A stretch of DNA of 64,000 nt from NCBI GenBank assembly GCA_025558095.1, contig JAIVFI010000029.1, positions 434,001-498,000 of the forward strand, given 5' to 3'. A model generated the notes under the pieces. The model was not told the origin of the DNA, searched no databases, and saw nothing but the letters and a program-made list of their open reading frames with translations. This DNA is from Hyaloraphidium curvatum. Taxonomy: Eukaryota > Monoblepharomycota > Hyaloraphidiomycetes > Hyaloraphidiales > Hyaloraphidiaceae. Numbering within the stretch: the stretch's first letter is position 1; every line of letters starts with the position of its first letter. This document shows, one piece after another, positions 1 through 64,000 of the stretch. The position numbers were made by a program, and so were the translations under genes.

Positions 1-1066
1 CAGCTCCTGCGGGCTGACGAACGGATGCTCGGCGATGACGGCTCGACGTGCGCGGTCCATAAAGGCGGCCAGGGCGCGACGCACGAGCCGCCGGCGAACG
101 CGGCCTTCCAGGCGTAGCATCGTGTTTTCCGGCGTCGGGTAGGCGAACGGGTCGAGCGCGAACAGCACAAACAGTATACCTGAAACGCAGCGCGGTGCCC
201 GAAGGTCTCAGCGGCGCCGGCAACTTCGAAGCCCCGGCATCGTCCGTGAACTCACAGAAGCATATCCCGAGGAAGACGCTCCACGCGTGAGTCCAGACCT
301 GCGGGAGGGAGAACAGCGGCGTCCACCCCAGGAAGATCCACAACGCCAGCCCGAGGGTCGCCCACACGGCCAACTCGGCCAAACTGTGGCGCAAAGCGTT
401 GACAAGTAGAGCACCGGAGCACCGTGCTGCGGAACACGTGCACTCGACGTCGCCATCCACGTGTCCGAGGGAGGTTTCGGAGTCCCGCACACAGCGCGTC
501 CAAGCCGGCAAGATGGAATACTCCGACAGCATAATCTCGTGAATGGCATTCCGCCATGGCCAGGGCCAGAAGTTCATCTTCAGAAAGATGCGCGCGGCCG
601 TGGCCGTGGTCGGTAAGATGTGTGGGAAGTTACGCGTGCCGTTCACTATCTGGCCTGCGAACCACGTCGCGGGCCACGCGAAGCAGTACAACGCCACAAG
701 CGCGTAGCCGCCAATGAGTTGGCGCGCCGCGAAAGTGCCGCCGCCGAAGGCGAGCGCGCACGCGCAGAAGGCCGCGAAGATGGCACAGGAAACGGAGCAG
801 CGCACCAAAAGCGTCGCCGTATACCACCACAGGGTCAATCGCCATTTGGCGAGCGTGCGCAGGGCCGGGTACGGCGCCAGGGCAGCCATCAGCGCGTCCT
901 CCTTGCACGGTGCGTCAACGGCTGGGTTCGATGGCCTGCCGCGGTCCCATGGGCCCGTTGGCGGCAGAGGGCGCGGGAACGCCGCAGCGAGGTCCTCGGG
1001 GCGAAAGAAGCCGGCCTTCTTGGTGGCTCCGTCGGCCACAGGGTCGGGCATCGGGACGGAATCCAT
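1..1066 (-). CDS. Multi-pass membrane protein, 3' end beyond window
   Basis: I do not recognise the family. The gene is visible only when spliced: exon 1 is 1066-256 and exon 2 is 179 to the edge. The 76-nt intron (255-180) has a GTGAGT donor and a CAG acceptor and keeps phase 1. The start is the first in-frame ATG after an upstream charged stretch (begins M-D-S-V-P-M-P-D-P). About 330 residues are visible. An N-terminal soluble part of about 55 residues is followed by at least four hydrophobic segments. The first is rich in W, C and A, the second contains YALVALYCFAWPATWFAG, and the fourth spans the splice (VFLGICF joined to CILFVLFALDPF). The tail after the last segment is basic (many Arg). 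Membrane location is inferred from hydropathy; the role is unknown. Confidence 0.6.
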   Translation of the reverse strand, partial: MDSVPMPDPVADGATKKAGFFRPEDLAAAFPRPLPPTGPWDRGRPSNPAVDAPCKEDALMAALAPYPALRTLAKWRLTLWWYTATLLVRCSVSCAIFAAFCACALAFGGGTFAARQLIGGYALVALYCFAWPATWFAGQIVNGTRNFPHILPTTATAARIFLKMNFWPWPWRNAIHEIMLSEYSILPAWTRCVRDSETSLGHVDGDVECTCSAARCSGALLVNALRHSLAELAVWATLGLALWIFLGWTPLFSLPQVWTHAWSVFLGICFCEFTDDAGASKLPAPLRPSGTALRFRYTVCAVRARPVRLPDAGKHDATPGRPRSPAARASRPGRLYGPRTSSRHRRASVRQPAGA

Positions 1067-1347
1067 TCTTGCAAGAACTGGCTGACGACGGCCAGCCGCG
1101 TGGCTCCACCTTCGAGAAATCCGGGACGATCCGCCCTTGGAGTTCCTAGCGACATTGAACGAAGACGAACAAGTCTGACAGTCAATGTGTCGTTGCATCC
1201 ATCCCAATCAACCCCACGTTTTGTCTTCGGTGTGGCGCATCCTCATGGCGAAGAGCACCATCGGCGCGCGGTGCTCGAGGTGCGTTCGATCGAGTTTCTG
1301 GAACTTCACGCTACCGTCCCCCGCGTCCCACCTCCCTCCCTCCAGCG

Positions 1348-2388
1348 ATGGACGCGTTCTCCGCCCCGAAGATCGCGCGCACGCCCTCCGCCGACATCGA
1401 ATACTTCGACGTCGCGCTCCCCGGCGCGCCGACCGCCCCCCCGCTCGTCCTCCTCCACGGCTTCCCCGACCACGCCGCGTGCTGGAAACCGCTCTGCGCG
1501 CTGCTCCCCGCCGCCGGCCTGCCCTTCCCGCGCGCCGTCGTGCCCAATCTGCGCGGCACCGGCGGGTCCGTGCTCCGCGATGGGGTGCCGCGGTCGGGGC
1601 AGCAGGCCGCGCTGGCGTCGGACCTAATCGCCCTTATGGACGCCCTGGGCATCGACAAAGCCTACCTGTGCGGGATGGACTGGGGCGGCCGTGCGGCCTG
1701 TATCGTTGCCGCCGCCCGCCCGGAAAGGGTCGCGGGGCTGCTGACCATGGGCTCGGGGTACAACCTCCAGGCCGGCATCGCCAGATCGCCCGACGTCGGC
1801 GCCAACCCAGCCGCGTTCGACGTGGGGATGGAGAAGCGCTGGTGGTACCAGTACTTCCTGCACTCGGAGCGCGGGCGCAACGCGCTGCGCCATCCGGAGA
1901 CGAGGAGAAAGTTCTGCGGGGAGCTGTGGAGTTCCTGGTCGCCGAAGTGGCGGTTCTCCGCCGCCGATCTGGACGCGGCCAACGCGGCTTGGGGAAACCC
2001 CGATTACGCGGACGTCGCCGTGCAGTCGTACCGGCACCGGCACAACAGCTGCGCGGGGGACCCGGCCTTGCAGCCGCTCGAGGACTTTCTCGCGCCGGGG
2101 CCGCCGATCAAGGTGCCGACGGTGGTGCTGCACGGGGAAGCGGACGGCGTGGACGTGTACAGCAAGGAGAGGGAGCCGCCCGCGGAGGAGGGAGGGGACA
2201 GGGGATACGGCTCGTGGTCCAAGGTGAAGCCGTCGGCCCCGGTGGGGCAAAAGTTCCCGAAGCTGCTCGAAAAGCGCGTGGTGTGGGGCGCGGGGCATTT
2301 TATCCCGCAGGAGGCGCCCCGCGCCGTGCTCGACGGGCTCAGGACGCTCGTCGCGGGGACGACAGGCGGTTCGGTAGGCAAGCTCTGA
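1348..2388 (+). CDS. Alpha/beta hydrolase, epoxide hydrolase-like
   Basis: Single-exon 346-residue protein of the alpha/beta hydrolase fold. HGFPDH at residues 37-42 is the oxyanion-hole loop. The nucleophile elbow reads G-M-D-W-G-G with Asp111 as nucleophile, as in soluble epoxide hydrolases and haloalkane dehalogenases rather than Ser hydrolases. The acid is probably Asp266 or Asp269 in HGEADGVD. The catalytic His is His317 in WGAGHFIPQE. Tyrosines in the cap region (YQYF near 167-170, SYRH near 227-230) could polarise an epoxide. The expected reaction is hydrolysis of an epoxide to a diol through an alkyl-enzyme ester; the substrate is unknown. No signal peptide is visible, so it is probably cytosolic. 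The insertion at 270-300 (Lys/Glu/Gly rich) is longer than usual. Its 3' end converges with the amidotransferase gene, 36 nt away. Confidence 0.85.
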   Translation: MDAFSAPKIARTPSADIEYFDVALPGAPTAPPLVLLHGFPDHAACWKPLCALLPAAGLPFPRAVVPNLRGTGGSVLRDGVPRSGQQAALASDLIALMDALGIDKAYLCGMDWGGRAACIVAAARPERVAGLLTMGSGYNLQAGIARSPDVGANPAAFDVGMEKRWWYQYFLHSERGRNALRHPETRRKFCGELWSSWSPKWRFSAADLDAANAAWGNPDYADVAVQSYRHRHNSCAGDPALQPLEDFLAPGPPIKVPTVVLHGEADGVDVYSKEREPPAEEGGDRGYGSWSKVKPSAPVGQKFPKLLEKRVVWGAGHFIPQEAPRAVLDGLRTLVAGTTGGSVGKL

Positions 2389-2424
2389 TCGCGGCAGGCA
2401 GCCGGCTGCATGTACAGCCTGGGC

Positions 2425-3418
2425 TCAAAGCAACCCGCCCGCGACCTGCAGCATCTTCACCCCCGTCGCCACGCTGTCCGGCGCGTCCTTCCCCACCCCC
2501 ACCAGCGACGCCTTTTCCCTCTCGTACTGCTGCCCCGGATACCGCTCCTCGGGCGCCAGCACCCGTATCAGCTCGACGATGTTTGCCACCACCGCCGTCG
2601 GAAACTCCGGGTGCCACTGCACCGTGAACGCCTCGGCCTTCCCCGCCTTGTCCCTTTTCAGCGTGCACTGGTGCGGGGTCAACGCGGTGCTCGCCAGCGT
2701 CTCGAACCCCGGCGCGGACTCGAGCACCGAGGCCCCGTGGACCTGCATCACCTTGAGCCCGTCCTCCTCGGCCTCGGCGACCACGAGCTCGTCCGAGGCG
2801 GTGCCGAAGAAGGCGCGGCCGGCGGGGGTGAGCCGCACGTGCACGAGGCCGTTCTCGAAGCCGTGCGGGTTGGGGGCGACGCGGCCGCCCAGGGCGGCGT
2901 TGATGGCCTGGTGGCCGAAGCACGAGCCGAGGACCTGAAGAAGGAAGGTATAAGAACGAAGGAGGAGGGCAGGAACGAATGGCGGAGCCGACCTTGACGG
3001 TCTTCCCCCCCTCGGCGTTACGCCGGAACACATCCCGGATCCAATCCAGCAGCTCCGCGATCCACCGCTTCTCGTTTGCCTCCCACACGTCCGACACGCT
3101 GCCCGTCAGCAGCACCGCGTCGAACCCGTCCGCCAGCCCCGCGGCGGGGGGCAAGGTGCCCTCGTACGCGGGGAAGTTCTCCAGCTCCACGCGGGAAAAC
3201 GGCAGCTCCGGTGCGGACGCGAGCGCCGCGTCGAAGAGGCGGGAGAACATCTGCCCGGATGGGCGTCAGCGGGAGTGGGAAGCGGTGGCGGGGAGGAGGG
3301 AACGAACCGCGTCGTACTGCCCGTAACCGGCGCCATCCTTCTCCGAGACCGTATCGTTGGCGATGACGGCGATGCGGAGGACGCGTTTCTCCGGGCCGGA
3401 AGGTTCGCCCGCGGGCAT
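2425..3418 (-). CDS. Class I glutamine amidotransferase-like protein
   Basis: Three exons were rebuilt: 3418-3308, 3250-2993 and 2934-2425, giving 292 residues. Introns are 57 nt (3307-3251, donor GTTCGT) and 58 nt (2992-2935, donor GTCGGC); both are phase 0. The N-terminal strand RIAVIANDTVS opens the flavodoxin-like GATase1 fold. The nucleophile is in VLGSCFGHQ (Cys128), created exactly at the second splice junction. The His-Glu part of the triad is in QWHPEF. This resembles the stand-alone fungal/bacterial GATase1 group (yeast YLR126C type, gamma-glutamyl peptidase-like) and carries no synthetase domain. The substrate cannot be told. It is divergent from the YjbR-like gene, with 75 nt between the start codons. 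Confidence 0.85.
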
Positions 3419-3493
3419 CGCGGCGTGGGGGATTTGGCGCGGATCCGCGGATCCGCCCGTTCGCACGCGCATCGCCGATCGCGCGCAAGAGAG
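3419..3493. promoter_or_regulatory. Bidirectional promoter between amidotransferase and YjbR-like genes
   Basis: Only 75 nt separate the two divergent ATGs (3418 minus, 3494 plus), so both genes must share regulatory DNA or have overlapping leaders. A palindromic GGATCCGCGGATCC-like stretch lies near 3440-3453. No TATA box is seen. Confidence 0.4.
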
Positions 3494-3886
3494 ATGGACC
3501 TCGACGCCGCGCGTGCCGCCGCCTTGGCGCTTCCCGGCACCGTCGAACAGCCGCATCATCATTTGACCTCGTTCCGGGTCCGCGGCAAGATCTTCTCCAC
3601 GGCGGACCCCGGCGGCGCTTTCCTCCGCGTGTTCCTGGAGCCCGCCCGCGCGGCCGAAGCAGCGCAGCAGCCGGGCTGCAGCGAAGTCCTGTGGGGCGGC
3701 AAGCTCCAGGGCGTCGAGATGGCGCTGCCGATCGACGCGGGGACCGCCGAGGGGCTGCTGCGGGAGGCGTGGGAGCGCAGGGCGGGGACGAGGTTGCGGA
3801 GGGAGCTGGAACCGGGGCCGGCGAGGGCGAGGAGGGCACAGGCGACGGGGACGAGGACGTCGAGGACGCGGAGGACGGAGGAATAG
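3494..3886 (+). CDS. YjbR/MmcQ-like DNA-binding-fold protein (DUF419)
   Basis: 130-residue protein starting MDLDAARAAALALPGTVE. It has the family pattern: an N-terminal helix with LPG, then the strand-rich FRVRGKIFSTADP (G-K-I-F is typical), a vsl-like strand FLRVFLEP, and a C-terminal helix ending in AWERRAG. Length matches the roughly 110-130 residues usual for the family. Bacterial members are called CyaY-like or double-wing DNA-binding fold proteins; their function is unsettled. The Arg/Glu-rich C-terminus after residue 105 looks low-complexity. The start at 3494 was chosen because homologous sequence begins there; the frame is open further upstream into the neighbour's promoter. Confidence 0.7.
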   Translation: MDLDAARAAALALPGTVEQPHHHLTSFRVRGKIFSTADPGGAFLRVFLEPARAAEAAQQPGCSEVLWGGKLQGVEMALPIDAGTAEGLLREAWERRAGTRLRRELEPGPARARRAQATGTRTSRTRRTEE

Positions 3887-4124
3887 TCCGAACAACCGAG
3901 GGACAGGTCGGGGGACGGGGGAGCTGTCTCCCGGGCCCCGATCCGGAACGAATGCCGGCCGATAGCGGTCGACGGGTGTCCATTGTTGTAGATTCGCACT
4001 TGAGTCGCATTCATTCAGCTTCGGATGCGAGGGCCGCGCGGCATGGTGCGATCGGTGATCGCGTTTTGTCCCCCAGCGGAGACGGCCCGCGGCGGTGGTT
4101 CCTGTAACTCCCGCACCCGCAACG

Positions 4125-5436
4125 ATGGAGGCCCGCCTCGACGCGCTGCTGAAAGGCGCGGTTGACAGCGGCGACCTGGTCAACATCTATGCCGGGGTGA
4201 CCAAGGGCGGCAAGCCTGTCTACAGCAAGGTGTTCGGCACCGTCCGCCCGGGCGGCGACCCCGCGACCAAGGACCACGGCATCCGCATAATGTCGCAGAC
4301 CAAAGCCGTGACGAGTCTCGCCATTTTGCAACTAATTGAGCGCGGGAAACTCTCGCCCGACGCCAAGCTCTCCGAGCTGCTGCCCGAGCTGGCGGACCTC
4401 GTGCTGGTCAAGGGCTTCGGCGCCGACGGCGAGCCCGAGACAGTGCCGGCGCCGAGGCAGCCCACGGTCTTGGAGCTGGCTTCGCACTCGTCGGGGTTCG
4501 GCTACGATTGGTGGGACGAGAGCATGGCAAAATTCTACAAGGCCAAGGGGCTGCCGACCATCTTCACGCACCTGCGCGAGTGCGTCGTCAAGTCGCCCAT
4601 CGTCTTCGAGCCGGGGAGCGACTGGCTGTATGGACATAATATCGATATGCTCGGTTTCATTGTGGTTGGTGTCCGCGTTGCCATTCTAGATTGGCGCCGC
4701 TGATCGGGATCACATCAGGAAAAGATCTCGGGCCAGACGCTCGGCGAGTACCTCAAAGAGAACGTCTTTGAGCCTCTCGGCATGAAGGACACCTACTTTG
4801 GCGCTCCCGACCCCGACTCCCCGAAGGTGGGTCGCACTGATCGAAGCTCCGAACGGCGCCTCACCTTGCGGGCACGCAGCACCTCCCCGTCCACCTCCGC
4901 ACCCCCGACGACTCGGCCATCACCGAGCTCCCCCTCCCCTGGCCCGGCGGCGGCGACTTCGAGCCCGGCGGGCACGGCCTGACCTCCACCGTGGACGACT
5001 ACCTCAAGTTCGCCTCGGACCTCGCCTCCCCCTCGCCCAAGCTCGTGTCCAAGGCGACGCTGGACAAATACGCCTTTGCCAACGTGCTGAAGGACGGCGT
5101 GCGGGCCAAGGTGCTTCCCAAGGCGTACCCGTACAGCAACGACAACGCCTTCATCCCCGGAAAGGACGTGGGGCACTCGATGGTCGGCGCGGTGAACCTG
5201 GACCACGTCGAGGGACACAGGCCCGCGGGGTCGCTCGCATGGGTGGGTCCTTCTCGTGCAGCATGCTGACGCACGCTGATCTGCGACCTCGAAAGGCCGG
5301 CCTGCTGAACAGCTACTTCTGGGTCGATCGGGAGAACGGGATCGCGGCCATGATCGCCACGCAGCTGCTCCCGTTCACGGACAACAGGACCATGGACCTC
5401 TGGGGCAAGTTCGAGAAGGCCGTGTACGCAAAGTGA
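4125..5436 (+). CDS. Beta-lactamase-fold serine hydrolase (class C / PBP4-like esterase family)
   Basis: Four exons: 4125-4664, 4719-4826, 4880-5242, 5296-5436. All three introns are 53-54 nt, phase 0, with donors GTTGGT, GTGGGT and GTGGGT. The product is 383 residues. The nucleophile motif S-x-x-K is SQTK (Ser57, Lys60) in RIMSQTKAV. The second motif is Y-G-H in DWLYGHNID, at the place of the Y-x-N/Y-S-x box. The C-terminal strand AWAGLLNSYFWVD matches the G-x-x-x-T-x-F-W-V-D region of beta-lactamase-related esterases and LovD-like transferases. No signal peptide is seen, so it is probably an intracellular esterase, transesterase or D-amino-peptidase rather than an antibiotic-degrading enzyme. 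The start is the ATG at 4125; earlier in-frame codons are not ATG. Confidence 0.85.
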
Positions 5437-5549
5437 TCCCGGGCAGCGCTCTCGAATGTAAATCGTGCTACACTTATCGTCCCGCACTCCCATCCTTTCT
5501 CTCCAAAACCCTGGCAACAAACGACACCAAGATCCCGTGCATCCTGACG

Positions 5550-6201
5550 CTAGTATCGCGGAAGCCCGTCCATCATGCGGTAGGTTGCCACGTTGGAATC
5601 GAACTCTTCGGGGTCGAAGCTGTTCTTCCCGGCCGAAAACTGAAGCCAGTTCAGCGCGGCCTTGTGATCCCGATGGGCCGGGTCCGTGACCTTCATGACG
5701 AACTCGCGGAAGTTCCACGGCCCCCCACAATCTTCGGGAGGGCAGGCACGTGCGCCTCCGATGCACCCGGGGGTACCGCTTCCCGCGCACACGGGGGAAG
5801 TACCCCTCGAAGATGATGCGGTGCTCCCAGCCATCGCCAAAATCGTACTCGTATTTGAACGAAACTTCGCCGCTCGGTTCATCCGTGTCGTCGGAGCCCG
5901 AAGATCCCGGCTCCGCGTCCGATGAGAGCTCGCTGATGAGTTGGGAAACCCTCGTCCGCCTGGAGCTGACCAATCCGCGCTCCTTGGCATCATACTTGTC
6001 CTCGGCGAGCTGGTTGATGATCCCGTAGGTCGTCCCGGACGCCGTGAACTGGTGCAGGTGGCTGTCCTTCCACCCCATCGCGCACTGGATGTGGCCGTGG
6101 AGCTTGTCCAGCGAGCAGTCCTCGAGCTGGATGCGCCGCCAGATGGGCGGGTTCGTGTCCTCGAGCACGATGCGGAGCTGGATCACCTGCTTCGCGGCCA
6201 T
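5550..6201 (-). pseudogene. Plasmid pRiA4b ORF-3-like protein with a 1-nt frame break
   Basis: The N-terminal part starts at ATG 6201 (MAAKQVIQLRIVLED, then NPPIWRR and the acidic/Ser-rich linker), followed by YEYDFGDGWEHRI, the hallmark of the pRiA4b ORF-3-like family (PF07929). After EGYFPRVRGKRYP the frame is lost, and the family's conserved ACPPEDCGGPWNF and the closing DPEEFD continue in the next frame to a stop at 5550. The break lies in the run CCCCCGGG near 5763-5773, where one base too many accounts for it. With that base removed the product would be about 216 residues. It may be a real pseudogene or a homopolymer sequencing error. Members occur in bacteria, plasmids and some fungi; the function is unknown. 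The start overlaps the open frame of the MYND gene. Confidence 0.65.
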
Positions 6202-7835
6202 TTCGGGCTGCGAAAGGGGAGGGGGACGGCGGTCGCGCGGGGACGCGGCACGCCGCGCGGGGGTTCTGAGGCCCAGCGGTACCGGCCGATGAATGAATGG
6301 TGAGCATGAAAAACGTATCGCAAGCTTCTGGGGCTCTTACGTGTTGGGCGGAGCGCGGAATCGCGAGTTCGGGTCTGTTTCTTTGGACTGCGGGTCGCCG
6401 CGCTCCCCCGCTCCCCTTCGGGGTGAACGAATGGATCCCTCTTCGAGCAAAGAAGCTGAGCGTTTATATCGGCAAGCAAAGATGCAGAGCATTTCTGATC
6501 GCTCGAGAATTTGAGAGTACATACCAGCTCAATCGACTCAATCAGCAGCGACGGCGAGATCCCCACGATGATGCTAACCCGAATCCTTCGACGAGCTGGC
6601 AACAGCGGAGGAGCGGCCTTGTGCTCGGGCCACGCCTCCGCCTGGCACGTTTTGGAGCAGTACCAGGCTACTCGGCATCGTGTGCACCGCTTCATGACTT
6701 CGCCGTCCTTGGCCGTGGCGCCGCAGCGGTCGCAGAGCCTATGGTCGCCGTCAGACCCGAGTTTTTGTCGCCCCCGCAAGTGAGCCTTCCAACGGGCCTC
6801 GTCCATGCCGACCTCTTGCAGGAACTCTCCCTTGACCTCGTCCTTCAGCAACAGGCCGTAGAGCATGTTGATGGGCAAATTGAACAGTTCCGCGGCCAGA
6901 TCGCCGAAACCGGCACCTTCTTTCGTTCGTTCCGCCATTACTTCGAGCAGCGAAATCGAATTGTGGCCAGCAGCCAAGATTTTCCTGCCAAAGCACGACC
7001 CCCTGAGCTCCGGCCGCGCCTCTTCCAATCGGCCCAACCACGCCGCGCGGGCGGCTCTCTCCTCTGCAACGTCCGCAAGGAAGCCAAGAGGACCGCTGAG
7101 GTACCGAAGCAGCACGTCCTCTGGGGACAAACCGACCCGGAGCCTGAACTCGACCAGCCGCACCGAATCCAGACAGAATGAGGACGTCCCATCCGCAAAC
7201 TCGGTGTCGTGGGCAAGCCGCCGACGCACCGCCCGCGCGCGCGTCATCATGCCGAGGGCAGTGAAGCCCCAGTGCGCCGCTTCCGTCACGAAGCTGAGGA
7301 TATAGTCTGCGAAAAAGTCGTTATGTCGGGCGTCCCCCGTCCTCGGAAAGAAAAGAAGGGCCTTGTCCACGACGGAATGCGACTGGTCGTCCGACAGGGC
7401 CAGAAGAACTGCCCGTTCCCGGTCGGGCAACTGCAGTGACGCCAGGAATGCCGGATTCAGCGGCGCCAAGCAGATGCGGCGCAGGGCTGGAAAACAGGCG
7501 ACGAACATCTCGTTCCACAGTGCGATCGCGCTTTGGGTGTAGCGGCTGCCAAGCCGCGACGGATCCCATTGCGCCAGGGCCGGGAAACGTTTGAACACCG
7601 CGGTTCGGTTGCCCGGCGGGTTGGGCGCCGCGACCGCGACCGCCACAAGGGCCTGGGTGGCGCCAACAAAGGGCGCGAGCCGGTCCTTGTGGAGCTCCTT
7701 CGCGGCGTCGAGCCCGGCGGAGCCGCCGCAGCACGCCGCGAGGAAGGCCGCGCTCGCGTCGTCTAGCGCGGACACCGCGGCGCCAAACTCGCGCTTGAGC
7801 TCCGCAGCCACATCGGCAGGGATATCTTCGCTCAT
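6183..7835 (-). CDS. MYND-type zinc finger protein
   Basis: The open frame starts at ATG 7835. About 380 residues of helical sequence of unknown family precede a MYND finger: CDRCGATAKDGEV then C-T-R-C, WYCSKTCQ and WPEHK. The spacing fits C-x2-C, C-x2-C, Y-C-x3-C, H, but the final Cys expected after the His is missing (HKAAPP). MYND fingers bind Pro-rich peptides in chromatin and ubiquitin factors, or occur alone in fungal proteins like this. The 3' end is uncertain. A GTATGT donor at 6524 and a CTCAG acceptor ending at 6456 define a plausible 69-nt phase-0 intron. The reading frame then continues to 6183, overlapping the start of the next gene by 19 nt. The last 80 residues look non-conserved and may be untranslated. 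Confidence 0.7.
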   Translation of the reverse strand: MSEDIPADVAAELKREFGAAVSALDDASAAFLAACCGGSAGLDAAKELHKDRLAPFVGATQALVAVAVAAPNPPGNRTAVFKRFPALAQWDPSRLGSRYTQSAIALWNEMFVACFPALRRICLAPLNPAFLASLQLPDRERAVLLALSDDQSHSVVDKALLFFPRTGDARHNDFFADYILSFVTEAAHWGFTALGMMTRARAVRRRLAHDTEFADGTSSFCLDSVRLVEFRLRVGLSPEDVLLRYLSGPLGFLADVAEERAARAAWLGRLEEARPELRGSCFGRKILAAGHNSISLLEVMAERTKEGAGFGDLAAELFNLPINMLYGLLLKDEVKGEFLQEVGMDEARWKAHLRGRQKLGSDGDHRLCDRCGATAKDGEVMKRCTRCRVAWYCSKTCQAEAWPEHKAAPPLLPARRRIRVSIIVGISPSLLIESIELVCTLKFSSDQKCSASLLADINAQLLCSKRDPFVHPEGERGSAATRSPKKQTRTRDSALRPTRKSPRSLRYVFHAHHSFIGRYRWASEPPRGVPRPRATAVPLPFRSPKWPRSR

Positions 7836-8004
7836 TCTCCGGTCGGGCTAGAACACGGCGGCCAATCCGGAGGCAGGGGCCTCGCCTGATTGTTGAGTTG
7901 TGTACCGTCCAGCGCCGTCGTTCAGGGACTGGGTGTAGGGAAGCAGAAGACAAAGTCCTAAATGGATGTAGCTTCAATCGATTCTTATGGGACTCTACAT
8001 GCTC

Positions 8005-8625
8005 TTATTTGCCGTTCGTCACCAGGAGCCCGTTGCCGGCACCGTTCCCGGCGCCCTTGACGCCGTGCACCTGGGTACCCCTGCGCACGACCAGCGTCTC
8101 GAGCAGCCACGAAAATACCGTCCCCCACTTGGTCCTCGCGGCATGCAGCGCGTCCCGTGCGCCCTCGGGCAGCATCGCCGCGACCGTGTCCGCCAGCGCC
8201 CACTGATCCTCGTGCCTCACGACCAGGAACTCCTCCCCGCCCTTGCCGTTGGCGCAGGGGGCGAACTGGTACACCGTCCAGGCCCGGATCGGGATCTCAG
8301 GCAGCAGCCGGTGCGGCCGGTAGTACTGCGTCGAGTCCACGGCAGCGAACCGCGAGTCCTGAAAGATGTCCTCGGGCAAGTACGAAGGCCAGCGGTACCC
8401 CGGCAGCTCCGCGGCGCCGTGCACCTCCAGCCGGACGTCGGCAAAGGCCCCCTCAAAGGCGTTGAACTGCGAGGCGACCTCGTCCCGCGACGAGACGGCA
8501 ACGAGGGGATCGGCGAACCGCGCGGCGGCGTGGTACCGCGACAGGGCCTTTGCCTGCGCATCGGAGTCGCGAGTGTACATGAGACGGTGGAGGCGGAGCG
8601 CCTCGGCGGCGGCGTCGAATGGCAT
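8005..8625 (-). CDS. NTF2/SnoaL-like protein, paralogue of the 8952 gene
   Basis: 206 residues, starting MPFDAAAEALRLHRLMYTR. It aligns by eye along its whole length with the divergent neighbour. Shared blocks are EALR-H-LMYT, YH-ARFADPLV, the QF-AFE-F motif, AAVDSTQYYRP, and W-YQF followed by a V-RHED-WA strand. The F-x-DPL block and helix-then-sheet order are typical of the NTF2-like/SnoaL superfamily (cone-shaped alpha+beta fold that binds small lipophilic ligands). No family-specific catalytic residue could be assigned. The ATG at 8625 matches the start of its paralogue; upstream in-frame sequence is low complexity. The C-terminus has a Gly/Asn-rich tail absent in the partner. Confidence 0.7.
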   Translation of the reverse strand: MPFDAAAEALRLHRLMYTRDSDAQAKALSRYHAAARFADPLVAVSSRDEVASQFNAFEGAFADVRLEVHGAAELPGYRWPSYLPEDIFQDSRFAAVDSTQYYRPHRLLPEIPIRAWTVYQFAPCANGKGGEEFLVVRHEDQWALADTVAAMLPEGARDALHAARTKWGTVFSWLLETLVVRRGTQVHGVKGAGNGAGNGLLVTNGK

Positions 8626-8951
8626 GGTGGTTTCGGGGGGAATCGCGGCCGCCGGGTGGAGATTCCGCGGGGTATTTGTGCGGGCGGCGGAGCCGCGGCT
8701 CGCGGCCGGCAGAACCGCGGCCCGACTTGCCGCGTCCCGAATCACGTGCTTGACGGAATTGAACGATTGCGTTGGCACAGTTAGCACGCCAAAGATGTCA
8801 GCAGCATGCCAAGTGACTTGACGAGCAAGCCGAGCAAGCGGCGCTTCTGCCATTGCCGCTTCTCGAGGAGGTTGGATCGCTTGACCGAGGCTTTCGATCG
8901 GAGCGCCAGGTCAGCGTCCAACAACCTCTTCCCAACACCACGAAACCCAAA
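8626..8951. promoter_or_regulatory. Bidirectional promoter of the NTF2-like pair
   Basis: 326 nt separate the start codons of the two divergent paralogues, so they probably share upstream control and arose by inverted duplication. No clear TATA box or operator-like palindrome was found. Confidence 0.4.
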
Positions 8952-9524
8952 ATGGCCTTCGACCCCACCGCCGAGGCCCTTCGAATCCACTCGCTCATGT
9001 ACACGCTGCCCCGCGCCACCCAGGCCGAGGGCCTGCGCTCCTACCACCCCTCGGCGCGCTTTGCCGACCCTCTCGTCGGCGTCGAGGGCAAGCGAGCCGT
9101 CGCAATTCAGTTTGGCGCCTTTGAAAGTGTCTTTGCCTCGGTCCGATACGAGTTGCACGGCGCGGGGGAGTTGCACCGTCACGCGTGGCCGGTTTACGTC
9201 CCTCCCGATGCCTTTTCGGCAAACAGCAAGGTCGCCGCCGTGGACTCGACTCAATACTACCGCCCGCTGTTCCACTGGATGCCCGAGATCGCGGTGCGGG
9301 TGTGGACGATCTACCAGTTCACCCCGGTGGCCGGAGAAGGGTGGCTCGTCACCAGGCACGAGGACTCGTGGGCAATCGACTCGGCGGGGGCGATGGTGCC
9401 GGCCGGGCTGAGGGTTGCGGTCAACTGGGTCCGCGATGCTTGGAGCAGGGCCTTCACGTGGGGTTTGGAGGTGTTCTTGGTCAGGGGGAGGGCGGGGGAG
9501 CGGACGAAGATCGCGAAAGAGTGA
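8952..9524 (+). CDS. NTF2/SnoaL-like protein, paralogue of the 8625 gene
   Basis: 190 residues, starting MAFDPTAEALRIHSLMYT. Same fold and blocks as the minus-strand neighbour: YHPSARFADPLV, IQFGAFESVF, AAVDSTQYYRP, TIYQFTPV and LVTRHEDSWAID. It ends in a basic tail (GERTKIAKE). The first in-frame ATG is 8952. The frame is open upstream, but only with non-ATG codons and unconserved sequence. By-eye identity with the paralogue is high in the DP-L and QYYRP blocks, supporting an inverted duplication. Ligand and role are unknown. Confidence 0.7.
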   Translation: MAFDPTAEALRIHSLMYTLPRATQAEGLRSYHPSARFADPLVGVEGKRAVAIQFGAFESVFASVRYELHGAGELHRHAWPVYVPPDAFSANSKVAAVDSTQYYRPLFHWMPEIAVRVWTIYQFTPVAGEGWLVTRHEDSWAIDSAGAMVPAGLRVAVNWVRDAWSRAFTWGLEVFLVRGRAGERTKIAKE

Positions 9525-10446
9525 TCGAAGATGGAAGGAACCCGGGTTTGACACCATAGCTGATTCGTTCGGAGCTTAGTCAAATACTCTTCAACCTGTA
9601 CTTGGTCTCCAAGTGGTTCATTCCATTCGCGACTTTGTCGATTCCGGAGCTCGCTCAGCAGTCGCTTCCCGAGAGCGACGACGGCAAATGTCGGGCGGGT
9701 TGCAAGCGTCCAGACCGCATCTTTTGCGGCCGGCGCGTAATGCCGCCCTTTTCAGCTGTTCCCTGCGAAAAACGACAGCCGGAGGCAGGGAGCGAGAGGC
9801 CGGGCCGGTGTTGCGCCGGGTTCGGTCGGACAAGCTGGGGCTCCCAAGTTGTCTTCGGAGCGCAAACGGAGAGCCGAGGATGAAACCGGGTGATTGCCCT
9901 GACACAAGGGGCGAAGGTCCATTGTAGTGTGCGTTGCGGGACGAGCATCGGCGGTCGACTTCGGCCTCCACGGCCGCAGAGCCCTCCAAGTACCCTGCGA
10001 ACCGTGCGCCAAGGCGCCTGCGTCTCCAAAGGCGACAGGGGTCGGCGACACCTGCGCGCGACGGTGCCGGTGCAACTTTTCCGCAAGGTGGTCGGTTTCT
10101 GAGAGGGCCGAAATGGCGCCGAATATATACAATGGCGCCGAACGGAAACCGCGATGGAGCCGCCATCCGGGCAGCCGCTGGGCAGCTCGGGGCGGCGGCG
10201 ACCGGAAAAACGGCAGGCGGATGCCGTGCGGCGTAGTGGACGGCGCCACGGGATCCCTTGGGGCTTGGGGCCCCGGAGTGTGGAGGTGGGATTCGTCGCG
10301 CTCAGACTCCGCCACGCACCACGCCGCTTCCCGGTTCCGATCTTCCGAACCCCAGCTCCGATATAAGGGCAAGCACCGGCAGGCGGAAGATCATCAGCAA
10401 AGAATCCATCGATCAACCTCTTCGATCGACAGCACTCCAAAACGAC
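9525..10446. other. Intergenic region of 0.9 kb
   Basis: No convincing gene was found. Long open frames here (for example on the minus strand) are Arg-rich, lack conserved motifs and run antisense into the next gene. It probably holds the terminator of the NTF2-like gene and the promoter of the secreted Cys-rich gene. Confidence 0.5.
10361..10367 (+). promoter_or_regulatory. TATA-like box ATATAAG
   Basis: ATATAAG lies 86 nt upstream of the ATG at 10447 in a region otherwise poor in A+T. The position is right for a core promoter with a short leader. Inferred from position and composition only. Confidence 0.45.
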
Positions 10447-11790
10447 ATGAAGTCGCTTCTCGCCCTCGTCGCGGCCGCCGCTGCCCTCCTGCCCGCCGCG
10501 TCGGCCACCAGCCAGAACCAGTACCGGCCCCCGTCGGACATCCTCCCCGAGCGCGGCATGGAATGGCGCTTCCTCGGCTGCCGGCCGACCGACGTCGGCC
10601 TGGCTGACGTTTGCCGCGCGGGCATGCCGGACTCGTTCTACGCCAACGCTGTCTTCTCCGAGCTCAACGGACGCCAGCCCAGCTACGCCACATGCGGCGG
10701 CGACACGCCCTACGCCTCGTGGTGCGGCGCCCGCAACCCCGGCGTCTCCAACCCCACCTGCATCAAGTCGTGCGCCGATGGAGGCGCCTTCGTGATGGTC
10801 GGCAATTTCTACGACACGGTCGCCTGCCTGGGCAGCGACTACCGCACATGCTCCTGGTTCTCGGACTCGGCCTGCACGCAGCTGCAGCCCCTCTCCAAGC
10901 CGATCACCACCGTCGCCATGGACGTCGCCTGCCCCGTCGGAGGCGGCTCCGGAGGGTGGTGCCTCGAGGCCACCAAGGTTGTGCTCCAGGCTCAGGCGCC
11001 CAGCAGCTGCACCGCGCCCCCTCCGCCCCCCCCTCCGCCGGTCTCCTCGTGCGCCGCTCCCAAGGGCGGCCCCGACTACGGCGGCTCCGGATTCGTCTGC
11101 ATCAAGGCCGCCGGCGCTGATTCCTACACGCCCGTCAAGGTGACCATGTGGAACGACGCCGCCTGCATGAGCCTCGACTCCAGGAACTGCGTCTGGGCCG
11201 ACGCCGCCTGCTGCGCCGCCCTGGCCGCCTCGGCCGACAACACGACCCCGTACATGAGCGCCGGCCCGATCCACGCCGCCGTATGGGGCAGCACCGGCTA
11301 CGAAGACCCTCAGGGCTGGGCCGTCCAGGGCCTCGCGGCGCACGGCAGCTCCGTCGTCGCTCCGCCGGCGTCGGGCACCAAGGGCTGCATCAAGCGCGTC
11401 GAGAGCGGCTGCGTCGGCGGGCGCTACAACAATCCCGTCCTGGTGGCCAAGGAAGTGTGCGACTCGGCGAGCTCGGCGAAGCCGGTTGCCTACCTCGGCC
11501 ACGAGCACCTTGGGGAGGACGGATGCGGCGTCTACGGCTACAGGGTCGCCGCCAGCTGCCTTGTCACCGACTCTACTTGCGGCGAGGCCGCCAAGGACGT
11601 CGCCGTCTCCACCGTGCGCGGCCCGGCCGAGTACGACAGCGGAGCCTGCGTCTTTCCCGGGCCCAACTCGCAGATTAACGTCGCCGAGGGCTGCACCAAG
11701 GCCTGCAACGTCTCGGCCGAGGGCAAGGGCTTCGCCGCGTGGGAGTGCCGTGGCCAGGAGATGTTCTGCACCTGCGCCTCGCTCGCTTGA
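10447..11790 (+). CDS. Secreted cysteine-rich protein
   Basis: 447-residue single-exon protein. Residues 1-21 (MKSLLALVAAAAALLPAASA) are a clear signal peptide. The mature protein has many cysteines in two parts, before and after a proline run (TAPPPPPPPPVSSC near residue 195), suggesting two disulphide-rich modules joined by a Pro linker. Phrases such as W-FLGC, SWCGARNPG and TACNVSAEGKGFAAW-C recall WSC-like carbohydrate-binding modules, but I cannot assign a family. It is probably extracellular or cell-wall associated. A TATA-like box stands upstream. Confidence 0.75.
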   Translation: MKSLLALVAAAAALLPAASATSQNQYRPPSDILPERGMEWRFLGCRPTDVGLADVCRAGMPDSFYANAVFSELNGRQPSYATCGGDTPYASWCGARNPGVSNPTCIKSCADGGAFVMVGNFYDTVACLGSDYRTCSWFSDSACTQLQPLSKPITTVAMDVACPVGGGSGGWCLEATKVVLQAQAPSSCTAPPPPPPPPVSSCAAPKGGPDYGGSGFVCIKAAGADSYTPVKVTMWNDAACMSLDSRNCVWADAACCAALAASADNTTPYMSAGPIHAAVWGSTGYEDPQGWAVQGLAAHGSSVVAPPASGTKGCIKRVESGCVGGRYNNPVLVAKEVCDSASSAKPVAYLGHEHLGEDGCGVYGYRVAASCLVTDSTCGEAAKDVAVSTVRGPAEYDSGACVFPGPNSQINVAEGCTKACNVSAEGKGFAAWECRGQEMFCTCASLA

Positions 11791-12084
11791 ACAAAGACAG
11801 GCACCACATGCTATGCCTCGATTCCAGATATCAATACCGTGTAGAACTTGCTCTGTCTAAAGCGATACCGATTCACTTCTATCCGCATCTTTCCATCTCC
11901 TTGCATTGTCCTTCGTCACCACGTTTGGCTTGTCTCGGAAGCTGTCCGAGACAACGAGACACGCTAGGTCCCTTACTCAGGGTCCAAGCGCCTGTAAACG
12001 CCACCCGCAAACGAACCCGGCTACAGCTCCAGAAAGCGTCTCTTTCGGAGATCTTGATATTGCATTTCGAACAAAGGCGGATAA

Positions 12085-12564
12085 ATGGCCGACGTGGAGC
12101 ACCAGGAGCCCCCGCGCCAGACGCCGACGTCCAACAGCCTGCAGGAAGTGGAAGACGCCATCATGGTGGCTGTCATGGAGGAATCGCTGCTCGAGTCGCA
12201 GCCGGCGCAGTCGCCGCCGCGGCCGCCCTCGCCGCCGCCGCTCGCCACAGACACGAGCTTGTCGACGGGCGTACCGGTGCCGAATATCATCGAAAAGATG
12301 CCCGAGGAGGTTCGCACAAGGGAGCACAGGCGCGTCTATTGGGACGAGCGCCTGGAGAGATATGAGGCCGTTGTCAACTCTTCCGTGCTACCGGATGAGG
12401 AGAAAAAGGATCTACTCCACAAGCTGGCTGCGGTACGGGAGGAGGTCGAGAGGGTGTGGTCGAAAGCTGTGCAGTACTCACGCGAGGATATCGAGCGCAT
12501 CGTGGGCATGAGAGAGAAGGTGCTCGCAGAGATGGGCGAAAAGAAGCTGGAGATCGAGGTCTGA
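12085..12564 (+). CDS. Small helical protein of unknown function
   Basis: 159 residues. The N-terminal segment EVEDAIMVAVMEESLLES is an acidic amphipathic helix that loosely resembles a ubiquitin-interacting motif, although the Ala-to-Ser spacing is one residue off. A Pro-rich linker (QSPPRPPSPPP) follows. The C-terminal 80 residues are highly charged and helical, likely coiled coil (ERYEAVVNS, LAAVREEVERVWSKAV, ending EKKLEIEV). No family is recognised. The frame starts at the first ATG and has no in-frame stop over a GC-rich background, so the gene is likely but not certain. Confidence 0.5.
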   Translation: MADVEHQEPPRQTPTSNSLQEVEDAIMVAVMEESLLESQPAQSPPRPPSPPPLATDTSLSTGVPVPNIIEKMPEEVRTREHRRVYWDERLERYEAVVNSSVLPDEEKKDLLHKLAAVREEVERVWSKAVQYSREDIERIVGMREKVLAEMGEKKLEIEV

Positions 12565-12709
12565 GGACAGAGCATCGCGGAGTCGGCCAGAGTATGCACA
12601 TTATGCTTTTGGACTCTTCGCCTACCGCGGTGGTGATCGATTGTTGGTGTTCTCTCGAATGTAGGAACGGAAACTGGGTCAACAGTATCTATGGGCTTCG
12701 AACGACATC

Positions 12710-15700
12710 CTAGTTCCCATCGTCGTGCACCTCCTCCAGCCCTTCAATCACCCTGTCCACCTTTGTCTTGCCGTGCGCCTCGTGGATGATCCCCACCGCC
12801 GAGAACACCGCGTTCTCGTTGATCACCATCCCGCCCGCCGCCTCGGCCAGCATGTGCGCGATGTGCTTCTGCGACGCGTCCGCGGCCTTCCACCGCCTGC
12901 TCAGCGGCCCCATGATCCGCAGGTGCTCCTCCGTGTCCGCGATGGCCTTGCGCACCGCGCCGGCGTGGTCGCCCGCGTGGGTGGTGGCGACCAGCTTGGC
13001 GTAGGTGAAGTTGGCCAGGAGGTACCGGAAGAAGAAGGTCTGCGAGCCGCACCACATGACGAATGGCGGCAGCTGCTGCATCACGCGGTCGCCGCCCTTT
13101 TCCAGCAGCGCCTGGAGGATGTGCGACACCCGCTGCGTGTGGAAGTGGCACTGCGCGGCGGGGGAGGGGCAGTATGCGCCCGGTTTGAGCCGCGCGTCGG
13201 GGCCCTCGGCGAGCCACTGCGGTTCCATGGGGAAAGGGAACTCGGCAGGCCCGCCGCGCTCGGCGGGGGCCGAAGGGCCGCACGGGATGCCGAAGAGGGG
13301 CTGGTGCTTCATCCACATGCGCGTCGAGGGGCTCTCGGGGTCCGGCACCTTGGGCGCGAACAGCAGGGCGTAGGAGGTGTGCAAGTAGATGAGCAAATGG
13401 GCCGCCTCGGCCCTCCTCTCGAAGGGGACCGCGATCCCCGGGGCTGCGGGATCCAGGAACAGCTCCGGCGCCGACTCCAGGAAGGCGTAGTAGCCCGGCA
13501 GCCGGCTGTAGACCGTGTCCGCGAACCCGAGCACCTCGCGGAACATCTCCACCGCCTGCTTCCTCGCGAGCCGGACGTGCAGCTTCTCCTGCTCCGAAGG
13601 CGCCGTGTACGGGTCCACCCTGTGCGCTGCGCAGAACTGCAGCCACCGCACCACCTCGCCCAGCGCGCGGTGGATCATGATCACGAGGCCCCACTCAGAC
13701 CAGCCGCGCCAGTCCGGCTGCGAGAGCAGGTCGTGGTCCGGGAGCGTCATGTAGGCCGCGGGGATGTTGGCCCCGATGGGCTCGAGATATGTGCCGTCGG
13801 GCGCGGGGGGCTGCGCCCAGAGGGCCTCGGGCAGGGGGAGATGCGGGTGCGCGGAGTCGGAGGGTATAAGGGGCGGCCGGTCGGAGAGCACCATGCCTGG
13901 AAGCGAGGGAAGGCAGGAACGATCAACGATGCCCCGAGATCACCGCCCAATGCCAAACCCACCGATCTTGTCCATCATGAAGACCGTCCACCACACCCTC
14001 CTGTCCATCTCCCTCTCGATCCACCCCCTCCCCGCCCCCCTCCCCCCCTCCTCCTCGTCTTCGTGGTTCAGCCCGAGCTGCCTGGCCGTGTTGACCGCCA
14101 TCGTCATCAGCCCGTCCGTCACTGGCCCCGACCCGGCCTTCCAGCTCGTCGCCGTCGCCACCCCGCAAAAGAACAGCGCCATCACCGCCTCCCTCCCCCC
14201 CGACCCGCCGACGAACACGAGCATCCGCCGCGCGCGCTCAAGCAGGCCGGCGCCGACCGCGAACCTCCGCGGGCCGAGGTCCTCGACCATGGGGGCGACC
14301 AGGGCCGCCATGGAGAAGAGAAGCCAGGGCGGCTTGAGGTGGATCTCATCCCAGAATGAGCGGTGGAAGACGGTGGAGAGGGTATCCATGTAGCGCGTGA
14401 AGTTGAGGACGAGCTGGGTGATGACGCCGAAGGGGGGGAGCTCGGGGAGGTCCGAAAAGAGGGAGGGGTTCGACGGGACCTCGCCGGCCGGGGTGCTGCC
14501 GACCTGCATGCGGGGCGTGTGGACCAGCTGCAGCGCCGAGGAGGGTTCGGGGGGTGAGGGCATGCCCGGCGGCGGGTCCCACTGCGGCTGGGCGGGGGTG
14601 AAGTAGTCCGGAACCGAAGCGAGGCCCATGCCCGAAAGGAAGGCGCCCGGGCTGACGATCGTAACCAGGCCGTCCTCGCCGATCATCTCAAATCCGGGCT
14701 GCAGGGGTTGCTGTTGCTGCGGAAGGTACGGAAGGGAGCCCGACGAGGCGGCAAAAACAGCTCCGCCGTCCTGCATGCTGTCCGTCCCCTCCGCCGACGG
14801 CGTGTCATCCTCCGTTTTGACCCGGTCCGAAACGGTCGAGCGGGGTTGTCCCGTGAAGGATGCAGCGACCGACGGGTCCGACATCCTCCTCAGCCCCCTT
14901 AGCTCCCCGCTCCCTTCGATCCCCGCCTCCACCGCGCGCAGCATCTGCTCCCCGATGCCCGCCAACCCGGGCGCCATGTACGGGATCCTCGGCCCCGCGG
15001 CCTCCATCTCCCTCCTGAACCGGTCAAAGTCCGTCTCGGTGCCCGCGCGGGGGGAGGGCGGGATTTCGGCGACCGCGGGCCCGGCAAACGGGATGCGCGG
15101 CGGGCCGGCTTCCATCTCGCGGCGGAAGCGGTCGAACTCCGATTCCTGCGCCGTGCGGGGGGAAGTCCCCGGGGGTACAGCGGCGGGGGTACCGCCCGAA
15201 GCGGAGGAGGCGCTGACAGAGCGTGACGAACTCCAGCTGGCCGAGTGCGACACGGGCTTGGCGAAGTAGTCCTCGTTACCGCCGGTGTCGCCGGCCAGCG
15301 GGGTCGGGGTGAGGCCGGTGTTGGGCAGGCCGTTGGCGATGGAGACGCCCAGGCCGGGGGTGTCGGATTCGTTGTAGATGTAGCGCGAAGGGGTGAGCGG
15401 GGTCGGGGCGCCCGTCGGTGGGGTGAGGATTGCCTGGTGCGCGAAGGAGTCGCCGGTGGGGAGGGCAGGGTAACCACCGGGGGGCGAGAAGGGGGCCGGG
15501 GAGTTGGCGCCGAGGGGAGGGGCGGCCGACGACGCGCCGATGTACTGGAACTGGTCCCGGCCGGCGGGGTAGAGCGGCGGCAGGACGGGCCGGAAGGGGT
15601 CGACAGGTCCGGCACCTGCGACCAGCCCCACGCCGTTGTAGAGGTGCGCAGCCGGCTGCGCGGCGTAGACGAAGGTCTGCGGGAACCCCGGCTGCTGCGT

Positions 15701-16210
15701 CGGGTGCCACTGCAGCGGGTAGCCGGCCGGCAGCCCGGCATACGGGGCCTGCACGTCCTGCGGGAACTGCCCGTAGAGCAGATGGTGGGCGTAGGCGGGG
15801 TCCGGCGCCGCCGCCGCGTCCGAGTTGGCGAGAACGTCTCCCTGCGTTGGGGCGGGCCCCGCCGCTGTCCCCGCCGCCTTGGACACCCTGCGCTTTGCCG
15901 GCGCCGGCTTCTGCTCGTCGCCGCCGGAGCCGCTGCCGCTGTCGTGCGCGCGGCCCGGCCGGAAGCCCTTCGGCGGGCCGCGCTTCTTGACCTCGCGCGA
16001 GAACACGCAGTCCTTCCCGGCGGCGGCGCACAGCGCGCACGGCTGCAGCCCCGAGCAGCGGCGCCGCCGCCGCACGCAGTGGTCGCACGCCTGCGTGATG
16101 CGCTCGCGCGGCTTGCGCTCCTTGGTGTACTGCAGGTCGACGTTGGGGTTGCCGCCGCCGCCGCCGCCGCGCCCGCCGCCGGGGCCCGCGCCGCCGCCCT
16201 CGCCGGCCAT
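12710..16210 (-). CDS. Zn2Cys6 fungal transcription factor 1
   Basis: Two exons, 16210-13963 and 13896-12710, encode 1144 residues. The 66-nt intron (13962-13897, donor GTGGGT, acceptor CAG) keeps phase 1. It joins MMDKIG to MVLSDRPPLIP, giving the family's M-D-x-x-x-x-x-L-x-x-R-P-P signature. After a Gly-rich N-terminus, the DNA-binding domain reads C-D-H-C, x6, C, x5, C-x2-C, x6, C (Cys42 to about Cys70) with the basic RRRRR loop. A long disordered Pro/Ser/Tyr-rich region follows, then the fungal_trans middle homology region in the second half (helices such as WWTVF, AAHRVDPYT and KHIAHMLAEAAGG). It is a nuclear sequence-specific regulator; targets are unknown. The frame is open 5' of the ATG, but that sequence looks non-coding. 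Confidence 0.85.
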
Positions 16211-17160
16211 GGTGGCGGTGTCCGCGCGCGGCACGCGGGCTCGGCCGGTGTCCGCAGGGGGCCGTCCGAGCGGCAGCTGACGAAATTGGTCCAGACTCCG
16301 TCGAGAAACGCCGCCGCCTCCGACCGCACAGCGGCCCGCACAGCTCCGAATCCAGCGGATCGGGGTCCCAATGACCGATGGGGCACTCCTCCAGAACTCC
16401 ATGTACCGATGCGCGGCGTCCGAGCTCTCGGTCTCTGTCCGTGGGAGCTCCAGCGGTGGCCGTCTAACGGCGGTTAAACGACCGCGCCCCGATGCCCTTG
16501 CACTGGATCTTCGTTCCTCGGGTTCGGTGCCGTTGCGATCTGCTCGACGTCGAAAAGGACGAATGCAGCTGAATGCGCCCGGATTCGGCGGTTTGCGTCC
16601 TTGGTCTTGCCCCAAAAGTGCCCCCCGTCGCCGCAGGCAACTTGCTGAGCCGTCCGGTGTCCCGAGTCGATTCATCCAGAAAGCCCAATCGAGGCGGCAA
16701 TAAGGAAGAGCTTCATCGGGGATGGCGGCGCGCCACTCGGAGCAATGGAAAGGAGGCGGCACCGCACAGGAAAGAGATCGCGGGGTTCCGAAAAAGGTTC
16801 CGCACAGTCTTGGCGCGTCCGATGGCACCTTTGGAACTCCCAGAACGCGCAAAAAAAAGCTCCGCACATGAAAGAACGCGAAGGAGATAAACAGGCGCGG
16901 GGAGGTTGACGACTGGAGCTGGTGGGCTTCCAGCCCGGGCGGGGGGCCCTTGCTAGGCGAGCCAAAGCTACCGACCCGCGGCCCGTACGAGCCCGTACAG
17001 AGAGGAAGAGCTTGATGATTTTTTGCCGCTCACAGGTATTCGCTCGTCGCTGCGGATTGCCACTTCGCAGGCTGAGATCATCAAAAAACGCGTTCGAGCA
17101 ACGCGAAACGGGCCCTTCCCCCGATATCCGCGTCTTTACCGTGCTCTTTTCACGTCAGAA
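16211..17160. other. Divergent intergenic region, 0.95 kb
   Basis: It lies between the start of Zn2Cys6 factor 1 (minus) and the F-box/LRR-like gene (plus). No gene supported. Probably holds the promoters of both genes. Confidence 0.5.
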
Positions 17161-18738
17161 ATGATCTTCTCGTGGCTCCGGAGCGCCTTCGGGCCCGCGC
17201 GGGCGGAGGAGGTGGGCGGTCGCACCGAAACCGCGGAACCGCCCGCGGCGCCCGAGGAGCCGGTAGCGGCCGCGGAAGTCGCCGTCCCCGAAGAGGAGGC
17301 GCCCGCTGCAACGGTCGTGGAGAGTCCGATTCCGCGCCTGCCGCCTGAAGTGCTCGGGCTCATCGTCAAGTGGGCCAGCTATGTTACTCGGATCCAGCCC
17401 ACTCCTGACCGCATTTCGTACAGGTACGCGCTTCCTGCGTGCGGGCATCCCAACCGGACGGTGTCATGTAGCAGGTTCTGCACGTGTCGTTCTTGCGCCC
17501 TGTCGTGTGGGGCCGACGGGCGGCCGGAGACTGGGGAGGCGCTGCGCTCATCGTGCTGGACGCTCAGGAACCTCGCACGGGGTCCGTCGCTACAGTGCTT
17601 TCCCCCGCACGGATCGAGGAGCTTCTCGCACATCCTGGAAGCCCTGGAGCTGCCCTCGGATCTCCCCGAAGCCGGCGCGGGCACGCTTTTCCGCCGCGCA
17701 ATGTTCAACACCCCGCCACCGGAAGCCGCGCGTTTCCTTTCGATGGCTCCGAACCTGGTATCCCTAGTGATCTTTACGCAGCAGGTCGAGTACATGATTT
17801 CCGACGACGTCATGCTGGCCGCGGCGACGTGCACGTCCCTCCGCTCGCTCGAACTGGGCGGCATCCACTGCCACGCAGACGTGTTGCGGGACTCGCTTTC
17901 GGCCATGGCCAGCCTGGAGAGCCTGACGCTTTACTGGTACGGCAATGCCTCCTCTCTCTTCTTCAACGCCGTCGCGTACGGGGTCCCGCCCGGGCTCAAG
18001 GCGTTCTCGCTCCGCCCCAACACCAAGGCCTGCCACCCTGCGTGCGAGGAAAGCTGGCCCGAGATCCGCAACGCTCACCTTGCCAAGCTCTGCGAGAGGG
18101 TTGCGAGCCTCGAGAGGCTCCAGCTGCGGCACTGCAAGGAGCTGACCGACGCCTCGGTCGGCCCGGCGCTGGCGCGGCACGCGGAACTCAAGTTCCTCGA
18201 TCTCTCGGGCTGCCACGCTATCACGGATGTTTCTCTCGCGCGCCTGGAAGCCTGCGACATGAGCGTGCTCTCCATCACGGGCCTGGACGCCGTCACCGAC
18301 GTCTCCGTTGCACCGATACTCTCGCGTAGCTCGGCGTGGACCGCGATCGATCTCGCAGGGACGGCGGCGACTGATGCCTTGGTCAGCCTGCTCAGGACGA
18401 GGGGTGCCGAACTCCGCTACCTCTCGATCTCGGACACGAACTGCACCACCATCCCCGAGGAGTTCCTGCGGACGGCCAAGCACCTCGAACACCTCGGCCT
18501 CGGCGTCCGCTCCGTCAACGCGCGCCAGGTCGAAGCTCTCCGCTCCGTGCCACTCATCCGGAGCCTGACCATCGGCACCCCCGACGGACCGGAGACCGAG
18601 TGCGCCGTGCTGGGGATCGTGTACGCGCACCGGGCGACGCTAGAGAGGCTGTGCGTGGACGAGGCGGGGGAAGACTTGGTGGATGCGCTGGCGGGGATCC
18701 TGGACGACAGGGACAAGGTGGTCGGGGAGCATTTCTGA
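17161..18738 (+). CDS. F-box/leucine-rich-repeat-like protein, 5' third uncertain
   Basis: The ATG at 17161 opens MIFSWLRSAFG, then an acidic Ala/Glu/Pro region, then PRLPPEVLGLIVKWASYV, a good start for an F-box helix. From 17640 to the end the frame encodes leucine-rich repeats of the AMN1/FBXL type: LERLQLRHCKELTD, LKFLDLSGCHAITD, then VTDVSV and LRYLSISDTNC. In between (about 17370-17650) the annotated frame is Cys-rich and unconvincing, while frame +3 reads SFLRPVVWG and ARIEELLAH, which fits an F-box protein better. At least one intron and possibly a one-base error lie here; candidate signals are GTTACT at 17381 or GTACGC at 17427, with acceptors near 17426 and 17477. The expected role is substrate choice in an SCF ubiquitin ligase; substrates unknown. 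Confidence 0.6.
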   Translation: MIFSWLRSAFGPARAEEVGGRTETAEPPAAPEEPVAAAEVAVPEEEAPAATVVESPIPRLPPEVLGLIVKWASYVTRIQPTPDRISYRYALPACGHPNRTVSCSRFCTCRSCALSCGADGRPETGEALRSSCWTLRNLARGPSLQCFPPHGSRSFSHILEALELPSDLPEAGAGTLFRRAMFNTPPPEAARFLSMAPNLVSLVIFTQQVEYMISDDVMLAAATCTSLRSLELGGIHCHADVLRDSLSAMASLESLTLYWYGNASSLFFNAVAYGVPPGLKAFSLRPNTKACHPACEESWPEIRNAHLAKLCERVASLERLQLRHCKELTDASVGPALARHAELKFLDLSGCHAITDVSLARLEACDMSVLSITGLDAVTDVSVAPILSRSSAWTAIDLAGTAATDALVSLLRTRGAELRYLSISDTNCTTIPEEFLRTAKHLEHLGLGVRSVNARQVEALRSVPLIRSLTIGTPDGPETECAVLGIVYAHRATLERLCVDEAGEDLVDALAGILDDRDKVVGEHF

Positions 18739-18885
18739 TGACTCGATCGGGGCGCGGCAATAGACACGAAGCCGCGTGACACTGGTTATCTTCCGGTCAA
18801 CGCAACGCGCGGCGAACAGCAAGCCAAGACACGATTGGTGCGATTAGAGTATAATGATCAGACACAGAAGGGGCTAGATTGCCAT

Positions 18886-21800
18886 TCAGTTTTTCTGGAA
18901 GAGCGACAGGGCCCGGCTCGACATGGTCGAGCACTGCCCCGAGCACCCCGTGGCCGTCGCCTGCCCCGGCCCCGCACGGACGGCGTAGCCCCAGAGCTCC
19001 ACCTGCAGCCCCCAGACCCCCGACCAGTCCCACGTCGCGACCATGTTGGGATCGCCCGAGATGCGGAAGTTTCCATAGACCGTCGGCACGTAGAATTTCG
19101 CCGCGGCGTCGGGGCTCAGCGAGCCGGGCATGGTGACCGCCCATCCGTTGGTGGGCTCAACCTCCATGGAGTATGTGTAGGGGGTGGCCAGGAACTGCTC
19201 CTTCCACCGGTTGCCAGAGGCGTCGGTGAAGGTGTTCCAAAACTCGCCGGTCGGCGCGATGTCCAACTGGAGCTGCGGGGTGATGCCGGGGATCTGCGTG
19301 CCGTTGGCCTTAATGCCATACGGCTTCAGATTGATTTGGAGCAGGTGAACATTGTCGTTGCCGCCGAAGAAGTTGCGGAGGGCGTACTTGGACGGGTCGC
19401 GGAAGTCGAGGAAGCCGACGCCGGAGGTCGACAGGTTGGCGATCAGCACGGGGTCGGTCTCGATCCAGCTGACGTTGCAGAAGCACTGGCTGAGGGTGAT
19501 GGCGCTCTCGAGGCCGTTGATGGCGTCGTTGATGGCCGTCGCGAAGCCGAGCGCGGGGGTCGAGGGGTCGGGCAGCCCTTGGGGCTGGGTGAAGGTCTCG
19601 GTGTTGGCGTAGGCAAAAGCCCGGGACACCTGGTACGTGAGGTCCAGGGCCCGCATCTTGCGGTCCAGCAGGTTCAGCGCGAGCTCGGCGGTCGCGGTGC
19701 CGATGTAGTTGAACGACTGCTGCGCCTGCGCAACGAGCTTGCCGATGTTGGCCGACTGCTGCTGCGCGGCCTGCAGCTTGGACCCGCTCTGGATGGCCTT
19801 AATCTGGGCATTGAGCAGCTGCACTTGCAGCCCGACGAGGTCGATGCCGGCGTTGCCAATGCCCTGCAGGGCGAGGGCGTAGTCGTCGGCGCCGTCGATC
19901 CCCTGGGCGATGGCCGGGCCCATGTACACAGTCGCCTCGTCCTTGAGGTCCTGGAAGTTGAGCAGGGCGCTGGTGAGGGAGGCCAGGGTGGTGTTGGAGT
20001 TGATCGCGGCGCTGATGTCGACGGTGATGTCCGGGGCCGAGGGAAGGTTCTCGATCTGATTCACGATCGCCATGATCTCGAAGACCAGCTGCTGGGTGTT
20101 GTAGAAGATGGTGCCGAGGTTGGTCAGGAGCGGGATGAGCTTGTCGAGCTTGCCGCAGACGTTGAGCAGCTTGGCGATCGAGCCGGAGTCCGTTGCGAGC
20201 TGCTCGATCCCGGCGGCGCCGGCGCCGTCCGTTGCCACTGCCACCGCGATGTCAAGGAGGAATTCAATCACGATCTCGGCGATCTCGGCAGCCTCGGCCT
20301 TCTTGACCCCGGCCACGAACGCCTGGCGCTTGTTGTCCAGATCCGCCGTGCGGTCCGCGTAGGTCGCGTTGATAGCATCGAAGGCCGCCTGCAGCATCTT
20401 GACGTGGGCAAGATCGCCCTGGAGCTCGATCACAGCCGAGTCCACGGCGTTCTGCAGCGTCGCGTTGGCCGCCAGCAGCAGCTGCACCGCGCCGGCGCCC
20501 GTGGTCGCCTGCCCCGCGATGGCGGTCAGGTTGCCCTCGAGCTGGGGCAGGGCGGCGAGCTCCGACGCGACGGCGGTCTCGAGGGTGCTGGCGGACAGGA
20601 AGGGCACGGGGTGCACGGGGATCGCCTTGCGGGAGGAGCGCAGGTCCGCGAGGAGAGTGAAGGCGCGGACGACCGACGGGTCGTCGCCGACGGAGAGGGC
20701 GCCGGCGAGGTCGGCGAGGAAGGCCTCGGCGTCGGCGAAGCGGCGGGCGGAGACCATGTCGTCGGCGCAGCCCGCGACCATGCGGGCGAGGAGGGGGTCG
20801 GGGGTACCGTACGCAGCGGGGGAGGCGGCGGCGGGGGTGTAGCTGATAGTGCCGTCGCCGGCCCAGGCCTGGTTGCTGGCCCCGTAGGGGGCGTTGTCGT
20901 TGGAGCACACCGCCGCCATGACGAGGTCGTCGATGTTCGAGCCGTCCGCGTAGCCGGGCATGAGGTCCAGAACGCCGTGGTAGGGCGTCTGCGGGTAGGG
21001 CTTGCCTTGCTGGTCGTGGGTGGACTGGAATGACGCGACCGGGTGGCGGTTCAGGTTGATGATGACTGGCGGGAAAGGGGTGAGCGAAGCGGGTGGGAGA
21101 GCCGCCTCTGCCACTCACAATCAGCAGTGCTGAGCATCCCCGACGACGAAACGTTCCAGGCCGACTGGGAGGAAGCCGAGGTACCGTCGCGGGTGTAGAA
21201 AGCAGCGATATGGGCCTTGCTGGTTCCGTACGCATTGCTCTTGCCGAGGAGCTCGTTGTAGCCGGGGTACACGAACCGGTCCGTCAGGATACCTTCGAAC
21301 CCGAGGCTGTCATTCTGGCCATTCCTCCACAGAGGCGATCCGTAGTAATCGGTGCGCATCCACGTGACGCTCGCCCCGTCGCACCATTGGCCTTCACCGT
21401 CGCCAGTGTCGCCTCCGTCGTAGCATCTCGGGGCCCCCGAAACGCACAGGGGCTGGAAGGAAGTTCCGTCCCCGTTTCGGTGCCCCGTAGGGTTGCACAT
21501 GAAGGTTGCCAGCGCGCCGGTGATAATGTTGAGCCCCTTGCAGCTCGAGCCTTGGAAGTCTCCGTACGAGCTCCCGCACGGCATTCCGTCGGTGAACTCG
21601 GGTCCAGGGTTGCAGACTGGGAAGTGAGGTGAGCTGCGTTTCATCAGCGTTCCGCACGGCACTCACAGCTACCGCTCTGGACGGCCGAAGCGACCTCGGG
21701 GTGGCCGGCGGTGAGCCCGTTCTGCATGATCCGGAGCTGCCCAAAGACGTTCTGCGCGCTGACAAACACGTCGGGTCCGAAACGACCGCTGGCGTCGGGG

Positions 21801-22693
21801 CCGTTGGAGCGCACGTCGAGCGCCCCGCCGTCCGAGGCCATGACGTTGAGCGCGACGATCCTGACCCTGGTGAATCCGGTATTTGACTTGCCGATGACGG
21901 TGACGTTGGAGCCGACGTCGAAGTTGAGCGCGGTCACGTTAAGCTCCGCAACGGTGTCGAGCATGTAGAGGTTGTTGGTCGCGGCGCGCACCGCGGCGTC
22001 GAGGTCCGAGGCCTTGATGTCGACAAAGGCCAGCGCGAGGCGGGCGAACTGCGGCGCGTTCTGCGCCTTGATCTGCCAGGGCAAGCCCGAGTTGGCGGCG
22101 GCGGCGAACGCCTTGGCGTACGCGGGACACTTTGGCGACGCCAGGGTGCCGGGCCTGAGGATGCGCAGGGTGTCGTTGGCTGGCAGCTGGGTGGGCACGG
22201 CGGGGGGGTCGAGGGCGGCGTTGCGGCAGGCGTAGGTCACGCGCACGATCTTGTTCGAGCTGGGGCAGGGGTCGCCGAAGACCGTGCGCACGGCCCAGCC
22301 TCCGGGGAGCGGGGCGCACGCCTGCCTGCCGTCGCAGAGGCCGGCGACCCACGCGGTGAGGGCGGCCGAGTCGCGGGCGTCGAGCGAGCACGGCGCCGTG
22401 TTTACGACCGAGCCGGGGCACGTGGCCGGGTCCGACGCGTTCGCGGCCACGTCGCGGCCGTAGAATGCGGCCTGTACCTGGACGAGCTGGCCGGCAGGGC
22501 ACTGCGGCGCCGGCGCCGGCGTGTTGTCGCAGCCGACGGCAACGAGTCCGGGCGTCGAGAGCGCGATCGGCAGCGCGCCGAGCTGCTGAGCTGCGGCCCG
22601 GACCGGCGGCACGCGGCCCGTGTAGACGGGCACGCCCGACGCGAGAGAGGAGAGTGCGAGCACGAGCGCGGAGATGGCGGCGGCGGAGCGCAT
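18886..22693 (-). CDS. Large secreted protein with SUEL-type lectin domain and long helical region
   Basis: Three exons, 22693-21667, 21616-21119 and 21065-18886, give 1234 residues. Both introns (50 and 53 nt) have GTGAGT donors, CAG acceptors and phase 1. The signal peptide is about residues 1-20. Residues about 65-156 match a SUEL/D-galactoside or L-rhamnose-binding lectin domain: eight or so cysteines, the YGR triplet at 78-80, and FGDPCPSSNKIVRVTYAC with the DPC triplet. A beta-rich, Asn-rich part and a Cys-rich block (exon 2) follow. Exon 3 then encodes roughly 450 residues of long helices, including a hydrophobic stretch in the run EIVIEFLLDIAVAVA, before a beta-rich C-terminus. Helical regions with a central hydrophobic hairpin occur in alpha-pore-forming proteins, but no family assignment is possible by eye. 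Probably secreted and sugar-binding. Confidence 0.75.
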
Positions 22694-23502
22694 CGCGATT
22701 GAAAAGACGTTGGGGGTATGCGGTATTCAGGTATCGATTGCCAAATGCGGTAGCCGGGCCGTAGGTGGCCATATTTGTTATATCGGCCGTGGGGACCGAT
22801 TTCTGGAGTGGGGCTTGGGGGGTTGTTCGGCTCGGTGGCCGAGGCGCACAGCCGCTGTGCCCACGGCCTTCCAAGCTTCCAACGGAACCCGCTCCGATGC
22901 TGGTGCCGAAAACGCGTTGCAGTTGCACTTATTCTGCAGCTGGAGCTACGGCCCTGCCAGGTCCGAGGCTTGCGAATCCTCCCGTCGCACCCATGCTGCG
23001 CCCGGCGGGCGGGCATCGTATTGGTCCAGGCTCCGACGTCGAAGAGAATGCTCGCCGGTGGCACCCCCGAGATGCCGCTGTGGCTCCAAGCCGTTGAGCC
23101 TCACGTCCAGAATCTCCAGGACTGCCATGCAATGAAAGACAACCAAACAAGGACCAGCTTTGGACACCGATACGCTTCATGCGATGTAGTATAGTTTGGT
23201 AAAGGGTGCAAGTCACGTTAGGCCGTCCTGCCCGCCGTCTCGCCCGGAAGTTCAAAAGAAGACCGGCTGTTAACTCGCGACGAGGCAGAGGCCGGAGGCT
23301 TCCTGAGTCTTTGACGGCCCGCTCATCGGCCCGCGGCACCGCCGCTAGCACACGGGCTCGGACGCACGAGTGGTTCGCAACATCTGCCAAAGTTCTGTCT
23401 ATAGCTCGGCCATTGCCGTTTACGAAGGGTCGATCTAGGTCGCACTCTCTAACTCTCCAGACGAAGTCCAATCACATCCAAGCCCAAGTGTTGCCCACTC
23501 AA
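22694..23502. other. Intergenic region, 0.8 kb
   Basis: It lies between the start of the lectin gene and the end of the CAP gene, both on the minus strand. An A+T-rich patch (CCATATTTGTTATATCGG, about 22770-22787) about 80 nt upstream of the lectin ATG is a candidate core promoter. Open frames here show no conserved features. Confidence 0.45.
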
Positions 23503-24246
23503 TCAAGCAGAGTCATCCTCCTTCGCATCCGCCTCGGCCGCAGGCCCGAACTCGGCCACGAACGGTTCCGGCAAGTCCTCGTCCGCCCTGCGCCTGTTGC
23601 GGCGCCATCCGCCGCACGAGGGAGCGGGGCAGTAGACCCCTCCGCCGAACTCTGTGGGAAGAAGGATACAAGATCAGCCGGGATCATCGCCGCTGAATCC
23701 CGCCCCGCTCCCACCCTGAGCCCACTTGTCCCCGACGTTGGCCGATCCGAAGCACGTGAACCCGGGGTCGAGCATAGACGCGCGGTGCCCGGGCGAGTTG
23801 AAGAACGAGTCTGCGTCGCACGTCCGAGATCAGCATGCGTGGATCCGGCGATCGGTCAAGGCGTGCCCACCGACAGCCCATGCGGCGGTCGTCTGCCCGC
23901 CCGCAACGTTCTCCCCCATCTTGCTGAAGCCGAGGCCCTGCAGCCGCGAAATCGGGTCCGAGCCGTCGCTGCGAAATGCAATGAGCGGCATCAGCATACG
24001 AGTCTGCCCGGAGCTTCGATCGAGCACGGCGCCCGCTACCCACCCGCCCGAGTGCGTCGTCGCGCCCATCCGCGCCATGTCGGCCGCCTGCTTGTACGCG
24101 ACGGCCTGCAGCGCCGAAGAGACGCCGAGCGGGGGCACGCCGTATCGCGCCCGGAGGTTGTTGACGAGGCACACCATGACGTCGGCCGAGGCGGCCGGGA
24201 GGAGGGCGAGGAGGGCGAGGGCGAGCGGGAGGGCGCGGAGGAGCAT
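23503..24246 (-). CDS. CAP/SCP-domain secreted protein
   Basis: Three exons, 24246-23871, 23810-23715 and 23651-23503, give 206 residues. Introns are 60 nt (GTGGGC) and 63 nt (GTGGGA), both phase 1. The signal peptide is MLLRALPLALALLALLPAASA. The CAP fold is shown by VNNLRARYGVPPL, ALQAVAYKQAADMAR, the THSGG loop, GENVAGG, then NSPGHRASMLDPGFTCFG and KWAQEFGGG. The NSPGHR-x-x-ML block is of the bacterial YkwD-like or short fungal type rather than PR-1 type. CAP proteins bind sterols or lipids or act in the wall; the exact role is unknown. An Arg-rich then acidic C-terminal tail follows the domain. Divergent from the expansin-like gene. Confidence 0.85.
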
Positions 24247-24539
24247 GGCGGCGGCGTCCGAGCGAGTGATGGGCGGAATGCAGTGATGGAACGGCGTCCT
24301 CTGATGATTTCGGGGCTGAAATAGCCGCCCTTGGCTCGAGATTTGTTTGTTTGTGGGGCGATCGGACGGATCGGGATGATGCGAGGGCTTCCGCTGGCGT
24401 CGGTTTGTTTTGGTGCTGACGTGGGTCCGTGCTGACCCGCGACTTCTCCCGAGCCGCGGCCACACCTGCGACGTCGCCTCTCCGAACTCACCACGGCGCG
24501 CTCTGCTTCCACTCCACCGCCAGCCCGTGAATCGCCGAG
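24247..24539. promoter_or_regulatory. Bidirectional promoter between CAP and expansin-like genes
   Basis: 293 nt separate two divergent genes for secreted, wall-type proteins, so co-regulation is plausible. An A+T-rich tract with TTTGTTTGTTTG lies near 24342-24352. Confidence 0.4.
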
Positions 24540-25631
24540 ATGCGATCCGCCGCGGCCGTCGCGCTCGCCGTCTTGGCCACCGCCGCCCTCGCAGATGCCG
24601 CCGCCGTCCACACCGGCCGTGGGTTCCGGTGCCTCACCCGAAGCCACAGCTACTCATCGATCGCCTTTCTCGCTCGCAGACGCCGACGTCGTGGACTCCT
24701 TCGGCGCCTCGGGCATCGAGAAGCGCGTGTCGGGCTCCGGCACCTGGTTCGTTTCCTGCCCCTTGCCATTCCGTTTCTCACCTCCCTGCCCCTCAGGTAC
24801 AATAGCAACGGCGGTCTCGGAGCTTGCGGCACACCCGTCTACGATTCGCAGGCCATCTGCGCCATCTCCGGTAAGTCTGCCCACCCACCGCCTCGGGGCT
24901 TCTCGCTGACTCTCCCCATCCGCAGGCGCCGACTTTGACCCTTACACGCCCGGCGGCAACCCGAACCGCAACTCGTTGTGCGGGTCGTGCATCACCATCT
25001 CGTACCAAGGCCGCTCGGCGAGCTGCAGGCTGCAGGACCGGTGCGTTTGCCCACCGACGGGGCGTCGATACCGAGTGATCAACCCTCCCTTTTCAGCTGC
25101 GAAGGCTGCGCTTCGGGCGACATCGACATGACTCCTTCCGTCTTCTCGCAGCTGGCCAACCTCGGCGTCGGCAGGATGCCCGTCACCTGGTCGTGGGTGT
25201 CTCCCGGTGCTTTCGATTGCACCTGCTAATCTTGCAACCTCCCTCGCAGCTTCTGCGGCTCAGCACCTGCTCCGCAGCAGACCACCCCGGCGCCGCCGCA
25301 GCCTGCCCCCCCCGAGCAGCCCCGCCCGGCCCCGCAGCCGCAGCCCCAGCCCGATCCCGCCCCGGCCCCCAGCAACCCCGAGCCGTCGAACCCCGATCCG
25401 CAGCCTACCGACAAACCTTCCCGCCGCCCGCCGACGTACGTCCCCAAGAAGCCGTCGTACAAGTATAAGAACAAGCAGGGCTACGGCAAGCACCACGACG
25501 GCCGCCCCGCCGCTGAGTGCCCCACGGGGTGCGGGGAGGGCATCTACTGGGCCACGGGCAAGTGCGTCGGCGGCAAGTGCGTGTGTACCGTCGGGTGGAA
25601 GGGCGAGCGGTGCACCGAGCCCGGCCTGTGA
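24540..25631 (+). CDS. Expansin/RlpA-like double-psi beta-barrel secreted protein with EGF-like tail
   Basis: Six exons: 24540-24618, 24680-24746, 24797-24870, 24926-25040, 25097-25198, 25250-25631 (272 residues). Introns are 50-61 nt with donors GTGGGT, GTTCGT, GTAAGT, GTGCGT and GTCTCC. The last contains a good TGCTAAT branch site. Signal peptide residues 1-20. The barrel reads SGSGTWYNSNGGLGACG, then SLCGSCITISYQGRS, the CEGCASGDIDMTPSVF motif (the D-I-D-M of barwin/expansin-like proteins), and VTWSW. A Pro/Gln-rich linker of about 60 residues and a basic stretch (YKYKNKQGYGKHH) lead to a C-terminal six-Cys EGF-like unit, CPTGCGEGIYWATGKC, C-V-C, C-TEPG. Probably acts on, or is anchored in, plant or fungal cell wall. 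Confidence 0.8.
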
Positions 25632-25927
25632 GCTCCGGCGTGCTTCCTGGATGCTGGCACGATCCGATGGTTGGATCTTCTTCGCGCGCCTCCCGGGTAG
25701 GCGACCGTTGCCTAATTCCACCCGAAACTTGTAGCCGTGAGCGGCTCGTAATGCCCTGAAGGGCAAGTAAGGGATGCTCTCTTCATCGAATATAAGCTGC
25801 GAATGCCCCTAATCTGGCTGTACAGGGCGGGGGCTGTGCTAGGTCCGCAACAATTCGGGGCGACCTCCGCCGGCCGCCCGACACCAAATACCGCTCCTCC
25901 CTGCCTGCCTCGCGGCCGGGCGACAGC

Positions 25928-27638
25928 ATGGCTGCTGCGCAAGCTCCAAACGCGACGGCGTATGGTGCGGCCGCCCGCCGCGCCGGCCTGCGGGTCGCCA
26001 TCGTCGGCGGAGGCGTCGCGGGCATCGGCATGGCGTACCGGCTGCGCGAGGCAGGATTCGCAAGCACGACCATCTTCGAGCAATCCGCTGGCCTCGGTGG
26101 CACGTGGCTCGACGCGCGCTACCCGAACTGTGGCCTCGATAACGAGGCGCACGCCTACACCTTCCGCTGGGCGCCGAACCCGCACTGGAAGTCGACTTAC
26201 GCGGACCGCGACGAGGTGCTGGACTACCTGAACAACATGGCACAGAAGCATGGGGTCCACGGCGCGGCAAAGTTCGGGCGGAAGCTCAAGACGGCCGAGT
26301 GGGATTCTGAGCGCGTTCTGTGGAAGCTCGAGTTCGACGTCGTGCGGACCGAGTTCCGGGACGTCCGCGGCAGAGCGCTCGACGGGGCGGCCCAGAAGGG
26401 CGTGCCGACGCTGGTGCCCACGGGGGTGACTGAGGAGGTCGAGGCCGAGTGGCTCATCAGCTGTAGCGGGAGCACCAACAGGCCGGTGATCCCCAAGATT
26501 GAAGGGGCGGAAGAGTTCCAGGGGATATCGATGCACACCGCAAGGGTGAGTGTTATGTGCCTCAGCCCTCTCCGTCGTTCGGGCTGACTTCCTCGTTCAG
26601 TGGGACACTTCGTTCGACCACACCAAGCCCCTCGATTCCGAAACCGGCACTACGCGGATCGTCGTCATCGGCACCGGCTCCTCTGGCGCTCAGCTTGTCC
26701 CCGAGCTCGCGCGGTACCCTCACAACCACATCACTGTGGTGCAGCGGACCACGGGATCGATCGTCCCCAAGTTCGCCAACAGGCCCTACACCGAGGCCCA
26801 GCGGGCAGCTTGGGCCGCCGATCCGGCGTCGCTGGAGGCTTGCAGGCAGAGTTTCCTCGCCCCGCTCGAGAACTTTGAGTCTGCATTCAAGGTTGGCAGT
26901 TGGGCTCAATGGATCCTTCGCACAGCGACAGACTGGTACACTTGGTGGCAAGTGAAGGACCGCGAAACGTACCTGAAGCTGCGGAACAAGTACGCGTTTG
27001 CTTGCGGGCGCCCGGTGTTCGACGAGAACTACCTCGCCTCGTTCAACCTCTCGAACGTCAAGCTCGCCAGCGGCTCCCCCGCCAGGACCAACGCCCGGAG
27101 CATCGTACTCGACTCTGGTGCCGAGATCCCCTGCGACCTTCTGGTGTGGGCCACCGGGTACGTCAGCAACTACACCAACGACTGGACGCAGGCCGCCTTT
27201 GGCCGCACCCACGCCGAGCTCTGGGAGTCCGGCCTCAGGGTTGCGCATCTCCACTCGGTCATGACCTGCGGGATGCCGAACTTTGCCTTCCTCAATGGCC
27301 CCAACCTCCCTACCGTGCCCTTTGCATACGGATGCGACGCCCACGCGAGGTACATCGTGCGCCTCGTCTCGCGGTGCGCGGATTTGGCCGAGGGAGGGAA
27401 GGGCTACCCCGCGCTGCAGCCCACCGCGGCGGCTCAGGAGGCGCACATGGCGTTCCTGAGGAAGGTGCTCGAGGGGACGACGTTCATGAGCGGATGCGGG
27501 TCGAGGTTCAACCAGGAGAAGCCTGGGAGCTTCCCGACAGCGGTGCATCCGCTGAGCTACAAGAAGGTCGAGGCGGAGCTGGAGGCGCCGTCGGATTGGG
27601 AGAGGGAGTACGAGGTCGCGTGGCCGGGAGCGAAGTGA
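25928..27638 (+). CDS. Flavin-containing monooxygenase, Baeyer-Villiger type
   Basis: Two exons, 25928-26545 and 26601-27638, encode 551 residues. The intron is 55 nt, phase 0, donor GTGAGT. The FAD site is VAIVGGGVAGIGMAYRL (GxGxxG/A) near residue 22, with the E of the following strand in TTIFEQ. GGTWLDARYPN is the typical GGTW loop. The Baeyer-Villiger fingerprint F-x-G-x-x-x-H-x-x-x-W reads FQGISMHTARWD and is split by the intron. The NADPH Rossmann motif is VVIGTGSSGAQLVPEL. WATGYVSNY is the ATG motif. It probably oxidises a ketone or alkyl compound using NADPH and O2; the substrate is unknown. The acyl-CoA synthetase follows in the same direction after 182 nt. Confidence 0.9.
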
Positions 27639-27820
27639 CGGCGTCTCTTCCGGCTTCCGGAGCATCGATCGACGAATATCATTGACATCGTATCTGGAGC
27701 AGTTTCTGATAACATTCTCGCTTCGATATGCCTTCGCAGTTTTCAAGCTGAACTCTTTCCTGACGTTCGTGCGGGTGCCCTTGCTACGCGCCTGACCTCA
27801 GTCACCTCCTGTCCAGAGCC

Positions 27821-30078
27821 ATGACGACGCTGGAGGACGCGTCCTCCCTCACGCCCGGCGAGGCCGCGGTGCTCCGGCGGCGGGCCGGGCAGCAGCTCGT
27901 CTCGGTCGTCGAGCCCGCGGTCCCCGGACGGAGCGCCGTGTTCGCGTCCCCTAAGACGCCGCTCGGGTCGAAGCAATGGGCGAGGGACAAGGCCGGCAAA
28001 CCGGACACTATGTGGAAGCTGTTTCAGCAGGGAAAGCACCTCGCCGGCGCGGGAGCACGGTGTTTCGGGACGCTGAAGGGTGACGCGTACCAGTGGGAGA
28101 CGTTCGGTCTGTGGACTGCCCCCACGCGGCGTTTGGATTCTGACGCGTTGCTATCGCCTTGGTGCTCCAGCTCAAGTTGAAGGCCGCGCCATCGCCTTCG
28201 GAACGTCCCTCTTAGGCCTCGTATCTCGGGGCAAGGACATGGTCGGGATCATGCTCACCAACTCGAGCGAGTGTGGGTTCTTCTGGGCGTCGCACGTCCC
28301 TCGGCCCGAGTCTCACGACCTCGTTCGTAGGGTATACGGGCGATCTGGCCTGCACCGCGTTCAACTTGGTCTCCGTGCCGCTCTACGTGACCGGGGACGA
28401 CCCCTTCACAACCCACACCGTCAACCTGACCGACCTGCCCCTGGTCATCTGCACCGCGCTGAACCTGCCCCGGATGATCCGCCTCAAGGCGGAGGGCAAG
28501 ATCCCCACCCTCAAGCACCTCGTTGCCGTGTGGCACTCGCCGACGCCCGAGGAGCAGAAGGCAGCGGCCGCCGCGGGAATCGCCCTCCACGAGTTCGAGG
28601 CCCTCGTCACGGCGGGCGCCCGGAATCCCGCCGCGCCGTCGCCAGCAACCAAGCCGGAAGAACACTGGTCGATCATCTGCACGAGCGGGACCACGGGCAA
28701 CCCAAAAGGTTCCATCATGACCAACGGCTCGTTTTCGTTCGGTTGCTGGAGCTTCACCAGCGATTTCCCCGGATGGAACCTGACCCCCGAAGACATTGAG
28801 TTTTCCTACCTGCCCGCCGCCCACGCCGCGGACAGGGTCCTCACCTGGGCCTTCAACTCGCGCGGCTGTGGGGTCGCCTTCGGCTCGGGCAACCCGGCTG
28901 ACCTGTTCCGGGACATGCAGCTCGCCAAACCAACCATCTTCCTGATGGTGCCCCGGATCCTGAACCGCGTGGTGTCGGCGATGAACAATCTGGTGGACCA
29001 GCAGGGGCCCGCGGCGAGGAAGGCGTTCGACGAGGCCTACAGACAGAAGAGGAGGATCCTGATCGAGGAAGGCAGGGTCACGCGGGACACGGAGTGGGAT
29101 CGGACTATGTTCAAGAAGATGCAGGACGTCTTGGGCGGGGCAGTGAAGTACGCCGGTTGCGGTGCGGCGGCAGTGGACGTCAAGGCTTTGGAGTTCACGA
29201 GGGTGGGTCGCCTGGCCTGGCTGCTCCAGAGCCAGCGCGCTGATTTCCGCCCAACAGGTGGTCTTTGGGGTAAACTCCGTGGAGGTGTTTGGCCAGACCG
29301 AGAGCGCCGCCGTCGCGACCCACACCGACAACTTCCTGACGCCGTTCGGCTCCAACCTCGGGATCCCCTACTCGTACATCGACATCGCGATCCGCGACGT
29401 CCCCGAGCTGGGCTACAGCGCCAACGGCACCCCCGCGCGGGGCGAGGTCCTCGTGCGCGGCCCGGCCGTGTGCGCCGGGTACTACCGCGAGCCAAAGAAG
29501 ACAGCCGAGACGATCGACGCCGACGGGTGGCTGGCGATGGGCGACGTCGCCGAGATCCTGCCGGACGGGACGCTGCGGATCATCGACCGCGCAAAGAACG
29601 TGTTCAAGATGGCGCAGGGCGAATTCGTCGCCCCCGAAAAGGTTCGTCCGCCGGGCGTTTGAGACTTCCCATGTTGATGGCCGATCACCCCCAGATCGAA
29701 GCCGTCCTGGGCCGCTGCCCCTGGGTAGGCCAGGTCTACGTTCACGGCGAACTGCGCCGGAGCTTCCTCGTCGCCATCGTCGTCCCCGACCCTGAGCGGG
29801 TCAAGACCTGGGCGGCCGCCAACAACCGCGCTGGCTCCTTCGAGGAGCTGTGCCACGACCCCGGTCTCCGCGAAACCATCTTTGCCGATGTCTCGGCGGT
29901 CGGCCGCGCCAACGGGCTGCTGGGGTACGAGGTGCCCAAGGCGATCAGGCTGCATCCGGCGCCCTTTTCTGTGGAGGAGGGGCTCATTACGGCGTCCCTC
30001 AAGAACCGGCGGAGCGGGCTGTCGGACAAGTTTGCCAAGGACATCCTCGAGATGTATGATTCGATCAAAGAGTATTAG
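27821..30078 (+). CDS. Long-chain fatty acid-CoA ligase (AMP-forming)
   Basis: Five exons: 27821-28106, 28177-28272, 28331-29202, 29258-29641, 29695-30078, giving 673 residues, the usual size of ACSL-type enzymes. Introns are 53-70 nt with donors GTCTGT, GTGGGT, GTGGGT and GTTCGT. The adenylate-forming signature is CTSGTTGNPKGSIMT. The A5-like motif is VFGQTES. The Asp motif reads DGWLAMGDVAEI, followed by the FACS signature region DRAKNVFKMAQGEFVAPEK. The catalytic Lys region is LKNRR near the C-terminus. Reaction: fatty acid + ATP + CoA to acyl-CoA + AMP + PPi. No C-terminal peroxisomal signal (ends IKEY). Its neighbour on the same strand is the monooxygenase; a WS/DGAT-type acyltransferase lies 31 kb away. 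Confidence 0.9.
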
Positions 30079-30221
30079 ATAGGCGGCTCGCGGGAAGGCG
30101 CCGATCGTGGACTCAGCGAGAACCAAGCGTCCGAACGAAGAAACCTTCCGTTTGCTTCACGACGACCTACATCATATGCTCTAGGGCTCTACATCGAGCC
30201 GGCACTCCCCATCGCGCCTTC

Positions 30222-33200
30222 CTACCCATCCACGGCCTGCAGCACCCCCGCCGCCTCGGCCACCACGTCCCCCACCGCCCTACCCGCACCCTCGGCCCGC
30301 TCCAGCAGCTCCCTGCTGATCCGCGCCCCGTGCGCCTTGTACGGCGCGTGCGCCAGCGTCAGCCGCATCAGCCGCGCGCAGGTGGCCGCCAGCCCCGCCG
30401 AGAGGGCGGCGGCGGCGGGGTCCGAGGCTTCCAAGGCGCGCTGCGAGAGCAGCAGCACGCTGCCCAGCCTGAGCATCGCGACGGCAGAGTGCGGCCCGAG
30501 GAAGGTGGGGCTGGGGTTGGCCTCGAACATGGCCTTGGCGAGCTGCACCCCCGCCACGGCGTGCGCGGCGGCCTCCGGGAACGAGGGCGAGGCGAGGAAC
30601 GCGCGCTCGTCCTCGGCCTCCTCCTGCGGGTCGCAACCAGGTTCGCGGCCGACGGCCATGTGGCTCCGCGCGGCGCACTGCGCGCCAAGGAGGACGAGCA
30701 TCTGGTGCGCGAACTTTTCCCCCGACGGCGCGCCCCACGCCCGGGAAAAGATGCGCTCCAGCCCCGCGGCGTCGCCCGTCTCGAGCGCCGAAGCCACGTG
30801 CGCGGGCAGGCCTGCGAGCAGCGCGTCCATTCCCCCGATCAGCGCGCGCATCGCGTCCCCGGCCCTCGATGCGGGATCCGTGTCCCACGGCGGCCCGGCG
30901 TCCGCGCGCGCTTTCGCGGCGCGCCATGTGACCCCCTCCCGCGCCGTCATCGCCCGCAGGTCCGTCAGCATCGCCACGCAGGTCGCCACGGCCGAATTAC
31001 CGGCGATCGATCCCCTGGCGAGCAGCAGCGGGACCTGCTCCGCCGCCAGCGCGCGCTGCCCGTGCGGTTCCCCCAAAAGGAGGAACCCGAACGCCTCCCC
31101 CGCCGTCACGGGCGGCGGCAGCCCCGCCGGATCCATCCCCTCGTGCACCGCCTCGAAGTCGGGATCCGCGCACGGCAGCCACGCCCCGGGCGGCGCCGCC
31201 GGCCCCGCCCCCACGCCCCACACGGGCTCCTCGACGTCCCCCAGCAAGGCGACAAAGTTCCTCGCGATCCACCACGTCCTGCTCGCTTCCTCCGCCAGCA
31301 CCCACGCCCCCGCCACCCCCGCCCCCGGCCACGGGAGCCCCTCCGCGACGCCGACCGACCCGGGGCCGTACATGAGCGCCTCCAGCGCCGCCCGCAGGGC
31401 GTGCAGCGCCCTGCCGTTCCGCACCGAGGCCGCGAGCGCGGCCTGGAGGAGCAGCGCCTGCGCCGCGCGCACACGCGCGGGCCTGTCGGCCTCGGTCCGG
31501 GGAACGGAGAGCAAAGGGCGCGCCCGGGCGACGACTTCCCATGCTGCGCGGGAGACGGCGGCGCGCTTGGCGTCCGGGGTCGAGCACGAGGGGCAGTGCG
31601 CGCAGGTGAGACTGGAAAACGCGACGAGGGTCCAGTACAATGCGGGATCGGCGTGCCCCGTGGAAGCGAGGCGGAGGAAGGTGCGCGGGTGCACGGCGTT
31701 GAACACCCTGTGGGTGTTTTCGAAGAAGTGGAGGAGGTGCGCCGCAATGCAGGCGGCGGGCATCGGGGGGCGGAGCTGCGATGGGGAGAAGGGGAGGGGG
31801 ACAGGCACGGCGGTGGGAGGGTCGGCGTCGGCCGGGGGGGATGGGAGGGGGGTGGGGTGCAGGGCGAGGGAGAGGAGCATGCTCAGCGAGGGGGCGCGGT
31901 CGAGCGGAGGGTCGGGGGTGAGCGGGTGCCACGGCTGCAGGGTGGTCCCGGGGGCCTGCAGGTCGGCCGGGGGAGCCAGGTGCGCGAAGGGCGCGGCCAT
32001 CTGCAGGTCCGTCTGCGCGGCGAGCAGGTCCAGCCCCGAGAACCCGGGGGATGGGTATCCGGCCGCGTAGCCGGGCCGCTGCACGGCGAAGTGCCCGTAC
32101 CCGGGCGCCGTGCCGACCTCCTCGTCTTCGACCACCTCGGCCGTCCCGGCATCCGATTCCACGTCGAGAGAAGGCGCCGCAGGGCGGGGAACGCGCTTGC
32201 CCGGTGCACGCGCCGGCTTGGGCTTGGACCGGGCAGTATGCGAAGCGGCCGCCGCGCCGCCCTTCTTCCTGGTCCCCTCGGTCGGAAGCTCGCATGGGAT
32301 GCCCCTGCGCGGAACGTATGAGGGGTCCGCCGGTGCAGGGTATCGGACAGTGGACACCAACCTGCCGACGCACCGCGTGCACGGCTCGCTCGCCACCTCG
32401 GCGCCCTCGGGGAACACCGCCCCCACGCACGTCTTCTTGTTCCTGCGAATCCCGTCAGCCCCCGAACACGCACCCGCGCCGCATGCAGACCCACCTGTGG
32501 CATTCCGCGCACGCCGTCTTGCGGGTCGGCACCTCGACCTCGCCCTCCTCGTACGCGCACCGCAGGCCCATCTTGGCGCACCGCTGGCACGGGTCGCCGC
32601 CGTCGCACTGGCGTTTTCTCTTGCGGCACAGCAGGCAGGCGGTGGGGCGGCGGCCGGCGTCGGGCGGCGGGGGGCGGGGTTTCTTGGCGGGGAGCGGGGA
32701 GGTCGGCGGAGCGGGGCGCTTCTTGGGTGCCGGGGCCGGGGGCGGGGAGGCAACTTGGGGAGGGGGGGAGATGGGAGGCAGTCGGGCTTGGGAGGCGTAG
32801 GAGGGCGGGTCGCGGTAGACGGCGGGGGACGGCTCGGGCCGTGCGTCGGGCCGGGGCTCGGCGTATGCGGGCTCGGCGTGCGGGTAGTCGGCGTGGTACG
32901 ACGGCGTGCGGTACGGCACGGCCGGCAGCGCGTGCCAGCTCGGCGACGGGAACCCCGGCGAGGCGTAGTACGGCTGCTGGGAGTAGGCGGCCGCCGGAGC
33001 ATAGGGCGACAGGGGCGAGGGCGGCCCCATGCCGGCCAGCGGGGGCAGGGCGTATCCGGCCCACGGCAGCCCGCCGTACTGCTGGCCCGGCATGGCGGGC
33101 ATCGGCTGGGCGTGCGGCGGCGGCGGCATCGGCGAGGCGGGCAGGGTCGCGGGCAGGCGGAGGTGCGGCGGCGTGCCCCACGAAGGCGTGCGCTCCCCCG

Positions 33201-33291
33201 GCACGCCGCCCCCGCCAAAGAACTGCGGCGACGGCGGCGAGTAGCGCGGCGGCTGCGCGTGCGGCCCGCCGCCCGGGAACGGGTTCGCCAT
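30222..33291 (-). CDS. Zn2Cys6 fungal transcription factor 2, with an extra Cys cluster
   Basis: Two exons, 33291-32495 and 32442-30222, encode 1005 residues. The 52-nt intron (donor GTGGGT) is phase 2. A Pro/Tyr-rich N-terminus of about 210 residues precedes ACLLCRKRKRQCDGGDPC, x2, C, x6, C, a complete C-x2-C-x6-C-x5-C-x2-C-x6-C cluster with the basic RKRKR loop. About 20 residues on, a second cysteine group appears: CAECHRNKKTC, then after 16 residues C-T-R-C. It is formed only after splicing and resembles a degenerate second zinc cluster. The C-terminal two thirds has helices like the fungal_trans region (for example FFENTHRVFNAVHPRTF). Nuclear regulator; targets unknown. Converges with the acyl-CoA ligase gene, 143 nt apart. 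Confidence 0.8.
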
Positions 33292-33956
33292 GCCTGCGGC
33301 GGGGCGGAGTTCGGGCCGGGTGCGGGCGGCTGCGCGTCCGATCACCGACTCGCCGACGGATGATCTGCCGGCCCCCAAACACGTCGGCGGCCCCTCGGTC
33401 CGAAAACTCGAGTCCGGAAGCGCATCGGAGGGCCCGTTCCGTGCCGCCGGCACAGTCATCCCCCCGCCCGGCCCTCCAGCGAGGTGGCCGACCCGACGCG
33501 CGCGACCCTGCCACCGGGGACCGGCCACAGGCAGGATCTCCCGCCCCCGCGTCCCTCGCATCTTCCGCCTCGGCATCGCATCCTGCCACCCGTCCGCCTC
33601 CGTCTGCCGCATCTCCCGCCCCTCCGGCCGCCCCTCGCGCATCCCTTCGCGCGGGTGGGCAAGGGGTCTCGGGCGGCTTCCGCCGCCCTTGCGCGCGACG
33701 GGGATGCTCTGCCGTTGCGGTCCGGATCCTGCGGGCGCCGACGACGGTCCGATGGTGATGGATTGGTTGCACGGGTGGAGGTGGGGATGGGGAGGGGGAT
33801 CGGGGGAGGGGATCGAGCGGCGGGGCGGGCGCCGCAGGGGCTGGAACGGTGGGACAGTGCGGGCGGCTATCGGACGCCGCGGCGCGTTTGCCGCCGATTC
33901 CGTGCTCGGATACAGCCCGTCCCGGTCCGTCGATGCCTTGGCCGGAGCGAAAGCCT

Positions 33957-35330
33957 GCTGTGGGTCCCGCGCTACAGCTCAGCGCGCACCACCGGGCAGG
34001 CGGACCCGGCGCGGACCCACTTTCCTGCGCACCGCACCGGGTGCCAGCAGGAACCTGTGGGGGCCAAGCCGCATCAGCATCATATGATACGGAAGGTCCC
34101 GGATCGCGTCCGCGCGTGCTCCCGCCTCCTGTAATCCGTCCGTCCGTCCCGTCCGGCGATCGGCACTGGCGCAAGAGCTGTGGGCAGGACAAGCTAGTTG
34201 AGCTGCGATCCACGGGACGCGGATCGCGAGCCTGAATGTGTCCACCTCCATCCGTCCGCCCTTCATCCGGCGAGGAGCGTGACCGCTGTGGGCGGATCAT
34301 CATTCTTCGATCCAAAGGTCGTGCGGATCGCAGGCAAGAATGCGCCCACCTCCCGTCCGTCCGGTCCCCATCCAGCAATCTGCATCGGCGGCGCGCAAGA
34401 GCTGTGGGCCCCAATCGTTGATCGGCGCTTCATGATCCAAATGGCGCGGATCGCGGGCAGGAAGGGGCCCACCTCCCCGTCCGGATCCACCTCCGTGTGC
34501 CGCAGTCCGCGCCGAAATGCCGATCCGCGGAGCTGTGGGCCAACGACGAGTACGTGGACGTCAGGCTTCGGATTGCCGTCGAACGTCCGTGCGCTGTGGG
34601 ATCAGGTTCCAGTGCGTGGTCCGTGAATGCGGCGGCGCCGTTCCCGGACGACACTGCCCCACCTCGAAGTACATCCGCGGTCCGGAGTCCGTGCGCAGTT
34701 GTGCTCAATCGCGAAGCGCCTGCGTGGTTCCAAGGTCGCCGTCCATCCCGTCCAGGGCGGTGCAAGTGCGCTGCCGATGGTATGTGCGCAGCATGCTGTG
34801 GGACGGCAAGACAAGATCACACCGCATCGGGATGCAATCAACGGCCGGGATGGTCCGACCTCCCTCCGTTGCCAAGTGTTTGCTGTGGGAAGCATTTCAA
34901 GCCAACGGTGAGGAGGACCGTTGTCCAGAGCGTGGATCGCCACCGTCCCACCTAGTCGATCGCGGCGGATCCGATTCCCCCCTCTCGATCTCCTCTCCAC
35001 GCCGAACCTGCCGTGAGCTCGTCCACCGAAGGGTCAGCCTGCTGTGGGAGCAAAGAGACGTGCTATAGATCAGGAGCAAGTCCGGATCGTTGCCGTCCGC
35101 GCGACCCACCACCCTGCTCCGTCCGGGATGTCCGATGTCCAATCTGGATCTCGATACGCCTGCATGTCTGTGGAACACACGGACATCACACACGATCACG
35201 ACTCGCAGTCCGATCGGGGCGGTGCAGGTCCCCCCGTGTCGTTGGTCCGCCCGTCAAAGCTGTGGGTCGAGACGGGATGCTGGCGCTCAGCGCAAGTGTG
35301 CCGATCGGAGCTCCGCCCGTCCCACCTCGC
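33957..35330 (+). repeat. Degenerate repeat array 1 with GCTGTGGG / CCCACCT modules
   Basis: At least nine units share GCTGTGGG (33957, 34177, 34285, 34401, 34532, 34593, 34795, 34882, 35041, 35259) followed 59-72 nt later by CCCAC or CCCACCT (for example 34345, 34469, 34665, 34947, 35322). Better copies also carry a GATCC-, CGGATCGCGGGCAGGAA- and CCCGTCCGTCC-like core. Unit length is about 110 nt or multiples of it. GTGGG and CCCAC are reverse complements, so each unit can fold as a hairpin. No coding frame follows the units. The same family recurs at 55-56.5 kb in the same orientation. Confidence 0.7.
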
Positions 35331-35986
35331 AATCCGTCCCAGGTCCGGCACGGTCCCGGCGCAGCAAGGCCCTCGTCCGCAGCCGTGCTACGTCGATGTC
35401 CCGACTGGTGCCGATCCAGCTCTGCGATCCGGATTCCGTGGAGATTCGGCTTCCTGTGGCACAAAGCTTCATGGACAGGTGCAACCTGGCGGCGGACCAT
35501 GCCCGAGCCTTTTCCGCGGTCGAATCACTCGGGACTTCGTCCTGATCCTGATCCCAGATCCCGTCCATCCGACCTCCACACGTCCCAGTCCGGCTCCTCG
35601 GATTCTTCCCCGGCATCCGATGAGCTCGGCAAGTTTCCGCGTTGTCCGCGGTGCCGGCCGCCGACTCGGTCCCGCGCGTTGAGGGACGGCCACGGACAGC
35701 CGCCGGGGTCTGCAGTTGGCACAGAGATTCCGGAGCGCCACTGCGCTCGCTTTCAGCGGCCGGAAGATGAACGGAGGGGAGAGCATGCGGCGCCAGAGCG
35801 GGCTTGTGGGAGACATCTGCGGGGCAACGACTGGGAGGCAGCCGCTCCGTCGGGGCAGGCACAGGCGGCGACGTGAGCGTGACGGCCACACAGCAGTAGC
35901 TGAGTGCAGCCAATGGGGAGACGGGACGGCATGTGCGGGCGTCAAACAGACGGGTTGTTGGTGAGTCATCGGTCCGACCAGGCGAA
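35331..35986. other. Unannotated stretch up to the assembly gap
   Basis: More diverged sequence with weak traces of the repeat (GTCCATCCGACCTCC near 35562). No gene with recognisable features. Confidence 0.4.
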
Positions 35987-36634
35987 NNNNNNNNNNNNNN
36001 NNNNNNNNNNNNNNNNNNNNNNNNNNNNNNNNNNNNNNNNNNNNNNNNNNNNNNNNNNNNNNNNNNNNNNNNNNNNNNNNNNNNNNNNNNNNNNNNNNNN
36101 NNNNNNNNNNNNNNNNNNNNNNNNNNNNNNNNNNNNNNNNNNNNNNNNNNNNNNNNNNNNNNNNNNNNNNNNNNNNNNNNNNNNNNNNNNNNNNNNNNNN
36201 NNNNNNNNNNNNNNNNNNNNNNNNNNNNNNNNNNNNNNNNNNNNNNNNNNNNNNNNNNNNNNNNNNNNNNNNNNNNNNNNNNNNNNNNNNNNNNNNNNNN
36301 NNNNNNNNNNNNNNNNNNNNNNNNNNNNNNNNNNNNNNNNNNNNNNNNNNNNNNNNNNNNNNNNNNNNNNNNNNNNNNNNNNNNNNNNNNNNNNNNNNNN
36401 NNNNNNNNNNNNNNNNNNNNNNNNNNNNNNNNNNNNNNNNNNNNNNNNNNNNNNNNNNNNNNNNNNNNNNNNNNNNNNNNNNNNNNNNNNNNNNNNNNNN
36501 NNNNNNNNNNNNNNNNNNNNNNNNNNNNNNNNNNNNNNNNNNNNNNNNNNNNNNNNNNNNNNNNNNNNNNNNNNNNNNNNNNNNNNNNNNNNNNNNNNNN
36601 NNNNNNNNNNNNNNNNNNNNNNNNNNNNNNNNNN
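35987..36634. other. Assembly gap (run of N)
   Basis: Unknown bases between the repeat array and the left end of the retroelement. The gap may hide the missing LTR or mark a misjoin. Confidence 0.99.
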
Positions 36635-36802
36635 AGTCGCCGGCGGCGGCGCCGTGGCCACATGCGGCCGGCGGGGCCGCAGGTTGTGGCCGGCAGTCGT
36701 GGGGGTCGCCATGGGAGACGGTAGCGGCGAGGTCGACGTTGGGTGCGTAGTCCGCGGCCGCGGCCTCCTGTGGTCCGCCGCTTATATGGTGCGAAGCGCA
36801 GG

Positions 36803-36942
36803 CAACTCGCGAGTGCATCGCAAGTCGCTCGCGAGTGACTTGCGAGCGACTCGCGAGTGACTCGCGAGTCACTTGCGAGTCAACCGCGAGCCAACCGCGA
36901 GTCAACCGCGAGTCAACTGCGAGTCGAGTCGACCGCGAGTTC
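36803..36942. repeat. Short tandem array of a 10-nt palindromic unit (ACTCGCGAGT)
   Basis: More than ten copies of a roughly 10-nt unit, variants of ACTCGCGAGT and AACCGCGAGT, stand directly before the RT fragment and just after a TATATGG sequence. A related array lies at 45314-45405 beyond the gag side of the element, so the two arrays bracket it. Confidence 0.75.
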
Positions 36943-36947
36943 GCCCG

Positions 36948-39911
36948 CACTTCTCGCAGACGGTCGACGAGCACCTCGTGCACCTGGAGCTCCTCTTTGA
37001 CCGACTGCGCGAGGCCGGGATGACTCTGAAGCTGGCCAAATGCAAGTTCTTCCGCCGCGAGGTCAAATACCTCGGGCATTACGTCACCGCCGACGGCCTC
37101 AAGGTCGACCCCGAGAAGACCCGCGCGGTGGACCAGTTCCCCCGCCCAACGACCAAGAAGGAGCTCCAATCGTTTCTCGGCCTCTCCAACTACTATCGCC
37201 CCTTCATTGCCGGCTACGCCAACATTGCCAGCCCGCTCACCCGCCTGACGCAGGACGGCGTCTCGGTCTCTCGGGCCTGGGACGACGCATGCGAGGCCGC
37301 CTTCCGTATGCTAAAGGAACGGCTTACGTCGGCGCCCGTGCTCCGTCGCCCCGACTTTTCCAAGCGCTTCGTCTTGTTCACGGATGCCAGCGATATCGGC
37401 CTCGGCGCGGTGCTCAGCCAGCGGGACTCCGATGGCAAGGAGTACGTCATCGCCTACGCCAGCCGCGCTCTGCAGCCGAACGAGCGCAAGTGGGACACTC
37501 GGGAGCGCGAAGCCCTGGCCGTTGTTTGGGCATGCGAGCATTTCCGGGCGTGTTTGATCGGGGACGAGTTTGAGGTGGTCACCGACCATAGCGCCCTCAA
37601 ATGGCTCTTGGAGACCTCCAAGCCGGGCCGCCTACAGCGCTGGATCCTCCGGCTCTCGGACTTCAGGTTCCAGATCATCCATCGCTCGGGCAAAGCGAAC
37701 TCCAACGCCGACTTCCTGTCTCGTCAGCTCGTGGCGCCGTCGCCCGACGAGGACGTGCCTATGGGCGACCCCGAGGAAATCTTGGACATCCCTGCCTTTT
37801 GGCCCCCAAACCCTCCCGACCCCTTGCCTTTTTCTTCTTTTTCTGGGGGGGGACGGGCGCCCGGATTCCTCTCCGGGAGTGATCTCGGTCAGACTTCCCG
37901 TTCTTCGTCAACCCCAGTCACCGAGTCAGACTCGGGACGAGCTACTGCGGGTTCCTCAGTCAATTGTGAATCAATGGAGCGAGTGCTGTCTGGCACGGAG
38001 TTCCCGGCCACGGTTGCCGCAGTGGAGGGAACCCTGTGGAGCGATCCGGGGACCCTGCCCGAGGCTGCGGCACCGGAGACGCAGATCCTCCTGCCGATCC
38101 CAACGACGAACGCACAGGTCGACCCGGCAGACGTGCCTGAGCGAGACCTGGCGTTCCTTCATCCGGCACTGCTTGAGGTGCTACCCGATGTCGGGGGCAT
38201 CAGTGCTATTGACCTTGCCGACGTCAGATCCCGGGATGCCCTGCGCAAAGTGCAAGAAGCCGACGTCGAGACCAGCGCGCTGATCCGCTTCGTACGAGAC
38301 GGGGAGCTCCCTCCCAACGTGAATCTGGCCAAATTCTGCAAGAAGTACGGCGAGCAGTACTTCCTCGCTACGGACGGCGTGCTCTGCCGGCGCGATGTAC
38401 TCGCGACTGGTACCCGTCGTATCCCGGTCACCCAGCTCGTGATACCGCACGAGCTGAGGGAGGCCTACCTGCAACGTGCGCACGACGATCCCCTGAGCGG
38501 GCACGTCGGGCGACACCGGGCGTACAGCAATCTGCGGCGCCGCGTATATTGGGTCGGCATGGCGCACGACGTTCGCCGCTGGACGCGAGCCTGCCTTACA
38601 TGCATGACCCGGAAGATGCCTTCGGTATCGAACCAGGGCTTACTGAAATCGGTTCCTCTCACAGGTCCCAACGAGGACATCTACATCGACTACATCGGCG
38701 AGATCAATCCGGCCACGCCCCGCGGCAACAAGTACCTTCTCGTCGTCTACGATCCGTTCACTAAATGGGTCGCGGCGTATCCGACTCCGGACCTCTCTGG
38801 GCCGACGACGGCGAAGCTGCTCTATACGCGATGGATTCTCGAGCACGGTCTTCCGAAGCGGATTCACCACGACAACGCCTCGAACCTGGACAACCATTAC
38901 ATGGAGTACCTGCTCAAGCTACTCGGCATCAACCGGGGCCTGGTCACGGTTGGGCATCCCAGGGCTTCCCTCGCGGAGCGCCCGAACCGGTGGATCATCG
39001 ACGCCCTGAGCGCAGCGGTCTCCAAGAACTACCAGACATGGGACGAGGACATCGTGGGGGTCATCTTTGCCTTCCGGACCTCCATCCACGCGACGACCGG
39101 CGAAACTCCGTTCTTTCTGATGCATGGTCGGGATGCTCGTATTCCGCTCGACCTACTTTACGACGAGACCGAGATTCGCGAGCCAGTGCACCTGCGGGCC
39201 AGCGACGAGGAGGACAAGAAGACAGAGGATGAGCGCCGGCGGACCTACGTCGTGGAGCTCGTGGCGCAGCTTCGTGCGGCCTACGACCTGGTGGCCGAGA
39301 AGATGGCCGCAGCGGCGGAGACTCGGAACGCCAAGGCCAACGCTACCCGGCTTCCGATTACCTTCCGCCCCGGCGACCTCGTGCTCATCTGGGGACCAGA
39401 ACGACCGCGCAAGGGCGAGCCGGGCAAGTTCGTCTCTCGTTATCTTGGGCCCTACCGCATCGAGGAGTCAGGCCACACCGAGCTCACCTGGAAGTGTAGA
39501 CACGTCTACGAGACCGACCACGTCACCACTGTGCATGTGGACCGGCTGGCGCGCTACAAGCCTTGGGAGTCGGCCACCTTCAACGCGCGCTCGTGGAACG
39601 CACGCGCCCCGGAGCTCGCCGCCGGTGAAGAGCTCGATCTCTCGGAACCGGTGAACGAGTTCGAAGAGGAAATCGAGGTCGAGAACGCGCTTGGGAACGA
39701 GCAGGAGTACACCGTCGAGGACATCGTCGGCCACGAGGGCCAGGGTCACGGACTCAAGTTCGAGGTCAAGTGGCGGGGCTTCGCTCGCACGACCAAGCTC
39801 CCTCTGGACATGTTGCACGGCGCCATAGGGATCGTCCGCGCCTATGCCGATCGCGTTGGTCTCCAGCTCCCGACGGGTCTCCCCAGGCGCATGCGGACTC
39901 GGCGTCGCTAG
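36948..39911 (+). CDS. pol: Gypsy pol 3' part: RT thumb, RNase H, integrase, chromodomain (5' truncated)
   Basis: Coding sequence enters without its own start at 36948 (HFSQTVDEHLVHLELLF). RT thumb: KLAKCKFFRREVKYLGH, then FLGLSNYYRPFI. RNase H: LFTDASDIGLGAVLSQ, the ERKWDTREREALAVV motif and TDHSALKWL. Integrase: H-x-H zinc part (DDPLSGHVGRH) with CLTC, then a catalytic core with Asp in IYIDYIGEI, Asp in RIHHDNASN and Glu in PRASLAERPNRW. The D-D-E triad is intact, although the surrounding SD-G-x-x-F and HPQ-x-x-G-Q boxes are altered. C-terminal GPY/F-like LGPYRIEE and a divergent chromodomain (EYTVEDIVGHE, FEVKWRGF) target heterochromatin in related elements. The RNase H-integrase linker (37800-38100) is Pro/Ser-rich. 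Confidence 0.85.
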   Translation, partial: HFSQTVDEHLVHLELLFDRLREAGMTLKLAKCKFFRREVKYLGHYVTADGLKVDPEKTRAVDQFPRPTTKKELQSFLGLSNYYRPFIAGYANIASPLTRLTQDGVSVSRAWDDACEAAFRMLKERLTSAPVLRRPDFSKRFVLFTDASDIGLGAVLSQRDSDGKEYVIAYASRALQPNERKWDTREREALAVVWACEHFRACLIGDEFEVVTDHSALKWLLETSKPGRLQRWILRLSDFRFQIIHRSGKANSNADFLSRQLVAPSPDEDVPMGDPEEILDIPAFWPPNPPDPLPFSSFSGGGRAPGFLSGSDLGQTSRSSSTPVTESDSGRATAGSSVNCESMERVLSGTEFPATVAAVEGTLWSDPGTLPEAAAPETQILLPIPTTNAQVDPADVPERDLAFLHPALLEVLPDVGGISAIDLADVRSRDALRKVQEADVETSALIRFVRDGELPPNVNLAKFCKKYGEQYFLATDGVLCRRDVLATGTRRIPVTQLVIPHELREAYLQRAHDDPLSGHVGRHRAYSNLRRRVYWVGMAHDVRRWTRACLTCMTRKMPSVSNQGLLKSVPLTGPNEDIYIDYIGEINPATPRGNKYLLVVYDPFTKWVAAYPTPDLSGPTTAKLLYTRWILEHGLPKRIHHDNASNLDNHYMEYLLKLLGINRGLVTVGHPRASLAERPNRWIIDALSAAVSKNYQTWDEDIVGVIFAFRTSIHATTGETPFFLMHGRDARIPLDLLYDETEIREPVHLRASDEEDKKTEDERRRTYVVELVAQLRAAYDLVAEKMAAAAETRNAKANATRLPITFRPGDLVLIWGPERPRKGEPGKFVSRYLGPYRIEESGHTELTWKCRHVYETDHVTTVHVDRLARYKPWESATFNARSWNARAPELAAGEELDLSEPVNEFEEEIEVENALGNEQEYTVEDIVGHEGQGHGLKFEVKWRGFARTTKLPLDMLHGAIGIVRAYADRVGLQLPTGLPRRMRTRRR

Positions 39912-39981
39912 TAACACCAACGACGTCTATCCGGTCACAGCACTACCATCTCTGTGCTCCGATCCCCGGCTTTTCACTGAC

Positions 39982-40967
39982 TCAAACCCGACGTACTACC
40001 TCGAGCCTATCCTCGACCCCCTCGAACGCCAACTTGTGATACCCGGACTGAAAATGCGTGTTCAGATTGCCCAGGAGGCCCTTAGCCTTGTGCTTTACCA
40101 GATGGCACCACGGGAACGAGCATACCGCCACTTCGCCCTTGGTGGGGCTCCGGTACAGTTCGCCGGCGTACGTTCCGGCAATCTTCCATCGGAGGAAGGA
40201 GCCTGCCGGCACGGCATCAGGGACCTTCTTCGTCACCCGTTCCGCCTTCAAGCCCCAGACCGGCGACGACTTCTTCATCTGGCACATTCAGTGACGATCA
40301 GCGCTTGTGGGGCGTACTCCCGTCGAGCCGTTCACCTGCGCAATCTGCTCCCGGGCCTCCCCGCGCTGCACCACATGCCCCTCGTCTTTACCTGAAGTTG
40401 CCGTTTGGGCCGTCTGGAAGGCGCTCCCTTGTTCAGTGGCGGCCTCGAAGTCGCCTAAGTGGTCCAGCTCCCAAGAGGGCGCATGAAGCGTGACTGACAG
40501 CACGGGGACTTCGTCGGCCGCCTCGAGCTCCTCCCTCGAGTCCGCCGCCGACTCGCCCTCGCCGACGGAAGGCGCACCCTTCGACGACATCGCCGGCAGG
40601 AAGACGCCGGAGGTCCGGGTTGCGGCCGCGGCCGCGATCGGGTCGTTGCCTCTGGCCCCGCCAGCCTCGCGCAGCTTGGCGGTCCCGCCGGCCTCGCGCA
40701 GCTCGGCGACGAGCCGACGGAGCACTCGGACCTCGACAACGACGTTCCCAGCCTCTTCGGCCAGCGGCAACATCCCGCGCATGGCGGCCAGACGCACCAG
40801 TTGCAGGAAGCAGTCGACCACGTCGTCCTCCTGGCGCGGCGCTGAGCTCCCGTTCGAGGACCACGCCGCTACGCTCTTACCTTGGTGCACAGCAGGACGT
40901 CGAAGGTCGGCAACCGAACCTCGAACCACGAACTCGGCGGGACGACGTTCGGCAGCTCCGCACTCAT
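39982..40967 (-). CDS. Spliced gene with BED-like Cys/His finger lying inside the rearranged element
   Basis: Three exons, 40967-40881, 40830-40336 and 40278-39982, give 292 residues. Introns are 50 nt (GTAAGA) and 57 nt (GTGAAC), both phase 0. The N-terminus (MSAELPNVVPPSSWFEVRL) leads into EDDVVDCFLQLVRL and a helical, possibly coiled-coil segment (NVVVEVRVLRRLVAELREAGG). An acidic Ser/Glu-rich linker follows. The C-terminus has KKSSPVWGLKAERVTK, then C-x4-C with two His 29 residues on (VCSFPWC ... LNTHFQSGYHKL), the spacing of BED-type or other DNA-binding fingers found in transposon proteins. It may be an accessory gene antisense to pol, a remnant of another element, or a host gene. Function unknown. 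Confidence 0.55.
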
Positions 40968-41085
40968 GACAGGCGCGGAGATCCCCCCAGCTCTTCTGGA
41001 CCCTACGTCGCGATCCCCCGCGAGCGCTTTCGTCGACGCAATGGCGTACGGCCCTCGCTCGCGCCCCGTCCCCCGTGGCGGGGAC

Positions 41086-43191
41086 TGGTGACCCGGTGTA
41101 AATGTCGTCGATGAAGACCACCAAGCAGTACCACTGGAGGCCGGCGAGGAGCTCGTCCATGATCCGAGCAAAGGTTGCAGGAGCGTTGGTAAAGCCCATG
41201 GCCATCCGCTCCCACTGGTAGAGACCGCGGTGCGTCGTGAAGGCCGTCTTTTCCTTGTCCTCGTCGGCCACCTCCACGTGCCAAAAGCCGGAGCGGATGT
41301 CGCAAACGCTCCACACCTTGGCCGCGCTGAGGAGAGCGAGAGTGTCGCTTGGGTTCTTCATCGGGTAGACGTCGCGCTTGGTGGCGGCGTTGAGCTTCCG
41401 GTAATCGATCACCAGGCGCCATTCGCCCGAGCCGTGCCCTTTTGGCACCATGATGCAGGGCGTGGCCCAGGGGCTTCGCGAGGGGACGACTACGCCCTGC
41501 ACGAGCAGGTCGTCGATGATCTTGTCCATTTCCCCGCGAAGCCGGAACGGGGTCCGGTACGGCATCTGGTGGATCGGCTTGAGGTCGCCCGTGTCGATCC
41601 GGAAGCGATGGTTGCGCAGCTTGCCGATCCAAGGACCAAACACGTCCCGGTAGCGGTCGCAGAGCTTATGGAAACGAGGTTTGTCCCCCTCGCTCAGGAT
41701 CGTTTGGTCCATCTTGAGCTCGATAGCCTCGACCGGAGGAGGCTCCACGCCGGGAGGCTGAGGTGGTCCAATCGATCCCGGCGAGGGCACCGCGAACAGA
41801 TCGATGGTCTCCTCGACCGTGAGCGTGGATTCGGCCGGTTCGGTGTGGGGCAGCTCGGGCTCCAGCATCGAGATCTGCGCGGGAGCCAGATACGTGGGCG
41901 GTTCCGGAGCGAGAAATCCAGGAATCCGCACGCGGAAGCGGCCGAGGTGGGTGCCCGGGCCGATCGTGACCGGTGTCGTCCCGTAGTTGCGGATGAGAAT
42001 CGGCAGCCGACCGTCTCTGTCGGGCGTCGCCGACGGGATGATGAAGAGGCGATCGAACGGCGAAGTGTTCGGCGTCTCGATGACCCCTGTCAAGTCCATC
42101 TCCACGACGGTCGCCAAGGGAGTCGTCGGGGCCAGCTCAGCGGTGATCGAGACGTCCTCGTTGGGGTAGACCGTGATGGAGGTGGTTGAATGGAGCGGGG
42201 CGACCAGGTGTGATCCGAAGAGCGGTCGCGCAACAATGTGCATTGGCACGACGACCCCCTCCGGATCGTCCTTGAAATAGAGGACCGGCGTCTCCCAGTC
42301 CATCTGAACGCGTAGGGCGGAGAGCCAAGGGGTGCCGAGGATCACGTCGTCCATGAGACCGTCCATGATGGCGACGTCCATGACGCAGTGTTGATTCCCG
42401 ACCAGGATGTCCATCTTAGCAACTCCGCGGACCCACATGGTTCCGCCGGCCGCGGCCGTGCTGAGGGTGCCGAGTGTCCATGGTTTGATCGGTGGCGACG
42501 GGTGGATCCGGCAGAAGAAGGACGACCGAACCGCCACCACTGAGGCACCGGAGTCGACGAGGGCCGCGGGGGTATTCACGCCGTTGACCCATGCGGAAAC
42601 GCGTGCCGCCTGATAGTGGAACTGCACTTGCGAAGTCCACGTCCAGCGATCCGGCGGAGGGGCGACCGGAGCAGGTGGCCGCGGGCGAGGCCGAGGGCCA
42701 GGCAGCGGTGGTCGTGCGTAGGCGGAAGGAGGAGGGGGCCTTTCGAAAGGTCCGGGAACGGCGCGGACGGTCGGGCCCTCGTGCATAGGTGCATCCGCTG
42801 ATCCCGCGTCCGCATCCTGTGCCGCCGGTTCACCGTTTCCCACGACCTCGACCGAGCCGGGCGACGCCGAATCCGCTGCCGGCGGCGGGGCCAGGGTCTC
42901 GTCGATCGGCATGAGCGCCTCCCGCTGCTGACGAACGGCGGCCTGTCGAGCTGCCTCCGCCTCGAGGAAGAGGATGTACTCCGTGCCCCCGAAGGGCCAA
43001 TGATGAACGTGGTCCTCCGCCGTCGGTTCATCGGTCGCGGAATCCGACAACTCCGGCGATCCGCCAGGAGATGAAGGGTCCGTGCCGTCCGGCAGCGGGG
43101 AAGTTCCAGGAAGAGGTTCCACATGTGGTTCAAGAGCTTGGATCTCTGCCCCCCTATGGCCGTGCGGCACTGAGGGCAAAGCTAGTTTTTT
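41086..43191 (-). CDS. pol: Gypsy pol 5' part: protease and RT up to FIDDI (3' truncated)
   Basis: Read by -1 frameshift from gag at 43191. A Pro-rich N-terminal spacer leads to the retropepsin site AALVDSGASVVAV (Asp-Ser-Gly) and a later DDVILGTPWLS strand. RT has fingers and palm motifs MPYRTPFRLRGEMDK, RSPWATPCIMVPK, WRLVIDYRKLNAATKRDVYP, DIRSGFWHVEV, KTAFTTHRGLYQW, MGFTNAPATFARIMD, and the catalytic FIDDI at 41101-41115 (an F-x-D-D form). Directly after GSP (41086) the Gypsy homology ends; the frame runs on to 40288, but only through antisense or unrelated sequence. The missing part of RT is on the opposite strand at 36948. Confidence 0.85.
43144..43191 (-). promoter_or_regulatory. Programmed -1 ribosomal frameshift signal, gag-pol
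   Basis: The slippery heptamer A AAA AAC occupies 43191-43185 in the gag frame and is followed at once by the gag stop TAG. A shift of -1 enters the pol frame exactly. Downstream, CTTTGCCC (43181-43174) can pair over 8 bp with GGGCAGAG (43151-43144), enclosing a 22-nt loop that contains its own GTGC/GCAC pair. The 3-nt spacer is shorter than the usual 5-9. Confidence 0.8.
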
Positions 43192-44837
43192 GGCATCGAA
43201 GGGGTGTTGCCGAGGCGAGACTTCCAGTTGAGTGGGCGGCGGTTGGCATTCTTCTCCAACTCCCAGCACTCGTCCTGAGCATGCCCATCCATGCCACAGA
43301 GATGGCAGTGGCGAGGCTGGAAGCGCTTCTGGTCGCGGTACTCCGAGGTGAAGGGCCGGCGATCCTGGCGCTCCTGCTGCTGGCGGGGCCGATCGATCGG
43401 AGGAGGCCTCGCGGGGGGGTTCGGCCTGGTCTCCGCGGCCTGAACCTGATGGCGAGGCGACGGCAGCAGCTTGGTGATGAGCTCCTTGATCTCGACGAGG
43501 TCGCTGTTCGGCCCCGAAGGCGGCAACGGCTGGCTCCGACGAGACTGGAAGGGGACGAAACGGCGCGGAGGCCGGAACGCAGACTCCCCCGGCGGTCCAC
43601 CGGTGGGCCTGCGCTCTCCCTTAGGCTCCAGCAGCTTTGTGAGAGCCTGCGTATGAGCCAGCAGCACTTCCGTCGTCGCCTTGTCGGTCGCCTTGGAGGA
43701 GCCCGAAGACGAGTGCTGGCCGACCAGAGCCGGAATCTCCGAAATCGAGTTCTGGCCCAGGAAACGGATGTCGCGCGGCTGCGCAGGGCCCGATGCTTGC
43801 ATGACGGTGCGCATCTTCTCGATGACCTTGGTGACGGAAGTGCGGTTGATGAGGTGATCCCCGAGGAGCTCCAGCGCCTTCCCGCGTAGCTCCGGGCGCA
43901 GTCCGTAGAGCAGGTTCTGGCCGTACACGCTGTCTTGCACTTCCCTGGTAGGAAGCTGATCGCCGCAGTGCGAGAGGAAACGCGTCTCGGCCAGGGATAC
44001 GCGGGCAACGAAGGCGTCGAGGGTCTCATCGTTGGTCATCTGAATCGTGTTGTAGTGCCGGCGATAATGCATCGATGCGTCGCGGGGCTCGAAGTGGTAG
44101 CGTAGCCAGGCAAGCACATCGTTCTGGGTCACCGGAGGATAGGTGGCCGTCGCGGGATAGTCCGGAGGGCGGTTCTGCGGCGTGATGTTGTGCCACATTG
44201 CGCGCGGCAGAGGCCCAAGGAAGACCGGGAAGACCTTGACGAGGTTGTTGATGGAGCCGAACGCCGTGAGAACCGTAGTGAGGTCGCGGAAGAAGTCTTC
44301 CGGGTCCTGCGTAGCGGGATCGAAGGGCTGAACAGAAGCAGGCAGCAGCTGAGCCGGGAGCTTGGCGGCTCCGCCCTGGCGATCCGCCTGGGGGAGGCCG
44401 GTGCTTCCATCGTTCGGCGGCTGAGCGCCAACGATGGCCCGTACGGCGTCGACGAACTGCTGCGGCTGGAGACCAGCGGCGGCAGCGTTGACAGCCGGGG
44501 CTTGCTCGCTCCGCTGACCCTGCTGCTGTGCGGCGAGCTGCTGGAGCTGCTGCGCTGCAAGCTGCTCGGCGGCGGCTTGCTGTTGAACTTGGGCAGCTGG
44601 CAACTGCTGAGCGGTCTGTTGCGCCACGAGCTGAGCGGCAAGCTGATCGGCGACGGCTTGCTGGGCGGCTTGCTGGGCGGCGAGTTGGGCGACGTCGTTG
44701 GCGGCGGCGCCGACTTGCTGGATCGCGGCCTGCGCAGCTTGGATAATCGCCTGGGCCTGCGGGTTGTTCTGCAAATCGTTAGCTTCCTGAGGCTGCTGAA
44801 CCTCCTGCTGAGGGGCGGCTTCTTGAACGGGGTCCAT
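43182..44837 (-). CDS. gag: Gypsy gag polyprotein with CCHC knuckle
   Basis: 551 residues from ATG 44837 (MDPVQEAAPQQEVQQ); codons further upstream are not ATG. The first 170 residues are Gln/Ala-rich, likely coiled coil. The retrotransposon gag core follows (FDPATQDPEDFFRDLT, LPRAMWHNI, LAWLRYHFEP, LDAFVARVSLAETRF). A basic, Pro-rich stretch leads to the zinc knuckle C-H-L-C-x4-H-x4-C in CHLCGMDGHAQDEC. It ends in frame with the slippery site used to enter pol. Packages element RNA in virus-like particles. Confidence 0.85.
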   Translation of the reverse strand: MDPVQEAAPQQEVQQPQEANDLQNNPQAQAIIQAAQAAIQQVGAAANDVAQLAAQQAAQQAVADQLAAQLVAQQTAQQLPAAQVQQQAAAEQLAAQQLQQLAAQQQGQRSEQAPAVNAAAAGLQPQQFVDAVRAIVGAQPPNDGSTGLPQADRQGGAAKLPAQLLPASVQPFDPATQDPEDFFRDLTTVLTAFGSINNLVKVFPVFLGPLPRAMWHNITPQNRPPDYPATATYPPVTQNDVLAWLRYHFEPRDASMHYRRHYNTIQMTNDETLDAFVARVSLAETRFLSHCGDQLPTREVQDSVYGQNLLYGLRPELRGKALELLGDHLINRTSVTKVIEKMRTVMQASGPAQPRDIRFLGQNSISEIPALVGQHSSSGSSKATDKATTEVLLAHTQALTKLLEPKGERRPTGGPPGESAFRPPRRFVPFQSRRSQPLPPSGPNSDLVEIKELITKLLPSPRHQVQAAETRPNPPARPPPIDRPRQQQERQDRRPFTSEYRDQKRFQPRHCHLCGMDGHAQDECWELEKNANRRPLNWKSRLGNTPSMPKN

Positions 44838-45313
44838 GTTTGGCGAAGGGGAATGAACTTGGTTGACGGAATACGGTTGACAGAAAAGAGTGGCAGTCGA
44901 CAAGCGCCGGTGCCAGGCGAAGTTGTTTTTGGATTATCGAAGTCGAAACTGAAGTCGAACGAGGTGTCGAAGACCCGAGAGCAGGATCACGGAGGTCGGA
45001 CCAGTGCGACGGTCCGGGTCGGAACCGGGCCTGAAGCTCTAACCCGGCGCGCGAATCCCGCTCGGCTCTTCGGGTCGGATAGGCCCTGAATATGAATAAG
45101 CGAACAGCGCTGAAGATACTTGACTGTAGCCGGGGGAAAGAGGTTACGGGATGTCTCCCGGGGTGCGTCCCAAGGGCTCTCAGAACGAGGATCCGGCCGG
45201 GCGGGGTTCCGCACGGTGGTCGAACGACACGGAGAGCACGTAGAGTCAACTGGCGATCAAGATTGTACTGTTACATGTCCCGCTCTTTATATATCCCAGG
45301 AGGGTGGCTGTGC

Positions 45314-45405
45314 CGAGTCACTTGCGAGTCGCTCGCGAGTCGCTCGCGAGTGACTCGCGAGTCACTCGCGAGTCGATCGCGAGTCGATCACGAGTCGATC
45401 GCGAG
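45314..45405. repeat. Second short array of the CTCGCGAGT palindromic unit
   Basis: About nine 10-nt units (variants of GTCGCTCGCGA and GTCGATCGCGA) stand 14 nt after a TTTATATATCCC sequence, mirroring the array and TATA-like sequence at 36.8 kb. It may belong to the LTR of the retroelement or be a separate satellite used as target. Confidence 0.7.
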
Positions 45406-45480
45406 GACCGACGCCTCCACGCCTCCGAACCGAAAATGAAAATACCCTTGTCCGAATGTCAGACGTCCTGTACCTTCGCA

Positions 45481-45582
45481 GGACGGCCGCGTGACTGCCG
45501 GCCGAGACCCACGCGGCGCCGGCAAAAACGCGATCAGCGCGAGGAGCGCGAACAGGAGGACGGTGAGGCGGCGGGGAGCCAT
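45481..45582 (-). pseudogene. Truncated secreted-peptide gene (exon 1 only)
   Basis: Exon 1 (45582-45513, MAPRRLTVLLFALLALIAF) and part of intron 1 match the gene at 46998, including its one-base deletion. The copy stops at the duplication boundary 45481, so exons 2 and 3 are missing. Confidence 0.75.
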
Positions 45583-46025
45583 CGCGGTTTAGGTGTCGTT
45601 TGCGGGGGTGTGCAGGTTCGGTCCGAGCGGCGAGGCCTTGTCGGGCCGAATGCTGCGGGCTGGAGATGACGGACGTAGTAGTCACCAGTCCCTGAACTAG
45701 AGAGGTTCTACCGACGCTCGAAACTGTTTATCGGTTACACAAAGTGTGTCAGGGTAGACTGCCGGCTCCGATCGGAGCGTGATTGGAGCCATTTGGTGTT
45801 CCCCGACGTCGCCAGGTGGCCTGCCAAGGGACCTTAATTGCCGCTTCCCGTTTCAGTCAGGGCACGGCGTCGGGACGGTCCATCAAGCATCTGACGCGGC
45901 GACAGCACGTAACAAAACAAGCAGGCGTCCTTTCGTCGGTCGACGCTGCGCTTCTGTATGGAAGCCCGCAGAAACACCGGTCGCGAAAACTCTCGGGCTC
46001 CCCGTCCACCTTTGCAACATCCCGT

Positions 46026-46371
46026 TTACACCGGCACACGGCGCTCCAGCCCCTTGTCTGCCTCGTAGATGCAGCTGACCATGCCGTCGACCGCGCCGAC
46101 GCCTGCGGTGGCGCGAGTGAGTGACTCGCCGGAGTCGGTGCGGGCGCCGGAACGAACAGCGCTCGCCCTCGACGCACTCGGCGCACGAGGATCTCTTGAC
46201 GATCCGGGCGTCCCCGGTGGGGGCGGCGTTGCTGTGGGAGGGGGCCGGGCGAGTCAGGGGACGTTGAGGGATCGCTGTGGCGCGCCACGGCGGGACCCAC
46301 GCGGCGCCGGCGAAGAGCGCGATCAGCGCGAAGAGCGCGAAAAGGAGGACGGTGAAGCGGCGGGGGGCCAT
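46026..46371 (-). CDS. Secreted Cys4 prepropeptide, copy A
   Basis: Three exons, 46371-46301, 46231-46158 and 46102-46026; introns of 69 nt (GTGGGT, phase 2) and 55 nt (GTTCGT, phase 1); 73 residues. Residues 1-24 (MAPRRFTVLLFALFALIALF then AGAA) form a signal peptide with an Ala-x-Ala site. A short propeptide NAAPTGDARIVKR ends in Lys-Arg, a Kex2-type site. The predicted mature part begins SSCAECVEGERC and continues to AVDGMVSCIYE, giving cysteines spaced C-x2-C-x5-C-x9-C. It ends DKGLERRVPV. No known family is recognised. It could be a signalling peptide, an effector or an antimicrobial. The unspliced frame is also open because intron 1 is a multiple of three, but the pyrimidine tract and conserved AG favour splicing. 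Confidence 0.75.
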
Positions 46372-46648
46372 GGCGGCGCTTGGCTGCGGAAGGCAATTTG
46401 GAGTCTCTGGGGGATGGGGAGGCTGGTGTCGAAGGGTCACAGGTCCCTGACCGAACAAGTGCCCCGACCCTCCAATCTTCTTCCGCGTCAGTCAAGAGAT
46501 GGTGTGGGCGACAAAGTTAAGGAAAGGCGACATGTTGGACCCCGGCTTTACATTGGAACCCTCTGTAAGCACTCTTTGAGATAACTGTTGAAAGCCAACG
46601 CTTGGGAAACAGCGCTTGAAGCTCCGCATAACCTCTGCACCCTCTTGT

Positions 46649-46998
46649 TTATACCGGCGTGCGGCGCTCCAGCCCCGTGTCGGCCTCGTAGATACAGCTG
46701 ACCATACCGTCGACCGCGGCGACGCCTGCGGGCGGGTTACCGCGTGAGGGGCCCGCGAGAACCGGTGCGGGTCAAGGAACCCACAGCGCTCGCCCTCGAC
46801 GCACTCGGCGCACGAAGACCTTTTGACGATGCGGACGTCCGGGGCGGGGGCGGCGGTGCTGTGGTTGGGCAGGGTGTGTGGCGTCAGGAGCATGAGGGAC
46901 GGCCGCGTGACTGCCGGCCGAGACCCACGCGGCGCCGGCAAAAACGCGATCAGCGCGAGGAGCGCGAACAGGAGGACGGTGAGGCGGCGGGGAGCCAT
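46649..46998 (-). pseudogene. Secreted Cys4 prepropeptide, copy B, one-base deletion in exon 1
   Basis: Exons 46998-46929, 46858-46785 and 46725-46649. Exon 1 is 70 nt instead of 71: compared with copy A one base is missing in the T-run before GCCGGCGCCGC, so splicing intron 1 (70 nt) throws exon 2 out of frame. Exon 2 (ending VKRSSCAECVEGERC) and exon 3 (AAVDGMVSCIYEADTGLERR) are otherwise intact. Retaining intron 1 restores the frame, which would give a 96-residue form. Either a recent pseudogene or a variant that keeps its intron. Confidence 0.6.
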
Positions 46999-47441
46999 CG
47001 CGGTTTAGGTGTCGTTTGCGGGGGTGTGCAGGTTCGGTCCGAGCGGCGAGGCCTTGTCGGGCCGAATGCTGCGGGCTGGAGATGACGGACGTAGTAGTCA
47101 CCAGTCCCTGAACTAGAGAGGTTCTACCGACGCTCGAAACTGTTTATCGGTTACACAAAGTGTGTCAGGGTAGACTGCCGGCTCCGATCGGAGCGTGATT
47201 GGAGCCATTTGGTGTTCCCCGACGTCGCCAGGTGGCCTGCCAAGGGACCTTAATTGCCGCTTCCCGTTTCAGTCAGGGCACGGCGTCGGGACGGTCCATC
47301 AAGCATCTGACGCGGCGACAGCACGTAACAAAACAAGCAGGCGTCCTTTCGTCGGTCGACGCTGCGCTTCTGTATGGAAGCCCGCAGAAACACCGGTCGC
47401 GAAAACTCTCGGGCTCCCCGTCCACCTTTGCAACATCCCGT

Positions 47442-47787
47442 TTACACCGGCACACGGCGCTCCAGCCCCTTGTCTGCCTCGTAGATGCAGCTGACCATGC
47501 CGTCGACCGCGCCGACGCCTGCGGTGGCGCGAGTGAGTGACTCGCCGGAGTCGGTGCGGGCGCCGGAACGAACAGCGCTCGCCCTCGACGCACTCGGCGC
47601 ACGAGGATCTCTTGACGATCCGGGCGTCCCCGGTGGGGGCGGCGTTGCTGTGGGAGGGGGCCGGGCGAGTCAGGGGACGTTGAGGGATCGCTGTGGCGCG
47701 CCACGGCGGGACCCACGCGGCGCCGGCGAAGAGCGCGATCAGCGCGAAGAGCGCGAAAAGGAGGACGGTGAAGCGGCGGGGGGCCAT
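47442..47787 (-). CDS. Secreted Cys4 prepropeptide, copy A'
   Basis: Exons 47787-47717, 47647-47574 and 47518-47442. Identical in predicted protein to copy A, being its counterpart 1416 nt away in the tandem duplication. 73 residues: signal peptide, Lys-Arg site, four-cysteine mature peptide. The identical 5' and 3' flanks suggest it carries the same promoter. Confidence 0.75.
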
Positions 47788-48063
47788 GGCGGCGCTTGGC
47801 TGCGGAAGGCAATTTGGAGTCTCTGGGGGATGGGGAGGCTGGTGTCGAAGGGTCACAGGTCCCTGACCGAACAAGTGCCCCGACCCTCCAATCTTCTTCC
47901 GCGTCAGTCAAGAGATGGTGTGGGCGACAAAGTTAAGGAAAGGCGACATTTGGACCCCGGCTTTACATTGGAACCCTCTGTAAGCACTCTTTGAGATAAC
48001 TGTTGAAAGCCAACGCTTGGGAAACAGCGCTTGAAGCTCCGCATAACCTCTGCACCCTCTTGT

Positions 48064-48409
48064 TTATACCGGCGTGCGGCGCTCCAGCCCCGTGTCGGCC
48101 TCGTAGATACAGCTGACCATGCCGTCGACCGCGCCGACGCCTGCGGTGGCGCGGGTCAGTGACTCGCCAGAGTCGGTGCGGGCGCCGGAACGAACAGCGC
48201 TCGCCCTCGACGCACTCGGCGCACGAGGATCTCTTGACGATCCCGGCGTCCCCGGTGGGGGCGGCGTTGCTGTGGGATGGGGCCAGGCGAGTCAGGGGAC
48301 GTTGAGGGATCACTGTGGCGCGCCACCGCGGGACCCACGCAGCGCCGGCGAAGAGCGCAATGAGCGCGAAGAGCGCGAAGAGCAGGATAGTAAGGCGGCG
48401 GGGGGGCAT
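48064..48409 (-). CDS. Secreted Cys4 prepropeptide, copy C
   Basis: Exons 48409-48339, 48269-48196 and 48140-48064; introns 69 nt (GTGGGT) and 55 nt (GTTCGT). 73 residues, starting MPPRRLTILLFALFALIALF. The propeptide is NAAPTGDAGIVKR. The mature part SSCAECVEGERC...GMVSCIYEADTGLERRTPV combines an A-type middle exon with a B-type last exon, which suggests gene conversion or crossing over between copies. Confidence 0.75.
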
Positions 48410-48953
48410 GGCGGTGATTGGGTGTCTTTTGCGGCGGAGTGGGGGTTCGACCGATAGTAAGTGTGTCTTCGGGCCGAAACTGTGGGCTGGACAAAGGGAC
48501 GGCCGGCCCACAAGCGAATATTACGTCGACACAAACTGGACGATGATTGTCAGGTTCGGGCTGCCAGCTCCAATCGGAGGGAGATGACTGGTGTCTCCGA
48601 GCGCTGGATAGTCGCTGTGGGGTCGTGGCTGGCCTAGGGACGCATCCTGACGGAGTCGGTCAAGCACCGAAGTGGGCGATTGAAAGCACATTTCCACGAG
48701 TCTACACTGCTTCCTGAAACATTCGTGGCAACAAGGCTTGAGACCAGCGCTTGAAGCATCCTCCCCGTTCGCAGCATCCCGTTCCAGGTCGGGGCACGGC
48801 AGCAGAACTGTCCATCAAGGCGCTGATGCGGGCGACATCATGGAGTTAAACAGAGCAGGCGTCCTTTTCGGTCGACGCCGCGCTGCTGTATTGATGTGAA
48901 AACCCCACAGTCGGAGCAATTGACCTCTCCGTCCACCCTTCCCAACCCGTTGT
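48410..48953. other. Intergenic region carrying a diverged 3' flank of the peptide genes
   Basis: 48780-48945 resembles the flank downstream of copy A (45850-46020): shared GGGCACGGC, GTCCATCAAG, GCAGGCGTCCTTT-CGGTCGACGC and CCGTCCACC blocks. Whole gene-plus-flank units have therefore been duplicated. No extra gene is seen. Confidence 0.5.
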
Positions 48954-49317
48954 TTACACCGGCGGCGCACGGCGGTCCAGCTTGTTTTCGGCCTCGTAGA
49001 TGCAGCTGACCATGCCGTCGACCGCGCCCACGCCTACGGGGGGGTGGCCGTGTGAGCCGCCCGGAAGCCCGGTCCGGCCATCTCGCAACTTACAGCGCTC
49101 GCCCTCGACACACTCGGCGCAAGACGACCTCTTCACGACGTGGACCTTGTCGGTGGGGGCGGCGGTGCTGCGGCGGCGGACGGGGCGGCGTGGCGCGTGA
49201 GCGGCGGCGGGGCAACTAGGCGGACCGCCCGCCTGGCGGGACCCACGCGGCGCCGGCGAAGACCGCGACGAGCGCAAAGAGCGCGAGGAGGAGGAGCGCG
49301 AGGCGGCGGGTGGCCAT
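48954..49317 (-). CDS. Secreted Cys4 prepropeptide, copy D
   Basis: Exons 49317-49247, 49167-49094 and 49033-48954; introns 79 nt (GTGGGT) and 60 nt (consensus GTAAGT). 74 residues. Here intron 1 is required, because the unspliced frame stops early, which confirms the three-exon model for the family. Signal peptide MATRRLALLLLALFALVAVF-AGAA; propeptide TAAPTDKVHVVKR; mature part SSCAECVEGERCVGAVDG then MVSCIYEAENKLDRRAPPV. Cysteine spacing as in the other copies. Confidence 0.75.
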
Positions 49318-49557
49318 GGCGTGAGTGTTCTCGGCGGTGCGGGTGAGTGATTGGACGGTGTCAATAGTCGGCGTGGCTGGGGAGGGACTTCCGAACGTCG
49401 ATGGGATAGTGGGGGCGGACGGAGTCACCGGCCGGCCACACAGAAAGGGCCGATTCGGTTACTGCAGCTGGGCGGGCAGATCATTGATTCTCATAGATCA
49501 AGTCATGGCCAGCTCCGACCCTCGTCATCGCCGTTGCGACGTCGGCCCCGGGGGCAG

Positions 49558-52500
49558 TCACCCCTCCTGGGAAGCCTCCCCCGCCCATCCGGCCATCCAA
49601 CCCCCCATCTCGTCCCAGTGTTCCCCCTTGGTGTACTCGTGCAGCCCTAGCATCCCCTTGAGCCTCAGCATCACGTACTGCCGCGCCATGTACCACGTGT
49701 CGAGCGCGAACGCACATTCCTCCTTCCCCTTGGACCCCTTTTCCCGCAGCCGTCCCGAGAGGTCCGCGTCCGAGGGTACCTGGCAATCCGGCAGCCCGCG
49801 GTGAGGACGGAGCACCCTCGCCGTCGCACCGGCCGGGAACTCCGGGTCCCCCGCCGCGGCGTAGAACAGCGGCCCCCGGGTCGGCAGGGGATGCGGGAAC
49901 GAGAGCGCGCTCATCATCTGCCCCGTGGCCGACTCGAGCGGCCCGGCGATCTCGCCGTTGTTGTCCCACGCGAGGTCGTGCCGCGGGTGCAGTAGCGCGG
50001 AGCCTTCCGGGCACGCGGCCAAGGGCGGGGCGCCAGCGCGGCCGGTCCCGTTCGCGCAGGCCGGCTGGTAATCCCGCAGCGCGAGGTCAGCACCGGGGTG
50101 CTCCACCAGCAGCCCCACGGACCGCAGCGCCTCGACCACCATCCCCCCAGCCGCCCGCGAAAAAACCCACGGCGCCTCCTCCGCGAACGTGCCCCCGCAC
50201 ACTCCACTTGGCATCCACGCGTCCGTCACGATCCGCTTCTCCGGCACCCCGGCGCGGAGCAAGGCCGTCCGCAGACCGGCGATGTTGTACCCGTCCATCC
50301 CGTTGGCCACCGACCCCGTCAGCCACAGGGGGGGCACCGCCTGCTTCCCGCGGAGCTCCGGCATCCCCAGCCGCCCCCGCTCCGGTCCGAGCGCCGCGAC
50401 GACCTCCTCTTCCAGCCGCGCCGCGCACGCCCTGTCCTCCCTCAGGCTCGCCCCGCCCTCTTGCACAAGCGTGGCGTTCAGATCGGGCACGGCCATCTGG
50501 AGCACCGCCGCGTCCACCCGCATCCTGCGCACCACCACCCCCGAGAACCTCGACCCGCTCGACAGGCCGAACGAGAGCACCGGCACGCGCTGCCCGGCCG
50601 CCAGCCCGCGCGCGCGCCGCACGTGGGCCAGCGCCGCGGCGGCCGAGACCGCGGTGACGCGCAGGTCGAAGTTGCCGCAGCTGTCCTCCAGGTCCTGGTG
50701 CGCGCACTTGCTGTCGTCCAGCAGCCCCAGCGGCACCGCGACCGGCATCAACCCCCTCCTCTCTAGCGCGCGGATCAGCCCGCGGAGCAGGGGCATCCGC
50801 GAGGCGAACGCGGGCCCGTTGCACGCCGTGCCGAAAACCAGCGCAACCCCGACCGCGCGCTCGGGGGGCAGCGCGATCGAGACCCAGGGTGCGATCCCCG
50901 ACACGTTGCGGCCGTCCCGCGAGGTCAAGTTGAACCCCGGCTCCAGCGCCCGCAGCGCGTGCACGGGCTCCCCCGGCGTCGGGGTCCACGCGTCCCCGCC
51001 GGCTTCGGGGGGCAGGCACTCGTCGATCCCCTTGACCACCTTCGGCAGCCCCATCCTGTCGTGCGGCGGAACCGGCGCCGTAGCATTGCACCCCGCCACC
51101 CTCCCCGCATGCTCCCCGCACGCGGCCCAGAGCATCCACGCCGTCCCGCCCCGCGCCTCGGTCCCCCTGTCCCCCGGCACGGGCAACCGCCTGTAATGCA
51201 GCCCCGCGTAGTGCGCCAGCTGGAGGTAGTACCACCCCGCGGCCTCGTGCCCCGCCGGCACCGTTTCCGCGAGCGCCGAGCCCGCGCGCATGGCCAGCGC
51301 GTTGAGGAGGCCGGAGCCGTGCGGGGCGAGGACGGCGGAGGAGGAGGCGAAGAGGGCGAGGGAGGCGCGGACGCTCAGGTTGCCCGGGAACGGGATCGGA
51401 TCGAGGGCGTAGGACCGGAGGAGGAGGGAGAGGGCGGCGAGTTCGGAGGGGGGTTGGCCCCGCGAGGAGGCGGCGGAGCGGTCGACGAGGATCACCCTGT
51501 TTGCGCGGCCGGGGTGTTCGACGTCGATCTCGGGGGCGAGGGAGCGCATGGCGTCGCGGAGGGCGAGCAGGTGCACGGGGTGCGTGCGCGCGCCCACGAG
51601 CGGCTTGTCCAGCAAATGGGCAGTGCGCGCGGCGACGCGGCCCGAGACGAGGCGGTCCGCGAGGCCGAGGTGCGCGAGCCATTCCACGGCGTAGGGCAGG
51701 GTGTCGTTGTTGCCGGGCGCCCAGCGGCGGGCAAAGTGGCGCGGGACGTGCACCAGAACGCCGGGGTTGGCTTTGAGGTACGGCACGAGAGGGTATATGC
51801 GGCCGACGAAATCGGCCGAGAACCAGTAGTAGTTGTCGGCCGGGGGCACGACCACCACGACCTCGTCCAGCACGTGCAGCCTCACCGGCCCAGTGCCTGA
51901 GGCATTCAGGGCCTCCCTGTCCCAGGCCATCACCGCCTCATGCGGTTCCGGCGTGTCGTCGTCGTGGGGCATCACCAGCTGCGAGACGAAGGTGCAACCG
52001 CCGCCGGGAGGGGGGTACGGGACCTCGGCGAGGTCGGGGCCGGCGTAGGGAGGCCAGAAGTGGACGAAGCGGCCGTCGGGGGCGCGCCGGCGGAGGTCAC
52101 GCAGCGGCTCGGGGCCGCCCATGGCTGATTCCAGGTGGCGTTCTGTCCGATCCGGCGACACGTTGCGGGCGGCCTCGGGTTCCGGGTCGAACAGCTCGAC
52201 AAGCACCCCCTCGTACCCCTCGGCTGTCCCGCGCCGGGCCCGGTTGGGCCTCACGGCCTGCAGCATGCCGTTGGGGTTCACCACCACGCCGTGCGCTGTG
52301 AGCACGCCCGGCAGCGCGTGGGCAAACGCGGGGGCGTTGAGCGCCGCGCGCACGGCGGCGGGGTCGTTGCGCCCCGCGGCGTCCGCCACCTCCTTCGTGC
52401 GCACGTTCATGACCATCAACGCGGGGTCGATTGGCGGCACGGGCACCTGGCGCAGCACGGCCTGGCGGGTGACGCCGGGCAGGGAGAGGTCGGCGGTAGC

Positions 52501-53079
52501 TCCGTGCAGGCTCGGTGCGGCGGCGAGGGCCCGCACGTTATTGGACATGCGGTCGGCGACCTCGGAGCGGCGCAGCGGCACGTCGCAGGGCACATTTTGG
52601 AGGAGCGTCTCCCACAGTTCGCCCGGCGGCGTGCGGTCGCAGCGGCGGACGACCGACAGCGATTGCAAAGGCGGCGGCGTCCAGGGGCCGCCCGACGCGT
52701 CCAGATTGAGGGCGTCCGCGATCGCCGCCACCGACACCGCGGCCACGTCTGCCGGCAGCGGCCCCCGCCCCGCCTCGGCCGCTGTCCGCAGTGCGTCCCA
52801 TTCGGCGCTCTCCGCGACAACGTCGAACGCGTCCGCCCAGTCCAGCGGCGCCAGCGTGACGAGAGATCCTTTAAAATTCGCGGCATCGGAGAGCGCGAAC
52901 GGCCTCAACGCCTCGCGCACGGCAAACAGAGCAGGGGAACGGGATCCCGCCTTGGCGGCCGCAGATGTCCACGCCGACAGCGGCACGCGAACCTCGTCGT
53001 GCCGCCGCGCCGCTGCAATGGCGAGCACTAAAAGCGCAACGGCCGCCGCCGTCCACCGCACAGCGAACCGGGGGCGCAT
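49558..53079 (-). CDS. GT61-like glycosyltransferase fused to an alpha/beta-hydrolase-like domain
   Basis: Single-exon, 1173 residues from ATG 53079 (MRPRFAVRWTAAAVALLVL), whose hydrophobic segment at about 8-25 suggests a type II Golgi membrane protein. Residues about 400-640 resemble GT61/DUF563: YYWFSADFVGRIYPLVPYL, RVILVDRS, and APHGSGLLNALAMRAGS near 584-600, the HGAGLxN-like motif. The C-terminal half (about 720-1050) looks like an alpha/beta hydrolase: VGVALVFGTACNG, a nucleophile elbow in LSFGLSSGSRF (G-L-S-S-G near 838-842), the strand AVPPLWLTGSVANGMDGYN, and cysteines nearby. Such a fusion could transfer a sugar and remove or add an acyl group, but that is inference. It sits between members of the peptide family. 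Confidence 0.75.
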   Translation of the reverse strand: MRPRFAVRWTAAAVALLVLAIAAARRHDEVRVPLSAWTSAAAKAGSRSPALFAVREALRPFALSDAANFKGSLVTLAPLDWADAFDVVAESAEWDALRTAAEAGRGPLPADVAAVSVAAIADALNLDASGGPWTPPPLQSLSVVRRCDRTPPGELWETLLQNVPCDVPLRRSEVADRMSNNVRALAAAPSLHGATADLSLPGVTRQAVLRQVPVPPIDPALMVMNVRTKEVADAAGRNDPAAVRAALNAPAFAHALPGVLTAHGVVVNPNGMLQAVRPNRARRGTAEGYEGVLVELFDPEPEAARNVSPDRTERHLESAMGGPEPLRDLRRRAPDGRFVHFWPPYAGPDLAEVPYPPPGGGCTFVSQLVMPHDDDTPEPHEAVMAWDREALNASGTGPVRLHVLDEVVVVVPPADNYYWFSADFVGRIYPLVPYLKANPGVLVHVPRHFARRWAPGNNDTLPYAVEWLAHLGLADRLVSGRVAARTAHLLDKPLVGARTHPVHLLALRDAMRSLAPEIDVEHPGRANRVILVDRSAASSRGQPPSELAALSLLLRSYALDPIPFPGNLSVRASLALFASSSAVLAPHGSGLLNALAMRAGSALAETVPAGHEAAGWYYLQLAHYAGLHYRRLPVPGDRGTEARGGTAWMLWAACGEHAGRVAGCNATAPVPPHDRMGLPKVVKGIDECLPPEAGGDAWTPTPGEPVHALRALEPGFNLTSRDGRNVSGIAPWVSIALPPERAVGVALVFGTACNGPAFASRMPLLRGLIRALERRGLMPVAVPLGLLDDSKCAHQDLEDSCGNFDLRVTAVSAAAALAHVRRARGLAAGQRVPVLSFGLSSGSRFSGVVVRRMRVDAAVLQMAVPDLNATLVQEGGASLREDRACAARLEEEVVAALGPERGRLGMPELRGKQAVPPLWLTGSVANGMDGYNIAGLRTALLRAGVPEKRIVTDAWMPSGVCGGTFAEEAPWVFSRAAGGMVVEALRSVGLLVEHPGADLALRDYQPACANGTGRAGAPPLAACPEGSALLHPRHDLAWDNNGEIAGPLESATGQMMSALSFPHPLPTRGPLFYAAAGDPEFPAGATARVLRPHRGLPDCQVPSDADLSGRLREKGSKGKEECAFALDTWYMARQYVMLRLKGMLGLHEYTKGEHWDEMGGWMAGWAGEASQEG

Positions 53080-53305
53080 GGCCCGTGCGGGGCACCGGCC
53101 GTGCACGAGTCACGCGTCGCCCGTTGCCACAAGACACAAGACACCCTTCTCCGAACGGGTCAGTGAGGTGGTCACACGCAAGCGAACGTAAGTCATTCCT
53201 CCACATGTCCTACAACTTCTTCCAAAATAGATACATGGAACAGTGGGCTGGCGTCGCCCGCATCCGGTCGCCGAGCACACGCCTTTGGCACCCCTCCTTG
53301 ACCCC

Positions 53306-53681
53306 TCAAACGGCCCTCCTCTCCAGCGCCACCCTGTCCTCGTAGATGCAACTGACCATCCCGTCGACCGCGGCCACGCCTGTTCGGGTTCCGGGTAGCG
53401 TGTGAGTGGGTGTCCACTGAGTGGGTGTCCACCGTGCGCGGGGAAGGAAGGGGGACCCACAGCGTTCGCCCTCGACGCACTCGGCGCACGAGGACCGCTT
53501 GACGATCTGGACTTCGCCCGTGGGGGCGGCGGTGCTGTGGGCGTGGGGCGACGGTGGAGAGGGAGGGGTGAGTGGCGTTGGGGATAGCGTTGACCCGGGC
53601 GGGGGGAACGCACGCGGCGCCGGCGAACAGCGCAAACAGCGCGAGCAGCGCGAACAGGAGGACGGCGAGGCGGGGGGCCAT
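53306..53681 (-). CDS. Secreted Cys4 prepropeptide, copy E
   Basis: Exons 53681-53614, 53534-53461 and 53379-53306; introns 79 nt (GTGCGT) and 81 nt (GTGGGT). 71 residues. Signal peptide MAPRLAVLLFALLALFALF-AGAA, propeptide TAAPTGEVQIVKR, mature part SSCAECVEGERCVAAVDG then MVSCIYEDRVALERRAV. It lies beyond the glycosyltransferase gene, so the family is dispersed and not a single tandem block. More diverged introns indicate an older copy. Confidence 0.75.
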
Positions 53682-54100
53682 CTTCGGTGGTGATTCGCGC
53701 GGGGTGCAGGTGGGTGGGGGATGTCTTGGGGACCGAAGGGGGACGGCTGACGTAAAAGCCGTCGGTCCGAGGAGGGGCGTTTTGGCGACGGCCAAGGGAG
53801 GAGATGGCGGCATCGGGTGGCGGAGCATCCTGGATTGCCTGAACTGGATGGAGGTCCCTGGGCGGGGCGCGGGCCTCGTTTTTCCCCGGCGGCCGCGGAT
53901 CCCCGAGCCGGCCCAGCACCCGTCTGGAGATCGACCTCGCGGGCCATCGTCGATCCGTTCATGGCCGTGCAATCCCTCCAATAGCCCGTGTAGTTCCCCC
54001 CACCGGCTCGCCCTCCAAAAGATATGGCGCCAACCCACTCTTTCCACCCCGGGACTTCCCCGTCCCTTGCCGACGCCGCGGCGTCCCGCCCCGCCATCCC

Positions 54101-54432
54101 TCACACCGCGTTCCCCCTCCTCTCCAGCGCCCTCTCGTAAACGCAGCTGACCATCCCGTCCACGGCTGCCTCGCCTGCACGTTCCCCGCGGGGATCAGCC
54201 GACCGGTGCTCCAGGGGCGAGAAGAGCGACCCACATCGCTCGCCCTCGAGGCACTCGGCGCACGACGACCGCTTGACGATGCTGCCTTCCGCGGTGGGGG
54301 CGGCGGTGCTAGCGAGCGGGGTGAGCGGCGCCGGGACCGCGACCGCCCAGCAGAGGGAGGGACCCACGCGGCGCCGGCGAGCAGGGCCAACAGCGCGAGC
54401 AGCGCGACGAGGAGGAGGGTAACGCGTGCCAT
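54101..54432 (-). CDS. Secreted Cys4 prepropeptide, copy F
   Basis: Exons 54432-54368, 54308-54235 and 54174-54101; introns 59 nt and 60 nt, both with GTGGGT donors, the first with a TAG acceptor. 70 residues. Signal peptide MARVTLLLVALLALLALL-AGAA, propeptide TAAPTAEGSIVKR, mature part SSCAECLEGERCEAAVDG then MVSCVYERALERRGNAV. The most divergent member, yet the Lys-Arg site, all four cysteines, the DGMVSC block and the 74-nt middle exon are kept. Confidence 0.75.
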
Positions 54433-55022
54433 TGCGGTTGTTGGGCGGCGGATGGGTGGTGTGTGAGGGTGGGACGTGGGATGGGGGGTGAGGGACGGGC
54501 GGTGTTGTGTCCCTGCTGATGGGTTTTCGCGATCGGGGACGGGGACGCGGGGTGATGCGCATGCCGCGCATCCCCGGGCTCGCATCACGTCCGCTGCAGC
54601 TCATTGAATGCGGGACGGGCGTCGGATCGCGGAGGCAGCGCGTTTCCGGCGCGGGCCGAGGACAGAGGCAGGGGTCTGCGGGCGGCTTCGAGGGCGAGGA
54701 TGGGACGCTGCCGTTGCTGCGGATGCTGCGGGCGGCGAGGGTCCGATCGATGATGGACACAACCGAGGGCGGATGTGAAAAACCGGGGGAAGCGAGTGGA
54801 TGGGGATGGGAGGAGGGGATCGACACGGCGGAGGTGGGGAGGACGGGGACGGGGGCTGGAACGGTAGGACAGTTAGGCGGGCGGGAATCGTAGACCGCGT
54901 GGTTTACGCTGTGATCGCACCGGTGAGAAGCAATTGGACTCGGTTCCCCGTCCTGCGGCGCGGCTGTGGATGCACGCCAGCCGAGTCAGCCGGTCCCGCA
55001 GGCAACGATGACCGAGGGGAGA
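54433..55022. other. Intergenic region before repeat array 2
   Basis: No gene supported. Contains the upstream region of peptide copy F. Confidence 0.4.
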
Positions 55023-56480
55023 CCCACCTCCGCCGCGAAGGGCGCGCGGGAAGGTCCCTGTGGGAGCGCCGAGACACCAACTTGGTCCGGAGGACCGATC
55101 CGAACCGCGGCCGCGCGCACCCACCTCCCCAATCCGTCCCCGTCTGGCCATCGTCGTCACTTGCACCGGCGCCGTGGCGCGAACGGCTGTGGGTCGAAGT
55201 CGTGTCGCGTGATCCGAAGGGCGCGGATCGCGAGACGGAATCGGCCCACCTCCCCGTCCGTTCATTCGTCGTCCCGATCCGGTACCATCGAAAGAGCTGT
55301 GGACGATGAACCATGGTCACCAGCGATCGGAAGGGCGCGATCGCGGGCTTGACGGGCCCACCTCTACGGCGACCAAAGGGCCGGATCGCGGGTTGGAACG
55401 AGCTCTTCCCCGTCCGGTCCACATTCCGTGGGGAGCAGTCCGCGCCAGCAAAGTGCCGCATCCGCCTCAAAGCTATGGGCCAGGAAATCATCAGTCGCTG
55501 TCAGGATCCCGGACGGCCTGGCGGCGCCTGCGTCCTGCCCACCGCGTCTGGGTAGTCCTTTGCTTGCTGCAGGTACGCTACCACTTAATGCCGAGGCGTG
55601 CGCTGGCATCAACGGATGCGAACCCACCTTTGCGTTCGATCCTGGCCCTTCCAATCCCCAGGATCCCAAGTCAGCAAGACGATCCCTGTGAGGACCCGAC
55701 GGGACGAACAAAGCGACCAGGATTAACCAGGTCGCAGGCGCGTTCGCAAAGTCCCCACCTTCCTGTCCGTCCAGGTCCAGCGGGAGAGCCGCGGTGAGCG
55801 TCACCGCGCCGCCGTTGGAGACCTGTGGGATTTCCGTGCCTTCGTGGATCACAGCGTCGCGGTGATGTCGAAAGTCAGCCGGTCCCACCTGCCTTCGTCG
55901 GCCCGCTGTGGGATCATCAAACAGGGGCTGGACGATCAGTACAAGGTTCCCGATCGCCGCATGCTGGTGCGTCCCATTTCTTCCCGTTGCACCATCGAGT
56001 CCAGTCAAGGCTCATTCCGGGGTCGTGAGTCGAGTCCTCCTGTCCGTTTGTGTGCCTGTGGGATTGGAAGACATATTGCGCTGATCGACGCTCTCGTGCA
56101 CCGATCGCAGACGTCCACCACGTCCCACCTGAGGCTTCGACTCTAGCCCATCCGGTCGACGAAGCGATGTCCCACGTCAGGTGAACCTTGCTGTGGGACC
56201 CATGTCAACCATTTGATCGGGCTCTGGGCCGGATCGGTGCCGTCCATCCGTCCCACCTCCCCATCGCCCGCGAAATGTCCAGGAATCCAGGTCCGGCATC
56301 ACGTCGCCAAGGTGAGGAAGGGCTGTGGGGTGCAAGAGGGACACCAAAGAGTCAGAGTTTGCAATCTGGGCGGTGGCCGGAGCGATCCCACAGAGCCGAC
56401 CCCCCATCTGCCGTGAGATGCACAGGAGGCTGATCAAAAACTCAGCCACATCGCAGACCTTGCCCTCCCACCTCTTCGAG
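55023..56480 (+). repeat. Degenerate repeat array 2, same family as array 1
   Basis: Units again carry (G)CTGTGGG followed by CCCACCT about 60 nt on: 55058 to 55120, 55186 to 55245, 55296 to 55357, 55822 to 55883, 56055 to 56123, 56190 to 56251, with a further GGCTGTGGGG at 56322. The better copies share GATCCGAAGGGCGCGGATCG and GGCCCACCTCCCCGTCCG-like cores with array 1. Orientation is the same. No coding frame. Confidence 0.7.
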
Positions 56481-57090
56481 CCTGACCCGAATCGTCGACG
56501 CCTTCCTTCCCGGTCGACAGGCATGCCCGCCGCGGTTCCAGTCCCACGGCGAGAAGAGAGAAGAGAAGAGGGAACGCTGGTGCGGCGGTAGGGAGAGCTC
56601 CAGAAGGTATTCAAAGTCGCGATGAGGGTCCGGAACGCGAGGGAAACAGAGCGTCCGGCTGGCCGCAGCGGGACTCGTGGGAGAAAGCCGCGGCGTTCAG
56701 GGTGGGGAGACACGAGCTCCGGCAAAGGGGCATAGCCAGCGCAGGCGCACATGAAGCGGAGCAGTCGCATACGTCGGAAACAGGGCCCATGGAGGCCTCC
56801 AGCGGGGCGAAACTGCTCGGGATGTTAGAGGTTAGTCATCGGTCGCCGAGCGCCCGAAAGCCGCCTCGCGTCGCATGCCCATGCACCGGGGATGCGGAGC
56901 TAGCAAAACAGAGGACTAAATCCGTCCTTTCTCCGTGCGGCAAAGGAAGAAGGAAAGACGCTTCGAGTTTGTTTATTTCGATCTCCTGGAACCGGATTGA
57001 TTGAAGGCACGGGCTGCCGTCCCGAGCGTCGACGGAAGTGTAGAGCTTCACACCACGCACCTCCGACCTTCGCACCGCGATACCAGCAAA
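56481..57090. other. Intergenic region, 0.6 kb
   Basis: No gene supported. The last 100 nt are the probable promoter/leader of the next gene. Confidence 0.4.
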
Positions 57091-58582
57091 ATGATCTCAA
57101 GCAAGAAGCGGCTGAAGCGCAGCTCGGGCGACCGCACCAGCCCCGCCGTCGGCGCCGGCGCCCCCGCGCCGGGCGGCTTCGTGCCCGCGCTCGACCTCTC
57201 CGCCCTCGGCGCGTCGCTGCCGGGCCACACCACCCCCGCCGTCCGCCGCCCGCTCGCCGCCTCGATCATCGCCGGTCTCTCTCCGGACAGCCGTTTCGAC
57301 GTCCGCCGCTGGCGCGTGCTGTTCGCCCTCACGCGGGACGACCCCGCCGGCCTCGCCAAGGAGCTGGAAGAGGACCGTGTAGGGTGCGCCCTTTGGTTCA
57401 CAACGGAGCTTTACGGAGACAAGGACTATCACTCCGGGCGGTACTACCTGGCTCCCGTCACCGTTGCGGCTGGGCTGGACGCCGTCCGCTGCTTGCGGTG
57501 GTGCGTCGAGAAGGACATCGGCATGACGTGGGGGTCGTCGGCGCGGACGCGGGTGGATTCAGGGCTGCTGCTCGAAATCGTAATCACGTACCAAGCTCCG
57601 AATGCTTTGGCGTGGATCCTGGCCAACCGGGAGTGGAAGGAGCCGATCGCGGCGCGCCTGGCGGACGCGGCGAACCGCAGGCAGCTGCTGCTGCTCGCAA
57701 TGCGGGGCGAGGAGAGGATGCGCATGCACTGGAAGACGCTGCCTGCTGACGCCGTCGCGTGGATCGACAGGACATACGGGTTGCCTTGGGTGAGTGTGGC
57801 AAAGGTCGCCGATCGGGTTCGCGCCGACCCCTCTTCCCACGGGACAGAACGAGATCCTCAGCGCCGATCCGAGCTACCCGACGGACGACGACCTCTTCAT
57901 GTCCACCGGCGGCGGCATGGCCTTGATCTCCCGCCCCTTCTCCTTCCATCTCGAGCACTCCCTCCGCAACCTCCGCCTCCTTGGCCACGGCCCCACCGAA
58001 GACACCCTCAGGCGCTACCTCGAGCCCCTGATCGCGCACATGGGTCATCCCAAGGGCGCCCCCATGGCCGTGCACCTCCTCTCCACGTTCCCGAAACCCG
58101 ATCTCCCGCGCCTCGTCGCACCGCTCCTCGCCAAGATCCTCCGCCACGCGCTGCATCCCCCCATCATTCGGCTGCTTGCCAGCGCAGGATGCTTCCCCTC
58201 GGATCCTGTTCCCTGCTTCCTCCGCGGCACGCTCTCCCGCCTCCGCTCCCCGCCCCACCCCTCCGAGCTCCGCTGCCTCGACCTTCTCCTCCGCTGCGCC
58301 AAGCGCATCCCCTCCTCCTCCTCCGCCGACGCCGCCCTGGGCCCTCTCGCCCGCGCGATCTCCTCCCTCCCCCCTTCGCACCCCTCCCTGGGGCACGCCC
58401 GCGCCGTGGCCAGGCTGATCATCTACCACCGCCCGCTCTGCACCCCCGCGTTCTCGTACGAGGGGATGTGGAACGACGCGGCGCTGGTCGGGGAGTGGAA
58501 GGGGAGGTGGGCGAGGGGGATGGGGGGGAGGGGGTGGCCGGAGGAGGTGGGGGAGGAGATCATGCTGCTGAGCTGGTCGTGA
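57091..58582 (+). CDS. Unknown two-exon protein
   Basis: Exons 57091-57789 and 57848-58582; intron 58 nt, GTGAGT donor, phase 0; 477 residues. It begins MISSKKRLKRSSGDRTS (basic) and continues with PALDLSALGASLPGHT. The body is a run of helix-like segments with regularly spaced Leu and Arg (WRVLFALTRDDPAGLAKEL, LAWILANREWKEPIA, LVAPLLAKILRHALHPP, LRCLDLLLRCAKRIP) that recalls degenerate ankyrin or HEAT-type repeats, as in many lineage-specific fungal proteins. No catalytic motif, signal peptide or membrane segment is visible. The N-terminus upstream of the ATG is open but not conserved-looking. Confidence 0.6.
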
Positions 58583-58629
58583 GCCCCACCACCCCGCCCG
58601 CCGGGTCCAATACAACACCCACCTGCCCG

Positions 58630-60147
58630 CTAGCCCAAGCATATCGCCCCCATGCTCACGCCCACCCCCAACCCCCTCAGTATCCCCCACAGCCCCACCG
58701 CGACCGTCGCCACGGCCACCAGCAGCCCCCTTGCCGCGCCGTAGCTCACCACGAACCCGAACATCCGCGCCCTGTACCGATCCGCTTCCAAATACGCCCC
58801 CAAGACGCGGTCGTGCTCTTCGATCGCGCGGACGGCGGAACGGGGGGCGCAAGGGTGCAGCACGACCGCCTCGCGGATCTCGCGGCGGGCGTCGTGGTAC
58901 GCTTCCAGCACCCCCGCGATGCCGTCGTTGCTCGCCGCCAGGTTGAGCAGGTCCGTCAGCGCGAGCAAAGCAAGGTAGAGTAGGCTCGAGAGGTGCGAGA
59001 GGGGGATGCATCCCGCGATCGCGGCGGCGAGGAGCAGGCCCAGAGTGGCGTTGACGGTGGTGATCAGCACGGCGCGGGAGAAGTTGTAGTGGTCGATGCG
59101 GGTGGACCAGACGCCGGTAAGGGCCGCGTGCAGGTCGATGTATGCTTCGCGGACCGATGCAGGCTTTCCCGCGTCGGGATCTGGATGGGTGAATGAGGGC
59201 GAGGAGAGGGCGCGGCGATGCCGGACGAGCATGTCTGCGAGCGCGAGGGTGACGGCGCGGCGCTCCAGCCGCTGCGAGAGCTGAAACAGGGCGATGTTGC
59301 CGTTGAAGCGCCCGAAGGTCGGTATGAAGAGGTAGGGGATCAGCAGGAGGGCTGCGGGACGGTTGAGCACTCGGGAGGGATCGAGAGGGAGCAACCCACC
59401 GAGCGCCGCAAACAGGATGGGTCCATAGATGGAGGTCCAGAAGGAAGATGCGAATGTGATGACGGGCGTCCAGACTATGTTTAGGAGGTAGAACAGCAGA
59501 ATGGCGGCCTTGAAGACGATCTCCAAGACGCGAAGCGCGGCGGCCCGGCCAGGCAGGCCGCCGGCGCAAGACGGCCGCGGGCAAGGGCACCGCGGGTCAT
59601 CTGCCACGTGCTCCAGCAGCGTGCAGAGGCCGAGGCTGCTGCCCTGCAGCGAGCGCACCAGTCCGGCTATTGCTAGGTGCGACAGCTCGGGGGTGCCCGC
59701 GGGCCGGCGCGCAGCGGCGAATAGCTGGGCGCGGTAGGACGCTAGATACACCTGCCCGAGCGAGGCCCATGCCAAAATGGCAAGCTCCAGTGCTAGGCAC
59801 GCTGCCAGGCTACGTGTTGAGATGAGGCCGTCGTTGAGCGCGATTGTGGTCAATAAAATCGCCGACCAGACGAAGAAGAGGGCGCCGTTGACGGCCGGGT
59901 AGAAGCGCGCCAGCCGTGACGCGCGGAGCTGAAGCGCCGTCAGTCCGCGCAGAGCCGGGAAGGAACGGAGGGCGTCGTCGACGTCGGCCGGCGAAAGCGG
60001 GGAAGCGGCCCGCAGCTCCGCGGCCGCGTCCACCGGCGCCGGCGCGCCCGACATGCTCGGCGGCAGCGTCGGAAACGACGGAAACAGCAGCAAATAATCC
60101 GCAGCCGTGAACTGGATCCGCGTTTCCGGCGACCCGTCGTCCGACAT
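58630..60147 (-). CDS. Polytopic membrane protein of unknown function
   Basis: 505 residues from ATG 60147 (MSDDGSPETRIQFTAADYL). About six to seven hydrophobic segments follow a 75-residue cytosolic-looking N-terminus: GALFFVWSAILLTTIAL, SLAACLALELAILAW, AILLFYLLNIVWTPVITFA, AALLLIPYLFIPTF, AVLITTVNATLGLLLAAAIA, LSSLLYLALLALTDLLNLAA and LLVAVATVAVGLWGIL. A Cys cluster (CPCPRPSC) lies between the second and third. No transporter signature is recognised. Divergent from the FkbM-like gene, with only 65 nt between start codons. Confidence 0.65.
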   Translation of the reverse strand: MSDDGSPETRIQFTAADYLLLFPSFPTLPPSMSGAPAPVDAAAELRAASPLSPADVDDALRSFPALRGLTALQLRASRLARFYPAVNGALFFVWSAILLTTIALNDGLISTRSLAACLALELAILAWASLGQVYLASYRAQLFAAARRPAGTPELSHLAIAGLVRSLQGSSLGLCTLLEHVADDPRCPCPRPSCAGGLPGRAAALRVLEIVFKAAILLFYLLNIVWTPVITFASSFWTSIYGPILFAALGGLLPLDPSRVLNRPAALLLIPYLFIPTFGRFNGNIALFQLSQRLERRAVTLALADMLVRHRRALSSPSFTHPDPDAGKPASVREAYIDLHAALTGVWSTRIDHYNFSRAVLITTVNATLGLLLAAAIAGCIPLSHLSSLLYLALLALTDLLNLAASNDGIAGVLEAYHDARREIREAVVLHPCAPRSAVRAIEEHDRVLGAYLEADRYRARMFGFVVSYGAARGLLVAVATVAVGLWGILRGLGVGVSMGAICLG

Positions 60148-60212
60148 CTTTGTTTGGGAGACGAAAGTTGCGGCGCGGCGTCGATCACTCCAAGATCGAG
60201 TGGCATCCCGCG
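60148..60212. promoter_or_regulatory. Very short bidirectional promoter
   Basis: 65 nt between the ATGs at 60147 (minus) and 60213 (plus). The two genes must share core promoter DNA or have overlapping leaders. No TATA box. Confidence 0.4.
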
Positions 60213-61214
60213 ATGGCACCAAGAGAGGCGTTGTCCATCGGCGGAGCATTCCTCCTCGGCGCCGCGATCGCGTGGACCGCGTGCTCCGGCGGGCCCGGGC
60301 CTCCACGGGCAGGCACCGGGCTGACGTTCGTGCGCTACGTGCCTTCGGCCTGGGAGCGCGAATGGACCTCTCGCGTGCGCAACGCGTCGTTTTCCCCCGA
60401 CGTGTGCCTTGTCATGAAGCTGCCTGCCGAGCAGGAACGGTCGGACGCGTACCTCGCGCGCGCGGCCGCGTTCGCGTCGGGGAGCGAGCCCCTTCGGGCC
60501 CCGGACGACGGCGAGGACCCCGTGCTGTCCAAGATGGTGTACCGCCGCGGCAACGCCCACATCGCGCACTACCTCGAACCTCTCGTCGGCGGCCTCCGCC
60601 ACCCCCACATGTGCCGCCCCGGCGCCCCCGACGTGGTCCTCAACCGCTCCTTCCTGATCCCCGAGCGCGCCGACCCCGCCCTTGCCGCCCCTCCCCGGAC
60701 GCTGCTGTTCGACCTCGGCGCGGCCTCGTGGTCCGAAGGCCCCGGCGGCGCCTCGCCGGCGTGGTTCGACGCCGAGTACGCCCGCGGGGGGCTGCCATTT
60801 TCCCGCATGTTCATGTGGGAGGCGGCGCCGGTGGACCAGGGTGCGCTGTTCCGCGGCATCCCGGAACGGATGCGGGCGCACGTGCGGTACTTCAACGTGC
60901 CCGTGGAGCAGGAACCCGGGGGGCTGTTTAACGCGTTTAATGTGCTCCTCGCCGAGGCCGCGGAGGACGACCACGTGGTGGTCAAGCTGGACATCGACAG
61001 CCCCTACGTCGAGAACGAGGTCGTGCAGCAGCTCATGAGGAACCCGCGGATCCTAGGCTTGGTCGACGAGTTCTATTTTGAGCACCACGCTTACTGGTTG
61101 CCCATGGCGAGGATGTGGGCGTGCAATCCTCAGCGTTGCCAGTCCCTGCGGACCTCGTACGGGATCTTTGATTCGCTGCGGCGGATGGGGGTCAGGGCCC
61201 ACAGCTGGACGTGA
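60213..61214 (+). CDS. FkbM-like methyltransferase-fold, membrane-anchored protein
   Basis: 333 residues from ATG 60213 (MAPREALSIGGAFLLGAAIA), the hydrophobic start acting as signal anchor. The fold reads TLLFDLGAASW (motif I of a Rossmann methyltransferase, D-L-G-A), an acidic end of strand 2 in MFMWEAAPVD, VVVKLDIDSPYVENEVV (K-L-D-I-D as in FkbM-like proteins), and VDEFYFEHHAYW. The order fits proteins annotated as FkbM-related in algae and fungi. The SAM-binding Gly loop is weak, so activity is uncertain. Probably Golgi or ER lumen. The first ATG was used; upstream in-frame codons are TTG or others. Confidence 0.65.
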   Translation: MAPREALSIGGAFLLGAAIAWTACSGGPGPPRAGTGLTFVRYVPSAWEREWTSRVRNASFSPDVCLVMKLPAEQERSDAYLARAAAFASGSEPLRAPDDGEDPVLSKMVYRRGNAHIAHYLEPLVGGLRHPHMCRPGAPDVVLNRSFLIPERADPALAAPPRTLLFDLGAASWSEGPGGASPAWFDAEYARGGLPFSRMFMWEAAPVDQGALFRGIPERMRAHVRYFNVPVEQEPGGLFNAFNVLLAEAAEDDHVVVKLDIDSPYVENEVVQQLMRNPRILGLVDEFYFEHHAYWLPMARMWACNPQRCQSLRTSYGIFDSLRRMGVRAHSWT

Positions 61215-61575
61215 GGCTTCGTGGATGGAGGTGCTGATGGGCCGGCCGGCGGGATGGGGATTTCCGAAGAAGCTGGACGCGATCATGGTTCTGCTGCGCG
61301 GGTCAAGGACGGATGTAATCGTTGCACTTGGGGTGCGGAACTTCGGGAATGGGCATTAGTCATTGGTCGTTGTTTGCGCACAGCGGCCGAACTGGCCTGC
61401 GAGGAAGCACCGCCGACGGAGTTCAAATCCGACTGGCAAAGCATGTTGCATCCATGTGAGCACGGCCAGCTCGGGAGACGGATCCGGGTCGGGGTCGCGG
61501 CCCTGAATCAGCGTCTCCCAGCTTCACATGCCAGCGCCACCCACTCCAACTCTTCCCGACTCACCACACTCCACG

Positions 61576-63578
61576 ATGGCTCCCGCCGGCGATTCGGCCG
61601 CATCGCGGCTCCTCGACATCGTGTACGTCTCACCACGTGCCAGTTGGCCCCCGCCGCGCCCCTGACGCCCCGGCAGCACGCTTCCCTTCCGCGCCGCCGC
61701 CTCGGCGCTCGTCTTCGTCGCCTACGCGGTGGAGCACGCGCTGCACCGCCCGTCGCCCAAGATGAACGCCGCGTCGCGCCGCACGCGGAGGCTGTCGGTC
61801 ATGTCGGAGAACTGGGCCCGCGGCCTATGGCCCGCGTCGCAGCGCGTGCCGAACCCAATCATCCAGAGCGTCCTGTGGTTCAAGCCCGAGGACACGCCGA
61901 CGCCCGAGGAGGTTGCCGCGGCATTCTACCACGGGACCGTCGTGCACCACTCGCGGATGCGGAGCCTGCTCGTCGAGCACACGCAGGATTTGCCCGAGGG
62001 CGTCATGTGGAAGCTGCTCAAGGCCGTCGGGCTGGCAGGTGACAAGAAGATCCAGGTTGGCGAAGCGAGGCCGCTAGGACATCTCGAAACACGACTGATC
62101 CTCCCTCCAGCGAATGGCATTCGAGGAGCAGCCGCAGTACCTCCTCCCCGAGGACGTCCCCGAAGCCCTCCGCGACGACCAGGACGTCGGCACCGTCCCC
62201 CCCCCCCCCCGCCAAGCTCTCCGGCCCCCGCGGCCCGGCGTACCTCCTCGCGCACCACATCAAGGCGGTCGACGTGTCCTCCGAGGCCGAGATCTGGGAC
62301 CGCGTGGGCGGGGTGATGTCCTCGGACCCGTTCGACCCCGAGCTCGCGCTGTGGAGCATCAGGATATACCGCGGCGAGGGCGGGCACAGGAACGCGGTGG
62401 TGTTTGGGATCAGCCACATCGTGGGGGACGGCATCTCGCTGATGAAGCTGGCCACGTCGTTCTTTGCCGAGGCGGGCACGGGGAAGCAGCTCAAGTTCAC
62501 GCCCCCGCCGAGGTGGAACCCGACCTTCAAGTCGTGGGCCGAAAGAATTGGGTTCTTCCTCGCCGACGCGTGGTACATGGTCAGGGCCTTCACGCGCGTC
62601 GCGGGGTTCCTCTTTGGGGCGGACACCAAGACCGAGATCAAGTGCGGAGTGGGTCGCTCCCTGCCCCCCCTGGGATGAAATCTCACGCTCTTCCGGTGCC
62701 AGTACTACCCGGACTACAAATACGTCCCCACGCGGCGCTGCGTGCAGTTCCGTCCCATCCCCTTCGACGTCCTCAACAAGGTGCGCGAGCTCGCCCAGGG
62801 CAAGCTCGGCTCGACGCGCAAGCCCACGATCCACGACGTGCTGCACTCGCTGTTTGCCGGGGCCATCGCGGCGTACCTGGAGGAGAGGAAAGACGAGGGG
62901 TTCAGGAAGGCCGGGAAGGGAGCGCTGGTGCGGATTTGGACGCCTTTCATGGTGGGTTCCTGCGCGCCGTGGCCACCCCCAGCGCCGGCTGATCGGTACC
63001 CGCAGTTCCCCCACCCCGACTTTTCCCAAGACCCTTCGGACGACCTCCACAACATGTGGTCCATGTCCTCCACCGCGCTTCCCGTCACGGAGCCCGACCC
63101 GCTGCGCCGCCTCGCGAACTCGCAGCGGGTCAACTCGAACCTGCTCCGCTCGGGGCACGACGCTCGTGCCGTGATGATGACGCAGCGGTGGTTCTCGACG
63201 CTGTTCGGGTGGGAGATCCAGGGGATCATCAACCTGAGGTTCGCGCGGTCGCTGCTTCCCGCACCGACATCGTCTCACCTCCGCGTTTCCCGCAGGGCCA
63301 CCACCGCCCACACCCTCACCTGGTCCAACGTCCCCGGCTTCTCCCGCACCCCCATTGCCGTGTATGCCCCCAATGGCGGCCCCCTTCGCACCGTCGACGA
63401 CGCCGTCTTTGTCCTGTCGGCGCCCACCCCCTACGTGACGAGCCATTCCTACGCGGGCAGGCTGAACACGGTGATGATCGCGGATCCGGGGCTGGTCAAG
63501 GACATGGAGAGGTTCGGGGAGCTGTTCTACGAGGGGTTCAGGGAGCTCGCCGGGTGCGTCGGCGTGGAGGTGGAGTGA
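61576..63578 (+). CDS. WS/DGAT-type O-acyltransferase
   Basis: Six exons were read: 61576-61622, 61677-62025, 62111-62648, 62703-62951, 63006-63247, 63296-63578 (about 568 residues). Introns 1, 3, 4 and 5 are 48-54 nt and hold frame; intron 2 is less sure (donor GTCGGG at 62026 or GTGACA at 62039). A run of 14 C at 62197-62210 breaks the frame by one base, most likely an indel in a homopolymer. The catalytic motif HHxxxDG appears as SHIVGDG in VVFGISHIVGDG, with the first His replaced by Ser. C-terminal TWSNVPGF is the conserved ND/SNVPGP region. These enzymes join acyl-CoA to fatty alcohol or diacylglycerol. A hydrophobic segment (AAASALVFVAYAVEHAL) near the N-terminus may anchor it to membrane. 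Confidence 0.75.
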
Positions 63579-63779
63579 GCGGGCAGGCGCAACGAGAAAG
63601 GAGGGGTGCTGGGCCACGGGAAGGAAGCTGTCGTGCGCTTCGCAACAAGGAACAAGGGCATGTAGGACTATCAAACAATCGTGGAAGTTCGCCTCTACTC
63701 TAATGATGCTTTTCGATCCGACAACTTATCGATACATCATCTCTTTCCGACAAAGCCAAGATCTGCTGCGGGCCGGCGA

Positions 63780-64000
63780 TCACCACCCGGGCTCGGTGCA
63801 CGCATCCCCCTTCCAACCGACGATGCAGACGCAGGTGCCGCCGACGCACCGGCCGGTGGCCCAGTGCACGCCCTCGCCGCACCCGGCGGGGCATCCCGTG
63901 CCCGAGTCGGACTCGAAGGTGGGGGCGGGGGCGGAGGTGGGGCGGCGGTAGCGCGTGCGGGTGTTGGCGGGAGCCGGGGCGGGGGCGTCGGGTTGCGGGG
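63780..64000 (-). CDS. C-terminal end of a secreted protein with EGF-like tail (5' part beyond window)
   Basis: The last 73 residues are visible. A Pro/Ala-rich linker (PDAPAPAPANTRTRYRRP) leads to a six-Cys unit, CPAGCGEGVHWATGRC, C-V-C, GWKGDACTEPGW, then the stop at 63780. It matches closely the tail of the expansin-like gene at 25.6 kb, so this is probably a paralogue or another protein using the same module. Confidence 0.65.
   Translation of the reverse strand, partial: PQPDAPAPAPANTRTRYRRPTSAPAPTFESDSGTGCPAGCGEGVHWATGRCVGGTCVCIVGWKGDACTEPGW

Follow-up and report, generated by a model that had tools for sequence, protein, structure and literature searches.

The 64,000-nucleotide stretch analysed here (the window; 66.2% GC, in a 31.9 Mb assembly of 55 contigs) carries a cluster of very small four-cysteine genes, which raises the question of whether they form a family of their own or part of a wider one. 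A preliminary description had proposed eight copies, six of them intact, each with three exons under 80 nt and encoding precursors of 70-74 residues. This was borne out in nearly every respect. Within 45481-54432 the minus strand carries seven three-exon copies and one lone exon-1 remnant, and the spliced frame is open in six of the seven (70, 71, 74, 73, 73 and 73 aa). Exons measure 65-80 nt, the longest reaching exactly the 80 nt below which all had been placed. The introns, 55-81 nt long, all have GT..AG ends and lie in phases 2 and 1. The features are as follows.

54101..54432, minus strand: g1, intact, 70 aa; exons 54432-54368, 54308-54235 and 54174-54101
53306..53681, minus strand: g2, intact, 71 aa; exons 53681-53614, 53534-53461 and 53379-53306
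48954..49317, minus strand: g3, intact, 74 aa; exons 49317-49247, 49167-49094 and 49033-48954
48064..48409, minus strand: g4, intact, 73 aa; exons 48409-48339, 48269-48196 and 48140-48064
47442..47787, minus strand: g5, intact, 73 aa; exons 47787-47717, 47647-47574 and 47518-47442
46649..46998, minus strand: seventh copy, out of frame; exons 46998-46929, 46858-46785 and 46725-46649 (by homology, coordinates by eye)
46026..46371, minus strand: g6, intact, 73 aa, protein identical to g5; exons 46371-46301, 46231-46158 and 46102-46026
45481..45582, minus strand: exon-1 remnant with the start of intron 1; exon 45582-45513 (by offset from the seventh copy)
45481..48449, no strand: tandem duplication with an offset of 1416, in which 45481-47036 matches 46897-48449 (repeat finder and alignment)

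The six intact frames give five distinct proteins, since g5 and g6 (at 47.7 kb and 46.3 kb) encode the same one. Exon 1 of the seventh copy has 70 nt against 71 in its siblings, and the frame is consequently lost after splicing. The tandem duplication is 94.6% identical over the whole alignment, with 100%, 100% and 99% identity in listed stretches of 300, 300 and 197 nt; its left edge cuts the exon-1 remnant. Remnant exon 1 is identical to that of the seventh copy over the stretch listed by the repeat finder and, because the sequence from 45481 repeats that from 46897, has the same one-base-short exon 1. A further intact full copy was found outside the window, on contig C36.

The surroundings of the cluster are mixed. 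A single-exon glycosyltransferase-61-like ORF (49558-53106) lies between g2 and g3. Just past the left edge of the cluster is an array of an 11-bp unit (CGAGTCGCTCG-like, 45314-45405), and pieces of a Ty3-type retroelement (reverse transcriptase, RNase H, integrase and aspartic protease) adjoin the cluster on both strands at 36873-43269. Further off, a minus-strand ORF at 21644-22693 joins a signal-peptide-like start to a SUEL lectin domain of the rhamnose-binding type, a domain unusual in a fungus. At 4999-7835 (minus strand) an ORF with a PRiA4_ORF3 domain adjoins an overlapping MYND-finger ORF. Zn_clus and Fungal_trans occur together in one ORF, which points to a fungus; the kexin described below is compatible with this without being specific to fungi.

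Coding potential was assessed by global identity and Nei-Gojobori dN/dS for g1-g5 and the C36 copy (15 pairs). In 14 of the 15 pairs, coding sequences were 72-84% identical and introns 49-67%; the exception was g4/g5 (coding sequence 92%, introns 94-95%). All 10 pairs among window copies gave dN/dS of 0.20-0.63, not the value near 1 that had been named beforehand as the mark of non-coding frames, and the five pairs involving the C36 copy gave 0.46-1.30. Arginine codons of the dibasic sites alternate between AGR and CGN, with arginine retained, at both sites described below. These data bear on the possibility that the cluster is decaying debris, largely or wholly functionless, of fused genes whose cargo was lost. 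The out-of-frame copy, the exon remnant, the recent duplications and the 1.30 reached against the C36 copy would all suit such decay, but six frames are intact, the distinct window copies show low ratios, cysteines and dibasic sites are kept, and introns diverge more than exons in all pairs except g4/g5. We regard debris as very improbable.

All six proteins share a hydrophobic start ending in AGAA, a short linker ending in [IV]VKR and the segment SSCAEC-x5-C-x9-C; the C-x2-C-x5-C-x9-C spacing read earlier is thus correct in every intact gene. Each precursor contains one such Cys4 unit. A second dibasic site follows Cys4, where the tail reads L[ED]RR plus 2-4 residues, the last of which is V. 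This tail site bounds the window peptide at its C-terminal side. The C36 copy has AGVA, SKR and LHRR at the positions of AGAA, VKR and the tail dibasic. This second site (L-[EDH]-R-R), the C36 copy and the large module family described below all go beyond the preliminary description. A start resembling a signal peptide was judged by eye in the six window genes, and a Kex2 motif (KR, RR or LxxR) follows the pro-region in all six proteins. Secretion and Kex2-type cleavage, both suggested previously, are still predictions; they fit the signal-like start, [IV]VKR before SSC, L-x-RR after the last cysteine and the presence of kexin-like genes in the genome.

Searching the genome with the joined small peptide returned the window copies together with matches on C36, C45 and C15. 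By eye, the C15 gene seems to run on across an intron into an EGF-like stretch, and its N-terminus used as a query gave 54 matches at E<=10 in the same genome. With a module query, 155 matches were obtained at E<=1, including 122 at E<=1e-3 (the search scored 150 of 153 candidates, and 122 is the count from the match listing); the reversed query gave none in this genome. The 122 include at least two loci repeated from one contig to another (C30/C48 and C44/C47), and the identity of these module loci indicates that small contigs may be redundant haplotypes. The module was present in all 45 loci fetched for checking in batches of 12 and 33, which were hand-chosen from the match list, with a few at E>1e-3 and four duplicating earlier loci. 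In the loci read, it sits behind a signal peptide and ahead of varied C-terminal parts. The main find is therefore not the cluster itself: it is an apparently undescribed large family of predicted secreted proteins with about 100 or more members.

The module was characterized in 54 sequences extracted by one pattern, 49 of them with both halves; seven variants added by hand brought the set to 61. The family core is F-x-R-S-C-x2-C-x5-C-x13-C...L-Y-R-R-Y, and the fuller consensus F-x-R-S-C-x2-C-x5-C-E-[FY]-x-Y-P-G-x-P-E-G-x-V-A-C-V precedes L-Y-R-R-Y and then the cargo. C-x2-C-x5-C-x13-C spacing was seen in 43 of the 49. Under a simple ad hoc hydropathy rule, a hydrophobic signal-like start could be modelled upstream in 42 of 49 loci. 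Tails among the 54 read LYRRY (45), LYKRY (4), LFRRY (3), LYRRW (1) and LYRSY (1), and those of the hand-read variants LYRRY (three), LLRRY, LYRHY, LYERY and RYRSY. The tail dibasic [KR]R is thus found in 53 of 54 modules, or 57 of 61 with the variants. At the other boundary, arginine occupies the position of the VKR arginine in 45 of 49 modules and is absent in four; the site before Cys1 is dibasic in 32 and not in 17, and combines Arg at P1 with an aliphatic residue (L, I, V, M, A or P) at P4 in 40. Pfam analysis of 46 downstream exons (E<=0.01) returned PAN_4 (6), PAN_1 (4) and PAN_3, WSC, Dickkopf_N and zf-HYPF (1 each), with more than one PAN model possible for the same exon; most of the cargo had no Pfam match.

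Gene structure ties the window genes to this family. In the window genes an intron interrupts the Cys3 codon in phase 1. The same codon is interrupted in 35 of 54 modules (32 in phase 2, 3 in phase 1), with the intron absent in 14 and unresolved by script in 5, the C45 gene included; the intron-finding scripts searched at the Cys3 position itself. A sign independent of those scripts is that 89 of the 122 genome matches, by our own count, start within query residues 15-20; Cys3 is residue 19. For 19 of 49 loci the best model places an intron close to where the signal peptide ends, a position shared with the window genes; these one-intron models, which are among the 42 with a signal-like start, were chosen for best hydropathy, so that the count of 42 is biased. 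Exon order is alike in both forms: signal peptide, then linker with Cys1-3, then Cys4 with the tail. The C45 gene links the two directly: IVKRSSCAEC is followed by a phase-1 intron that splits the Cys3 codon, and LYRRY and a cysteine-rich tail come after it (splice sites by eye).

Profile comparison agreed with this. An HMM of the 49 modules scored the six small proteins at 13.5-21.3 bits, and the best of 300 Cys-fixed shuffles per protein reached 11.6-15.1 bits; every real score topped its own shuffles, thinly for g2 (13.5 versus 13.4). The small form has neither tyrosine of LYRRY and is four residues shorter between Cys3 and Cys4, and L-x-R-R is retained in the six small-family sequences compared. 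These differences could mean that the window genes are an independent Cys4 family of secreted signalling or antimicrobial peptides whose likeness to the large family is chance or very remote. The x9 gap between Cys3 and Cys4 against mostly x13, the missing LYRRY and the modest profile scores argue for such independence; the C45 gene, the Cys3-codon intron in both forms and the similar exon order argue against it, and we consider it improbable. The gene models, the genome-wide recurrence of the module, the Cys3-codon intron in both forms and the link gene are direct observations from the sequence. On this footing, the window cluster appears to be a cargo-less, tandemly repeated version of a module that stands at the N-terminus in what looks like a very large family of secreted proteins. 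The cluster had been called a new-looking family, which is fair as regards Pfam, NCBIfam, PDB and a literature string search; it is apparently not self-contained.

Module genes concentrate near contig ends, which may not be telomeres. On the 42 contigs >400 kb from which the expectation was derived (C21, for one, was excluded), 29 of 117 matches are no more than 25 kb from a contig end against 8.1 expected, and 68 of 117 within 100 kb against 32.5. After merging of matches <10 kb apart, 48 of 93 fall within 100 kb against 25.8 expected. The window cluster itself lies ~106 kb from its contig end, and the C36 copy ~19 kb from its own.

Candidate processing enzymes are encoded in the genome. P_proprotein matches occur at 11 places, three of them strong and two of the 11 being parts of one C17 gene region. 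Kexin-like frames on C21, C33 and C17 combine P_proprotein domains with subtilase-like motifs (motifs by eye); the C21 frame, the sole one compared with PDB, has yeast Kexin as its best match (E 5.6e-63). Among other enzymes of the assembly, a PAS-like region accompanies two adjacent nucleotide cyclase ORFs on contig C13, one cyclase on C23 has a hemerythrin-like tail (both by eye), and no rhodopsin-cyclase fusion was seen by eye in the cyclase frames of 5 of 12 matches. According to passages of PMC8528282, many fungi have just one Kex2 homologue, and Kex2 favours Arg at P1, Lys or others at P2, and Leu or an aliphatic residue at P4. By sequence pattern, that motif fits L-Y-R-R, I-V-K-R and most monobasic V-L-F-A-R sites before Cys1.

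We hypothesize that the window cluster comprises free-standing secreted copies of the convertase-bounded N-terminal pro-module of the large family, a reading to which we give moderate confidence. The signal peptide would be removed in the ER and the four cysteines would pair into two disulfides. A Kex2-like protease would cut between [IV]VKR and SSC and again after L[EDH]RR, and trimming would leave a 29- or 31-residue core peptide that starts at SSC and stops just short of RR. In members of the large family, which carry the module between signal peptide and cargo, it would most likely be cut off between LYRR and Y before the cargo acts. The free copies would then put out the module without cargo, and it might serve as a secreted peptide, help folding in trans or compete with the fused form.

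What follows the tail dibasic complicates this scheme. The next residue is Y in 53 of 54 modules and W in one; this Y is as conserved as the Arg and is not required by the Kex2 motif, which speaks against cleavage being the only explanation. The tyrosines are kept in the tails that have lost the dibasic (4 of 61: LYRSY, LYRHY, RYRSY and LYERY), and LYRRY may therefore have a structural or binding role, either in place of a cut site or in addition to one. The module could accordingly be a permanent N-terminal domain for binding, anchoring or sorting (through LYRRY, for example) that stays on the mature proteins, the free peptides being ligands or decoys of the same partner. Variable P2 residues at the site before Cys1 would also be in keeping with a retained domain. 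Yet the small family drops both tyrosines and still keeps L-x-R-R in each of the six sequences compared, its Arg codons switching, and L at P4 with R at P1 suits Kex2 as portrayed in parts of PMC8528282. A permanent domain is in our judgement unlikely. The convertase-bounded pro-module can be extended to a fuller picture, which we put forward only tentatively: a module preceding >100 secreted proteins with unrelated cargo, placed towards chromosome ends, would be cut at both ends to give cargo and peptide, and the window cluster would express the peptide alone, which would act in trans on the fused proteins or serve as a secreted signal.

Several known systems invite comparison. Oomycete RXLR-dEER effectors have a common N-terminal module, diverse C-termini and a big gene family; here the conserved element is instead a four-cysteine module with LYRRY, in a fungal-looking genome. 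The Kex2-processed pro-domain (K2PP) effectors of plant-pathogenic fungi, as described in parts of PMC8528282, resemble the large family in having a signal peptide, an N-terminal pro-region, an LxxR or dibasic site and varied mature proteins. They are, however, a class defined by processing, whereas here one conserved four-cysteine module, with cleavage predicted, recurs at 122 matched places and also occurs alone. Their pro-domains often have no secondary structure, according to passages of the same source. Kex2-processed repeat proteins (KEPs), in the relevant passages of PMC6339444, are likewise secreted precursors with Kex2 sites, but carry repeated peptides, against one per window precursor, which places the window genes outside the repeat-based definition given there. 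Nothing in Pfam or NCBIfam passed curated cut-offs for 19 module sequences scanned singly (best E 0.0096, Inhibitor_I36, one member). An identity as NrdR zinc ribbon or Inhibitor_I36 was rejected as chance (E ~0.01, single members only). A profile of the 19 sequences had no sequence match in PDB (best E 3.2), and one intronless family member had none in the viral, bacterial and archaeal collections of IMG/VR and GTDB genomes, a weak test for a fungal protein. The string LYRRY was not found in the literature searched, and word searches for similar systems gave nothing relevant among the papers listed.

The role of fungal K2PP pro-domains is called unknown in a passage of PMC8528282. As the module exists both fused and alone, their function is directly testable in this genome. 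Module genes are easily split by gene finders, the intron often lying inside a cysteine codon. Conserved N-terminal modules of large secreted families, oomycete RXLR being an example, have served as entry points to whole secretomes. A module common to apparently >100 secreted proteins would likewise be a handle for annotating the secretome of the source fungus.
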